This document shows, piece after piece, positions 1-41,533 of a stretch of 41,533 nt of DNA. A program made the position numbers and the translations under genes. How positions within the stretch are numbered: position 1 is the stretch's first letter; each line of letters opens with the position of its first letter. The notes under the pieces are model-generated. The model did not search any database and was not told the DNA's origin. It was given only the letters and a program-made list of their open reading frames with translations. This stretch comes from a virus: positions 1-41,533 of the IMG/VR virus record IMGVR_UViG_3300005838_000023; one strand, given 5' to 3'.

Positions 1-41
1 CCATGTGGCATTTTTTTCGGTAGCTATCGTACGGTCTATTT

Positions 42-287
42 TTAACGTCGCACAGGTCCGTCGATTGTGTCCAAGCGTGTGACAGTACGTGCAGCTTCGG
101 GGCATCTTCGCTCTTGCACTCGCACTTTTTGATACTGCGGCGCGGCTCCTCTTATATTCAACCACCACATGATGTTCGGATCCATGCTTTTCTTCCACTC
201 GCTCCACATCGGCGCGGAGTTGAGGGCATGTCTGCCGATTATGACCGCGAGTATAGCAATACCCACATACAACAGATTTATTGTCAT
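42..287 (-). CDS. Small membrane-anchored protein, unknown
   Basis: An 81-aa protein. Residues 2-18 form a hydrophobic N-terminal segment (TINLLYVGIAILAVIIG) that reads as a single transmembrane anchor, followed by a basic soluble tail. A GGGGAAC purine stretch lies a few bases upstream of the ATG. It is the last gene before the low-coordinate edge, in the same direction as all others. I do not recognise a family. Small anchored proteins of this kind are common in phages and some act in lysis or superinfection exclusion, but nothing here selects a role. Confidence 0.5.
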   Translation of the reverse strand: MTINLLYVGIAILAVIIGRHALNSAPMWSEWKKSMDPNIMWWLNIRGAAPQYQKVRVQERRCPEAARTVTRLDTIDGPVRR

Positions 288-352
288 TTTTTAAGTTCCC
301 CATGTTATTTCTCGTTTAGCTAACGTACACTAAGTAGTTTCTCAGAGATTCT

Positions 353-598
353 TCATTCCGATTTTTGTCTTACAATGACGTGTGTTTCGCCATATCTTTC
401 ATAAATTTCGTCAATAAACCACATATGATGGATGTTATCTTTCCATGGAAAGCTCACCTCGTACATACACGGCTTGTCGCCGTACTTTCTCTTCAATGTC
501 TCGCAGTCACCTTCAAGCAACACATCTTTAATATTCTCGGGATAAATCTCTTTTATGAAGATAGTTTTCCCCAATGTATTCTTGGAGGTTTTTCCCAC
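353..598 (-). CDS. Hypothetical protein
   Basis: An 81-aa soluble protein that starts with GTG. The GTG overlaps the TAG stop of the upstream HAD gene (TAGTG), and GGGAGG sits about 6 bases before it, which supports this start. The middle contains aromatic and charged residues (VSFPWKDNIHHMWFIDEIYERYG) typical of a small folded domain. No family recognised. Tight coupling suggests co-translation with the HAD phosphatase. Confidence 0.6.
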   Translation of the reverse strand: MGKTSKNTLGKTIFIKEIYPENIKDVLLEGDCETLKRKYGDKPCMYEVSFPWKDNIHHMWFIDEIYERYGETHVIVRQKSE

Positions 599-1392
599 TA
601 CACACCGCCGGGAGGGGATGACTTACTCCGCTTCATTTTTGCACTCTTGTGACCTTTGCCGCCGCCTGTGTCTTTATTGTTACCCTTGTTGATCAAATCA
701 GACTTGTTCCTCGGATGCTCTCGGCGCATGCGTGTTTGAAACTCGCCATGATCTAGCTCGGGGTCTTTGCCCTCTTCCATGTCGTCAGCATAGTTGACAA
801 GGCGTGTCACGATTGTGGCATCTGGATACTCTCGCTTCAATTCATCAACCGCTGCAATATTCTTTGGAGAGTCATCGAAGAACAAAATGTCGAGCATGCC
901 AAGGTTAGTAATCTGATCCTCAATCCACGCCTTCTTGTGCTGCGGGTCACTGCTGCCCAGCGTAACTAGGTCGAACATACTGGAGTCAATCTGCAATACA
1001 TTCTCGATAAAGTCCATGATGTCCTCGCCGGCTGCGGGCGCTCGGGCTGTTAGGATGGCGATCTTACGCCCTGCTCCGTCGCGCTTCTCTGCGTCCACAA
1101 CCTTCTGCATGATACGTGCCACTTGCTCAATCTGGCGAGGGTTAATCAACTTATCGAACTCGCTAAAATCAAAGACCTCGCCTTCCGTGTTGATGTATTC
1201 TCCCGTTGCCGGATTATATTCTGCGACAGGCTCATAGACTGCGTACTCGCTGGGCGATAACTTAAACCCTGTGCCATCGGCGCGTGTTACAAAAACATCT
1301 GCATCGGTCACAGCTAGGGTATCGTCAAAGTCGAACACCCGCAACTTAGACTCATTAAGAAAATGGTTCCATGTATCGAGATGCTTCTTCAT
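598..1392 (-). CDS. HAD-superfamily phosphatase with WxxFLxE N-terminal tag
   Basis: A 264-aa protein with clear haloacid dehalogenase motifs: motif I DFDDTLA at residues 21-27 (nucleophile D21, acid/base D23), motif II in ILTARAP, and the acidic motif FFDDSPKN near residues 170-178. The family hydrolyses phosphoesters with Mg2+; a polynucleotide 3'-phosphatase or nucleotidase role is possible but not shown. The N-terminus (DTWNHFLNE, residues 6-14) matches a tag seen on other large proteins of this window. The C-terminus is a basic, Gly/Lys/Ser-rich, probably disordered tail. GGAG lies 6 bases before the ATG, and the gene starts 3 bases after the stop of the 1242-aa giant gene. Confidence 0.85.
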   Translation of the reverse strand: MKKHLDTWNHFLNESKLRVFDFDDTLAVTDADVFVTRADGTGFKLSPSEYAVYEPVAEYNPATGEYINTEGEVFDFSEFDKLINPRQIEQVARIMQKVVDAEKRDGAGRKIAILTARAPAAGEDIMDFIENVLQIDSSMFDLVTLGSSDPQHKKAWIEDQITNLGMLDILFFDDSPKNIAAVDELKREYPDATIVTRLVNYADDMEEGKDPELDHGEFQTRMRREHPRNKSDLINKGNNKDTGGGKGHKSAKMKRSKSSPPGGV

Positions 1393-1395
1393 AAG

Positions 1396-4300
1396 TTACT
1401 CCGTTTCTCTTAGTACCTTTCTTATATTAGCACGGATTTTAGCTTCTGTCAAGGCTTTCTTTAAGTATGCTACTCGCTCGTCCACCGCCGAAGCGCGCTC
1501 GGCGCGCCTTCGCAGCAAATCCTCAATCTCTTCTTCGGTAGGTGCGCGTCCATTAAATGCTGCCGTCAATTCTTCGATAGCCTTTTCGCGCTCGGTCATG
1601 CGGGGGGCTCCCGCTTCTCGGGGCTCTCCAAGTGTGCCTCTCAGTGTGCCCGCGGGCTCCTTGTAGGTGTCTCTGATCGCCTCGATCTCTTCTGGGGTCA
1701 TGCGGCGCCCCATCGACTGCTCTTGTCGCTTGACATACATTTCTATGTCCTCTTCTTTGCGCTTAGCCTCTCTCTCGTCTTCTGTTCCAAAAAACTTCTT
1801 TGTGATCTCTGGGCTTTTTAGGTGCTCGCCGTTTGCTCCTCTTCTCAAGCTGTGTGGGATGTTGGCGTCAGCCATCCATGCGTCAACATTTCGCCCCCAG
1901 CCATTAGGAAGATGGGCGCCTACCTCCCACCGCGATGCGCCCATCCCCTGACTCATTGGCTTTAAGTACTTCTCGATCAAAACCTCTTTCTCGAATTCAT
2001 TCATCTTTGAGTACACATCGCCATTAGACCACCACTCTACGATAGCACGGTGGTGGCTCTGCTGAATACCCATGGCGTCATAAGCATAGTCTTTCATGAT
2101 CATTTTACTCAACTCCATCGCATAGTCGGCGCCGAGGTATTCCCTTTTTAACTCCTGTGCGATCTCAAGGTTGGGTGTGAGGGCGAACTCTTGTGTCACT
2201 TCCTTGGCTGCTTGCATCACCATGTCAACATGTTTGTCTACAAACTCAACGAAGTGAAACGCGCCTTCTAGCTCCTCTTTGGAGTCTTTGCTCATAGCCA
2301 CAATCTTGAGCCTGAAAAAGATGGGTTGATTTGCGGATTGTTTAGCCACACTCTCAGCAGTTCCAAATCTTAAGGCGATCTGTACGTCCTTGGCAAAACT
2401 AATGCCTTCATATTTGGGCGATGCGTATTTGTCTCCGAAAGGGAGGTCGATCTGTGTCTTTGCATAGCCGTTCGCTGCAGCTTCTAGTTTCTTCAGCCTC
2501 TCGGCAAAGAACTTAGCGTAGGATGAGTTGGTGTCAGAACCAACCCACACCCAACTGCCGGACTCTCGCCTACCCGAAAGAGCTTTCGCCATCAAGCCTG
2601 CCGGCTCAATATGCCGGGGATTTCTAGCGCCTCCAAATATGTTTGGGTGCTTCGCTAGCCAATACATCTCGCTAGCAGGATACGTCAGATTCAAAGGCAT
2701 CTCGTAGTCTGAGTTGTGGGCGCCATGACCTAGGTTAAACCAGATCTCTCCTGTCGGATCGTCGTCATCGTCACCGATAATATTAAAGTTCTTGAGCCTG
2801 TCTTCAAAGTCTTCGATCTCGTTCTGTGTGTCGTCCCATGCGCTAGGTTTCGCGAAGCCTTCCTCAACCAATTTCCTTCTGACCTTCTCGTAAAACTGAT
2901 CATACTTGCCGTCGAGATCTCGCATGTGATCCAAGAAGTAGTCGGCATCGTCTGGAGTGGTGCAGTCCTCGCAGTTGAACCGGTAATTGATCTCAAGACC
3001 ATCCTCCGTATGATTCCAGTCTGTTTCCTCGGGGTATTCGCCAAAGTCCAAGAGGTTTTCAAAGTCCCGGTAGCCCTCATCGTTGTATGATTGGGGAATA
3101 TCGTATGTCGGGTGAACGTCGTTGCCTTCGCCATCATCACCCCAGCCCAGCGGGATTGTTAGAGTGAGGTCGCCGCTAGCTTGGACCTGCGGTGGGTACT
3201 CGGCTTCTTCCCAGTAAACGTCCGCGTAGAAGGACGCATGCTCTAAGTCGTTGGCTGCTTCATTGAGATCTTCTGCTGCGGATTCGTACTCATCGTTCAT
3301 TTGTTCATTTTCGCTTTCTTCCTCGTCGTCGGCGTCATGATGAACGTCCATCCCATCGTTGTAGGGATCGGGGAGGTCGCCTCCGCGAGCCTCAATCCCG
3401 AAAAACATATTGAGGATTTCCCCATCGCGAGTGTCGCCGTAGCTGCCGCCGTGTCGCGTAAGGTAGCTTTTCTCTGGGATGAAATACGTGGTTGCCTCGC
3501 CCTTACCAGACTCGGGATCAACGTCACCCAACTCTTGAGCAAACATCTCTTTCTGTTTCTCCCACACATATTCTCTAACCGCACCGACAAAGCCGGGAAC
3601 GGCGGTGCCGTATGTCCTGCTCTCGGGCGCAGCGAAGGTTAGGCTGTTCGGGTCATCGACATACTTCCTGAGTCTGACGCGAGCCTTTACGCCGATGCCG
3701 GGTACATCGCGGTCGTGATCTCTGAAGATTTCTTCGTCGTCGAGGTCGCCAATATCTCTCGGGTCTGGCGCTCGGGTGGCTTCTTTGCTGTGCTTCTCAA
3801 GTGCAGCTTTATATTCTTCTTCAGATGTGATTCCTTCCCACGGCTTGAATAAGTCTGGGTGGCTACCGGGACCACGGGCTTCATACTTCTCGTAGTTTTT
3901 AACGTACTGCTTGAACAACAATGGGCTGATGTTGAGAGCCTTGGCTTGAGCGAGCAGCATAACTTCTTTAAACTTCTCAGGCTTCGATGCCATCTCAACC
4001 TTCTTCTCCATTCCGTTCCACCACTTTGTGCCGGTGTTGGTCCTAGCCCACACCCACAACAACATCAACGCACCCTCGGGTGTCTCGGTGTCGTAGTCCT
4101 GACGGATAGCTGTGATTCTCTCAGCTTGTCCTAGCTCCTGATACATCCTGTCGAGTTTCGCAATCGGTCGTTCTCTTTCCTCAGAGGGTTTCAGAAGTTT
4201 ATTAAGTTCTGCCTCTGTGACTGCGTATGCGATAGGACCGTGACCCTTTGCTTCCGCAACAGCACACTTGAAGTAGTCGCTGCCCTCGCTGTGGCATGAG

Positions 4301-5124
4301 TGAATGTTACTAATGTCGCTCATGCGCAGCACGTCGATAGGGTGACGTGACAGAATAACGTGCATGTCCTCACGGTGGTGCGTTTGCCCTTCGTCGGACA
4401 GTCCTGTTTGGATTTTCTTATGGTTCTGATCTTTTGTGTAATGTGTCTGGTTCTTAGTCCACCACTCTGCTGCGCCTGCAGCTAGCTTGCCCTTCTTCTC
4501 AAGACCGCCGATGACTTTATTGATTCCCTGCTTCTGAACCTTAGTAATCTTCTCGCCTGCTCTCGGACCTTTCGGGATAACTTGCTCGACTCGGCGCTCA
4601 AGTCCAAGGTCGGCTACGTTAATCTCCACCTCGTACTCGCCGCCGCCTTCAGCAGCAAGGCGCTGACGCTTCTGCTTCGCCTTCTTTGTGGGGAACCCCC
4701 GCTCGGGTGCATCTGAGGCTTCCCATGCCTTCCACTCTTCTTTGGTTGGCTCCCACTCACCGCCGTCAGGATTGTATACCTGACCGGTTTCTTGACCCTT
4801 TTCGTAAGAGTAAATGCTCCGCTGACGCTCGCGGGCGCTGTCAGAGATTGGAGGTAGCCAGCCTTCTTCCTTGATTGCTCGCAGGATCGACTTGAGCATA
4901 CGGGTGTCGTGGCTGTCCATGGGGAGAGCCACGCGCATATTGTCGCCGAAGATCTCATCGAAATCGTAGGGAAGCCCGTCAGTGTCCCGCATCCAATCAT
5001 AGATCTTCTCAGCGGCATTCTTTGAGATCTCATTCATGATCTCACGGCGCTCGATGAGTGTCAGGGGCTTTGTGCTTTGTGTGAACTTCTTCCAGTTCTC
5101 TAAAATAGTTTTGTATTCCATCAT
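1396..5124 (-). CDS. Giant (1242-aa) phage protein, paralogue of the 793-aa protein
   Basis: A 1242-aa protein of unknown function. Residues about 258-310 carry a distinctive block: SRHPIDVLRMSD, then SCHSEG, then YFKCAVAEAKGHGPIAY. The same block occurs in the gene at 37128-39509. Homology also covers an N-terminal FDEIFGDNMRVAL segment, a WWTKNQTHY segment and a RVRLR...APESRTYG...PGF segment. The middle is very acidic (many D/E, residues about 590-790). Around residues 880-950 a GISFAKDVQIALRF segment followed by PIFFRLKI faintly resembles an ADP-ribosyltransferase core. The C-terminus is a Glu/Arg-rich helix. The N-terminus has ENWKKF, similar to the WxxFL tag of other genes. Size and tag suggest a virion or co-injected protein (inference). 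The start is one of two tandem ATGs behind GGCAGGAAC. Confidence 0.8.
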   Translation of the reverse strand: MMEYKTILENWKKFTQSTKPLTLIERREIMNEISKNAAEKIYDWMRDTDGLPYDFDEIFGDNMRVALPMDSHDTRMLKSILRAIKEEGWLPPISDSARERQRSIYSYEKGQETGQVYNPDGGEWEPTKEEWKAWEASDAPERGFPTKKAKQKRQRLAAEGGGEYEVEINVADLGLERRVEQVIPKGPRAGEKITKVQKQGINKVIGGLEKKGKLAAGAAEWWTKNQTHYTKDQNHKKIQTGLSDEGQTHHREDMHVILSRHPIDVLRMSDISNIHSCHSEGSDYFKCAVAEAKGHGPIAYAVTEAELNKLLKPSEERERPIAKLDRMYQELGQAERITAIRQDYDTETPEGALMLLWVWARTNTGTKWWNGMEKKVEMASKPEKFKEVMLLAQAKALNISPLLFKQYVKNYEKYEARGPGSHPDLFKPWEGITSEEEYKAALEKHSKEATRAPDPRDIGDLDDEEIFRDHDRDVPGIGVKARVRLRKYVDDPNSLTFAAPESRTYGTAVPGFVGAVREYVWEKQKEMFAQELGDVDPESGKGEATTYFIPEKSYLTRHGGSYGDTRDGEILNMFFGIEARGGDLPDPYNDGMDVHHDADDEEESENEQMNDEYESAAEDLNEAANDLEHASFYADVYWEEAEYPPQVQASGDLTLTIPLGWGDDGEGNDVHPTYDIPQSYNDEGYRDFENLLDFGEYPEETDWNHTEDGLEINYRFNCEDCTTPDDADYFLDHMRDLDGKYDQFYEKVRRKLVEEGFAKPSAWDDTQNEIEDFEDRLKNFNIIGDDDDDPTGEIWFNLGHGAHNSDYEMPLNLTYPASEMYWLAKHPNIFGGARNPRHIEPAGLMAKALSGRRESGSWVWVGSDTNSSYAKFFAERLKKLEAAANGYAKTQIDLPFGDKYASPKYEGISFAKDVQIALRFGTAESVAKQSANQPIFFRLKIVAMSKDSKEELEGAFHFVEFVDKHVDMVMQAAKEVTQEFALTPNLEIAQELKREYLGADYAMELSKMIMKDYAYDAMGIQQSHHRAIVEWWSNGDVYSKMNEFEKEVLIEKYLKPMSQGMGASRWEVGAHLPNGWGRNVDAWMADANIPHSLRRGANGEHLKSPEITKKFFGTEDEREAKRKEEDIEMYVKRQEQSMGRRMTPEEIEAIRDTYKEPAGTLRGTLGEPREAGAPRMTEREKAIEELTAAFNGRAPTEEEIEDLLRRRAERASAVDERVAYLKKALTEAKIRANIRKVLRETE

Positions 5125-5137
5125 GTTCCTGCCTTAA

Positions 5138-5485
5138 TTAATATGTGTTCTGTTCTCCATCCTCAAACGTAATGATCGTTTTGTTAGATGGGTGAGGCTC
5201 TACATGAACCTTTAAGAAGTCGCCAAGCGAATCGAAGATAGCGATGCCGCCTCTGGGTGGTGGGTAGAGCCAGTGAATGATGCAGTGACCAGACGCAAGC
5301 TCCACGCCCTCGATGACTACGCCTTCGCCTGATACTCCTGTCTCGTCGCTCTGTCGGCAGACTGTAAAAGTCCTGATACCTCTTGGCGCTAGTTTCGGTG
5401 GCGGCTTGGGCTTGAGACTTTCATCTATCTCACCCAACTCGTCAACGGTCACCATCGCAATAGTATTGTCTGTTGTTTCATTCAT
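5138..5485 (-). CDS. Conserved-looking phage hypothetical protein
   Basis: A 115-aa protein. The ATG at 5483-5485 is preferred over one 9 bases upstream because GGGGA is about 8 bases before it but adjoins the earlier ATG. After a Pro/Lys-rich linker (KPKPPPKLAPRG) comes a compact beta-rich domain: RQSDETGVSGEGVVIEGV, then GHCIIHWL, then FDSLGDFLKVHVEPHPSN. I have the impression of similar sequences in other phages but cannot assign a function. It overlaps the end of the neighbouring coiled-coil gene by a few bases if the earlier start is used. Confidence 0.6.
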   Translation of the reverse strand: MNETTDNTIAMVTVDELGEIDESLKPKPPPKLAPRGIRTFTVCRQSDETGVSGEGVVIEGVELASGHCIIHWLYPPPRGGIAIFDSLGDFLKVHVEPHPSNKTIITFEDGEQNTY

Positions 5486-5486
5486 T

Positions 5487-5780
5487 CTATGCATCCCCCA
5501 CGGGAGTCAACCCCTTCATTAGTTGTGCTTCATATTCATCGGTAATCGACTTCATGATCGCTTTCTCTGCTTCTTTCATCTCTTCCATATGGTTCCACAA
5601 TAAAACATTTTCATCTTTTACTGCATCTAGCTGATCAGACAGCTTCTTGTTGTGTACTTTAAGTAACTCAACAGTGTATCTTAATTCGTGGTTCGTCCGA
5701 TGGAGAGAGGATTTCGATGTTCCCGCTCTCAAGACTTTCCGTAAAATCGCGGACATTGATTGTGTGACGCTTTTTGCCAT
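5487..5780 (-). CDS. Coiled-coil protein overlapping the next gene
   Basis: A 97-aa protein, mostly one long helix with heptad spacing from about residue 30 (ELRYTVELLKVHNKKLSDQL, then KDENVLLWNHMEEMKEAEKA). The reading frame stays open to 5834, but the ATG at 5778-5780 is preceded by GGGGAACAGAA and is the best start. About 110 bases (5668-5780) are shared with the gene at 5668-5916 in another frame. Both products look like real proteins. A later start would have to lie at the methionine within the coiled coil, which would destroy it. Confidence 0.55.
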   Translation of the reverse strand: MAKSVTQSMSAILRKVLRAGTSKSSLHRTNHELRYTVELLKVHNKKLSDQLDAVKDENVLLWNHMEEMKEAEKAIMKSITDEYEAQLMKGLTPVGDA

Positions 5781-5916
5781 TTCTGTTCCCCATTGAAAAA
5801 ATCTCATAATAGTATTCCCTTTGCATGTCGTCATGCCTGTGTTCTGTAAAACCTACCCAGAATTTATCCACCACGACGTGCATGTTGTGACCGATCATTA
5901 CCAACGAACCAATCAT
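5668..5916 (-). CDS. Hypothetical protein, start overlaps upstream stop
   Basis: An 82-aa protein starting at an ATG that overlaps the TGA stop of the upstream gene (ATGA, 5913-5916). Mixed hydrophobic and aromatic content (SLVMIGHNMHVVVDKFWVGF, then REYYYEIFSMG) looks like a small beta-rich fold. Its 3' third overlaps the coiled-coil gene at 5487-5780 out of frame. No family recognised. An upstream in-frame ATG at 5943 exists but would lengthen the overlap with the preceding gene. Confidence 0.5.
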   Translation of the reverse strand: MIGSLVMIGHNMHVVVDKFWVGFTEHRHDDMQREYYYEIFSMGNRNGKKRHTINVRDFTESLESGNIEILSPSDEPRIKIHC

Positions 5917-6299
5917 GTTGTCGTCTCGGTTGGGACACCCCACCGGACAATGCTTAGTCCCTTGATTTTCGCCATGTCTTTTACCAAGTATCTTTTAACC
6001 CAATACGTCGGTCGCAACTCAGAGTTAAGCTCAAACTTAATAATATATCGGTTGAACCAATACTGGTCGGTTGCTCTGGCTCGGCTCTGAGCGCCGGCAC
6101 GGGCAGGATCTGTAACGGTTGTAACGCGCTCGATTGCACGCATGTCATCAATCGTCTGGTCTTTGTTACCGCCCTTCTCCTTACTAATACGAACATCCAC
6201 CTCGACCTCATACGTGCGCTGAATGTAGGTCGGATCTTTAGTGGCTGCCTCTTTAAGAGCGGCGAACCATTTGTCTGTTGCTGTTTGTGAACTCATCAT
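5913..6299 (-). CDS. Hypothetical protein
   Basis: A 128-aa soluble protein. The N-terminus has KWFAALKEAATKD, in which LKE-A resembles a T4-type prohead protease site, as in the tagged proteins elsewhere. The second half (QYWFNRYIIKFELNSELRPTYWVKRYLVKDM) is rich in aromatic and basic residues. Immediately upstream on the coding strand is AACTATTTATAA, a 12-mer found again before the 793-aa gene. No known domain recognised. Confidence 0.6.
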   Translation of the reverse strand: MMSSQTATDKWFAALKEAATKDPTYIQRTYEVEVDVRISKEKGGNKDQTIDDMRAIERVTTVTDPARAGAQSRARATDQYWFNRYIIKFELNSELRPTYWVKRYLVKDMAKIKGLSIVRWGVPTETTT

Positions 6300-6320
6300 T
6301 ATAAATAGTTTGTTAAAGGG

Positions 6321-7058
6321 TTAAAGGCGGTTTAGCAGCAAAGCAGTATCTTTCCAAGAGGTGACGCTGTGAACGTGTCCATTGGGTCGCTTTTCTACCA
6401 GTTGTGCGATTGCATAATCGTTGCCGGGAAATTCTGTTCTATCTCCTACAAAATGTATTGTAACATCTTTCGGCAAATCTTTAAAATGTTCCCGAATCAC
6501 CTGTGACTTGTCGCACCCTTTGGCAAAAATATCGATGCTTACTGCGCCACCAATCACGAAGTCCAACTTGGGATATTTGGCTTGTAGCATAGCCACAATC
6601 TCTTCTCTCTCCTTGTGCTCGGCATCGTACTGTGTATAGGCTTTGCGTTGCTTCTGGGTCGCTTTACCGCCTACAATCGAGAAGTTGATCATGCCAGTTC
6701 GCTCAGAAGCATGTTCACCGGTCTTGACGGGGTACTTAGAATCCGTGACGATTTTTGCCAATGTCGGAAACAACTTCTTTGGCGCGGTAAATTTGTTTTC
6801 ATACCCGAAGAACCATGCTCGCGATTCATCGCGTTTGTTTTTGTAATACACGTTGCCCATACATGCAAAGACTCCAGCTATGCCCTCCATAACATCACCG
6901 CCTAGCTGCTCGCATAGGCGTATGAAGCTACCGCCAGAAACTAAATAAACCTCTTTGTTTTCAATCCATTTCAAGAAATCTTTGCGAAATTCTGGGGAAG
7001 CTGTTTGCTTTGGTGGTGTCAATGTCCCATCAACATCGAACAAGTAGAGGCATCTCAA
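6321..7058 (-). CDS. Phosphomannomutase, eukaryotic PMM-like HAD type
   Basis: A 245-aa protein that aligns along its length with eukaryotic phosphomannomutases (PMM1/PMM2/Sec53 family, HAD type IIB). Visible motifs are LFDVDGTLTPP at 6-16 (nucleophile D8, D10), LVSGGSF, a cap-domain ERTGMINFSIVG segment, IGGAVSIDIFAKGCDKSQV, and the acidic motif HFVGDRTEFPGND near 203-215. The family converts mannose-6-phosphate to mannose-1-phosphate in GDP-mannose synthesis. It is the usual length for the family (about 245-260 aa). The bacterial enzyme (ManB/CpsG) belongs to an unrelated fold, so a eukaryote-type enzyme in a phage is notable. It directly follows the cupin isomerase gene in transcription, so the two probably act in sequence. 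A related HAD phosphatase is the main alternative. Confidence 0.85.
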   Translation of the reverse strand: MRCLYLFDVDGTLTPPKQTASPEFRKDFLKWIENKEVYLVSGGSFIRLCEQLGGDVMEGIAGVFACMGNVYYKNKRDESRAWFFGYENKFTAPKKLFPTLAKIVTDSKYPVKTGEHASERTGMINFSIVGGKATQKQRKAYTQYDAEHKEREEIVAMLQAKYPKLDFVIGGAVSIDIFAKGCDKSQVIREHFKDLPKDVTIHFVGDRTEFPGNDYAIAQLVEKRPNGHVHSVTSWKDTALLLNRL

Positions 7059-7060
7059 GG

Positions 7061-7447
7061 TTAATCATTCCCCCGATTGTAGTCATCCTGCAAGCGCACT
7101 ACATCATCAATCTCCGGAGTGCTGACCTCGATTAGTGTCACGTCTTCTTTGTCGGCGCAATAACGATGAATCATTCCGCTTCCGATGTGCTGGCTGTCTC
7201 CCTCATTTAGTACCACCTTGATTCCAGTCTCCGTCTTGACGTGCTGGTGGTGCGGTCCTATCTCTAGCAACAGCGATCCCTTGAGGACATATATAGTCTC
7301 GTCCTTTACGACATGATACTGAAGGGAGAGTCTATGCCCTGCATTGATGTGCAGAATCTTTCCCAAATAGTTGTCGGTGATTGCCCAACGATCTTCATAG
7401 CCCCAAGGCTTATCTACTCTCATACTATCTCCAAAATAGCTGCACAC
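7061..7447 (-). CDS. Cupin, mannose-6-phosphate isomerase (type II-like)
   Basis: A 128-aa single-domain cupin with the signature of the ManC/type II phosphomannose isomerase C-terminal domain: VDKPWGYEDRW near the start, HRLSLQYHVVKDETIYVLKG (metal-binding His residues), LNEGDSQHIGSGMIHRYCA, then LIEVSTPE. These domains interconvert fructose-6-phosphate and mannose-6-phosphate, feeding the phosphomannomutase encoded next. The full bifunctional enzyme carries an N-terminal nucleotidyltransferase domain that is absent here; a nucleotidyltransferase-like gene lies separately at 24200-25111. Start at ATG 7447 gives MCSYFG; an internal ATG (MRVDKPWG) is also possible. Confidence 0.8.
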   Translation of the reverse strand: MCSYFGDSMRVDKPWGYEDRWAITDNYLGKILHINAGHRLSLQYHVVKDETIYVLKGSLLLEIGPHHQHVKTETGIKVVLNEGDSQHIGSGMIHRYCADKEDVTLIEVSTPEIDDVVRLQDDYNRGND

Positions 7448-7775
7448 CCATAATGCAGCAGGACAAGCCGATGCAGATCATCGTCTTGGTTGTGAACATG
7501 CTTTCGTTCAAAAGCAAGTAGGTTAATATTGGGAACACAAAATACGATGCTGCGAAGCCCATGAATCTGCCCGACCATGCCTCTCCAGTCTCTTCAAAGA
7601 TATAGCGTGTCGCCATCCAGAAACTGAGCCCAACAGGGATAGAGTAGATGCCAACAGCAAGCAAAGGCTTGTCCTTCCACCATTCCCACGCAAACTGAGA
7701 GTTTAGCTGAAACCATGCACAGATGTGTCCAACGATAAAAAAGCAAATGCCGTAGAAAAAGTTAATGTTAGGCAT
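7425..7775 (-). CDS. Four-helix membrane protein, EamA/DMT-like
   Basis: A 116-aa very hydrophobic protein with about four transmembrane helices (near residues 6-24, 38-56, 70-90 and 96-114). The last pair, FPILTYLLLNESMFTTKTM then IGLSCCIMGVQLFW, resembles the end of a drug/metabolite-transporter half unit. Such small four-TM proteins can work as dimers, but transport is not shown. It overlaps the isomerase gene by 23 bases at its 3' end and sits between the mannose genes and the peptidase-like gene, so a role in sugar export or surface change is only a guess. Confidence 0.7.
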   Translation of the reverse strand: MPNINFFYGICFFIVGHICAWFQLNSQFAWEWWKDKPLLAVGIYSIPVGLSFWMATRYIFEETGEAWSGRFMGFAASYFVFPILTYLLLNESMFTTKTMICIGLSCCIMGVQLFWR

Positions 7776-8235
7776 TGTTGCTCCATTTCAAATACTTGTA
7801 TAGTGCGCTCGTAACCATCGAGTGCCACAGCTTGTCGTCGATTGGAATCTGAAAGTCTGAAGCTATCTCTAAGCCCTTCTCCCATGCCATCACCTCTTCT
7901 CTGAGGGTATCGATCTTGTGTGCTCGGGTCGCTCTTTTGCTGTTCAAGACTGCAGCCGGATAGCGACGAGCATGCTCCACCTCGCACTCGCGCAGAAGCA
8001 CATGCCCTGTCTCATGCAGCAGCATATATAACTGTCTTTCGAGAGTTACACGGTTGTCAACTATAATAAAGTCGCCGGGAATAATGGATCGCTTACTGTG
8101 AAATAGTGCGGTTTCGCCGTCGTGTTCAAAAACAACAGGCAACCCATATTCGATATCTAGAAAGACTACAACCCTATCAATGTATTCTCTGATATCACTT
8201 TTTTCTTTTTTTGCTGCATTCATGACAGTCTTCAT
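7768..8235 (-). CDS. IrrE/ImmA-like zinc metallopeptidase
   Basis: A 155-aa protein with an HETGH zinc-binding motif (H74, E75, H78) in MLLHETGHVLLRE, a short helix after it (ARRYPAA), and a further acidic helix (EEVMAWEKGLEIASDF) that would supply the third ligand, as in the ImmA/IrrE family (COG2856). Family members cleave repressor proteins or act in stress control. Here the domain stands alone without a DNA-binding domain. The start may be ATG 8235 or the ATG at 8221-8223 (MNAAKK). The 5' end overlaps the glutaredoxin-like gene by about 40 bases. Confidence 0.7.
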   Translation of the reverse strand: MKTVMNAAKKEKSDIREYIDRVVVFLDIEYGLPVVFEHDGETALFHSKRSIIPGDFIIVDNRVTLERQLYMLLHETGHVLLRECEVEHARRYPAAVLNSKRATRAHKIDTLREEVMAWEKGLEIASDFQIPIDDKLWHSMVTSALYKYLKWSNNA

Positions 8236-8485
8236 CTTCCAATCCTAGGTGATCTTTCAAGTCGTTGAAGCCACCAATGACTTCTTCATCCCCATTTATA
8301 TCGCATTTAACAACCAATGGTAAAGTTGGCCAACGATATTTCTTGCCGACAAAAACCTGCATCTCTGGGCTTTTATCCAGAAAGGTTAATGCATACTCAT
8401 AGCCAGAACGGTCTAGCTGTTTTACAGCTTCGATAGCGTAGGGGTCGTGACCCGTGCCATACACATGATAAAACAAAATAGACAT
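8195..8485 (-). CDS. Glutaredoxin-like protein lacking the N-terminal CxxC
   Basis: A 96-aa protein with a glutaredoxin/thioredoxin layout: first strand ILFYHVYG, helix AIEAVKQLDRSGYEYALTFLD, a cis-Pro-like WPTLPLVV segment and IGGFNDLKDHLG, which matches the end of glutaredoxins (IGGxxDLxxL). The usual CPYC active site at the end of strand 1 is replaced by GHDPYA, so classical dithiol chemistry is not expected there. A CHEC pair near the C-terminus (residues 88-91) is followed by a basic tail and might bind metal. Function unknown; thioredoxin fold moderately sure. Confidence 0.6.
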   Translation of the reverse strand: MSILFYHVYGTGHDPYAIEAVKQLDRSGYEYALTFLDKSPEMQVFVGKKYRWPTLPLVVKCDINGDEEVIGGFNDLKDHLGLEDEDCHECSKKRKK

Positions 8486-8487
8486 CG

Positions 8488-8781
8488 TTATCCCTGCAGG
8501 AGAGCCTTCGTCTGAATACTAAGTTTGGTCTCGATGGTGCCGATACCGCCCACAACCACAATGTCCAAGCCTCCGTGTCCACGATTCATTTGAATCTTGG
8601 TGAACTCTTGGCGCTCATCTAAGCCATCAGGCAGGATGCCTTCTTTGAGCAAAGATGTCGCACGGTGGTCTGGTCTAAGGCACACTACATAGTCTGGGTT
8701 GACAACAACCTCGCGCAGCGTCCACTTTCCGCTCTTCTGGGTGGGCTGTTCATACAACTCCACCAGTTTAATTCCTTTCAT
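8488..8781 (-). CDS. Hypothetical protein
   Basis: A 97-aa protein with alternating strands (LREVVVNPDYVVCLRPD, then QEFTKIQMNRG, then LDIVVVGGIGTIETKL). Its ATG overlaps the upstream TGA (ATGA) behind a strong GGAGGAG site, so it is coupled to the 78-aa gene before it. No family recognised. Composition suggests a compact beta domain. Confidence 0.6.
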   Translation of the reverse strand: MKGIKLVELYEQPTQKSGKWTLREVVVNPDYVVCLRPDHRATSLLKEGILPDGLDERQEFTKIQMNRGHGGLDIVVVGGIGTIETKLSIQTKALLQG

Positions 8782-9014
8782 TTCTCCTCCGGTGTGTAGG
8801 GATAGACGTGGGCTTTCTTCACCAACATCCTGCGCCCTTTAATAAAAAGTTTAAGTCCCGCATCGGCTTCTTCCAAGAAGATTCCTGTTGTCGGTGCCTC
8901 AGTCACCAAGACGTTCCCAGAGCCCCAGTGCCACAACTGGACATCCTGCGGAATATAGACCAGATCGCCGTGGGCGAACTGTTCGCTATCCGGTTTCTGG
9001 TGTTTCGTCTTCAT
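8778..9014 (-). CDS. Hypothetical protein
   Basis: A 78-aa protein with a short beta-rich pattern (GDLVYIPQDVQLWHWGSGNV, then GIFLEEADAGLKLFIKGRRM, then VKKAHVYPY) that could be a small SH3-like barrel. It overlaps its neighbours at both ends, which is the arrangement of a translationally coupled cluster. No specific function visible. Confidence 0.6.
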   Translation of the reverse strand: MKTKHQKPDSEQFAHGDLVYIPQDVQLWHWGSGNVLVTEAPTTGIFLEEADAGLKLFIKGRRMLVKKAHVYPYTPEEK

Positions 9015-9282
9015 TCATTTTTCCCTGAATAGCGTTGTTGTAACCTGACAGCAGCGAGGCTGCATCCTCAAGCCGCTGGTCGATGCGTGCAAGGCTCTGG
9101 CGAGTCTTATCAATAAGTTCCAGAATTTCTTCGCCCTTCAACTGATCCTTTACTGTAACGTCGTCGATATTGGCTACGTGATTGGACAGGAAAAGCAAAG
9201 ACTTGCCGCTCTCTCTCATAAATTCAGTAATCAAGTCGGGAATGTTCTCCAACTCTTCTGAATAAGTAATGTTAACTCTCAT
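8986..9282 (-). CDS. Helical hypothetical protein
   Basis: A 98-aa mostly helical, acidic protein. Residues 50-85 (EEILELIDKTRQSLARIDQ, then LEDAASLLSGYNNAI) have heptad-like spacing. It overlaps the 5' end of the 78-aa gene by 29 bases. No family recognised. Possibly a structural or regulatory helper. Confidence 0.55.
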   Translation of the reverse strand: MRVNITYSEELENIPDLITEFMRESGKSLLFLSNHVANIDDVTVKDQLKGEEILELIDKTRQSLARIDQRLEDAASLLSGYNNAIQGKMNEDETPETG

Positions 9283-9305
9283 CTATACTCCAATAGATAC
9301 TGTTG

Positions 9306-9635
9306 TTAGCTGCCGGAAACGATCATTCCCCAAATGCTATTCATCACCAGCGCAATAGTCAAGCTAACGATTGACCATGTGATCTTGGTGTTTGCTGCCT
9401 TCCAAGTCTCTAGCTGTTGGACCCGCGCCTCCAACTGAGCATGGCGGGCATACAAGCCCTGATCGGGGTTGTACATGGCTTCTTTGATCATAGAAATGTC
9501 ATCAGCCGCTTCACTGATGTCGGACTTGATCCCGTCGATGCCGCTGCTAAGCAGATCGATCTTGGAACTCAAAGTCGCCATCGACTGGTTCAGTTCAAGC
9601 ATTGTGATCACATTTTCGGAAATATCTGGAGCCAT
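9306..9635 (-). CDS. Coiled coil plus C-terminal TM protein, holin/XhlA-like
   Basis: A 109-aa protein. Residues 10-75 are amphipathic coiled coil (LNQSMATLSSKIDLLSSGI, then HAQLEARVQQLETWK); residues 84-105 form one transmembrane helix (ITWSIVSLTIALVMNSIWGM). This layout is like hemolysin XhlA or holin-associated phage proteins. The endolysin gene is at 13040-13975, so a lysis role is reasonable but unproved. It lies just after GroEL in transcription order. Confidence 0.6.
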   Translation of the reverse strand: MAPDISENVITMLELNQSMATLSSKIDLLSSGIDGIKSDISEAADDISMIKEAMYNPDQGLYARHAQLEARVQQLETWKAANTKITWSIVSLTIALVMNSIWGMIVSGS

Positions 9636-9645
9636 AGTACTTTAA

Positions 9646-11235
9646 TTAGTCCGATGTTTCGATTACCGCGTGACTGGTTGTAAATAAAGTGCCGGCTGCT
9701 GATGCTGCATTCTGCAACGCACAACGGGTGACCTTCACAGGGTCAATCACGCCAGACTCTACCATCTTTGTCAGCTTGCCAGTGTGAAAATCCCAGCCCT
9801 CATCAGGTGAAGCTGCACGGATCTTATCACAAATCAAATCAGGGCTTTCCCCTGCATTCACTGCCATCTGTCTAAGCGGGGCATGCACTGCAGCCTTTAT
9901 GATCTCAATCCCACAGCGCTGCTCTTCGTTGTCAGCGTCAATCTTCAATGCTGCTGCTGCGCGAATAAGCGCTACGCCTCCGCCGGGTACAATGCCCTCT
10001 TGCTGCGCAGATCTTACTGCCTCTAGCGCATCTTCGATCCGATAACGCTTTTCAGTCATCTCGATCTCGGTGGCTGCGCCCACTCGGATCACAGCAACGC
10101 CGCTAGCGAGCCTAGTAATGCGCTCCTGCAGCTTCTCGCATTCGTGAATGGAATCAGTTACCGATAGTTCTGCCTTAAGGTTCTCAATCTGTTCCTCGAT
10201 CTTGGCATAGTCGCCTTCACCGCCGGCAACAGTCGTGCCGCCCTTGGTAATCTCGATAGTCTTGCAAGAGCCTAAGTGCTCCAAGGTTACTCCCTCCGGA
10301 GACAAGCCCTTGGAAATAGTAATGAAGGTCGCGCCTACAGATAGTGCCAAGTCCTGCATGATGTTTAGCCGATCCTCGCCATAGCGGGGTGCCTTCACTG
10401 CTGCAACCTTGATTCCTGAGTTCATTTCCTGACGGCGAATAGCGTTCATGACCAACGCAGCCAATGCCTGACCCTCTACTTCGTCTGCAACAACAATCAA
10501 TGGACGGCTGCTGCGGTCTGCGATCTCAAGCACAGGCAACAACTCATCCACTCGCTCAATCTTGGCATCGGTTACCATAATAAGTGGATTTTCATATCGA
10601 ACTTGCCTGCGGCGAGAGTCTGTGATGAAAGCGGTGGCTACATATCCAGAAGCAAATCGGAAGCCTTCAATCAGATCCAAGCTTGTCTCTAAGCTCCGCG
10701 CTTCTTCGACAGTCACAGCCCCATCTTTGCCGGCGCTATCGACTGCAGTTGCCACCAGTTCGCCCAACGTGCGATCATTGTTGGCAGAAATGGTCGCGAC
10801 GTGAGCAATATCTTCCTTGCTCTTAATCGGCTGAGCCATGTCCTGAAGGTTAATAACTACTGCAGCTACTGCCTTGTCCATACCGCGCTTCAACTCAATT
10901 GGCGACATGCCTGAGGCAAGATAGCGCTGAGATTGTTCTAGAATCTCACGCGCAAGAACAGTTGCAGTTGTAGTCCCATCGCCGGCTGAAGAATTTGTTT
11001 GTGAAGACGCTTGTTTAATGATCTGCGCTCCAACATTCTCAAACGGATCGTCCAGTTCTACGTGTTTCGCTACAGTCACGCCATCCTTGGTGATGATGGG
11101 GGTGCCGCCGGCGGTCTGTAGGATTACATTCCTGCCTCTCGGTCCCAAAGTTGCTGCTGTATAATCAGCCAGCAGGTTTACGCCATTCATAATCTTCTGG
11201 CTTAAGCCCACACCATTGTTGTACTCTTTAGACAA
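9646..11235 (-). CDS. groL: GroEL-like chaperonin (Hsp60)
   Basis: A 529-aa group I chaperonin with typical motifs: LGPRGRNVILQ, ITKDGVTVAKHVEL, the ATP-binding AGDGTTTATVLAREI near residue 87, ASGMSPIELKRGMDKAV, ISANNDRTLGELVATAV, and the C-terminal EGIVPGGGVALIRA. It would fold phage or host proteins in a double ring with a GroES-type lid. The start is TTG at 11233-11235 behind GAGG with 6-base spacing. The C-terminus ends in HAVIETSD with no GGM repeats, as in several phage or divergent GroELs. A perfect TTGACA-N17-TATAAT promoter lies 25-55 bases upstream. A GroES-like gene is 15 kb away at 25989-26267. Confidence 0.97.
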   Translation of the reverse strand: MSKEYNNGVGLSQKIMNGVNLLADYTAATLGPRGRNVILQTAGGTPIITKDGVTVAKHVELDDPFENVGAQIIKQASSQTNSSAGDGTTTATVLAREILEQSQRYLASGMSPIELKRGMDKAVAAVVINLQDMAQPIKSKEDIAHVATISANNDRTLGELVATAVDSAGKDGAVTVEEARSLETSLDLIEGFRFASGYVATAFITDSRRRQVRYENPLIMVTDAKIERVDELLPVLEIADRSSRPLIVVADEVEGQALAALVMNAIRRQEMNSGIKVAAVKAPRYGEDRLNIMQDLALSVGATFITISKGLSPEGVTLEHLGSCKTIEITKGGTTVAGGEGDYAKIEEQIENLKAELSVTDSIHECEKLQERITRLASGVAVIRVGAATEIEMTEKRYRIEDALEAVRSAQQEGIVPGGGVALIRAAAALKIDADNEEQRCGIEIIKAAVHAPLRQMAVNAGESPDLICDKIRAASPDEGWDFHTGKLTKMVESGVIDPVKVTRCALQNAASAAGTLFTTSHAVIETSD

Positions 11236-11260
11236 TACACACCTCTTGTTTATATTCTAT

Positions 11261-11289
11261 ATTATAACCCAACTTAGCAGGGTTGTCAA
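11261..11289 (-). promoter_or_regulatory. Sigma-70 consensus promoter of groEL
   Basis: TTGACA (11284-11289), a 17-base spacer and TATAAT (11261-11266) on the minus strand, both hexamers perfect. The spacer begins ACCC and ends GGGT, a possible operator half-site pair. The groEL start is 25 bases below the -10 box. Host RNA polymerase with its main sigma factor should use it early. Confidence 0.9.
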
Positions 11290-11295
11290 ATGTTA

Positions 11296-13032
11296 TTATT
11301 CACTATCGGAAGAAATATCTTCTTCAAGCGACTGCTTAACCACCTCTGCATCACTCATCGCTTCTTGACCGTGAGTAATCGCGGTACTGCGCTGGCGTGA
11401 TGAAAAGTATTCACCGATATTTGTGGTGAGGTTCTGTACACCGTCAAGAAGGTTTGCAACGCGACCCTCAAGGGTCTTCGCATAGATCTCAGCGATGGCA
11501 TCAAATCTTGACGCTGTGAAGTCTAGACTCCCATGACCTTGCAGGTTAATAGTGCCGCCTAGATTTTGAATCATCTTGAAGGACACTTCCCACTGTGAAG
11601 GATCATCCGCTCGACCCTCTGCCAACACGCGCTCTTCTTCCATAAGGATTTTTTCACGCTGGTAGAAGGTTAATGATTCAGACAATTCCATTGGCTCTTC
11701 TTCTTCTGCGGGAACATCTGGTGGGATGTCACCATCGCGAGCAGCATCAGCTATCGATTTGTGGAGCATCCCTCGCTTAGTGTAGCCGGGAGCCTGTGTG
11801 ATGATAGCCGCGATTTGTGCCCTGTCTCCTGACTTGATGGCAGCGTTAAGCTCATCGAGAGAAACGTCGCCCAGCAGCATGCGAGTCTTCTTAGAGCCTC
11901 CAGCGATGAATTCTGGCAAGTTCTCTCTCGTAATGTCGAACTCCCAGATCTCTAGCGCGCCAACAGCGCCGGACTCTTCCTTTGTTTTATATGCCACAAG
12001 GTATTTGATGGCAGGCTCGCCACGTACGAACAAAAAGTCCACAAGGTTAGTAAAGCTTCCTTTAACACCCGTGCTCTTACCCAGCAGCTTGAGGCTCACT
12101 GGAATGTTCTTGCCGCCATACTGACTGAAGGCAACGAAGTCTTCAATGGGCAGTGTGCCCTTGACTCGTCCAGCCTCCTGATGCCCGCCGGTTAGCGCAG
12201 CCATGAACGCTTCAAATACGAAGCCGGCTGATGACTCATTGAAGTGGTTCATTGCAGCTTTAAGGCTCTCGATAATAATCATTGTGTTGATGATAACTCG
12301 GGGGCTGGTCCTGCGCTTCGCCTTCGCTGGGTCGAGGAATTCGTTAAGGTATTGGATTCGACCTGCGATAGAAGTGCCGCCGCGAACAACCTTAAAGATA
12401 TTGTTTACCTGTTCCCGATCCATGTGTTCTGGGTTTCCCCATGCCTCGGTGGGCGTGTACTTGGGAAGTGATAGCACAAACTTTTGACCAGCAGTCTGCT
12501 CTTCGTTCATCCGCTCCATTCCTCGGGCGGTCTGCATTGTCTGTTGACTAAGCAAAGCCTTTAGCTCATCTCCGTCCATGCCACTGTCTGCCAATAGACG
12601 AATAGCCTCCATCATATCGGAGTCTACACCCACAAGCAGAAGCTGACGATAAATCGCGCTCCATTGTTCAGGAGTTAGGCGACCTTCATTCATAGCCATC
12701 TGCGGACTTCCCTTGTCCCCAAGACCCTGTGGGTTTGAGAAGTGAAGCATCACGGAGTCCACCATCGCAACGTCAGGTTCGCCCATGATCTCTGCGACGA
12801 CGCGCTCGATTGTTGCACGGTCGCCCTCCATGCCAACTGGCACATGAGTGGCAATCATCTCAGGGTTAATGTTCTGATCAAACCCTGCGGGATCTGAAGC
12901 CGCTGCGATATCGGGATATGAATCTCCGATAGTCTCTTCGATCATCTCGACCAACATCTCTAAGTTTAATGCTGGCGCCTTTGCTGTATTGAAATACTGC
13001 TCAACTAGCAGGTCTAAATCTTTCTTGCTCAT
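11296..13032 (-). CDS. Unknown 578-aa protein with possible nuclease-like core
   Basis: A 578-aa soluble protein starting MSKKDLDLLVEQYF. The first third is helical and acidic. The middle has FVFEAFMAALTGG (E274), LPIEDFVAF (D298) and IPVSLKLLGK (S313, K315), followed by KGSFTNLVDF. The E...D...SxK order resembles degenerate PD-(D/E)XK nuclease cores, which is only an inference. The final part (FKMIQNLGGTINLQGHGSL, then a helical tail) is unremarkable. It sits between endolysin and groEL. A structural or virion role is the alternative. I do not recognise a named family. Confidence 0.7.
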   Translation of the reverse strand: MSKKDLDLLVEQYFNTAKAPALNLEMLVEMIEETIGDSYPDIAAASDPAGFDQNINPEMIATHVPVGMEGDRATIERVVAEIMGEPDVAMVDSVMLHFSNPQGLGDKGSPQMAMNEGRLTPEQWSAIYRQLLLVGVDSDMMEAIRLLADSGMDGDELKALLSQQTMQTARGMERMNEEQTAGQKFVLSLPKYTPTEAWGNPEHMDREQVNNIFKVVRGGTSIAGRIQYLNEFLDPAKAKRRTSPRVIINTMIIIESLKAAMNHFNESSAGFVFEAFMAALTGGHQEAGRVKGTLPIEDFVAFSQYGGKNIPVSLKLLGKSTGVKGSFTNLVDFLFVRGEPAIKYLVAYKTKEESGAVGALEIWEFDITRENLPEFIAGGSKKTRMLLGDVSLDELNAAIKSGDRAQIAAIITQAPGYTKRGMLHKSIADAARDGDIPPDVPAEEEEPMELSESLTFYQREKILMEEERVLAEGRADDPSQWEVSFKMIQNLGGTINLQGHGSLDFTASRFDAIAEIYAKTLEGRVANLLDGVQNLTTNIGEYFSSRQRSTAITHGQEAMSDAEVVKQSLEEDISSDSE

Positions 13033-13039
13033 GCTCTAA

Positions 13040-13975
13040 TTAGTCTCCGATTTCTTCTTTTGCTTCATCAAGTAGCTTACAAATGTCTAAACCTGCACAA
13101 TCAATCTTGCGGCTGGTCAAGTGATAGTGGCTGACGAATCCCTTGAAGGTACCTCGGGAAGCTTTGCTGTCAACTGTTGTACTGGTTCCGTGCTCATCTT
13201 CCGGTGTCTCCAACGGGATGCCGATGCCCTTGTGGATAGCTTTCCACAACGCTTTCAGTGCTTCAATCTGTACCGGATAAAAGTCGGTGAAAGGCTTGAG
13301 CTTGCTGCCGTGAACCCATGCGCCGTCCTGTATGGGTCGCTCGCCAAAACCATTCTTCTTATACCAAGCTTGATACTTAGGGTAGTACGCATTGCTGATC
13401 TCGACACCGACAGACCTATGGTTGACCTTGCCGATGCCCGCGTGCCATGCGCCGTGTTGCGTATCTAATAGCTGATAGATCGTGCCATCGTTATCGATGC
13501 AGAAGTGTACCGAAATGCCGCGACGGGCTAATACGTTTGCACAGGACTCTGAAGACAGACAGACATCCCAATGATTGACGAACATGGTCGGCTCGCGATC
13601 TGGCTTGCCGGCATAACTATAATAAGTGCCTCTCTTTGTTCCCAGTCCATCCGGGTCATCCCAGAGTACTACCTTCTGCCAGTCAATCTCCAAGAACTTG
13701 CCATTATGAACGATGTATTTCTTATCATCACAGCCATCATCTCCCCTTAAGTAAGGAGAACTGTATGGAATATGGTCAGAGATATCAGCTTCGCGCTCAG
13801 TCCAGACACGCCGGAAGGTCATTGGTCCAACCAGACCATCCGCTGTGAGTCCGTTATCTTTCTGCCATTTCTTAATAGCAGCAACTAGATCATCATCATT
13901 GTAGTCACAGCCAAACCACGAAGGCTCCCAGCCTAGGGAGTCTTGCGAAGACTTGTTGTAGAATACCTTGTCCAT
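13040..13975 (-). CDS. Endolysin: PG-binding domain plus N-acetylmuramoyl-L-alanine amidase
   Basis: A 311-aa protein with two domains. Residues about 25-55 (AAIKKWQKDNGLTADGLVGP) are a PG_binding_1 repeat. Residues about 130-300 are an Amidase_2/PGRP fold: VNHWDV (first zinc His), VHFCIDNDGTIYQLLDTQHG, AWHAGIGKVNHRSVGVEISN, and SHYHLTSRKIDCAGLD near the end, where His and Cys match the remaining zinc ligands of T7 lysozyme-type amidases. It cleaves the bond between muramic acid and L-alanine in peptidoglycan at lysis. There is no signal peptide, so it needs a holin; the coiled-coil/TM protein at 9306-9635 is a candidate. Confidence 0.92.
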   Translation of the reverse strand: MDKVFYNKSSQDSLGWEPSWFGCDYNDDDLVAAIKKWQKDNGLTADGLVGPMTFRRVWTEREADISDHIPYSSPYLRGDDGCDDKKYIVHNGKFLEIDWQKVVLWDDPDGLGTKRGTYYSYAGKPDREPTMFVNHWDVCLSSESCANVLARRGISVHFCIDNDGTIYQLLDTQHGAWHAGIGKVNHRSVGVEISNAYYPKYQAWYKKNGFGERPIQDGAWVHGSKLKPFTDFYPVQIEALKALWKAIHKGIGIPLETPEDEHGTSTTVDSKASRGTFKGFVSHYHLTSRKIDCAGLDICKLLDEAKEEIGD

Positions 13976-13983
13976 TCAAAACC

Positions 13984-14631
13984 TCAAACAATAATGTCCG
14001 CGATACCGTACTCAACCGCTTCTGTGGCTGAGAGATATACATTGACCTTTCTCTCCAACAATCTCTTAAGAGTTCGCTTGGTTAGGTTAGTCTCTCGGAC
14101 GAGGGCATTGACATAGTTTTCTTGAGAGTTTCTAATCTCGTCCATTTCATTTTCTAGATTATGGAGCGAGCCATGGTTTCCGCCGATGACCGAATGGATC
14201 ATTACACGGCAGTTGGCACCGATCTTGCGCTTGCCCTTGGAGCCGGCTGCTAGCAATAGAACGCCAGCAGACATCACCTTTCCTAATCCGAATGTGTGGA
14301 TCTCGCAATCCTTCTGGATCATACGCATTACATCGTAGAGAGCGAACATATCGTCGGCGCTGCCGCCGTACGTGGAGATGATAAACTCCATTGGCTCCCA
14401 TTCTTCCTGTCCCTCTTCCCCAGACTTGCCTGAGTTGTGGAGGACCAGCAAGCCGCTTAGGGTCTCGCGGGACTTGCGTTCATCGATGTCTCCGTAAAGA
14501 CCTACGACGCGCATCTCCTCATCGGGCTCCATGCCCAAGGCAGCGGCTAGCTGCTCTGCGGTCAGGTCATTGCCTGACTCCTCTTCTTCTTCTTCTTTCT
14601 TCTCTGCTTCTTTTTTGGGCGACATCAACAT
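13984..14631 (-). CDS. ClpP-like serine protease (copy 1), catalytic Asp replaced
   Basis: A 215-aa member of the ClpP/crotonase-fold peptidases. After a Lys/Glu-rich N-terminal extension (residues 4-25) come the ClpP motifs: TYGGSADDMFALYD, the nucleophile in GKVMSAGVLLLAAG (S121), the base in RVMIHSVIGG (H146), and YLSATEAVEYGIAD near the C-terminus. The residue aligning with the catalytic Asp of ClpP (RDRFLS) is N197 (VNVYLS), so the triad looks like Ser-His-Asn. Phage ClpP-like proteins often serve as prohead proteases or help ClpX/A degrade proteins. A nearby acidic scaffold-like gene (15092-15589) makes prohead maturation worth considering. A second ClpP is at 19924-20529. Confidence 0.88.
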   Translation of the reverse strand: MLMSPKKEAEKKEEEEEESGNDLTAEQLAAALGMEPDEEMRVVGLYGDIDERKSRETLSGLLVLHNSGKSGEEGQEEWEPMEFIISTYGGSADDMFALYDVMRMIQKDCEIHTFGLGKVMSAGVLLLAAGSKGKRKIGANCRVMIHSVIGGNHGSLHNLENEMDEIRNSQENYVNALVRETNLTKRTLKRLLERKVNVYLSATEAVEYGIADIIV

Positions 14632-14999
14632 TATAACTTCCTTCTGTTTTCTTCAAAATGCTTGACCGCTCCCTCCCAATCAGAAAACTTTACGAACTGT
14701 TTCCTATATGTGGTCGGGAAGCTGGCTAAGTAATTATCTATTGCTGCCTTTTTCCACCGACCAAATTCGTAATCATCCATATTTTTTTGGCGGATAATGG
14801 TAGCTTTATCTTCTGCATCTTCTAACTTCTTATACTTCAATGCTCTGAAGAACTCTATGTCTTCGGTCGCTGATATCATCAACTTTAATGATTGTAGTCC
14901 GACTCTTTCGACGAACATACCCATCCGACCTACGGTCATTAGGTTCGTTATAGCACAGCCTACCAGATACCCGATAAGTCCGCCTAGTGCATACTCCAT
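14631..14999 (-). CDS. Small membrane-anchored protein
   Basis: A 122-aa protein. Residues 3-24 (YALGGLIGYLVGCAITNLMT) form an N-terminal transmembrane anchor, followed by a helical, charged cytoplasmic-type domain (VERVGLQSLKLMISATEDIE, then FGRWKKAAIDNYLASFP). It overlaps the ClpP-1 start by one base. I have the impression that similar proteins occur in other large phages, but no function is known to me. Confidence 0.65.
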   Translation of the reverse strand: MEYALGGLIGYLVGCAITNLMTVGRMGMFVERVGLQSLKLMISATEDIEFFRALKYKKLEDAEDKATIIRQKNMDDYEFGRWKKAAIDNYLASFPTTYRKQFVKFSDWEGAVKHFEENRRKL

Positions 15000-15020
15000 T
15001 GCAACTCCATTTTTAAATAC

Positions 15021-15059
15021 AACACTACCCTATAGCATACACTATAGGGCAGCAGTGTT
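15021..15059 (-). terminator. Long inverted repeat between genes, terminator or operator
   Basis: CCCTATAG (15028-15035) and CTATAGGG (15042-15049) form a perfect 8-bp inverted repeat with a 6-base loop. Outer arms AACACT (15021-15026) and AGTGTT (15054-15059) extend it. It lies in the 92-base gap after the acidic protein gene. There is no strong T-run after it on the minus strand, so it may be a weak terminator or a repressor site. TTAACA (15056-15061), 16 bases and TATGCT (15034-15039) could be a weak promoter inside the same palindrome. Confidence 0.5.
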
Positions 15060-15091
15060 AAAGCAAAATAATATTATTAGTTTTTGGCATT

Positions 15092-15589
15092 TCAGCCCTT
15101 GCGGGACTTACTTGCCGCTACAAGGCGCTTCGCAACTCGGCGGGCTACCTCATTAATCATTGCCTCGTCTTCAGCGATAGAGACGCCAGCATCTGCAAGC
15201 TCTTGCATAAGGGGCTCTTCCTCTTCTGGGGGAAGTTCTTCATCACCTGCGACTGGTGCCATTTCTTCGCCGTCGAGTTCTTCCTCTTCCTCACCACCTT
15301 CCATACTGACATCTGCGCCCTGCTTCTGCAGTGCTGCTACAATGTCGGAAACTAGCTCGGTCGGATCGACCTCAACAGTCTCGCCCATTTCTTCTTCGGG
15401 CATCTCTTCATCTGGTCCTTCGTCGCCGGGGAATTCTTCTTCTCCAGCCATGGGATCGGGACCACCTAGTTCCATTTCTTCTTCACCTAACTCAGTCAAA
15501 AACTGATCGGTAAACTTTGATTCAATTTCAGCTAGCCGCATAAACCTGCGAGTAACTGACTCTTTTAAAATTAGCTTCTTTTTGCTCAT
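15092..15589 (-). CDS. Highly acidic protein, scaffold/prohead-core-like
   Basis: A 165-aa protein with a long Glu/Pro/Met-rich low-complexity centre (residues 30-125, roughly a third Glu), a basic N-terminus (SKKKLILKESVTRRFMRLAEI) and a basic amphipathic C-terminal helix (INEVARRVAKRLVAASKS). Acidic proteins with helical basic ends are typical of phage prohead core or scaffold proteins such as T4 gp67/gp68. ILKE-S near the N-terminus resembles a prohead protease site. The role is inferred from composition only. AGGAG precedes the ATG. Confidence 0.65.
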   Translation of the reverse strand: MSKKKLILKESVTRRFMRLAEIESKFTDQFLTELGEEEMELGGPDPMAGEEEFPGDEGPDEEMPEEEMGETVEVDPTELVSDIVAALQKQGADVSMEGGEEEEELDGEEMAPVAGDEELPPEEEEPLMQELADAGVSIAEDEAMINEVARRVAKRLVAASKSRKG

Positions 15590-15661
15590 CTCGTATAATC
15601 TCCTAATAATATATTATATGAAGGCTTCGATAATAAATAGTCTATTCAATGTTAAACGGCG

Positions 15662-15916
15662 TCATCTATTAAATAAAAAGTCTTTCAAGTATTTAGCGCG
15701 GAGAGAGATCTTCTCTAAAGCACGCTTCTCGACCTGCTGTATTCTGGCTGGCGTGTACTTTAATCTTTTGCCGACCTCTTCCAAAGTCATGTTACCATGT
15801 TTATAAACTGCCACTAAGGTACAGTTCAGGTCGCCTGTATAATCTATCCATAATCGACATTCTTTCTGTTTGCATTTTTTATTTTTTTGGAGACACGTTC
15901 TTGCGCAGCGCCTCAT
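15662..15916 (-). CDS. Sigma-70 region 4-like small regulator, Cys-rich N-terminus
   Basis: An 84-aa protein. Residues 42-70 (MTLEEVGKRLKYTPARIQQV then EKRALEKIS) match the helix-turn-helix of sigma-70 region 4, which binds the -35 element. The N-terminus carries five Cys (CARTC, C, KEC, LNC), possibly a metal site. No region 2 is present, so it is not a complete sigma factor; it could redirect host polymerase or act as a DNA-binding regulator. Its ATG overlaps the stop of the upstream gene (ATGA). Related mini-proteins seem to occur in other environmental phages (from memory). Confidence 0.78.
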   Translation of the reverse strand: MRRCARTCLQKNKKCKQKECRLWIDYTGDLNCTLVAVYKHGNMTLEEVGKRLKYTPARIQQVEKRALEKISLRAKYLKDFLFNR

Positions 15917-16182
15917 CTCGCCTCATCCATCACATTTGCTGACGCAATCATGGCAGCATGAATCTTGGAGATTTCTTCGTATCCTTTTATCACAGTTACA
16001 TGGTCACAGCGGAACCACCCATCCTCTATCTCCGGAGGCAGGGGTGTCGTAAACTTCACCTTATGCCAACGCCACGGAGGTAGGGCGCTGGTGCGCCGTA
16101 GTTCTGATTCCACAATAATCCCATAATAGCCCGGGCTGCTCTTGCGATTCCACAACACGATGTTTCCTAATTCATAACTCAT
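15913..16182 (-). CDS. Hypothetical protein, possible SH3-like fold
   Basis: An 89-aa protein with short strands (LGNIVLWNRKSSPGYYGIIV, then WRWHKVKFTTPLPPEIEDGW, then CDHVTVIKGY) and a C-terminal helix. It could be a small SH3-like barrel. It overlaps both neighbours, the RHH-like and sigma-like genes, so it belongs to the same small regulatory operon. Function unknown. Confidence 0.6.
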   Translation of the reverse strand: MSYELGNIVLWNRKSSPGYYGIIVESELRRTSALPPWRWHKVKFTTPLPPEIEDGWFRCDHVTVIKGYEEISKIHAAMIASANVMDEAR

Positions 16183-16498
16183 TGTGCTCCTCTTCGATCA
16201 TGTCGAATATGTTTTCTATCTCATTTGAGTCGAGAGCGAAATGCTCTGTAAGTTTCTTGCCTTGAGCGCTCAGCTTCTTAGACTTTGCATTCTTCAGCTT
16301 GCTGTGCTTGCTCTTCTCAGACTTTAATGTTCCCAAAAACTGCATAAATTCTGGCGACTGGTTTACATAAGCATCAATACAGCCACGAAAGAAATCTGAC
16401 TGACTGATTCCATCATAGTGTAGTCGGATGCGCAAATCAGCATGAACCTTGTCGTTCTCTCTGAAAACCACTCGCTTGTTATAAAATTCATCTGACAT
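16172..16498 (-). CDS. Possible ribbon-helix-helix-type small regulator
   Basis: A 108-aa protein. Residues 17-48 (VHADLRIRLHYDGISQSDFF then RGCIDAYVNQ) fit a strand-helix-helix arrangement like MetJ/Arc repressors. The following Lys/Ser-rich linker (SEKSKHSKLKNAKSKKLSAQ) and an acidic C-terminal helix are low complexity. A DNA-binding role is inferred. It overlaps the IMPDH-like gene by 11 bases. Confidence 0.6.
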   Translation of the reverse strand: MSDEFYNKRVVFRENDKVHADLRIRLHYDGISQSDFFRGCIDAYVNQSPEFMQFLGTLKSEKSKHSKLKNAKSKKLSAQGKKLTEHFALDSNEIENIFDMIEEEHNEL

Positions 16499-17510
16499 TG
16501 CTTAGCCCTAGGATATGAGTGCCCGACTCAGATATACCAGCAGCCGTTTGTCGTGTGAACTTAGCCCGTGCCTGAAGTTCCGCAAGGGTGCGGGCGCCTG
16601 AATAAGAAAGCCCGCTTCTGATTCCGTTGTCTAGTTCGCCAAGCACGTCGTCCACTGAGCCTTTCATCGGAATGGTAGCTGACACGCCCTCCAGTGACGA
16701 TGCGCTGCCGCGCCAATCCTGCTGTGCTTCTTCCGATGCCATGCCTCGATAAGTCTTGTGTGCTACGCCATCGATGTGTACGACCTCGGTGCCACATGAT
16801 TCTCGGGTGCCGGCTAGCATAGAGCCCAACATCACAGCATCGGCGCCTGCAGCCAGTGCCTTAACAGCGTCACCACTGTTACGAATTCCTCCGTCAGCAA
16901 TGATCGCGGCGTCCATGCCAGTCTTAGCGCAGTCCATGATGGTCTGCAGCCCGGGCACACCATGACCAGTTTGAATTCTAGTAGAACAAATCGAGCCACC
17001 ACCAATGTTGCATCTGATGGAGTTTGCACCCCACTCGGCTAGCGCGTTAAAGCCCTCAAGTGTAGCCACGTTACCCGCCATAATATGTACAGTATCGCCA
17101 AACGTATCTTTTAGCTGCTTTATAGCTGCCTCCATCAAGGAGTGGTGACCGTGAGCAACATCAATACATAAGATTTCTGCGCCCATGGCTACCACTGACC
17201 TTGCTCTGTCGTGGAAATCGCCGGTGACGCCGATGGCTGCTGCTTTAGTTCCATGCTTCTGCTGCCTGATAAGCTTGGCTTGTTTGTCAATCGAACAATA
17301 GCGGTGGATAACTCCCAAGCCGCCGGCTAAGCCCATGCGGGAAGCCATCAATGCTTCAGTAACCGTATCCATGGGAGACGAAATGACTGGTAAATCCAGT
17401 CTAAAAGAACCCAGCATGGTGCCGATGTCAATCTCTTTCCTGCTACGGATATCAGAGTACTGAGGTACCAGCAAAACATCATCGTAGCTGAGGCTTACCA
17501 TGGTTTTCAT
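16488..17510 (-). CDS. IMP dehydrogenase / GMP reductase family enzyme without CBS domains
   Basis: A 340-aa TIM-barrel enzyme of the IMPDH/GMPR family: LSYDDVLLVPQYSDI at the N-terminus, PVISSPMDTVTE, the catalytic loop GGGSICSTRIQTG with C165, IIADGGIRNSGD, LGSMLAGT, and IPMKGSVDD followed by GIRSGLSYSGARTL. It lacks the CBS pair that most IMPDHs carry, which makes it GMP-reductase-sized. The flap (YRGMASEEAQQDWRG) looks closer to GMPR, while GHGVPG resembles IMPDH, so the direction (IMP to XMP, or GMP to IMP) is open. It probably adjusts purine pools for phage DNA synthesis. The ATG overlaps the upstream stop (TAATG). Confidence 0.9.
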   Translation of the reverse strand: MKTMVSLSYDDVLLVPQYSDIRSRKEIDIGTMLGSFRLDLPVISSPMDTVTEALMASRMGLAGGLGVIHRYCSIDKQAKLIRQQKHGTKAAAIGVTGDFHDRARSVVAMGAEILCIDVAHGHHSLMEAAIKQLKDTFGDTVHIMAGNVATLEGFNALAEWGANSIRCNIGGGSICSTRIQTGHGVPGLQTIMDCAKTGMDAAIIADGGIRNSGDAVKALAAGADAVMLGSMLAGTRESCGTEVVHIDGVAHKTYRGMASEEAQQDWRGSASSLEGVSATIPMKGSVDDVLGELDNGIRSGLSYSGARTLAELQARAKFTRQTAAGISESGTHILGLSNVR

Positions 17511-17773
17511 TATAGTTCTCCCTTTTCATACTTCTCAACCAGTCGTTGTGCTGCCGACCAACAGTCAGGACAATACAGGCGAATGATCTTCTTCTGCTCC
17601 CTGACTACTATGTTCCACGATGCCAGCATCTCGCGATTCTGCTTGTCGAACTCGGCTTCGCACATTAGGCATGCCTCTGGGAGTTTAGTATAAAACTCCA
17701 TCTTTTCTGCGAGATCGGGGCTACCACCCTTGCGCTCTGCTGCAGCCATGCCTCGTCGCTGCTTACGGTTCAC
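17510..17773 (-). CDS. Small Cys-pair protein with NRKQRR N-terminus
   Basis: An 87-aa protein starting at GTG 17771-17773. The GTG overlaps the methylase stop (GTGA), and GGAG is 5 bases upstream, so this start is preferred over the ATG at 17809. It contains CLMC and, about 35 residues later, CPDC, a plausible zinc ribbon. Its first residues NRKQRRGMAAA match the start of the nuclease two genes upstream (NRKQRRQMATM). Function unknown; position suggests a link to the restriction-modification genes. Confidence 0.65.
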   Translation of the reverse strand: MNRKQRRGMAAAERKGGSPDLAEKMEFYTKLPEACLMCEAEFDKQNREMLASWNIVVREQKKIIRLYCPDCWSAAQRLVEKYEKGEL

Positions 17774-18258
17774 GCCTTCTCCATGGTAAAGGCGCTTGGG
17801 TTGCCCCAAGCATCGCGATTTGTATTCTCAAACACCACGACTGCCGAAGGGAAAGGGGCGGCGTTGGTGGCGTCACCAAACTTGAGCCTGCCCTTCACAA
17901 AATGAATCTCTTTCGCCTTCATCACATAGTCGTGCCAATACCGTGTATCAGTACGAGCCGGAATCAGCATGACAACACGGGTGTGCTGCTTCTGGGATTC
18001 AGCATATGCCTTAGCGATCCACTGGTCGATCCCTCGACCATATGGAGGATTGATAAAAACAATGTGCCCTCCCCAATCCTTGACAAGTCCATTCTCTGCT
18101 TCTGTGTAGAAGTTGGCGCACTTAGTATTGTGGATTGTCGCGCATGGGTCGAGATCGAACGGACCAAAGCGCCAGTTCAGCTTATCAAAGAAGTCCTGTG
18201 GGGTTGCCCACTCGCCTGTCTTGGATGAAAATAATGTTTGTTGTGTTGCTGTGTTCAC
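17770..18258 (-). CDS. Phage DNA N6-adenine methyltransferase (Dam, PF05869-type)
   Basis: A 162-aa enzyme with the small-phage Dam pattern: EWATPQDFFDKLNWRFGPF, the DLDPCAT motif, the catalytic INPPYGRGIDQW (NPPY, N6-adenine class) and VVMLIPARTDTRYWHDYV. It transfers methyl from SAM to adenine in DNA. The GTG at 18256-18258 is behind AAAGGAC with proper spacing; an in-frame ATG at 18318 would overlap the nuclease gene by 58 bases. It lies directly after an XhoI/PaeR7I-like endonuclease, whose cognate modification in known systems is N6-adenine. It may therefore be the modification partner, although this MTase family is usually an orphan. Confidence 0.88.
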   Translation of the reverse strand: MNTATQQTLFSSKTGEWATPQDFFDKLNWRFGPFDLDPCATIHNTKCANFYTEAENGLVKDWGGHIVFINPPYGRGIDQWIAKAYAESQKQHTRVVMLIPARTDTRYWHDYVMKAKEIHFVKGRLKFGDATNAAPFPSAVVVFENTNRDAWGNPSAFTMEKA

Positions 18259-18259
18259 T

Positions 18260-18862
18260 TCATGTCCTTTCGTGCTTTGCCCACTTTGAAACAAATTCTT
18301 CAAAGCTTGAGTAAGCACAATAATAGTTTTTATCTGAGTTAAAAACGATACAACACACGTTGTTGTAGAGTTTCAGATCTTTTTCAAGGTATTCGCAAAA
18401 TTTGGAAATCTTGGTTAGCTTCTTTTCCCGAGCAACGTCGGTGCCGTCGAAGTCATCCTCTACTACAAGGAGATAGCCGAGGTTAATGTCCTTGTTAACG
18501 TGGCGAAGATCCGTAGCAACTCCGATGGCTTCTTCAACGCGGTTAGAAAAGCATTTGCCCATCTTTGACATGACAATACTCTTGAGTTCTATCGCATTGC
18601 TAAAAGTGGCGCCCGTGCCGTATGCTAGATCCCAACGCTTGTTCAAAAATGCGCCGCGAATTGTGGCGCGATGCTTTTGTTCAACAACGAAGGGCGAAGG
18701 AACCGCACGAATCAACGCATCGGTGAAGCCATCCATGTGCCTGTCTGCTTTCTTGACATCGCGCTGGTTGCCCTCATATGAGTAAATAGTGTGATAATAG
18801 TGCTCAATGGCTTCATATAACTCACTCATCGTAGCCATTTGGCGCCTTTGCTTCCTATTCAC
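18260..18862 (-). CDS. XhoI/PaeR7I-like type II restriction endonuclease
   Basis: A 200-aa protein. Residues about 75-125 match the XhoI/PaeR7I family (PF04555): KRWDLAYGTGA with the active-site Asp, AIELKSIV (ExK), then a G-x-CFSNRVEEAIGVATDL segment corresponding to the family's FNNRxEEALGxxxD. Known members cut CTCGAG. The protein is shorter than PaeR7I (about 246 aa). The start is GTG 18862 behind AGGAAG. The gene is between dut and a DNA adenine methylase. My reading of the whole window found no CTCGAG, where about nine are expected. It may be a phage weapon against host or rival DNA, or a full R-M pair. Confidence 0.78.
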   Translation of the reverse strand: MNRKQRRQMATMSELYEAIEHYYHTIYSYEGNQRDVKKADRHMDGFTDALIRAVPSPFVVEQKHRATIRGAFLNKRWDLAYGTGATFSNAIELKSIVMSKMGKCFSNRVEEAIGVATDLRHVNKDINLGYLLVVEDDFDGTDVAREKKLTKISKFCEYLEKDLKLYNNVCCIVFNSDKNYYCAYSSFEEFVSKWAKHERT

Positions 18863-19316
18863 CGGTACTTCCTAGTGCGCCGTCACCACGGTCGCTAATT
18901 GTTATTGGATACCAACCATATAAATCATTGTCACCTTGCCTCTCCATGGCGCGGAAGTGTACAACCGGCGTCATAACAACTTGAGCAATCTTTGCATGTG
19001 CATCAATAACTTGTGTTTTAGTTCCAACGTTATGAAGGTTAATAAATACCTCTCCGTCATAACCCGAATCAATGACACACGCTCCCACGATAAGACTGCG
19101 CTTTGCAGCCATGCCAGAGCGGTTCTTCACTTCCAGCATATAGCCGTGTGGGATTCCAAACCTGATCCCTGTGGGCAGGACGGCGCTAGTACCCGGGGCA
19201 ATAGTGATAGCCGTGTTGTCAGCAGGACTGAAATGAACATCCAGTCCCGCATCGCTTGGGTTTGCCCGAGAAGGCGGGTGTACGTTAAAGTGTGTACGGC
19301 ACCATTCGATCATCAT
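18855..19316 (-). CDS. dut: dUTPase (dUTP diphosphatase)
   Basis: A 153-aa trimeric-type dUTPase with all five motifs: SDAGLDVHFS, VKNRSGMAAKRSL, the uracil pocket GVIDSGYDG equivalent (ACVIDSGYDGEVFINLHN), AKIAQVVMTPV, and the C-terminal P-loop-like RGDGALGSTG. It hydrolyses dUTP to dUMP and PPi, keeping uracil out of DNA and feeding dTMP synthesis. The start overlaps the upstream stop (TAATG). Length is normal for the family. Confidence 0.96.
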   Translation of the reverse strand: MMIEWCRTHFNVHPPSRANPSDAGLDVHFSPADNTAITIAPGTSAVLPTGIRFGIPHGYMLEVKNRSGMAAKRSLIVGACVIDSGYDGEVFINLHNVGTKTQVIDAHAKIAQVVMTPVVHFRAMERQGDNDLYGWYPITISDRGDGALGSTGE

Positions 19317-19606
19317 TATTCGCTCCCAATATCAGGGTTTGCAGCAGTGGAAAGAACACTGTAAGTTTCATAAAGCTCGTCAAGATCGACTTCCCCCTTC
19401 ATCAAACGGTATGCCTTTACAGCAACGCTCATTTCATCACGGGTGAGCCACCCTTGGCGCTTGTAATCGTTTCGGAGGTCACGGCGGTGTTCCTTGTATG
19501 GTTCCATCGCATCCTCGATCTCTTTAAGAGAGCGAATATATTCTACGATATAACGCTGGCGGCGGGCTTCTTGCTTAGACAAGACGGACTTGGCTTCGGT
19601 ACTCAT
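19316..19606 (-). CDS. Helical hypothetical protein
   Basis: A 96-aa, almost entirely helical, charged protein (KQEARRQRYIVEYIRSLKEI, then MEPYKEHRRDLRNDYKRQG). GGAGAAATA precedes the ATG. A strong promoter lies 34-62 bases upstream, so this is the first gene of a transcription unit that includes dut, the XhoI-like nuclease and the methylase. Function unknown. Confidence 0.65.
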   Translation of the reverse strand: MSTEAKSVLSKQEARRQRYIVEYIRSLKEIEDAMEPYKEHRRDLRNDYKRQGWLTRDEMSVAVKAYRLMKGEVDLDELYETYSVLSTAANPDIGSE

Positions 19607-19639
19607 TATTTCTCCTTGTAGTCAATGAGTTATATGTAT

Positions 19640-19668
19640 ATAATAGCAGTTTATAGCGCTGCTGTCAA
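19640..19668 (-). promoter_or_regulatory. Sigma-70 promoter before the dut / restriction-modification unit
   Basis: TTGACA (19663-19668), a 17-base spacer and TATTAT (19640-19645) on the minus strand. The spacer starts GCAG and ends CTGC, an inverted pair. It lies in the gap after the 78-aa membrane gene and can serve the genes at 19606 and below. Confidence 0.85.
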
Positions 19669-19669
19669 C

Positions 19670-19906
19670 CTATTTCTGATCATTTTTATCAAAGTTTCGG
19701 GATCTATAGTTTTGAAACTCGATTATGTTGTCGCGTAGAAAATCATCTGGACAACGCAGATACGCTTGTTCGTATTCTTCCATCATTTCATGCATTAATC
19801 GTTCTGTACGCTTATTGCGTTGGCGTGCCAGAAGCAGAGTCGCCAAGAAAAAGATAGAAAAGACTACAAAAAATGAACTTAGGACTATTATGATAGCTGT
19901 ATCCAT
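19670..19906 (-). CDS. Small single-TM protein
   Basis: A 78-aa protein. Residues 3-27 (AIIIVLSSFFVVFSIFFLAT and following LLLA) form one transmembrane helix, followed by a basic stop-transfer (RQRNKR) and a charged helical tail. It looks like an inner-membrane anchored small protein with the tail in the cytoplasm. No family recognised. Confidence 0.6.
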   Translation of the reverse strand: MDTAIIIVLSSFFVVFSIFFLATLLLARQRNKRTERLMHEMMEEYEQAYLRCPDDFLRDNIIEFQNYRSRNFDKNDQK

Positions 19907-19923
19907 GCTCTAACTAGTTGGTT

Positions 19924-20529
19924 TTATTCAAATTTGATATCTACGTTGATATCAACGTTAAACTTTGGCATGCCAATGCTGGTAGCTAGACCGTGCTCTA
20001 AACACTCGTCTGCGTCCAAATACCAGTCGGCGTGACCCTTATCGTGAATCATTTTCAAAAAATAGGTTTTACTTTTGCCGCAATTTGCAGCCATCATGTA
20101 ATAAACCTTCTTCTGTAGCCTCTCACATTCCTTAGCATCTGCCTTGATCTCTTCGACCTTCCCCCATGCGCCAGTTGATATGTCATGAATCATAACGGTG
20201 GCGTGAGGGTCCATGTACCGCATGCCCTTGTTTCCAAAGCTCATGAGGATGGCGCCGCAGGACATAGCCTTCCCCTGAACAATGGTAGCTACTGGTAGTA
20301 CAGAGTTCTGGATATCTGAAATCATAGAGAGGAGGCTGTATACCTGCCCGCCATAAGAATCGATAATAACAGGAACCACAGGCTGACCAGTGTTGTGTGC
20401 CTTCGCCATTTTCTCGGAGAAGTCTTTTGCTGTAACCTCGTTGAAGTTCCGAACCCTGATGACAACCGGGAAGTCATCTCTCAAGTCGTAGTCCTTCAAC
20501 AGAGGACTAGCGTTAATAATGTGCTTCAT
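19924..20529 (-). CDS. clpP: ClpP-like serine protease (copy 2), triad intact
   Basis: A 201-aa ClpP-family protein. Visible are DSYGGQVYSLLSMI, the nucleophile S90 in GKAMSCGAILMSFG, H115 in VMIHDISTGAWG, and D168 in HADWYLDADECLEHGLA, so Ser-His-Asp is complete. Length and motifs are those of a ClpP proteolytic subunit. It is clearly different from the copy at 13984-14631, including the lack of an acidic/basic N-terminal extension. It could form mixed or separate rings, or act with a host Clp ATPase. It lies directly downstream of dnaE in transcription order (gap of 3 bases). Confidence 0.9.
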   Translation of the reverse strand: MKHIINASPLLKDYDLRDDFPVVIRVRNFNEVTAKDFSEKMAKAHNTGQPVVPVIIDSYGGQVYSLLSMISDIQNSVLPVATIVQGKAMSCGAILMSFGNKGMRYMDPHATVMIHDISTGAWGKVEEIKADAKECERLQKKVYYMMAANCGKSKTYFLKMIHDKGHADWYLDADECLEHGLATSIGMPKFNVDINVDIKFE

Positions 20530-20532
20530 TGT

Positions 20533-23500
20533 TTATCCCAATAGTTTAAAGTTATGGTGGATTGAGCGGGTACTAAAGCCCCACTTAGGATCGTATTCAA
20601 GGCGTGCCATGTATGGACGATTGATTTGTACGTTGTCTCCGCGCTCGGGCTTGACGCCCCAGCACTTGATCTTAGTAGTCTTGCTAGTGGAGTCGATCAC
20701 TTCTACGATCCAATATACCTTGCCGTGCTTAGTCTTGCGCGGAACAATCTTGCGTGGCACGAACCATGCCACCTGCAGGGCGGGGTCGAACTCACCGAGT
20801 GGCGGCACAAACCTCTCCTCCAGCCGCCGGCGAACGTTCTCGTCAAGAACCAAGTCGAATGGGAACACGCCAGTCAAGTCAACCTTATACTGAATCAACT
20901 CCTCTTCGCTGAAGTTTCCTTCGGGAGCGTATGTCTCGATATTATCTGCGAAGCGCTTCTTGTTCTTCGGACGGTCAACAGCAACTGCCGACCAGAAGTG
21001 CTTGAGCCCAGAGAAGCGGTCATCCATGAGACTGTTCAGAGCCTGACAACGAATAAGAACATCGAGTGCCTTCTTGTTCAGCTTTGAGTACGTGATGTTC
21101 TCATTGAACAGGAAGTCTTCAATCTCACTGAACGGACGATTGGCAATCACCTGTGCAATAGCAGCATCACCCAAGCCCTTAACCGAAGTCAGAGGCTGAA
21201 TAAGCGTCTTACCATCATCGCTGATCTCCCAGACGTTACCAGACTTGTTAATGTCCAGTGGAGCAATCTCAAACCCAAAGTTCTTGGCAATGTTGATTGC
21301 CTTCTCCTTGCGAGATTCCGGCTCCTTATCCAAGAAGGATGCCATCCACTCAGAAGGATAATAATTCATCAGCCACGCGCATTGGAACGAGAGGACCGAG
21401 TACGATATTGCATGCGACTTATTGAAGCCATAACCAGAAAAGTACTCAAAAGTATCCCACAGTCCTTCAGCGTCTGCGAGCTTGATGCCCTTCTCCTGAC
21501 AACCTTCAACAAACTTTTTATGAATAAGCGCTTTCTTATCATGTTTACCTGTTCCCTTCTTAGTAAGTAGCTTGCGAAGCAAGTTACCTTCATCAAGGGT
21601 CAAGTCCTTGCCCAACTTGTGAGCCAGTAGTGCGATCTGCTCTTGGAAGATCAGGAAGCCATAAGTCTCCTGAGTAATCTCTTCCACGATTGGATGCAGG
21701 TACTTGACATACTGTGGTGCCTGCTTAGCCTCAACGTAATCCTTATCTACGCCGGCGCTCAATGGACCGGGACGGAAGATTGACGTGATGGCTGAGATGT
21801 CAATGATACTTGACGGCTTGGCACGAACACAGAAGTCTTGCGCGCCGTTCTCAGTAAACTGGAACACTCCACCCCACTTGCCGGCGTGAAAGATATTCGT
21901 ATAAACATTCTGATCATCGAAGTCCATCTTATCCGGGTGAAGGTTAGTATTATAGAAGCTCCGAATCTCATCGAAGGTCGGGTGCTCCGTATCATGGTGG
22001 CGCTGCAAGATATGACGAATGGCGCCCTCGATCATTCGGAGTGTGGACAGACCAAGAATATCGAACTTAATGAAGCCCATTGGTTCCAAATGCCGAACGT
22101 TCTGCCCCTCTGCCCATGGCGTCTGTCGAACGCCGCCGGAGTTGATCAGCGGCATATACTGGTCAAGGTTTTCAGCAACCACCACGCCGCCTGCATGCCG
22201 TGAACAGGAACGAACCTGACCATACAGAGCCTCAACGTGTGTCTTGACGTGCGGGTACTGATTTAGGAACTTTTGTAGCGAGCCGCTGAACTCCATGACC
22301 TCTTCAAAGGTAGGAGTGTACACCCCAGCTTTGATACCATGTCGCTGCTTCGCCGGTCCAGTTGCCTCATAGAGCATGGCGCCGGTAACTGCGTTAACCT
22401 CTGTGAACTCAATCCCATAGAACTTTGAAATATCCTTGATCAATGAGCGTAGCTGCAACGTGTTCCAGTTGGAGATGGGAGCAACAGTATCTTCACCCCA
22501 CTCTTCGATCAACTCTTCCTTGAGTGCCATCGGGTCCGATACATCGTAATCAATATCCGGATAGTCAGTGGCATCAGAGCGTAAGAAGCGAGAGAACAGA
22601 AGCCCATACTTGATGGGATCAATCTGAGTGATACCCAAGGCATATGCCACAAGCGAGCCGGCAGCAGAGCCGCGACCGGGACCGGTTAGCATCTTTGCGG
22701 ATGCTTTGTCGGCGATAGCCTTCATGGTCAGAAAGTACTTGCTAAAACCTCGGTCATCGATGACGGATAGCTCACGGGTGAGGCGTTCAATGTATTCGTC
22801 ATCCTCATGATAGCCGAGAGACTTCAGACCCTCAAAGCTTAGCTTGACCAGTGCATCAGTAGCGGTCAGTCCAGCGGGAACCACGAAGTCAGGAAGTCGT
22901 ACAGTGTTGTCCGGAAAAAAACTTTCAATGCGGTCGTGAGCAATCTTATACCCAGTTGTGATCGACTTGAGTACCACGTCATCATCGTACTCATAGTCCG
23001 CTGCATACTTCTCGTAACTCTCCCACATCTGATCGCCGTTCTTGGGATACAACTCGTATCCAATCTCTTCAACGTCAATCGGGAGTTCGCTGCTCTCGTA
23101 TGCAGGCTTGCTCTTTCCAAGCCAGCCTAGGCGCTTATAAAGTTCGCGATCCTTCCACGCAGTAGGATTGGGGTAATGACTGTCCGCTGTTGAAACTAAG
23201 TCAACGCCAAACTCATTGTGCATTTCAATGATACACTGGTTCAGTGTGTGCTGCTCGGGAACATTGTTCCACTGCAGTTCACCATACCATCGGTCGCCAA
23301 AGATCGATTGCATTCGACGAGTAGTCGTCCGCATACGCTCTAGGCACTGTTCTCTGTCAAAGGAGCGACTGCCTTCATCGTCAGTCTCCCAGCTATGCCA
23401 GAAATCCTGTGCATAAACTCCGCCCAAGCATGCAGAAGATGCAATGATGCCTTCCGAATACTTTTCAAGCAAAGCATAATCCATTCGGGGATAACGATAA

Positions 23501-23979
23501 AAGTTTTCACTCTTGTAGCTTTCCGAAATGAGTTTGAAAAGGTTATTAAGTCCGGTCTGATTCTGGACAACGAGGACGAGGTGTGCGCGCAGGCGAAGGA
23601 CATCCTTCACAGTCTTTTTGCTCGCATCCTCGTCCTCGATAGTCGTACCAGATTGGGACTCTTCCTTTTTGTTCTTGACCTTCGCTCGCGCTTCATCATA
23701 ATCAGTCCTCCACTCCGAAATAGACGGAATGAAGTAAGCCTCGACACCGAATACAGGCTTGAAGTCTTTACCTTCTGCCTGCATCTTCTTAGCATGCAGA
23801 ACCTGATGGGCTAGCCCATTCATATTACCATGATCCGTGAGAGCTAGAGCATCACAACCATTCTGGTATGCAAAGTCCATATGCTCCTGTGGATATCCGA
23901 TAGCATCGAAAATAGAGCCAGCCACGCTGTGAGCGTGTAGGTTTACGAAAGGGATCTTAGATGAAACGCGAGTTGTCAT
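20533..23979 (-). CDS. dnaE: DNA polymerase III alpha subunit (DnaE-like)
   Basis: A 1148-aa C-family replicative polymerase. The PHP domain is present (NLHAHS at 13-18, LTDHGNMNG at 47-55). The palm has GPGRGSAAGSLVAYALGIT (433-451) and the two catalytic aspartates in PDIDYDV (D475, D477), and the third in FIKFDILGLSTL. The fingers/thumb segment TYGFLIFQEQIALLAHKL and GYGFNKSHAISYS are typical. A C-terminal OB-like region (KHGKVYWIVEVIDS) ends the protein. Length is close to bacterial DnaE (1160 aa). It would be the main replicase. A second, family A polymerase is encoded at 39595-40875. Confidence 0.97.
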   Translation of the reverse strand: MTTRVSSKIPFVNLHAHSVAGSIFDAIGYPQEHMDFAYQNGCDALALTDHGNMNGLAHQVLHAKKMQAEGKDFKPVFGVEAYFIPSISEWRTDYDEARAKVKNKKEESQSGTTIEDEDASKKTVKDVLRLRAHLVLVVQNQTGLNNLFKLISESYKSENFYRYPRMDYALLEKYSEGIIASSACLGGVYAQDFWHSWETDDEGSRSFDREQCLERMRTTTRRMQSIFGDRWYGELQWNNVPEQHTLNQCIIEMHNEFGVDLVSTADSHYPNPTAWKDRELYKRLGWLGKSKPAYESSELPIDVEEIGYELYPKNGDQMWESYEKYAADYEYDDDVVLKSITTGYKIAHDRIESFFPDNTVRLPDFVVPAGLTATDALVKLSFEGLKSLGYHEDDEYIERLTRELSVIDDRGFSKYFLTMKAIADKASAKMLTGPGRGSAAGSLVAYALGITQIDPIKYGLLFSRFLRSDATDYPDIDYDVSDPMALKEELIEEWGEDTVAPISNWNTLQLRSLIKDISKFYGIEFTEVNAVTGAMLYEATGPAKQRHGIKAGVYTPTFEEVMEFSGSLQKFLNQYPHVKTHVEALYGQVRSCSRHAGGVVVAENLDQYMPLINSGGVRQTPWAEGQNVRHLEPMGFIKFDILGLSTLRMIEGAIRHILQRHHDTEHPTFDEIRSFYNTNLHPDKMDFDDQNVYTNIFHAGKWGGVFQFTENGAQDFCVRAKPSSIIDISAITSIFRPGPLSAGVDKDYVEAKQAPQYVKYLHPIVEEITQETYGFLIFQEQIALLAHKLGKDLTLDEGNLLRKLLTKKGTGKHDKKALIHKKFVEGCQEKGIKLADAEGLWDTFEYFSGYGFNKSHAISYSVLSFQCAWLMNYYPSEWMASFLDKEPESRKEKAINIAKNFGFEIAPLDINKSGNVWEISDDGKTLIQPLTSVKGLGDAAIAQVIANRPFSEIEDFLFNENITYSKLNKKALDVLIRCQALNSLMDDRFSGLKHFWSAVAVDRPKNKKRFADNIETYAPEGNFSEEELIQYKVDLTGVFPFDLVLDENVRRRLEERFVPPLGEFDPALQVAWFVPRKIVPRKTKHGKVYWIVEVIDSTSKTTKIKCWGVKPERGDNVQINRPYMARLEYDPKWGFSTRSIHHNFKLLG

Positions 23980-23985
23980 TTATGC

Positions 23986-24198
23986 TTACGCCTCGTCGAT
24001 GATGTTGTCAACGAGACGAACGAAATCAGTAGGTCCAAGATCGTTGCCATTGGCACTCTCCTGAATAACGTGATAACGAAGACCGCCAAGGCGCCGATGC
24101 AGATGATTAATCTTCTCGCTAAGCGCTGTGACTGTTGCTTCTAGGGTTGTGTTCTTCGCGGATAGCGAAGTCTTTGGTGAGGTTTTGGGTGAGGGCAT
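23986..24198 (-). CDS. Small coiled-coil protein
   Basis: A 70-aa protein starting at the ATG 24196-24198 with AAGGAGAAT upstream; a longer frame to 24276 has no such site and would overlap the previous gene. The N-terminus is Ser/Thr/Pro/Lys-rich (PSPKTSPKTSLSAK). Residues 18-40 (TTLEATVTALSEKINHLHRR) form a short coiled coil. It is just before dnaE, but no function can be read. Confidence 0.6.
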   Translation of the reverse strand: MPSPKTSPKTSLSAKNTTLEATVTALSEKINHLHRRLGGLRYHVIQESANGNDLGPTDFVRLVDNIIDEA

Positions 24199-24199
24199 T

Positions 24200-25111
24200 T
24201 TATTCTCCTTGTTTGATATCCATGCCAATTGGTTTGAGTGTCGAAACCGGTAAAAGATTATCCGGACGCTCGACATTTGTAGCCTCTGGCGAGGCTAAAA
24301 ACTTACGGTAGTGTTGCCAGTCCTTTATAGAATGAAACCACGGTGCTTCGACTTTATTAGCTCCCTCTATTATAGCAGATTTGAACACAATGTCAAGTGA
24401 AAAGTGTCGTGCAGAGTATCTTTTTTCAAGTGGCAGCTTTTTACTGGGGTATTTCTCGTTTTCTTTGGGGGCATACCAGCCGCCCGTTCCTTTGCGCCTG
24501 ACCTCGCGTCGAAAACGTTTGAAGTCTTCGGCGTCAAAAGTAAAGCTGAGTGGGTGTCCTTCACGAATCGTTTCGCCATTAGTGGTTAAGTAGAACCCTT
24601 TGTTTGATGAGATCTCTCTACGATATGATCTTAACACAGTCGGGTCATAAATGCCAGTAGAAAATGCAACAAAATATCGATCAGGAATAATCCACTTGCT
24701 CATCTGATTTGAAATGTGATATGCAGAGAGCGCTCCATGGAGTACGCTCCAGCCCTGACAGTCTCTCTTGTCTCTGTCGTTTGGGTGGATAGGCACATAG
24801 AAGATTGGAATCGGCTGTTTGCTTTCGCTCGGAAAAGGATCTTGTGTCCGGTTGACCCACACAGGATCTTCAACACAGTCTCCCAGTCGATGTTTAATAA
24901 TGGGTGCCACGTCATCGTTGCACACAATCCAGATCGTTTCACAGCCTGCGTATGCACACTGCACTACAGCAAGTTCCAATGCTGTATAGTTTTCTGCCAC
25001 CGGGACCATACAATTCGGCAGCCCAAGGTTAATGTTTGATGCCTGTCCTGCAATCGGGATGATGCCGGCAAGGTGAAACGACTGGCTATTTCCAGTACCA
25101 GATTCAATCAT
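24200..25111 (-). CDS. Nucleotidyltransferase-like protein
   Basis: A 303-aa protein. The N-terminal 80 residues follow a sugar-nucleotidyltransferase pattern: GIIPIAGQASNINLGLPNCM, where the glycine/Arg loop is altered, then ALELAVVQCAYAGCETIWIV with a Rossmann-like strand and NDDVAPIIKHRLGD. The rest (HPNDRDKRDCQGWSVLHGAL, then a region rich in basic residues near 200-235) is unfamiliar. If active it could activate mannose-1-phosphate made by the PMM gene, completing a route to a nucleotide sugar, but the altered loop leaves this open. A TTGACA-N16-TATAAT promoter lies inside its 3' part. Confidence 0.6.
   Translation of the reverse strand: MIESGTGNSQSFHLAGIIPIAGQASNINLGLPNCMVPVAENYTALELAVVQCAYAGCETIWIVCNDDVAPIIKHRLGDCVEDPVWVNRTQDPFPSESKQPIPIFYVPIHPNDRDKRDCQGWSVLHGALSAYHISNQMSKWIIPDRYFVAFSTGIYDPTVLRSYRREISSNKGFYLTTNGETIREGHPLSFTFDAEDFKRFRREVRRKGTGGWYAPKENEKYPSKKLPLEKRYSARHFSLDIVFKSAIIEGANKVEAPWFHSIKDWQHYRKFLASPEATNVERPDNLLPVSTLKPIGMDIKQGE
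24369..24396 (-). promoter_or_regulatory. Internal sigma-70 consensus promoter
   Basis: TTGACA (24391-24396), a 16-base spacer and TATAAT (24369-24374) on the minus strand, inside the 3' part of the nucleotidyltransferase-like gene. Both hexamers are perfect, so chance is unlikely. It could drive the coiled-coil gene and dnaE. Confidence 0.75.
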
Positions 25112-25992
25112 GAGTTCAATAAAACTTTAGGTATGTATGGGTTGGCTGGCTTATCATAACCCTCATGTAGCAACTCGGTCAACATTTCGGGTGGGCTGAC
25201 ATCGTGATAAGTGATGTCCGGTTCGGGTCCGTATCCATGCATAGCAATCCTATCTTTTTCACGGCGGTCGAACTCAATCTTCAAAGCATAATGTTTTTGC
25301 TTACCCGTCTTGGGACAGATGCCATTCTTAGTACCGCGAATGCCCATTTCACTCATGGCGGCAACAATCGCAAACCTAGCATAAGTGGGAGAATGTTCAA
25401 ACACATCTACCTGATCCTCGTCTAAATACGAAATAGCACACAAATCTTTCATATCAAGATGGTCACCGTCTAAGCGCTCAGAAGGGTAAAAAATGATTTC
25501 ACGAACAAAGTCCTGAGAGGGCGTGATGATATGTGTCTCTTTATGTTTCATGCCGGAACGAACATTGAACCAATCCACGATCCTGTAAGTCTCGCAGGCT
25601 TTTGTTATAGGAGGCATGCCATCGACCCCAAAATCATTAAATATCCACAAGCTCCCATATTTAACTTTCGTCATTCTGGAGCGATTGCTGCTTGTGATTG
25701 TCAGCATGTTTTCTTTGCCTATGCGAACAGCCTGTACATTGTCTGCGAATGGGATCTGACCACCCATCGAGAGTAGCATGTACAGATGGTTCCACAGTTC
25801 TATCTGCTTCTTAGTCTTGTTCTTACCGAATCCATACACTGAATAATCTATTTCTTTGTCAAAGTCATCAATTGTTTTAGGTGCAGAATCACCATACCCA
25901 ATGACAGGGTGCCCTGTATAGAAAGCGTAGATCAAGGCGCTCAAGCTATAGCCTATGATTACGTCATTCCATTGGTACGTGTGTTCTTTCAT
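25108..25992 (-). CDS. Unknown protein, dinucleotide-fold-like N-terminus
   Basis: A 294-aa protein. The start DVIIGYSLSALIYAFYTGHP then VIGYG resembles the first beta-alpha-beta unit of a FAD/NAD(P)-binding fold (as in amine oxidases or mutases), but the GxGxxG is changed to GYSLSA. The rest has FGKNKTKKQIELWNHLYMLL, THIITPSQDFVREIIFYPSE and a C-terminal Pro-rich segment. It overlaps the nucleotidyltransferase-like gene by 4 bases, suggesting they work together. Function unknown. Confidence 0.6.
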   Translation of the reverse strand: MKEHTYQWNDVIIGYSLSALIYAFYTGHPVIGYGDSAPKTIDDFDKEIDYSVYGFGKNKTKKQIELWNHLYMLLSMGGQIPFADNVQAVRIGKENMLTITSSNRSRMTKVKYGSLWIFNDFGVDGMPPITKACETYRIVDWFNVRSGMKHKETHIITPSQDFVREIIFYPSERLDGDHLDMKDLCAISYLDEDQVDVFEHSPTYARFAIVAAMSEMGIRGTKNGICPKTGKQKHYALKIEFDRREKDRIAMHGYGPEPDITYHDVSPPEMLTELLHEGYDKPANPYIPKVLLNS

Positions 25993-26267
25993 CCATCCAT
26001 GAGCGAAGCAAGAACATAGTTCTCCAATATCAGAAGGTACTTCTGTTCATGGAAATCTAGACTCTTAACCATATGTCTTTCAACCGCAATCGTGTCACCT
26101 GTCCTGAGAGTTAGGCTGCAGTCTGCTGCCTGCGCCAACACACGATAATAATCGTACTCTTTCGCTGGCGCTTTGTAATCGTCAGGTAGCACAAATCGCT
26201 GCTCTTTTTCTGCTGTGGCGCCCAACTCTTCAATCTGAATGTATCGGTTCTTTGGGGTGAGTTTCAT
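25989..26267 (-). CDS. GroES-like co-chaperonin
   Basis: A 92-aa beta-rich protein. It starts at ATG 26265-26267 behind a perfect AGGAGG site with 5-base spacing. The order KNRYIQIEELG, RFVLPDDYK, YRVLAQAADCSLTLRTGDTI AV, then KYLLILENYVLASL follows GroES/gp31: N-terminal strand, mobile loop, barrel turn with a Gly-Asp, and the C-terminal ilA strand. The mobile loop (GATAEKEQRFVLP) has the hydrophobic end expected for GroEL binding. Sequence is too diverged for certainty. It would cap the phage or host GroEL. The groEL gene is 15 kb further along the same strand. Confidence 0.55.
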   Translation of the reverse strand: MKLTPKNRYIQIEELGATAEKEQRFVLPDDYKAPAKEYDYYRVLAQAADCSLTLRTGDTIAVERHMVKSLDFHEQKYLLILENYVLASLMDG

Positions 26268-26275
26268 GCTTCCTC

Positions 26276-28255
26276 CTAAATGGTGCATGTGTCGTTGGTA
26301 CAGAATTTACTTCCTGCACCAGCAGTTTCGGTTTCGATACGCTTAAGCGGCGTAATCTTACTGTTCATTTTTTTATATTCACTCTCGGTGATTGCCTCGT
26401 AGGGAGCTTGCTTGTATCCAGTCTCCTTATAAGCGAGGAAAGACACAGCCTTTAATCTCGTCTCGTACATTTCAAGCGCGCTCTTTAAGCCATCGGCTTC
26501 GTGCGGCTGAAAGGTTACTGTTACGGAAACAGAGTTATCTGCCCAGAAGTGTTGATATTGTGCTGCAATCTCAAGCTGCTCCCACATCGATACGTCCTTC
26601 TTACTCTTTTCAAAGTATGGCTCTTGGACCGGAAACTCCACAACTGTAGTGTTCGGTGAGTAGGCGTCAGGCTCCATTTTGTAACCCGCCTTACTCAATG
26701 GCTCAAGCAGATCTGAAGTGTTAGAAAAACGAATCCTGCGAATGTAGTACTCTGACTCAGGGAAGTGAATCCCCGGGGTGCTGCCATTAAGAAGAGAAAC
26801 CGTGCCGCTTGGCTTGATACTCGTCATGCGTACAGAGCGCGGAATACAAAGCCAGTTTGAATATTCTTCGTCCAAGTCCTGCACACGATCATAAGCCTTG
26901 TCGCACCATTCATAAATCTCGCGGCGTCCATGCTTGGAGAACGCCTGTACCACACCAGACTGTGACAATCCAATCCGGCGGTTCTTAAGCATGATTGCAT
27001 TTGTCTCTGGCCAATGTGTGTTGACCAGCGTGACGGTCTTACCGTAGAGGTATGCGATCTTTAATGTTTTTAGATAATCATCATAGTTTTCGTGCTTAGC
27101 TGGGTATGTCTCAACCAAGCAGCAAAGCTCGGCGTCCTCAAGCTGTTGTTCTACGCAAGGGTTGAACCCCATAACATGACGATCATCATCACGCGGATCG
27201 TCCTTAAACCTGCCGCGTGTACGTGCGTTGTTCAGCCAGATGTATCCCGGCTCTCCGTTCTTCTGGCTCTGTGCTGCATGCCAAGAATAGTCCATGCCAA
27301 CTACAGCCTCAAAGGAGTTGTTAGAGCCCCAGCGATGAGAATAAAGCTTCTCCTGATCGTTCTTCATGGACAAGTATTCCTTATCATCGTGTGCTCCCAA
27401 AGCGAGCGCGGCAGATCGACGCACATTGCCAGCGACAACACACTTACCAATAAGATTCTCTGTGTCTACAATATCCACAGAAGATGCAGCTTCGCCAATG
27501 CGAGTATCATACAACTCCTTAAGGTTATTATGTAGAAGCAGCAGGGGTTCATGCCCTGCGGAGGTTCCGCCGAAGCCTTTGATTTGGGCGCCCATGGGTC
27601 GGATGGCACTATAATCAAATCGGGGCACATCGCTGCCGAAGTAGTAGCCATCAAGCAGCATGCGGACAGAGTGGACCCAACCTTCGCGGCTGTCATCGAT
27701 AACATGAACATCATCAACCCACTTTGGATCGCGGATCACTGCTGTGCCGGCGCCCTTCGTGTCGAAGCCGACGCCGATGCCCACCATCAGCGCATCCATA
27801 ATCCAAGCAAAAAGATATCCGCCCTTGCTGCTCAAGTCCTTTGTAGAGCGGAAAGCGCAGTTGAACAAGCCGGCGCCGGTACGCTCTTGTACGAACTTGG
27901 TGCCCATCATCCACAGACCGCGCCCGGGTGGCGACCATTTCAGAGTAAAGAGGCGATCATAGGCATCCTTTGCTGTACGCTGTGCCTTTGCGTCGTTCCA
28001 CTCAAGCCCTAGTCGGGCAACGTGTTGCTTCTGAATGTCGAACATTCCTTCGATAACGCGGCGGCAGGTCTGATGCCACTCCTCTGTGCCTGCTGCTGCA
28101 GGGTCATGCTCCTCTAGCCTTCGCGAGTACGTTCGCTTGAAGGTCACATATCCTAGTGGACCCCATGGTACCTGCCGATCACGATAGTTGTCAAGAAATG
28201 ACTCTGATAATCTAAATCGACGCACCGAAGGGTCGCGTTCCTGTTGTTCATACAT
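26276..28255 (-). CDS. nrdJ: Ribonucleoside-triphosphate reductase, class II (B12-dependent, monomeric)
   Basis: A 659-aa enzyme closely resembling Lactobacillus leichmannii RTPR: WGPLGYVTFKRTYSR at the start, C133 in LFNCAF, GFGGTSAGHEPL, VVAGNVRRSAALALG, the active-site loop GFNPCVEQQL with radical-forming C367 and N365/E369, partner C378 in ELCCLVE, KPSGTVSLLNG, and the C-terminal redox pair in FCTNDTCTI (C652, C657). It reduces rNTPs to dNTPs with adenosylcobalamin. Compared with the 739-aa RTPR, a segment of about 30 residues between VGFD and DSREGW (effector region) is missing, and the loop Gly after the Cys is Val. Host or environment must supply cobalamin. Confidence 0.95.
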   Translation of the reverse strand: MYEQQERDPSVRRFRLSESFLDNYRDRQVPWGPLGYVTFKRTYSRRLEEHDPAAAGTEEWHQTCRRVIEGMFDIQKQHVARLGLEWNDAKAQRTAKDAYDRLFTLKWSPPGRGLWMMGTKFVQERTGAGLFNCAFRSTKDLSSKGGYLFAWIMDALMVGIGVGFDTKGAGTAVIRDPKWVDDVHVIDDSREGWVHSVRMLLDGYYFGSDVPRFDYSAIRPMGAQIKGFGGTSAGHEPLLLLHNNLKELYDTRIGEAASSVDIVDTENLIGKCVVAGNVRRSAALALGAHDDKEYLSMKNDQEKLYSHRWGSNNSFEAVVGMDYSWHAAQSQKNGEPGYIWLNNARTRGRFKDDPRDDDRHVMGFNPCVEQQLEDAELCCLVETYPAKHENYDDYLKTLKIAYLYGKTVTLVNTHWPETNAIMLKNRRIGLSQSGVVQAFSKHGRREIYEWCDKAYDRVQDLDEEYSNWLCIPRSVRMTSIKPSGTVSLLNGSTPGIHFPESEYYIRRIRFSNTSDLLEPLSKAGYKMEPDAYSPNTTVVEFPVQEPYFEKSKKDVSMWEQLEIAAQYQHFWADNSVSVTVTFQPHEADGLKSALEMYETRLKAVSFLAYKETGYKQAPYEAITESEYKKMNSKITPLKRIETETAGAGSKFCTNDTCTI

Positions 28256-29627
28256 TGTTACTTTTACTCCTGTTTTTTTCTTTATAATTCTTGTATTTTT
28301 CTTTCAAGTTCTCTGCTTGTTTCTTAGCAGAGTTCTCTATAATTTCTCCCGGCGTTTCACCAGTTGGCTCTAGAACCTTAATCTTTACAGACCCCGGGTC
28401 CATAAATATTGGATAGACGAGTCCATCTGGTCCATTTCGATTTTTAGCGACGAAAATTCGCCCTGTGTTGTTGTTTTTGTCATCAACGGTTCGCGATACA
28501 GAGAAAATAAAGTCTGCCACAAAGCACTTATTGAAAGCTTCGCTGATCGACTCCATTGTAATAACCTCTGCATTCAATCCCGACCTGTTTGTTTGAGATG
28601 CGGTCCACACAGGACACTTGTTTTCTTGTGCGATTCCACGTAGCTCTTCATAGATAGATTCCAGTTCATTTCTTTTCTCTTTCTGATATGTAACTGGTCG
28701 CAAAAGATCTCCGTAGTCAACTATAATAATATCCGGCTTGATGTCTCGCTTGCGCAGCTTCTCTAAGTGAGTTGATAGCGTGCGCGTGCTAGCAGATTTT
28801 GTCGGATACTCTTTAATAATTAGTCTGCCTTCGATCTCTTGGACCGCTTCATACACTAATTCTTTCAATTGAAACAAATCATTTAGCGGTATACCGGTTA
28901 GGCAAGAGTCGTAGCGGTTTCCAATAGAAGCTTCAGACAGCTCTAGGGTGTAGTGAACGACCGTTTTGCCATTTTTGATCGCTTGCGCTCCCAAGTGGGT
29001 GAGTACCATTGATTTACCAGCGCCAGTCGGGGCAATAACAACCCCTAGTTCACCAGAGCCTAGACCACCCTTGCAAAGATCATCCATTTCGCTCCAACCC
29101 ATCGAGATCGCATTGCGAGTCTTAAGCTGGAAGCGGGCTTCAAAATCTTTTATGTAATCATGACCAAAGTTGTTGTCACTGCCCAGCTTGAGGGCAGTAT
29201 TGATTACTGAGCTAATCTCGTCGAATGAAGAACTCTGAAGCAACTTCACAGACTCCATCATTGCTTCTTTAAGCTTCTGCTTTCGGCAGAAGTCTAACGA
29301 CACTTCTTTAATATATCCGCGACCCTCAACCTCAGAATTGCAAATACGAGCAAAGTAGGCGCGGACCTGCTGCTTGTCGGTTTCTGTCTCATTCTCCAGT
29401 TCAGAGCGCAAGACAGTCATCATGATCTTCTGCGTTGGGTGTACGTTGTACTTCTCGCGGTACCCAAATACCTGCTTGACGAAAGCGCGAAGGTATGATA
29501 GTTCTAAAAAGTTAATGTCCAGCACCTCAGCGATCTGATCCGCGAACGGACGATCCTCCAAGACAAGTTGACATAGCCCTTCTTGAAAACCTTTTCCGAA
29601 TTTGCTGAAACTAGGCTGATCTGACAT
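28248..29627 (-). CDS. Replicative DNA helicase, DnaB/T4 gp41-like
   Basis: A 459-aa helicase. The N-terminal 150 residues are helical (primase-binding type). The RecA-like motor has Walker A in VVIAPTGAGKSMVL (about residues 197-210), VVHYTLELSEASIGNRYDS (H1a), IIIVDYGDLLRP (Walker B) and KCPVWTASQTNRSG (H3), then RIFVAKNRNGPDG. It unwinds DNA ahead of the phage replicase. The frame is open to ATG 29651, but a promoter overlaps that position; the ATG at 29625-29627 (MSDQPSF) with GGGAAAAGAA upstream fits better. The 5' end of the RNR gene overlaps its stop. Confidence 0.93.
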   Translation of the reverse strand: MSDQPSFSKFGKGFQEGLCQLVLEDRPFADQIAEVLDINFLELSYLRAFVKQVFGYREKYNVHPTQKIMMTVLRSELENETETDKQQVRAYFARICNSEVEGRGYIKEVSLDFCRKQKLKEAMMESVKLLQSSSFDEISSVINTALKLGSDNNFGHDYIKDFEARFQLKTRNAISMGWSEMDDLCKGGLGSGELGVVIAPTGAGKSMVLTHLGAQAIKNGKTVVHYTLELSEASIGNRYDSCLTGIPLNDLFQLKELVYEAVQEIEGRLIIKEYPTKSASTRTLSTHLEKLRKRDIKPDIIIVDYGDLLRPVTYQKEKRNELESIYEELRGIAQENKCPVWTASQTNRSGLNAEVITMESISEAFNKCFVADFIFSVSRTVDDKNNNTGRIFVAKNRNGPDGLVYPIFMDPGSVKIKVLEPTGETPGEIIENSAKKQAENLKEKYKNYKEKNRSKSNNV

Positions 29628-29646
29628 TTCTTTTCCCATGGTAGAG

Positions 29647-29675
29647 ATCATAACTCATTTGTCACTTATTGTCAA
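29647..29675 (-). promoter_or_regulatory. Sigma-70 promoter of the helicase gene
   Basis: TTGACA (29670-29675), a 17-base spacer and TATGAT (29647-29652) on the minus strand. The -35 box is in the last codons of the exonuclease gene. Its predicted start site (near 29640) excludes the ATG at 29651 as the start of the helicase. Confidence 0.8.
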
Positions 29676-30627
29676 CCACTATTCGTCTCATACACTGAAA
29701 TAATGACGACCAATCAAATGTGCCGAAACCATCTTCGATCATCATGCCTTGAACGCCAGTTTTATTAAAAAGTTGTTCTGCGTCTTCGATAGCAAACCGA
29801 ACCTTGGACTTGCCCTGCGGGGATAGCGATGGCGCATACAACTGCATAAGCTTATAGTTCTGCTCCACCACGGCGCGTCCCTCCAGTATTGAACTGAACG
29901 CCTTGAGGTTTGACTCAGCCTCATCGCAGAAATCCATCAGTCGATCAATCGTACAGAACTCCTCATCCGCAAAGAAAGGAAAACGCTTCTTGATTGTACC
30001 AAGACCAACGCCATTAATGCCGGGGAGATTGTCTGACGTGTCGCCAGCAATAGCCCGGGCTAGCGCCATGTTGTTCGGGTGAATGCTGTACTCTTCGACC
30101 AACCGCTTCGTGTTCATGACCTGCTTCTGAATCGGACGAAGTACTACGGTATTGTCATCACATAGCTGAAAAAAGTCTTTGTCGCTAGAAACGATAACCT
30201 TCTGCCAGTCGGCGAAACTGGAAAGCCTAGAGACAAACGCAATAACATCGTCGGCTTCTACTGCCGGAAGCATGGTCTGTGAGATAGGCATTTCGTTCAG
30301 GTACTCGATCAAGCGAGTCTGCTGCCATACCTTATTCTTCAACTCTTCATTCTCGGTGAGGGTCCGAATATCACGATTCAAGCGAATGGGCTTGCGACCC
30401 TCTTTGTAGCCTTTGTTGACCGCCTTACGCTTTTGAGAGCCGCCAGCGCCATCCCATGCGATCACGATATGATCTGGCTTGGTTTCACGCACCAGCTTCT
30501 GAAGGATCTTAAGGAACCCTTTTACTCCACCGATGGGCTGACCGTTGGTGGAGAGGCTAGGGTCTACGATATATGCACGAAAATACATATTTAGTGCGTC
30601 AATGATTAATACTCTTGGCTGGCTCAT
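29662..30627 (-). CDS. 5'-3' exonuclease / RNase H (FEN-like)
   Basis: A 321-aa flap-nuclease-type protein: VLIIDALNMYFRAY at the N-terminus (metal-binding Asp), IVIAWDGAGGSQKRKAVNKG, LPAVEADDVIAFV, KVIVSSDKDFFQLCDD, and the helix-hairpin-helix AIAGDTSDNLPGINGVGLGT. These are the metal-site acidic residues and the DNA-binding motif of the T5/T4 RNase H/PolI-5' domain family. It removes RNA primers or flaps during replication. The ATG overlaps the upstream TGA (ATGA). It lies just before the helicase, as expected for a replication operon. Confidence 0.92.
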   Translation of the reverse strand: MSQPRVLIIDALNMYFRAYIVDPSLSTNGQPIGGVKGFLKILQKLVRETKPDHIVIAWDGAGGSQKRKAVNKGYKEGRKPIRLNRDIRTLTENEELKNKVWQQTRLIEYLNEMPISQTMLPAVEADDVIAFVSRLSSFADWQKVIVSSDKDFFQLCDDNTVVLRPIQKQVMNTKRLVEEYSIHPNNMALARAIAGDTSDNLPGINGVGLGTIKKRFPFFADEEFCTIDRLMDFCDEAESNLKAFSSILEGRAVVEQNYKLMQLYAPSLSPQGKSKVRFAIEDAEQLFNKTGVQGMMIEDGFGTFDWSSLFQCMRRIVVDNK

Positions 30628-31019
30628 GGCTTATAGACTCCCATCGTCTTGTTGTCAATACTGTAAAATACGCGCTTGACGCCTACATGTCTAAGGACTG
30701 CAGCACACATGTCGCAAGGTTTGGAAAGCCTAAGCTCTCCACCCTTACCGATGCGGCAGACGTACATTGTAGCGCCCATTGTTTTCTTGCGGTCCAGACC
30801 CAAGACGCAACCTAGCTCTGCATGGTGCGTGGCATGACCGCAGTTTCGCTGGCGAAAGCGATTCCCGAAAGAAGCATGCCTGTTCTTATTCGTGGAAAGT
30901 CCAATAATATTGGAGCCTCGCAACAAGAGCGCGCCATGGCGATAGTCTTCGTTACTGGAACTATTTGCCATGCGAGCAGCTAGCACCATATATCTCTTGT
31001 GTCGTCCGGACAGCTTCAT
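30624..31019 (-). CDS. Cytidine/dCMP deaminase-like protein
   Basis: A 131-aa zinc deaminase fold. The HAE motif is in GHATHHAELGCVLGL and the PCxxC in SKPCDMCAAVLRHVGV. The family deaminates dCMP, cytidine or other bases; a T4 dCMP deaminase-like role in dTTP supply fits with dUTPase and RNR. The start at ATG 31017-31019 (MKLSGRHKR) is chosen; the frame is open further upstream to 31139 but that part crosses the hairpin at 31032-31069 and the secreted-protein gene. Confidence 0.8.
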   Translation of the reverse strand: MKLSGRHKRYMVLAARMANSSSNEDYRHGALLLRGSNIIGLSTNKNRHASFGNRFRQRNCGHATHHAELGCVLGLDRKKTMGATMYVCRIGKGGELRLSKPCDMCAAVLRHVGVKRVFYSIDNKTMGVYKP

Positions 31020-31031
31020 AAAATAATAAAT

Positions 31032-31069
31032 AAGGGTGCCTTCGGAGAGAGAGTACCCTTCCCGAAGGC
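31032..31069 (-). terminator. Competing hairpins before the deaminase gene
   Basis: GCCTTCGG (31038-31045) pairs with CCGAAGGC (31062-31069), and AAGGGT (31032-31037) pairs with ACCCTT (31055-31060). The two pairings interleave, so they compete. On the minus strand the first hairpin is followed by a T-rich run (31020-31031), consistent with a terminator or attenuator after the secreted-protein gene. Confidence 0.6.
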
Positions 31070-31084
31070 GTATTATGTCGCTAA

Positions 31085-31420
31085 TCAGCGATGGCGGCGA
31101 TGTGCCGGGGCGCGGCGGACCCAACGTCCGGACACCCAATGTCGGTTACGACCGTAACCTACCCAATGACCGGGCGCCCATCGCGCATTGTTATGCGTAC
31201 GAGCAGCAGGTCGATTAGGTCCAAAGTCGCGACCGTGAACCGGATGCGACCAGTGAGCCCGAAACACACGGGTAGCAGGAACCCACGTCCATGCAACAGT
31301 CACAGTAGGATGACCTACTGCGGCAGTAGCACGGGCGTTTGGACAATGCTGGTTGTGTGCGTTGGCAGATTGCGGGACTGCTAATGCAGCCACCGCAGCG
31401 AGCGTGATAAGGAATTTCAT
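31085..31420 (-). CDS. Secreted Trp/His/Arg-rich protein
   Basis: A 111-aa protein with a clean signal peptide (MKFLITLAAVAALAVPQSANA, cleavage after ANA). The mature part is rich in W, H, R and G, with near-repeats ARWAPGHWVGYG and RHWVSGRWVRR, like the YXWXGXW repeat proteins of bacterial envelopes. It starts at ATG 31418-31420 behind AAGGAGAAATAAT. Its base composition looks richer in G+C than its neighbours. An exported protein inside a replication cluster suggests a moron acquired from a host. Function unknown. Confidence 0.7.
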   Translation of the reverse strand: MKFLITLAAVAALAVPQSANAHNQHCPNARATAAVGHPTVTVAWTWVPATRVFRAHWSHPVHGRDFGPNRPAARTHNNARWAPGHWVGYGRNRHWVSGRWVRRAPAHRRHR

Positions 31421-31476
31421 ATTATTTCTCCTTCCTTCTTTGTTGTTCACTATGTTAGACGTATGAGGGCTAAGTT

Positions 31477-32613
31477 TTATTCACTCTTTTCTTCATTTTC
31501 TTCATAAAAATCTGCAGCCTCTCCGATGCGCTTATCGAACTTCATGATGACTTCTTCATCCATGACCTCCATGACGTTCTTGCGGAACTCAGGCTCCTGT
31601 AGACGCTCGGTCCACTTGGAGGCTTGGAACTTGGGTCCAACAGCTTCGCCACTTGCATCAAGCAACGAGAACCATGCGCCGGCACGGGCTAGCCGTGGCG
31701 AGCCGTTGATTGCATCAAACCAACTTTCCTCGTCTTGGACACCAATAGCGTCACCCCATAAAATACGGAAGTTACACTGGCGACCCTGAGTACCGAAGCG
31801 AGACTTTTCAAGCTTCACCTTGACCTCGGAGCCAATGCGGAAGCCCTTATCGTCAGTGACGAAAGACGCTTTTGCCTTGCGACCGGTTAGCCAGATGCGT
31901 AGCGAGTACGCATAGATCATAGCCTTGCCGCCGGGAGTCATGTACGGAGTTGTCATAGCCTCGGATGGCGAGCGAGTGATATTGGTCTTAAGCTGGTTAA
32001 GAACAAGAAACGTACTCTGCGAGTTGGCGATAGGGACAGTCAGCTTGGACATACCCTTAGCCAGAATGCGAGCCTTCACTGCCATAGATGACAGCGGATT
32101 GAAGTCTCCCTCAACATCTGATACAGACGGGGTGAGAGCCAGCGAGTCCCAGATGAATAGCATGCGGTTGTCGTTCGATCCCAATAACTCTTCAATAGTC
32201 TCCAGAACAAACTCAACAGAGGTTGCCTGAACATACAAAAGGTTATTAAGATCGCAGCCGGCGCGCTCAAGGAATGTTGGGTCAATAGCAGACTCGCTAT
32301 CAAAATAGATAACGTCAATACCCATGTCTTGAGCATTGGCTGCAACCTGTGCTGCCATGTAGCTCTTACCGGTCGATTCTAGTCCCGCAATCTCGGTGAC
32401 CTTACCAACCGGAATGCCAGCCAATCGCCCACGGCATGTAATGGAGTCAAGCCAGCGGGAGCCGGTGCGGATCCATTCCTTCACCTCCGTTGGATTATCT
32501 TCCTTAAGGTCGTGGGCTACGTTCTGACCAGCCTTCTTGTTGATTAGATCGCGCATGTCTTTAATGGAAAGCTTGCCAGCCCCATTGGATTTCTTACTTC
32601 GTGCCATTCTCAA
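31477..32613 (-). CDS. RecA/UvsX-like recombinase
   Basis: A 378-aa RecA-family ATPase. Walker A is GLESTGKS (77-84), followed by IYFDSESAIDPTFLERAGCD, Walker B LFIWDSLALTPSVSDVEGDF, the loop FLVLNQLKTNITRS, and a MTPGGKAMIYAYSLRIWLT segment typical of RecA/UvsX L2. It pairs single-stranded DNA with duplex for recombination-dependent replication and repair. The acidic C-terminus (EENEEKSE) resembles RecA and UvsX tails. TTG at 32611-32613 has AGGAG with 6-base spacing; the ATG two codons later is the alternative. Confidence 0.93.
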   Translation of the reverse strand: MRMARSKKSNGAGKLSIKDMRDLINKKAGQNVAHDLKEDNPTEVKEWIRTGSRWLDSITCRGRLAGIPVGKVTEIAGLESTGKSYMAAQVAANAQDMGIDVIYFDSESAIDPTFLERAGCDLNNLLYVQATSVEFVLETIEELLGSNDNRMLFIWDSLALTPSVSDVEGDFNPLSSMAVKARILAKGMSKLTVPIANSQSTFLVLNQLKTNITRSPSEAMTTPYMTPGGKAMIYAYSLRIWLTGRKAKASFVTDDKGFRIGSEVKVKLEKSRFGTQGRQCNFRILWGDAIGVQDEESWFDAINGSPRLARAGAWFSLLDASGEAVGPKFQASKWTERLQEPEFRKNVMEVMDEEVIMKFDKRIGEAADFYEENEEKSE

Positions 32614-32637
32614 TTTATTCTCCTGAGTTGTGATACT

Positions 32638-32666
32638 ATAGTACCATAGATTGTTTGGTTTGTCGA
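32638..32666 (-). promoter_or_regulatory. Sigma-70-like promoter of the recombinase gene
   Basis: TCGACA (32661-32666), a 17-base spacer and TACTAT (32638-32643) on the minus strand, one mismatch each. The -10 region is inside a TACTATAGTA palindrome that could bind a regulator. The start codon is 25 bases below. Confidence 0.65.
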
Positions 32667-32675
32667 GAGGTTTTT

Positions 32676-33737
32676 TTATCTAACTGCAAAGACAGTCCAA
32701 GAAACTCCCAGACTTGGATCATCATACATTCTTTCGCCGACTTTATAATGGGTCCGATTTGAATTTGAATATGTCGTACGCACTTTAGTAATTGGGCGAA
32801 GGCGGAACTTGATATTGACATTAGGATCAGTGATATAATATTCTACGACTTCATCAATCGACTGAGTTTTCGCTAGAATATTTTGAAGGTCTGCAGGGTC
32901 GGTGATGCCGGGAGGTACATCAGCTATCAACACGGCATCTGCTCTCGCTGGATTCGTTTCCGCGCCGGCACACACAAGCGTTAAAAAGCTGCGGTAAGAC
33001 TCACCCAACACATCAGACAAATGAAGGTAAATGTTTTTTATTTTAAAAGAATTTTTCAGTAGCCCGTTCTTCCCAAAGGCTTCTGACACCGCCAAAGCTT
33101 GATGTGCTGCTCCATCTTTAGCCAGTGGGGAGGGGAAAGAGTACGAAGGGTCTGCTGCAGTCACAATCGAAAGGAATTGGTCCTTCTCTTCTTGGATCAC
33201 AGATGCTTGTTCCGCTGTGATCTTTGCCAACTGCTCCTTCATGTCGTTTACAAGAATGTTACGAGCATCTTCCTCCAAGCCGACCTCGACAAGTTTTGCA
33301 CGAAATTTAGCTTCATCCATCCGATTTTCTAAAAATCCAAAGTTTTCTTTCTTCATGCTTAGACCGATAGCGCCGCCGTCAGCTAGCACAAGGTTAATGT
33401 CTGCCTTTGGCTCTGGCTTGCCGCCGCCCATTTGTTTAGCGCCCACAACCATTTGCTCGCCCAAACTGCCAATGGTCATCGGAACAGGTTGACCACCGTT
33501 CGCGTTCACAACGCTATTAACAGCAGCAACTAAGTTTCTCTCGCTATCCTGCCCAGACATTTGCTCTTGAAGTGACTCGGCTTCTGGAGCCAGAGAGCCA
33601 AAATCATCGCAACCAATGGCAGAATCACAGATAGCAACTTCATCGTCTGCACCTGTTCCCAAATCTAACATTTCACCAGCCTCTTGCTCTTCTGTTAAGA
33701 ATCTGCGCCAGCCTTCCATAATAGGTTTCATTGTCAT
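32676..33737 (-). CDS. WxxFLxE-tagged protein with possible nuclease core
   Basis: A 353-aa protein. The ATG at 33735-33737 overlaps the methylase stop (TAATG); a second ATG two codons later is possible. The N-terminus has EGWRRFLTEE (residues 8-17), the tag shared with the 264-aa and 793-aa proteins, followed by an acidic linker (residues 18-65). A core shows SLGEQMVVGA (E94), KADINLVLADGG (D113) and IGLSMKK (S127, K129), a PD-(D/E)XK-like order. The second half (YLHLSDVLGESYRSFLTLVC, then SIDEVVEYYITDPNVNIKFR) looks like a separate fold. A co-packaged nuclease is a speculation. Confidence 0.65.
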   Translation of the reverse strand: MTMKPIMEGWRRFLTEEQEAGEMLDLGTGADDEVAICDSAIGCDDFGSLAPEAESLQEQMSGQDSERNLVAAVNSVVNANGGQPVPMTIGSLGEQMVVGAKQMGGGKPEPKADINLVLADGGAIGLSMKKENFGFLENRMDEAKFRAKLVEVGLEEDARNILVNDMKEQLAKITAEQASVIQEEKDQFLSIVTAADPSYSFPSPLAKDGAAHQALAVSEAFGKNGLLKNSFKIKNIYLHLSDVLGESYRSFLTLVCAGAETNPARADAVLIADVPPGITDPADLQNILAKTQSIDEVVEYYITDPNVNIKFRLRPITKVRTTYSNSNRTHYKVGERMYDDPSLGVSWTVFAVR

Positions 33738-34582
33738 TACCCTATAATTAGTAGTTCGGATGAGGAACCCATTGTTTTTTTGCCAACACATTTGCCATCG
33801 ACCCACTCGACGTTCTTCATGCCGTATGCCCACTCAGCAGTGACAAACTTGCGGTTAGAGTATAGATCACGGACCTCTGGACAATCATTGTATGACATTA
33901 CCCAATCGGATCGGTCGGAAAGCAAGTTATAAAGCGCCATATGGTCAAATCCCGCGTGAAGCCCCCCTGCTTGCCCGTAGAGCATCGCAGCGTCTTCTGG
34001 CAGCATGTAGGGTGGGTCAAGGTACAGGAAGGCTCTAGGATGCCATGGGAGGCTTGTTTGAAAGTCTGCGTAGTCTACCCTGAAGTTCTCGGCGTTAAAC
34101 CTGCGTAATCGGTCGATAGACGACTGAGTGAAGCGAGCGTATGATGCTCTCTTAGACCAGCCACCAGAAAAGGTAGCGCCTGAGAAGCTAGAGCGATTGA
34201 TCGCGTAGAACTTTGCCGCCTTCTCGTATGAAAACTTGAATGATGGATCTCGCAGTTCTTCACGAAGTTTAATAAAATCGTCTTTGGAACATCCTTCTAC
34301 AAGTTTAGTAATGTCCTTCTCTTCAATCTCGTACTCCGTGCGTAGGGCGGTGACCTCATCAGCCAGCCTTTCGTTATCCGCACACAGCGCTTGCCAAAAC
34401 CAAACAAGAGGCACCAGCTTGTCATAGCCGATAACCTCTGTACCTCTCGACGCTACCGCCAACTCAACCGAACCGCCGCCAAAGAATGGCGAACACAGAC
34501 GCGAAACGTCTTCGGGAATGTACGGCAAGATGTGCTTCACTGCACGCGATTTGCCGCCGGGATAACGAAGAGGCGTTTTCAT
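33737..34582 (-). CDS. DNA adenine methylase, D12 class (Dam-like)
   Basis: A 281-aa MethyltransfD12 enzyme: LRYPGGKSR (SAM motif region at the N-terminus), LCSPFFGGGSVELAVASRG (motif I), RSSFSGATFSGG, and the catalytic YLDPPYMLPEDA (DPPY, N6-adenine). It probably methylates a GATC-like site, protecting phage DNA from host nucleases or marking it. It differs from the small Dam-type enzyme at 17770-18258, so the phage encodes two adenine methylases. The start is 24 bases after a repeat hairpin. Confidence 0.93.
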   Translation of the reverse strand: MKTPLRYPGGKSRAVKHILPYIPEDVSRLCSPFFGGGSVELAVASRGTEVIGYDKLVPLVWFWQALCADNERLADEVTALRTEYEIEEKDITKLVEGCSKDDFIKLREELRDPSFKFSYEKAAKFYAINRSSFSGATFSGGWSKRASYARFTQSSIDRLRRFNAENFRVDYADFQTSLPWHPRAFLYLDPPYMLPEDAAMLYGQAGGLHAGFDHMALYNLLSDRSDWVMSYNDCPEVRDLYSNRKFVTAEWAYGMKNVEWVDGKCVGKKTMGSSSELLIIG

Positions 34583-34605
34583 TTAAACTCTGGAAGAAGG
34601 ATGGC

Positions 34606-34633
34606 GGCAGACTTTTAACCGGTCTGCCAGCGG
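34606..34633. repeat. 28-bp hairpin repeat, copy A
   Basis: GGCAGAC (34606-34612), an 8-base loop (TTTTAACC and adjoining) and a GTCTGCC-type arm (34621-34628) followed by AGCGG. It matches copy B (35070-35097) at 27 of 28 positions. The copies bracket the lipoprotein and Thr-rich genes. Confidence 0.85.
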
Positions 34634-34639
34634 CTTTGA

Positions 34640-34924
34640 CTACTCTGTGGTAGTCCCAGTGGTGGATGCGCCCGTAGCCGCACCGACCTCGCCATCTTCA
34701 GTCACCGTTGTCCCCTCAGTAGTCGTATTGGGGGTAACAGCCGTAGAAGGCGTGTTTGCTACATTGGTGGTTGTATCACCAGTGGTGATGGTCGCCGCCG
34801 TTGTTTCGGTAGTTACGATATCATCGCCGGTCACGGCTTGCCAGCCAATAACCACGGCACCAATAACGATAGCCACAATCACACCTTGAACTCTCCTATC
34901 GGAGAAAGAAAAAAGATTAGCCAT
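34640..34924 (-). CDS. Membrane-anchored Thr-rich protein
   Basis: A 94-aa protein. The ATG at 34922-34924 follows the lipoprotein stop by one base; a frame open further upstream would only read through the lipoprotein gene. Residues 12-30 (VQGVIVAIVIGAVVIGWQ) form a transmembrane helix; the remaining 60 residues are mostly T, A, G and V with acidic residues, like an exposed mucin-like stalk. It probably sits in the inner membrane with the tail in the periplasm. No known family. Together with the lipoprotein it resembles a two-protein envelope pair, such as spanins, but has no coiled coil. Confidence 0.65.
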   Translation of the reverse strand: MANLFSFSDRRVQGVIVAIVIGAVVIGWQAVTGDDIVTTETTAATITTGDTTTNVANTPSTAVTPNTTTEGTTVTEDGEVGAATGASTTGTTTE

Positions 34925-34925
34925 A

Positions 34926-35045
34926 TTATTCTGCTGCCTCGCTGCCTGTATCTTCAACCGCTGTATCTTCAGCGGCTGTGTCTTCGTCCTTATCCCCACA
35001 CGCGAACATTAGCGCGAGAGGGAGAACATAAATAAAGTTCTTCAT
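34926..35045 (-). CDS. Small acidic lipoprotein
   Basis: A 39-aa protein: a hydrophobic signal (MKNFIYVLPLALMFACG) with a lipobox ending in Cys16, then an acidic Thr-rich tail with three near-repeats of EDTA (AEDTAVEDTGSEAAE). After cleavage a mature lipoprotein of 24 residues would remain. CAGGAGACAAA precedes the ATG with good spacing. Acidic DTxEDT tails occur in lipoproteins of some Gram-negative marine bacteria. It is followed immediately by the Thr-rich gene and the pair lies between the 28-bp repeats. Confidence 0.7.
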   Translation of the reverse strand: MKNFIYVLPLALMFACGDKDEDTAAEDTAVEDTGSEAAE

Positions 35046-35063
35046 TTTGTCTCCTGTATAATG

Positions 35064-35092
35064 AAAAATGGCAGACTTTTGACCGGTCTGCC
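35064..35092 (-). terminator. Terminator-like hairpin (within repeat copy B)
   Basis: GGCAGACC and GGTCTGCC arms (35070-35092) with a short A/T loop, followed on the minus strand by ATTTTTC (35064-35069). A typical rho-independent terminator placed before the lipoprotein gene. Confidence 0.75.
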
Positions 35093-35097
35093 AGCGG
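35070..35097. repeat. 28-bp hairpin repeat, copy B
   Basis: Same element as copy A at 34606-34633 except for one base in the loop (G for A). Such identical flanks could support recombination that inserts or deletes the cassette between them. Confidence 0.85.
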
Positions 35098-35131
35098 AAA
35101 AATGGTGAGGCACCTGATAACCCTGTGCCTC
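35098..35131 (-). terminator. Rho-independent terminator after ssb
   Basis: GAGGCAC (35107-35113) pairs with GTGCCTC (35125-35131), loop of 11 bases, followed on the minus strand by ATTTTT (35098-35103). It ends the ssb transcript; the second hairpin at 35070 lies right after it. Confidence 0.8.
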
Positions 35132-35151
35132 CCTGTGGGATGGTTACATTA

Positions 35152-35925
35152 CTATGCGCCCATCAACTCATCAAAGGCGGCGTCAACCGGATCAGTCGTA
35201 GTGGTTGACGGCGTGTACTTCTCAGTTTCACTGGAAGAAGTCTCGGCACTTTGATCTCCCGACAGATACTCATCGAGCATGGCTTCCACTTGCGCGGTAG
35301 TCGTGCGCTCAAAGAGCGTGTCGAAGTCGGGAATGTTGCCCAGAAGTTCTGCGCAGCGCTCATCTCCTCCTACAGCCTCATCGCATAGGGGCGAGGAACG
35401 ACGACGGGGCGTCAGCTTCGTCTGGGGGAACGTGGCACCGGGAGGCTTACCATAAGTAAGACTCAAATCGGTACCCGATTCCGCATCAGTAATGTCCCCA
35501 TATTCTGGGTTCAGTACAAGGCTAAGCAAGGACTCGTAAGCCATCTTGCCGTAGCCCCATGCACGTACACCAGAATCTTCTTCGCCACGTACGAGTACGG
35601 GACTAAAAAACCGCTGACGAGCGAAGAGACCTTTTGCCATCTTCTTTGCCTCTGCATCATCGTTTGCCGCTCCTTCCTTCCAGAGTTGGGAGGCAAACTC
35701 ACACACAGGGCACCCGTCACCGTAGTTGCGCTTGGGGCACAAAAACCCACGGTTATTCCCCACGTTATAGTGGAAGAAGAACTCGCGGAAGGGGTCACCA
35801 TCTTCGGTCGGAACAATGCGGATTGCTTGCTCGCCGTCGCTGGGACGCCAGAACTTGTTATCGCCGGAATCTTTGTTTTGGAGAGCATCCAGCTTCGCTC
35901 TCATTTTGCTAAGGTCAATAGCCAT
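35152..35925 (-). CDS. ssb: Single-stranded DNA-binding protein, T4 gp32-like
   Basis: A 257-aa protein. The start MAIDLSKMRAKLDAL and KFWRPSDGEQAIRIVP resemble the gp32 LAST motif and the core. A likely zinc site is CPKRNYGDGCPVCEFASQLW. The C-terminal third is Ser/Thr/Glu/Asp-rich and ends acidic (DPVDAAFDELMGA), as expected for a protein-interaction tail. It coats replication-fork single strands and recruits helicase, polymerase and UvsX. A strong promoter and a leader hairpin lie just upstream, suggesting autoregulation as in T4 gene 32 (inference). Two terminators follow it. Confidence 0.9.
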   Translation of the reverse strand: MAIDLSKMRAKLDALQNKDSGDNKFWRPSDGEQAIRIVPTEDGDPFREFFFHYNVGNNRGFLCPKRNYGDGCPVCEFASQLWKEGAANDDAEAKKMAKGLFARQRFFSPVLVRGEEDSGVRAWGYGKMAYESLLSLVLNPEYGDITDAESGTDLSLTYGKPPGATFPQTKLTPRRRSSPLCDEAVGGDERCAELLGNIPDFDTLFERTTTAQVEAMLDEYLSGDQSAETSSSETEKYTPSTTTTDPVDAAFDELMGA

Positions 35926-35954
35926 TTTGATTTTTCCTTTTGTTGGTTATAGTC

Positions 35955-35976
35955 AAGATGATAAATCTCTCATCTT
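35955..35976 (-). promoter_or_regulatory. Leader hairpin of ssb
   Basis: AAGATGA (35955-35961) and TCATCTT (35970-35976) form a 7-bp stem with an 8-base A/T loop in the 5' leader, 30 bases above the ATG. T4 gp32 controls its own translation by binding a leader structure; a similar role is possible. Confidence 0.5.
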
Positions 35977-35985
35977 GCTGTATAC

Positions 35986-36014
35986 AGTATAGCTTATTCT
36001 GAAGTCAAAGTCAA
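35986..36014 (-). promoter_or_regulatory. Sigma-70 promoter of ssb
   Basis: TTGACT (36009-36014), a 17-base spacer and TATACT (35986-35991) on the minus strand. TTGACT is repeated within the spacer start. The ssb ATG is 60 bases below. Confidence 0.8.
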
Positions 36015-36280
36015 GAACTTTCTTCACTTTCTTCAAAGGGGCTATCCACTTCGATCTCTGACACGTCGCCGTCTGCCGTTTTCCAATTAAACATGCGGAA
36101 TGCGTTCGTGTCCAAATCCCATACCAGTTCCATCCCCTCTGCGAGAGTGGACTTGCGACCGGTTCCCTTGACCTGAGAAGTGATAAACTTCTCGGGAATG
36201 TCGGTCATACGGACAAATCGCATGGTGCGCGAGTCTCCGTTCTTCTTAGTAAATGTGCCGTTATATGCTTTCATCAGCAT
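36011..36280 (-). CDS. Hypothetical protein, small beta-barrel
   Basis: An 89-aa protein: AYNGTFTKKNGDSRTMRFVR, then GMELVWDLDTNAFRMFNWK, then an acidic tail (FEESEESS). The strand pattern recalls SH3-like small phage proteins. Its ATG overlaps the tubulin-like gene stop, with AGGAG 5 bases before. No function known. It would be co-transcribed with the tubulin-like gene. Confidence 0.6.
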   Translation of the reverse strand: MLMKAYNGTFTKKNGDSRTMRFVRMTDIPEKFITSQVKGTGRKSTLAEGMELVWDLDTNAFRMFNWKTADGDVSEIEVDSPFEESEESS

Positions 36281-37119
36281 TAGATCTCCTGTTGTATCTC
36301 AGATGTATTGGCTATTAGATAGCCAAAGTTGTTGGTGTAGTCAGTAGAGTGAATCCGTACCGAAACGATAGTTTCATCACCTACCATTTTTGCGCTACGT
36401 TCGCGCAAAGATGTAAATAGCTTGCCGTCTGTTTCAAGCTGCTCTTTGTTGATAGCATAAATATAACATCTTTCGTTGATGGTGTCAAGGGGAAAGAACA
36501 ACTTTTCTTCATTTTTTTCAATATCCACCACGCCGAAGGTCGAAACCCGGGCTGTTGTCAGCGCTGTTGCTGGTGTGTTGTAGACGGTCTTTGTATTCAG
36601 GAAAACGTTTGTCATGTGTATCGTGTCAACGATTAGCTCATTTAGACGTTTATAATACCCTATAACGGGCACGTTGTCAAGCACTTCTTCTATCTTTTTG
36701 TTATCGACCAGATAAATCTTCTCAAAGATGCCAGACCTTGCATATTCCTGCAGCACATAATAAGCTGTGCGCTCATGCAGAAGTGCCTCCTTGCTCAGAA
36801 GGGAGCGATCCGGCTTGACATAAAGAATATTAATCTTGCATCTCTGGATTTGTTCTAGGATCTTTAATGTTGCCGCTGAAACCTTTCCGGCGCCGCAGAC
36901 GATAAATAGCACTTCGTCGTCTTTCTTTAGTGTTCTAAAGAACGTCTTAAGGTTTAACGGGTCACCCTCGTAGCCCACTACATTGGCAGACTCAGGAATA
37001 GGATAGCAGCCTTTGCCCTTTGTCAGCCCAACGTCAAGCTTATAAACATTGTATTGTGGATACTGCGCAAACCCGTCTGCGATGTTGCAGCCGGCAGCGC
37101 CTAAACCGATGATATTCAT
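36280..37119 (-). CDS. Divergent tubulin/FtsZ-fold protein
   Basis: A 279-aa protein. N-terminal IIGLGAAGCNIADGFAQYPQ (3-22) matches the FtsZ/tubulin nucleotide loop T1. VLFIVCGAGKVSAATLKILE (70-89) lies where tubulins have GGGTGSG, but the glycine run is reduced to GAGKxSAA. ILYVKPDRSLLS and YLVDNKKIEEVL resemble the following strands (PNDxL in FtsZ). In the T7 region, HMTNVFLNTKTVY stands where FtsZ has NVDFADVKTVM, lacking the catalytic Asp. A C-terminal domain (RVSTFGVVDIEKNEEK onward) ends the chain. It is shorter than PhuZ or TubZ. It may polymerise or bind nucleotides without hydrolysis; function open. Next to ssb and the 793-aa protein. Confidence 0.7.
   Translation of the reverse strand: MNIIGLGAAGCNIADGFAQYPQYNVYKLDVGLTKGKGCYPIPESANVVGYEGDPLNLKTFFRTLKKDDEVLFIVCGAGKVSAATLKILEQIQRCKINILYVKPDRSLLSKEALLHERTAYYVLQEYARSGIFEKIYLVDNKKIEEVLDNVPVIGYYKRLNELIVDTIHMTNVFLNTKTVYNTPATALTTARVSTFGVVDIEKNEEKLFFPLDTINERCYIYAINKEQLETDGKLFTSLRERSAKMVGDETIVSVRIHSTDYTNNFGYLIANTSEIQQEI
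36652..36680 (-). promoter_or_regulatory. Possible internal promoter in the tubulin-like gene
   Basis: TTGACA (36675-36680), a 17-base spacer and TATTAT (36652-36657) on the minus strand, in coding sequence. The spacer has CCC and GGG near its ends. It could add transcription of the 89-aa gene and ssb, or be chance. Confidence 0.4.
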
Positions 37120-37127
37120 TCTTCACC

Positions 37128-39509
37128 TCAACTATATAAAAAGTTTTTCCAGTTCTTAACGATAGACTCGTTAGTGGTTTGTGCAGGGGGAGTGTCCATG
37201 TCTCCCCGACCAGTAAGACCGTCGCCAACTATGTGACTGAACATTGCCTGAATCTTTGCGTCAAGCACCTCTTCGTCTTCCCACTCCTCGATTGTCCACT
37301 TCATAGCCTTGACTTGGGCTTCGCTGCTGTGATCATAGCAGGAAAAGGTCAGAACAAGCCTGATGTTGGCTTCGTCTGTCGTGCGAATCTCTTCGGTGTA
37401 CACTCTGAAGTCTGGATATTGACGATCATCACCTGATACCTGTGTACCTGCCCATGCTTTCTCCACCAGCGCTTTGCGTAATGGAATAGTAAAATCTCTG
37501 CTCTCCAAGATCGTGCGTGCGTCTTGGACGCTCATGCCTTCTGGTATAGCAGGATATGCTGTGTGTGAGCCATCAATCTCAGTATACGTCATGGGCTCTT
37601 CTTCGTTGGCAGTCATGTCCCATTCGTAGTAATCAGCATCTCCGTTTTCGATCTCCTGACCCCACTCGTTGATGGTGCCGCCTTCCATAAAGCCGTCGCG
37701 CTTAGCCATGCGAGTGATCTCGCCTTTGACGGCATCGTACATGTCATCGATGCGATTTACTTCAATACAGTAATCTTCAAAGCTATCAGGATCATAGACT
37801 ATTCCTTCCTCTATGATGCCTTCGTTGTCCATATCAATAGTAAGTCTGATGGTGCCATTGGAGTACTTCAGTAAGCGAGTGCCGTGGCTATCCTGTGCCC
37901 AATTCCATTCATAGTCTTGAAGCTCAGCCATCCAGTACCCGACAGCTTTGCCGTCCTGTGGTAGAGAATCCCATTCGTCTATTTCCCAATCTATATTCAT
38001 TTCGGCGGCTGCATCGATGTAGAAGCTTTCATCATAGTCTTCTGTGACTTCTGCTTGGACTCGACATGCTTGATAGCGGTTATTCCAATCGGCGGCTGTG
38101 TCGTCGCATTCTTCTTGGGCGTTAGCCATTTGCCCTTGAATGAATCTCATGTCCGGAAGCGACTGTTCTGTTTCTTCGTTCTGTCCCATGAGTTCATATT
38201 CGATACCGGTCAAGTCTTTTACAAGCTCTTTAATATTATTATCCTCGTAGGATCCGCCGTACTTGACCAGCCAGCCATCGTCTGGACTTAATGTTGAAAT
38301 AACCCCTGACTGGTTTTCTTTAGCCCATGCTTGCACTCTGTCGCGGAAGCCGGGAATCCTCAAGCCATAGACGCGGCTTTCTGGTACAGCAATCTGTGGT
38401 CCGTTTCCGTATTTGGCTGCAGACCTATCAGCGTATGCGCGAACCTGACGTAAGCGGACGCGGGCTACGGGAAGCATCTCCATAGATAGTCCGACATGGC
38501 TACCGCGTATGTCATCCGCAAATATCTCACCATCATATTCGTGAATATATTTTTCAGCGCCTTCGATAGTCTCGGACCCGGTGGACTCTAATAGCTCCGC
38601 AGTTTCCACCACGTAAGCAATAGCGCCATGACCGTGAGCCTCTGCGACCGCACATTTAAAATAAGACGTATCACCACCTCTAGATGGCGGTGAGTGGCAT
38701 GACGTAATCCGATTGAAGTCCGACATGCGGATAATGTCAACAGGATCCCGTGAAATGATAATGCTGTATTTGTTTTCGGTTAGATTGCCGATGTTCTTCT
38801 TAATGTAATCGGCATTCTGCTGCCAGTATACTTGCATTTTCTTGGCGTCTGCTGAGCTAAGCGTGAGTCCGCCAAGATACATTTGAAGCTGATCGAATAA
38901 CTGGTCGTACCTCTTCACTTCCTGCTCATCGAGGGCTGCGGCAATCATCTTTCCTGTAAGCTGACCGGGCTTGTCGAGTGCTCCGTAACCGCCTTGAGTA
39001 TAGCCAATACTATTTAAGTGATCGAAGACCTTTTGAGAGAGCGCTTCTCTCTTTGAAGCCAGTTCATAAATCTTTCCGAAAAACTTACCGATCTTCATCT
39101 GGACTTTCTTCTTTTTAGGGATGGTGTTCGCTAACGTTGCGGCATCCTGAAAGCCCAGCGCAGCGACCGAAGCTGAGATACTGCTATCCTTTAACTCTCT
39201 TTCGCCCGAAATCAGACCTTTTTCCCAATCTACGTCATAGCCCGCTTTGCGGAACCCATCGACAAACTTTCCTAAGTCGCTGGAAGTATTCATTGTCGGA
39301 AAATCGAGCACAAGGCGCGTTTTGCCTCCAAACAGTTCGTTAAACGCCAGTTCGTCCGGCTCGAAGCCATCGATGACATCTTGGATAACCGAGATCTCGT
39401 CTTCATCCAGTTCTCGGAGCAATTTCCGCTCTGTGTACATTTTTGGCTTTTTAGCCGGTTTTGCGGCTTCAGTTAAAAAACTGCGCCAGCTATTTTCATC
39501 ATAACTCAT
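37128..39509 (-). CDS. Giant (793-aa) phage protein, paralogue of the 1242-aa protein
   Basis: A 793-aa protein starting SWRSFLTEAAKPAKK, a tag that resembles a T4 capsid-targeting peptide with a likely FLTE-A cleavage site. Near residues 248-300 it has SRDPVDIIRMSDFNRITSCH, then GGDTSYFKCAVAEAHGHGAI, the same block as in the 1242-aa protein. The N-terminal FNELFGGKTRLVLDF and VPESRVYGLRIPGFRDRVQA segments are also shared. Residues about 450-680 are Asp/Glu-rich. The very end has NESIVKNWKNFLYS, another WxxFL element. AGAGGA precedes the ATG. No known family. Probably a virion or co-injected protein (inference). Confidence 0.8.
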   Translation of the reverse strand: MSYDENSWRSFLTEAAKPAKKPKMYTERKLLRELDEDEISVIQDVIDGFEPDELAFNELFGGKTRLVLDFPTMNTSSDLGKFVDGFRKAGYDVDWEKGLISGERELKDSSISASVAALGFQDAATLANTIPKKKKVQMKIGKFFGKIYELASKREALSQKVFDHLNSIGYTQGGYGALDKPGQLTGKMIAAALDEQEVKRYDQLFDQLQMYLGGLTLSSADAKKMQVYWQQNADYIKKNIGNLTENKYSIIISRDPVDIIRMSDFNRITSCHSPPSRGGDTSYFKCAVAEAHGHGAIAYVVETAELLESTGSETIEGAEKYIHEYDGEIFADDIRGSHVGLSMEMLPVARVRLRQVRAYADRSAAKYGNGPQIAVPESRVYGLRIPGFRDRVQAWAKENQSGVISTLSPDDGWLVKYGGSYEDNNIKELVKDLTGIEYELMGQNEETEQSLPDMRFIQGQMANAQEECDDTAADWNNRYQACRVQAEVTEDYDESFYIDAAAEMNIDWEIDEWDSLPQDGKAVGYWMAELQDYEWNWAQDSHGTRLLKYSNGTIRLTIDMDNEGIIEEGIVYDPDSFEDYCIEVNRIDDMYDAVKGEITRMAKRDGFMEGGTINEWGQEIENGDADYYEWDMTANEEEPMTYTEIDGSHTAYPAIPEGMSVQDARTILESRDFTIPLRKALVEKAWAGTQVSGDDRQYPDFRVYTEEIRTTDEANIRLVLTFSCYDHSSEAQVKAMKWTIEEWEDEEVLDAKIQAMFSHIVGDGLTGRGDMDTPPAQTTNESIVKNWKNFLYS

Positions 39510-39569
39510 GAAATATCCTCTGCCTTATAAATAGTTAACTAAACCGCAAATCTGGAAATTATAGCGCCG

Positions 39570-39598
39570 AAAAAAATTTGACATAACGGCGTTATCAA
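39570..39598 (-). terminator. Terminator after the family A polymerase
   Basis: TTGA-TAAC and GTTA-TCAA arms (39578-39598, small bulge) overlap the polymerase stop codon and are followed on the minus strand by seven T (39570-39576). Typical rho-independent layout, moderate stem. Confidence 0.6.
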
Positions 39599-40875
39599 GC
39601 GCATTTAGTTTTGAGCACTAAATCGACCATGTTCCCAAAGTCGCGACCGACCTTTGTGTTAACTTTGAAGTCACCCAGCTCGGTCTGGCTGAAAAGGTTA
39701 ATAAGTTCTGGTATCATTCCTCGCTCGGAGGCGGCAAGGTCGATAACGATTGAGTCGTGAAGGGTGAAAGCGATCTGGCTTCTGCAGTCTCTAAGGCGCT
39801 CATTGATTTCAATAAGCCTCCGGAGGGTAACGTCCACGCAACTACTTTGAATAATATAAGACAGAGAGTGATGGTGATCGCTAGGAATGGTCCGTCCGAA
39901 TCGTGTCCTGACATGTGTGCCGGTCCAATGCGAGCCAATAATTCTCTCTCTTCGGTACGTTTCTTCCAGTAGTTTTTCCACAGTCCCATCATTATTAGTT
40001 AGTGTGCCAGTGACATTTTTCCTACCGTATAGCCACGCAAAGATTCTACGCTTCGCTTCCTGACGATCTACGTCACCAAAAATATTCTTAATGTTCCACT
40101 CATGAATGTCCTCTACTGGCTGCTCTTGACCAGCTAGTGCCAAAGCCACGCGGAGTTCTGCGGCATTATAATCCAACTCCAAGAACCAATCGTTACTTGG
40201 CTTGAGCACAGAACGATACTGCTTGTCGAGTGTCAAGATGGGGAAGCTGCCCGGGCTGTTTGTTAGCCGACCGGTCTTCGTGCCCCATATATTATAACGA
40301 CAATATGGTGTATACTTCTGGAGGTTCTTTACAAACTTTCTGGTAGCTGCCTTGTGATAGATTGGGCGGATGCCCTCTGTGCTAATGCTTAGCTCATTGT
40401 ATCGAATATCATCAAGCGCTGTAGCCAACTGCTTGATAAAGTCATAGTTGTCGGGCTTCTCGTAGGTGTCGAACACATGTTGTGTGATCCGGCTCTTAAC
40501 CTCGCAGTAGTCCAGTAGAAACTGGCGTGGAACCAAGTCAAAAAAGCAGTTCTCGTCCAACGATACTTTGGCAAAGCCGAATGACCGAAAATATGCGCGG
40601 AGCTTGTCTCTTACAGCCTCCCACTGTGTCCTCAAACGAGGCGGGCACACTTGGTCCAAGGACAGACCGCCACAGTAAAACTTGGCATACTCCACTTCGG
40701 TGTCCCGCAGGAACGTGCTATAGTCCCATGTGCGTGATAGACCTGTGGGTAGGTGGTCGTGGATCAGTTCGCCATCAAGATATATGCCTACGCATTCTTT
40801 CTTGTCGTCTAGTGTCTGGAATAACAAGTGCTTGCCTGAGTTAAATGTACAGCATGAATTGTCCGCGACCAGCAT
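39595..40875 (-). CDS. Family A (PolI-like) DNA polymerase domain
   Basis: A 426-aa polymerase without exonuclease domain. TGRLTNSPGSFPILTL and YRSVLKP lead to motif A FLELDYNAAELRVAL (catalytic Asp), motif B EAKRRIFAWLYGRKN (the usual R...K...YG pattern, shortened), and motif C AFTLHDSIVIDLA, where HDE is HDS. These are family A palm and fingers motifs as in T7 polymerase and PolI. The N-terminal 180 residues are not recognisable. The phage also encodes DnaE, so this enzyme may serve repair, primer filling or lagging-strand work. The ATG overlaps the previous gene by 35 bases. Confidence 0.88.
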   Translation of the reverse strand: MLVADNSCCTFNSGKHLLFQTLDDKKECVGIYLDGELIHDHLPTGLSRTWDYSTFLRDTEVEYAKFYCGGLSLDQVCPPRLRTQWEAVRDKLRAYFRSFGFAKVSLDENCFFDLVPRQFLLDYCEVKSRITQHVFDTYEKPDNYDFIKQLATALDDIRYNELSISTEGIRPIYHKAATRKFVKNLQKYTPYCRYNIWGTKTGRLTNSPGSFPILTLDKQYRSVLKPSNDWFLELDYNAAELRVALALAGQEQPVEDIHEWNIKNIFGDVDRQEAKRRIFAWLYGRKNVTGTLTNNDGTVEKLLEETYRRERIIGSHWTGTHVRTRFGRTIPSDHHHSLSYIIQSSCVDVTLRRLIEINERLRDCRSQIAFTLHDSIVIDLAASERGMIPELINLFSQTELGDFKVNTKVGRDFGNMVDLVLKTKCA

Positions 40876-41416
40876 TGCTTCTTTCGCGGTTTACATATCG
40901 GTTAAACGTCTTTGCTTTATTTTGTACTGTTCTGTACGGCGGATTGCCACCCGGGGAGGGCAGTCTGTCCGTCTTGTTATTAATATAATCTAATGCTTGG
41001 TTCCCGTCAAGGTTTTTCTGAATATCTGCCAAATCTTTGACATTTTGTTCAAAGATCCTCTGAGTCCAGTCAACTGCCGCCTCTCTAGCGCGCACAAACA
41101 AGTAGAGTTTGGCTGGGAAGTCTGTACCGAAGATGTTAGAGAAAACGTCGTAAGAAGAAGGCTTCTTGTTGGCGTTGGCGTTCTTGCGGTTGATCGTTTT
41201 ACCCGCTAGCATAGAATGGTTTTCTCTTTTGATGGTCGCGTAGTAGCTGGTGTCTGCTGAGGCTGCTCCATCGAATGCGATGGTTCTACGATAGCTCATG
41301 GTTGTCACCACCTCTGAGTTTGCGCCGGCTGTGGCGGAGGAGGGGCGGTGGATAGCAACGGCTTGCGAAGGGAATGACCCAGCAAACGAGTTCCACATGC
41401 TAAGAAAGTAGTTCAT
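40841..41416 (-). CDS. Unknown protein near the window edge
   Basis: A 191-aa protein. The frame is open to the window edge, but a TTGACA-N17-TATTAT promoter at 41447-41475 and AAAGG before the ATG 41414-41416 (MNYFLSMWNSF) make that start likely. The protein is basic (ANANKKPSSYDVFSNIFGTD, then KLYLFVRAREAAVDWTQRIF). An N-terminal half with many S/T/A (AIHRPSSATAGANSEVV) looks disordered. No family recognised. A longer product extending beyond the window cannot be excluded. Confidence 0.55.
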   Translation of the reverse strand: MNYFLSMWNSFAGSFPSQAVAIHRPSSATAGANSEVVTTMSYRRTIAFDGAASADTSYYATIKRENHSMLAGKTINRKNANANKKPSSYDVFSNIFGTDFPAKLYLFVRAREAAVDWTQRIFEQNVKDLADIQKNLDGNQALDYINNKTDRLPSPGGNPPYRTVQNKAKTFNRYVNRERSNAGRGQFMLYI

Positions 41417-41446
41417 CAAGACCTTTAAATCCGTAGAGTCTGCTCT

Positions 41447-41475
41447 ATAATAGCATGTCCGGAACATGATGTCAA
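41447..41475 (-). promoter_or_regulatory. Sigma-70 promoter at the window edge
   Basis: TTGACA (41470-41475), a 17-base spacer and TATTAT (41447-41452) on the minus strand. The spacer carries CATGT and ACATG arms, a possible operator between the boxes. Confidence 0.8.
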
Positions 41476-41533
41476 GGTTTTTAGTTTGATATTTTTTGAT
41501 CAATTCGTCATATGTTTGCGCCAGTTTATACGC

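Follow-up and report, generated by a model that had tools for sequence, protein, structure and literature searches.

Two large paralogous phage proteins with an apparent head tag and a core domain common to jumbo phages are candidate internal head cargo

Introduction

Inside its head, bacteriophage T4 carries a small number of internal proteins that have a targeting peptide in common. IPII and IPIII begin with MKTYQEFIAE followed by A, and IPI begins with MKTFKEFTSTTTPVSTITE. The first ten residues of IPIII are enough for packaging, the T4 prohead protease cuts after L/I-x-E, and the Alt protein is processed at both ends (PMC9026906).

Here we analyzed two large proteins, P0001 and P0002, encoded in a stretch of viral DNA of 41,533 nucleotides (the window; IMG/VR record IMGVR_UViG_3300005838_000023). 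Like T4 Alt and IPI-III, they have a short N-terminal sequence, apparently for targeting, that ends in L/I-x-E, and a gp21 protease of the T4 type is found in T4 as well as in phages related to their carrier. They are large, as Alt is, and both have conserved terminal tails, processing at both ends, as in Alt, being possible. Unlike Alt, which is a packaged ADP-ribosyltransferase, they have no Pfam match to such an enzyme, they contain a new core domain, and they are two paralogues. The tag differs as well: here it uses W..F/Y L and sits on ∼8% of the genes, whereas the T4 tag is on four or five. We propose, with a probability of about 0.55, that P0001 and P0002 are internal head cargo of a phage, probably a marine one, that has a T4-type head, and that they would be clipped, injected, and active in the host.

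Results

P0001 and P0002 are paralogues that are homologous almost end to end. An earlier note on this DNA had described the two open reading frames, and we found their coordinates and lengths (Table 1) and their spacing of 32.0 kb to be as it gave them; both lie on the minus strand. The motifs that it quoted as common to the two proteins were all found, in identical order, in an alignment to which relatives had been added. In BLASTP, P0001 and P0002 matched over 57 aa at 61% identity (E 3e-17) and over another 132 aa at 31% identity (E 8e-9), with weak similarity in the N-terminal part. The profile-profile comparison that the note had called for, run with hhalign on 40 short-family and 11 long-family sequences, gave a probability of 100% and E 3e-55 over 683 columns. 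Because this alignment spans residues 1–763 of P0002 and 4–983 of P0001, the similarity extends beyond a single block. P0001 differs from P0002 by an insert of ∼150 residues inside its core and by a C-terminal extension. The very acidic centers described for both proteins are real, Asp and Glu making up 30% of residues 580–800 in P0001 and 26% of residues 440–640 in P0002.

Searches of P0001 and P0002 against Pfam, PHROG, and NCBIfam gave nothing above cut-off, and an ADP-ribosyltransferase domain was likewise without a match in these three collections. The remark that no known family fits holds for Pfam and NCBIfam; the sole PHROG relatives are families of unknown function, reached through the jumbo-phage homologues described below.

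Table 1. Coordinates of the two paralogues, their parts, and two other tagged genes in the window
Feature	Coordinates	Strand	Remarks
P0001, long paralogue, 1242 aa, 142 kDa, pI 5.0	1396..5124	-	
P0001 N-terminal tag MMEYKTILENWKKFTQSTKPLTLIE, residues 1–25	5050..5124	-	predicted gp21-type L/I-x-E site
P0001 core domain, residues 248–580	3385..4383	-	family-specific insert ∼310–460
P0001 SCHS motif, residues 276–279	4288..4299	-	
P0001 acidic central region, residues 580–800, net charge -55	2725..3387	-	
P0001 C-terminal tail LTEAKIRANIRKVLRETE	1399..1452	-	conserved in long family
P0002, short paralogue, 793 aa, 90 kDa, pI 4.5	37128..39509	-	
P0002 N-terminal tag MSYDENSWRSFLTE, residues 1–14, then Ala	39468..39509	-	
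P0002 N-terminal subdomain, residues 31–142 (F..LF.GK.R.V..F ... GY.VDWEKG ... MKIGK)	39084..39419	-	AF2 model
P0002 core domain, residues 243–405, common to jumbo phages	38295..38783	-	hhalign
P0002 SCHS motif, residues 270–273	38691..38702	-	
P0002 acidic central region, residues 440–640, net charge -40	37590..38192	-	
P0002 C-terminal tag NESIVKNWKNFLYS, copy of WKxFL motif	37131..37172	-	
HAD-like protein adjoining P0001, tag MKKHLDTWNHFLNE followed by S at 1351–1392	598..1392	-	weak HAD-IIIC match
Tagged protein, MTMKPIMEGWRRFLTE followed by E	32676..33737	-	weak phrog_21132 match (annotated DNA ejection, E 0.002)

A search with the consensus of the core reached Pseudomonas phage Lu11 at E 1e-3; the matches to Agrobacterium phage Atu_ph07 and to an uncultured phage of 636 kb were weaker. 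From Atu_ph07, the core domain was traced to further jumbo phages, those of Erwinia and Dickeya among them, whose homologues are annotated as hypothetical almost throughout, with one phage's record reading putative exonuclease. A near-family HMM, run on a small set, found matches at E 1e-8 to 1e-3 in Atu_ph07, LR756504, HRDY3, and Lu11, and hhalign of the near family (47 sequences) against the jumbo sequences (15 sequences) gave a probability of 97.1% and E 5e-11, covering residues 243–405 of P0002. The columns common to both groups are Arg65, Asp258, Met262, Ser270, Cys271, Tyr299, Arg350, and Tyr381 (P0002 numbering), some of these "invariant" residues varying in single members. P0001 and P0002 are members of the jumbo-phage SRHPYD/SCM superfamily (PHROG 17056 and 18912), with D, M, S-C, Y, R, and Y in that order.

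We compared the two proteins with AUZ95153 of Atu_ph07, Lu11_0207-0209, Dickeya JA13_176/177, and gp183 of Erwinia Yoloswag, which belong to these PHROG families. The jumbo proteins have the same core domain, with the element order SRHPYDIAGMS...SCM...GTLVAYL...R.LIKPF...YG..PGF...W, and they occur in tandem or multiple copies, as P0001 and P0002 do. They differ in that SCM replaces SCH, in their shorter loops, and in their C-terminal parts (WG repeats, DUF4116-type repeats); some are without the tag, and an acidic center was demonstrated in none. Elements of the N-terminal subdomain of P0002 recur by eye in the jumbo-phage relatives, the hhalign alignment covering residues 243–405 only. The predicted order of secondary structure is equal in P0002 (mean pLDDT of the model 79, below 50 in the SCHS loop) and in the model of a compact member from the jumbo group (pLDDT 89.5). 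The SCHS/SCM core domain family appears to be uncharacterized, being without a Pfam or NCBIfam model and represented in PHROG 17056 and 18912 as of unknown function.

The earlier note had taken the invariant Cys, His, Cys, and HG/GHG residues for an active or metal site. Their invariance stands within the near family but not beyond it: in the jumbo relatives His272 is replaced by Met, Cys286 is lost, and His294 with the GHG element is not conserved, and two of the long forms (L119 and L127) have GNG for GHG. Conservation of Cys/His/Cys/His within the near family is what would speak for a zinc site. Such a site is very improbable because His272, Cys286, and the GHG histidine lie outside the common columns. 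The specific metal site is thus unsupported. The SCHS cysteine may still mark an active site, as it is invariant across the superfamily together with an Asp, a Met, a Ser, two Tyr, and an Arg.

An ART fold was not among the top structural matches. When the full model was searched against PDB folds, it matched I-OnuI meganucleases and MoaC with low TM and large rmsd, which we judged to be chance. With the compact core, no PDB fold match was obtained at E<=0.001; the weak matches were mostly GNAT acetyltransferases, which form a large majority of the top 50 (best E 0.06, probability 0.93). The predicted order of the core, strand-helix-helix-strand-strand-strand-helix, corresponds to that of the GNAT fold in its first half. 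That the core would be a GNAT-like acyltransferase relic or an active acetyltransferase is nevertheless quite improbable: the TM by query was ∼0.33 or less, no GNAT-family HMM matched, and the G-rich loop from the last strand to the helix is absent from the Erwinia and Dickeya members. A full GNAT fold with its acyl-CoA pyrophosphate loop was not found, the fold matches being weak and partial and the loop unconserved. By eye the core also resembles a C..Y..G..strand pattern that we take to be that of PcfJ (PF14284). A PcfJ-like identity found no support, as the hhalign score of 12.4 fell within the shuffled controls in a weak test with five trimmed PcfJ sequences.

The N terminus of P0002 is MSYDENSWRSFLTE followed by A, which includes WRSFLTE before that A and resembles the MKTYQEFIAE-A sequence of T4, and P0001 starts with WKKFTQSTKPLTLIE, which resembles the IPI version of the T4 tag. 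P0001 has no L-x-E straight after its WKKF motif; it contains TLIE, and ENW.(K/R)F together with L/I-x-E is kept across its family alignment. Of 1590 unique genes in the related loci, 131 had the tag [WF]x.[FYW][LIV].E within their first 26 aa, whereas among 8885 internal windows it occurred in 8. When the search did not require the Glu, this residue was present at the expected site in 135 of 167 N termini versus 11 of 85 internal motifs; an excess at the end of the tag is expected because the L/I-x-E cleavage rule would demand Glu. With their first 30 residues removed, the tagged proteins formed 30 BLAST clusters, and the tag or a variant of it was found on NUDIX, HAD, RNase_T, PGDYG, and kinase-like proteins. 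A related 204-kb genome has seven tagged genes within 2363–10151, the first of which is the P0002 homologue, and the tag versions in that genome include MNFNNWREFLAE, MKGYVKAWKEFLEE, MNNKKWKQFLTE, and MKLLFENWRKYLNE.

A second WKxFL motif is found at the extreme C terminus of many short forms. It was present on 44 proteins versus 21 of 18,359 internal windows, and among the matches listed almost all bearers belong to the P0001/P0002 family. At the C-terminal L/I-x-E position, P0002 and many relatives read T-N-E. By analogy with T4 Alt, the C-terminal tail of P0001 is a possible propeptide after L-T-E.

Searching cultured phages for the tag by tblastn, in which short queries are insensitive, gave no match, and a literature search for the tag string, with subscription papers largely outside its scope, found no paper. 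The T4 late promoter TATAAATA was not enriched upstream of the P0001/P0002-family genes, nor upstream of genes in general in the same genome.

At least 227 relatives of P0001 and P0002 are present in IMG/VR, and tblastn with the two proteins against named phages gave no match; a hit to Streptomyces phage Galactica at E 0.6 was treated as chance. A family member was found in all 22 of the 22 IMG/VR records examined, mostly as the short form of ∼770–980 aa, and some of these records also carry the long form of 1100–1776 aa, usually 25–36 kb from the short one. T4-type gp23 and gp21 were present in 6 of 6 related records of >160 kb (160–205 kb). We infer a T4-type head for the phage of the window from these relatives because the window, a 41.5-kb fragment, and its closest contigs, likewise fragments, are without gp21 and gp23.

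In one related record (G011), the gene directly adjoining gp21 carries the strict tag MDAWRKFLTEA, and in another (G005) the gene adjoining gp21 matches a looser motif (HEGFRKWIGEE); in the other head operons read around gp21, the neighbors were without the tag. The major capsid protein of the related phages has ELLRE followed by A at its likely maturation site, a position that we take to correspond to the T4 gp23 maturation site, FLTE followed by A. P0001 and P0002 are acidic, large, and tagged, and the tagged gene beside gp21 holds the position of T4 core genes, all of which would also suit a purely structural role, in which the two proteins would give the prohead its shape as core or scaffold-like components and have no activity in the host. 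We consider this improbable, given a folded domain with strongly conserved polar residues, the presence of that domain in phages without T4-type heads, and a separate scaffold-like acidic gene that precedes gp23 (G006, 119384–120433).

Among the jumbo-type relatives, a Glu ahead of the domain start was accompanied by a T4-type head in 7 of 8 records, and where that Glu was missing, 11 of 12 records had no T4-type head (Fisher p 8e-4, hand-scored at an anchored position and post hoc). A wider L/I-x-E regex gave p 0.09 because internal motifs were also caught, and since the jumbo-type records group into clades, the association is not independent evidence. In jumbo phages that lack T4-type heads, the domain is retained untagged, beside an ssDNA-binding protein and recombination genes; therefore, the domain is not a head protein by nature.

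This retention of the untagged domain also favors a different reading, in which P0001 and P0002 would be non-virion early or middle replication or recombination proteins whose WxxFLxE docks to a non-head phage complex. Consistent with it, P0002 lies near a gp32-like ssDNA-binding protein and DNA polymerase A, and the Dickeya and Erwinia jumbo homologues have as neighbors genes annotated as ssDNA-binding protein and recombination endonuclease. We regard it as plausible but unlikely, since the end of the tag follows the gp21 cleavage rule, the tag is on ∼30 separate clusters, a tagged gene stands beside gp21 in a head operon, and the long form lies 25–36 kb off, adjoining a tagged HAD protein. 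Both may hold: an activity of use inside the cell could be pre-loaded into virions where the phage has a T4-type head and be produced after infection in other phages.

Discussion

P0001 and P0002 are probably injected cargo because they carry an apparent head tag that is common to ∼30 groups of unrelated proteins, and their packaging in the head is strongly suggested. The terminal tags agree with the earlier note's pointer to the virion. In the mechanism that we propose for such cargo, the N-terminal tag, and probably the C-terminal one, would recruit the two proteins into the prohead core, a step with good sequence support. A gp21-type protease would clip the tag after L/I-x-E, a step with fair support. 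The mature proteins of 80–140 kDa would ride inside the capsid with the DNA and, by analogy with T4 Alt and IPI-III, would enter the host with it. In the host, the core domain with its Asp...Met...Ser-Cys...Tyr...Arg...Tyr set would do the work, most likely as a small-molecule-binding or enzymatic host takeover activity, the enzymatic part being a guess.

The packaging principle is already known from T4; what would be new is how widely the tag is used. Tentatively, and at somewhat less than an even chance, one cleavable head-targeting tag could serve as a general delivery address with which virions inject sets of effectors, P0001 and P0002 being the largest of these and having an undescribed catalytic domain family that is also in jumbo phages. 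On this reading, the tag would be borne by dozens of proteins that are unrelated to one another, NUDIX, HAD, PGDYG, and kinase-like ones among them. If the tag works as in T4, the hypothetical genes of uncultured phages would become a readable list of injected effectors, and cargo of virions could be found by a simple sequence rule. With the SCHS/SCM core, T4-like and jumbo phages would have a new domain family in common.

For Atu_ph07, a carrier of the core domain in AUZ95153 (its 341st CDS by accession count), a virion proteome has been published (PMC6102473).

A marine habitat is likely for the P0001/P0002 family, and one relative was found on a contig that belongs to a genome bin from the Red Sea (Tara).

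Relatives and tagged genes

In a Foldseek comparison with BFVD, the 900-aa protein A0A516LC34 gave a full-length structural match to P0002, the short paralogue (E 3.5e-46, 21% identity). A relative is carried by a contig in a Tara Red Sea bacterial genome bin (L159), which is probably a phage contig mis-binned there.

In the related 204-kb genome G006 (L128), seven mostly adjacent genes encode proteins whose bodies differ and whose N-terminal peptide, of the W.(K/E).(F/Y)L.E type, is common to all; the first is the P0002 homologue. We regard this group as a candidate cargo cassette. Proteins that resemble known enzymes and carry such a tag, in one case a variant of it, were found in two other related loci, L041 and L090 (Table).

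Core-domain homologues of jumbo phages

Pseudomonas phage Lu11 (L146/L149) has three tandem homologues of the core domain, Lu11_0207 to 0209. The jumbo-type homologue ends in WG repeats in an uncultured 636-kb phage (L148) and in DUF4116-type repeats in Atu_ph07 (L147), an arrangement that would suit a core serving as head module to which different binding parts can be joined.

Other genes in the window

A match to the eukaryotic phosphomannomutase family is unusual in a phage. Two further genes were recognised by reading their translations, not by family search, and we take them to encode GroEL and the DNA polymerase III alpha subunit. The second of these occurs together with a DNA polymerase A gene.

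Table. Genes in the window and in related loci
Locus	Position	Strand	Feature	Basis or remark
Window	6321-7058	minus	Phosphomannomutase family protein	PF03332, E 6.5e-30
Window	9646-11235	minus	Presumed GroEL chaperonin	Translation
Window	20533-23979	minus	Presumed DNA polymerase III alpha subunit	Translation
Window	39595-40875		DNA polymerase A	Pfam-confirmed
G006 (L128)	2363-10151		Seven-gene group	Common N-terminal peptide
L041	5683-6183		Resembles NUDIX hydrolase	Tagged
L090	12776-13663		Resembles RNase_T exonuclease	Variant tag, Glu position shifted
L090	13663-14724		Protein kinase-like	Tagged; Pfam match below cut-off
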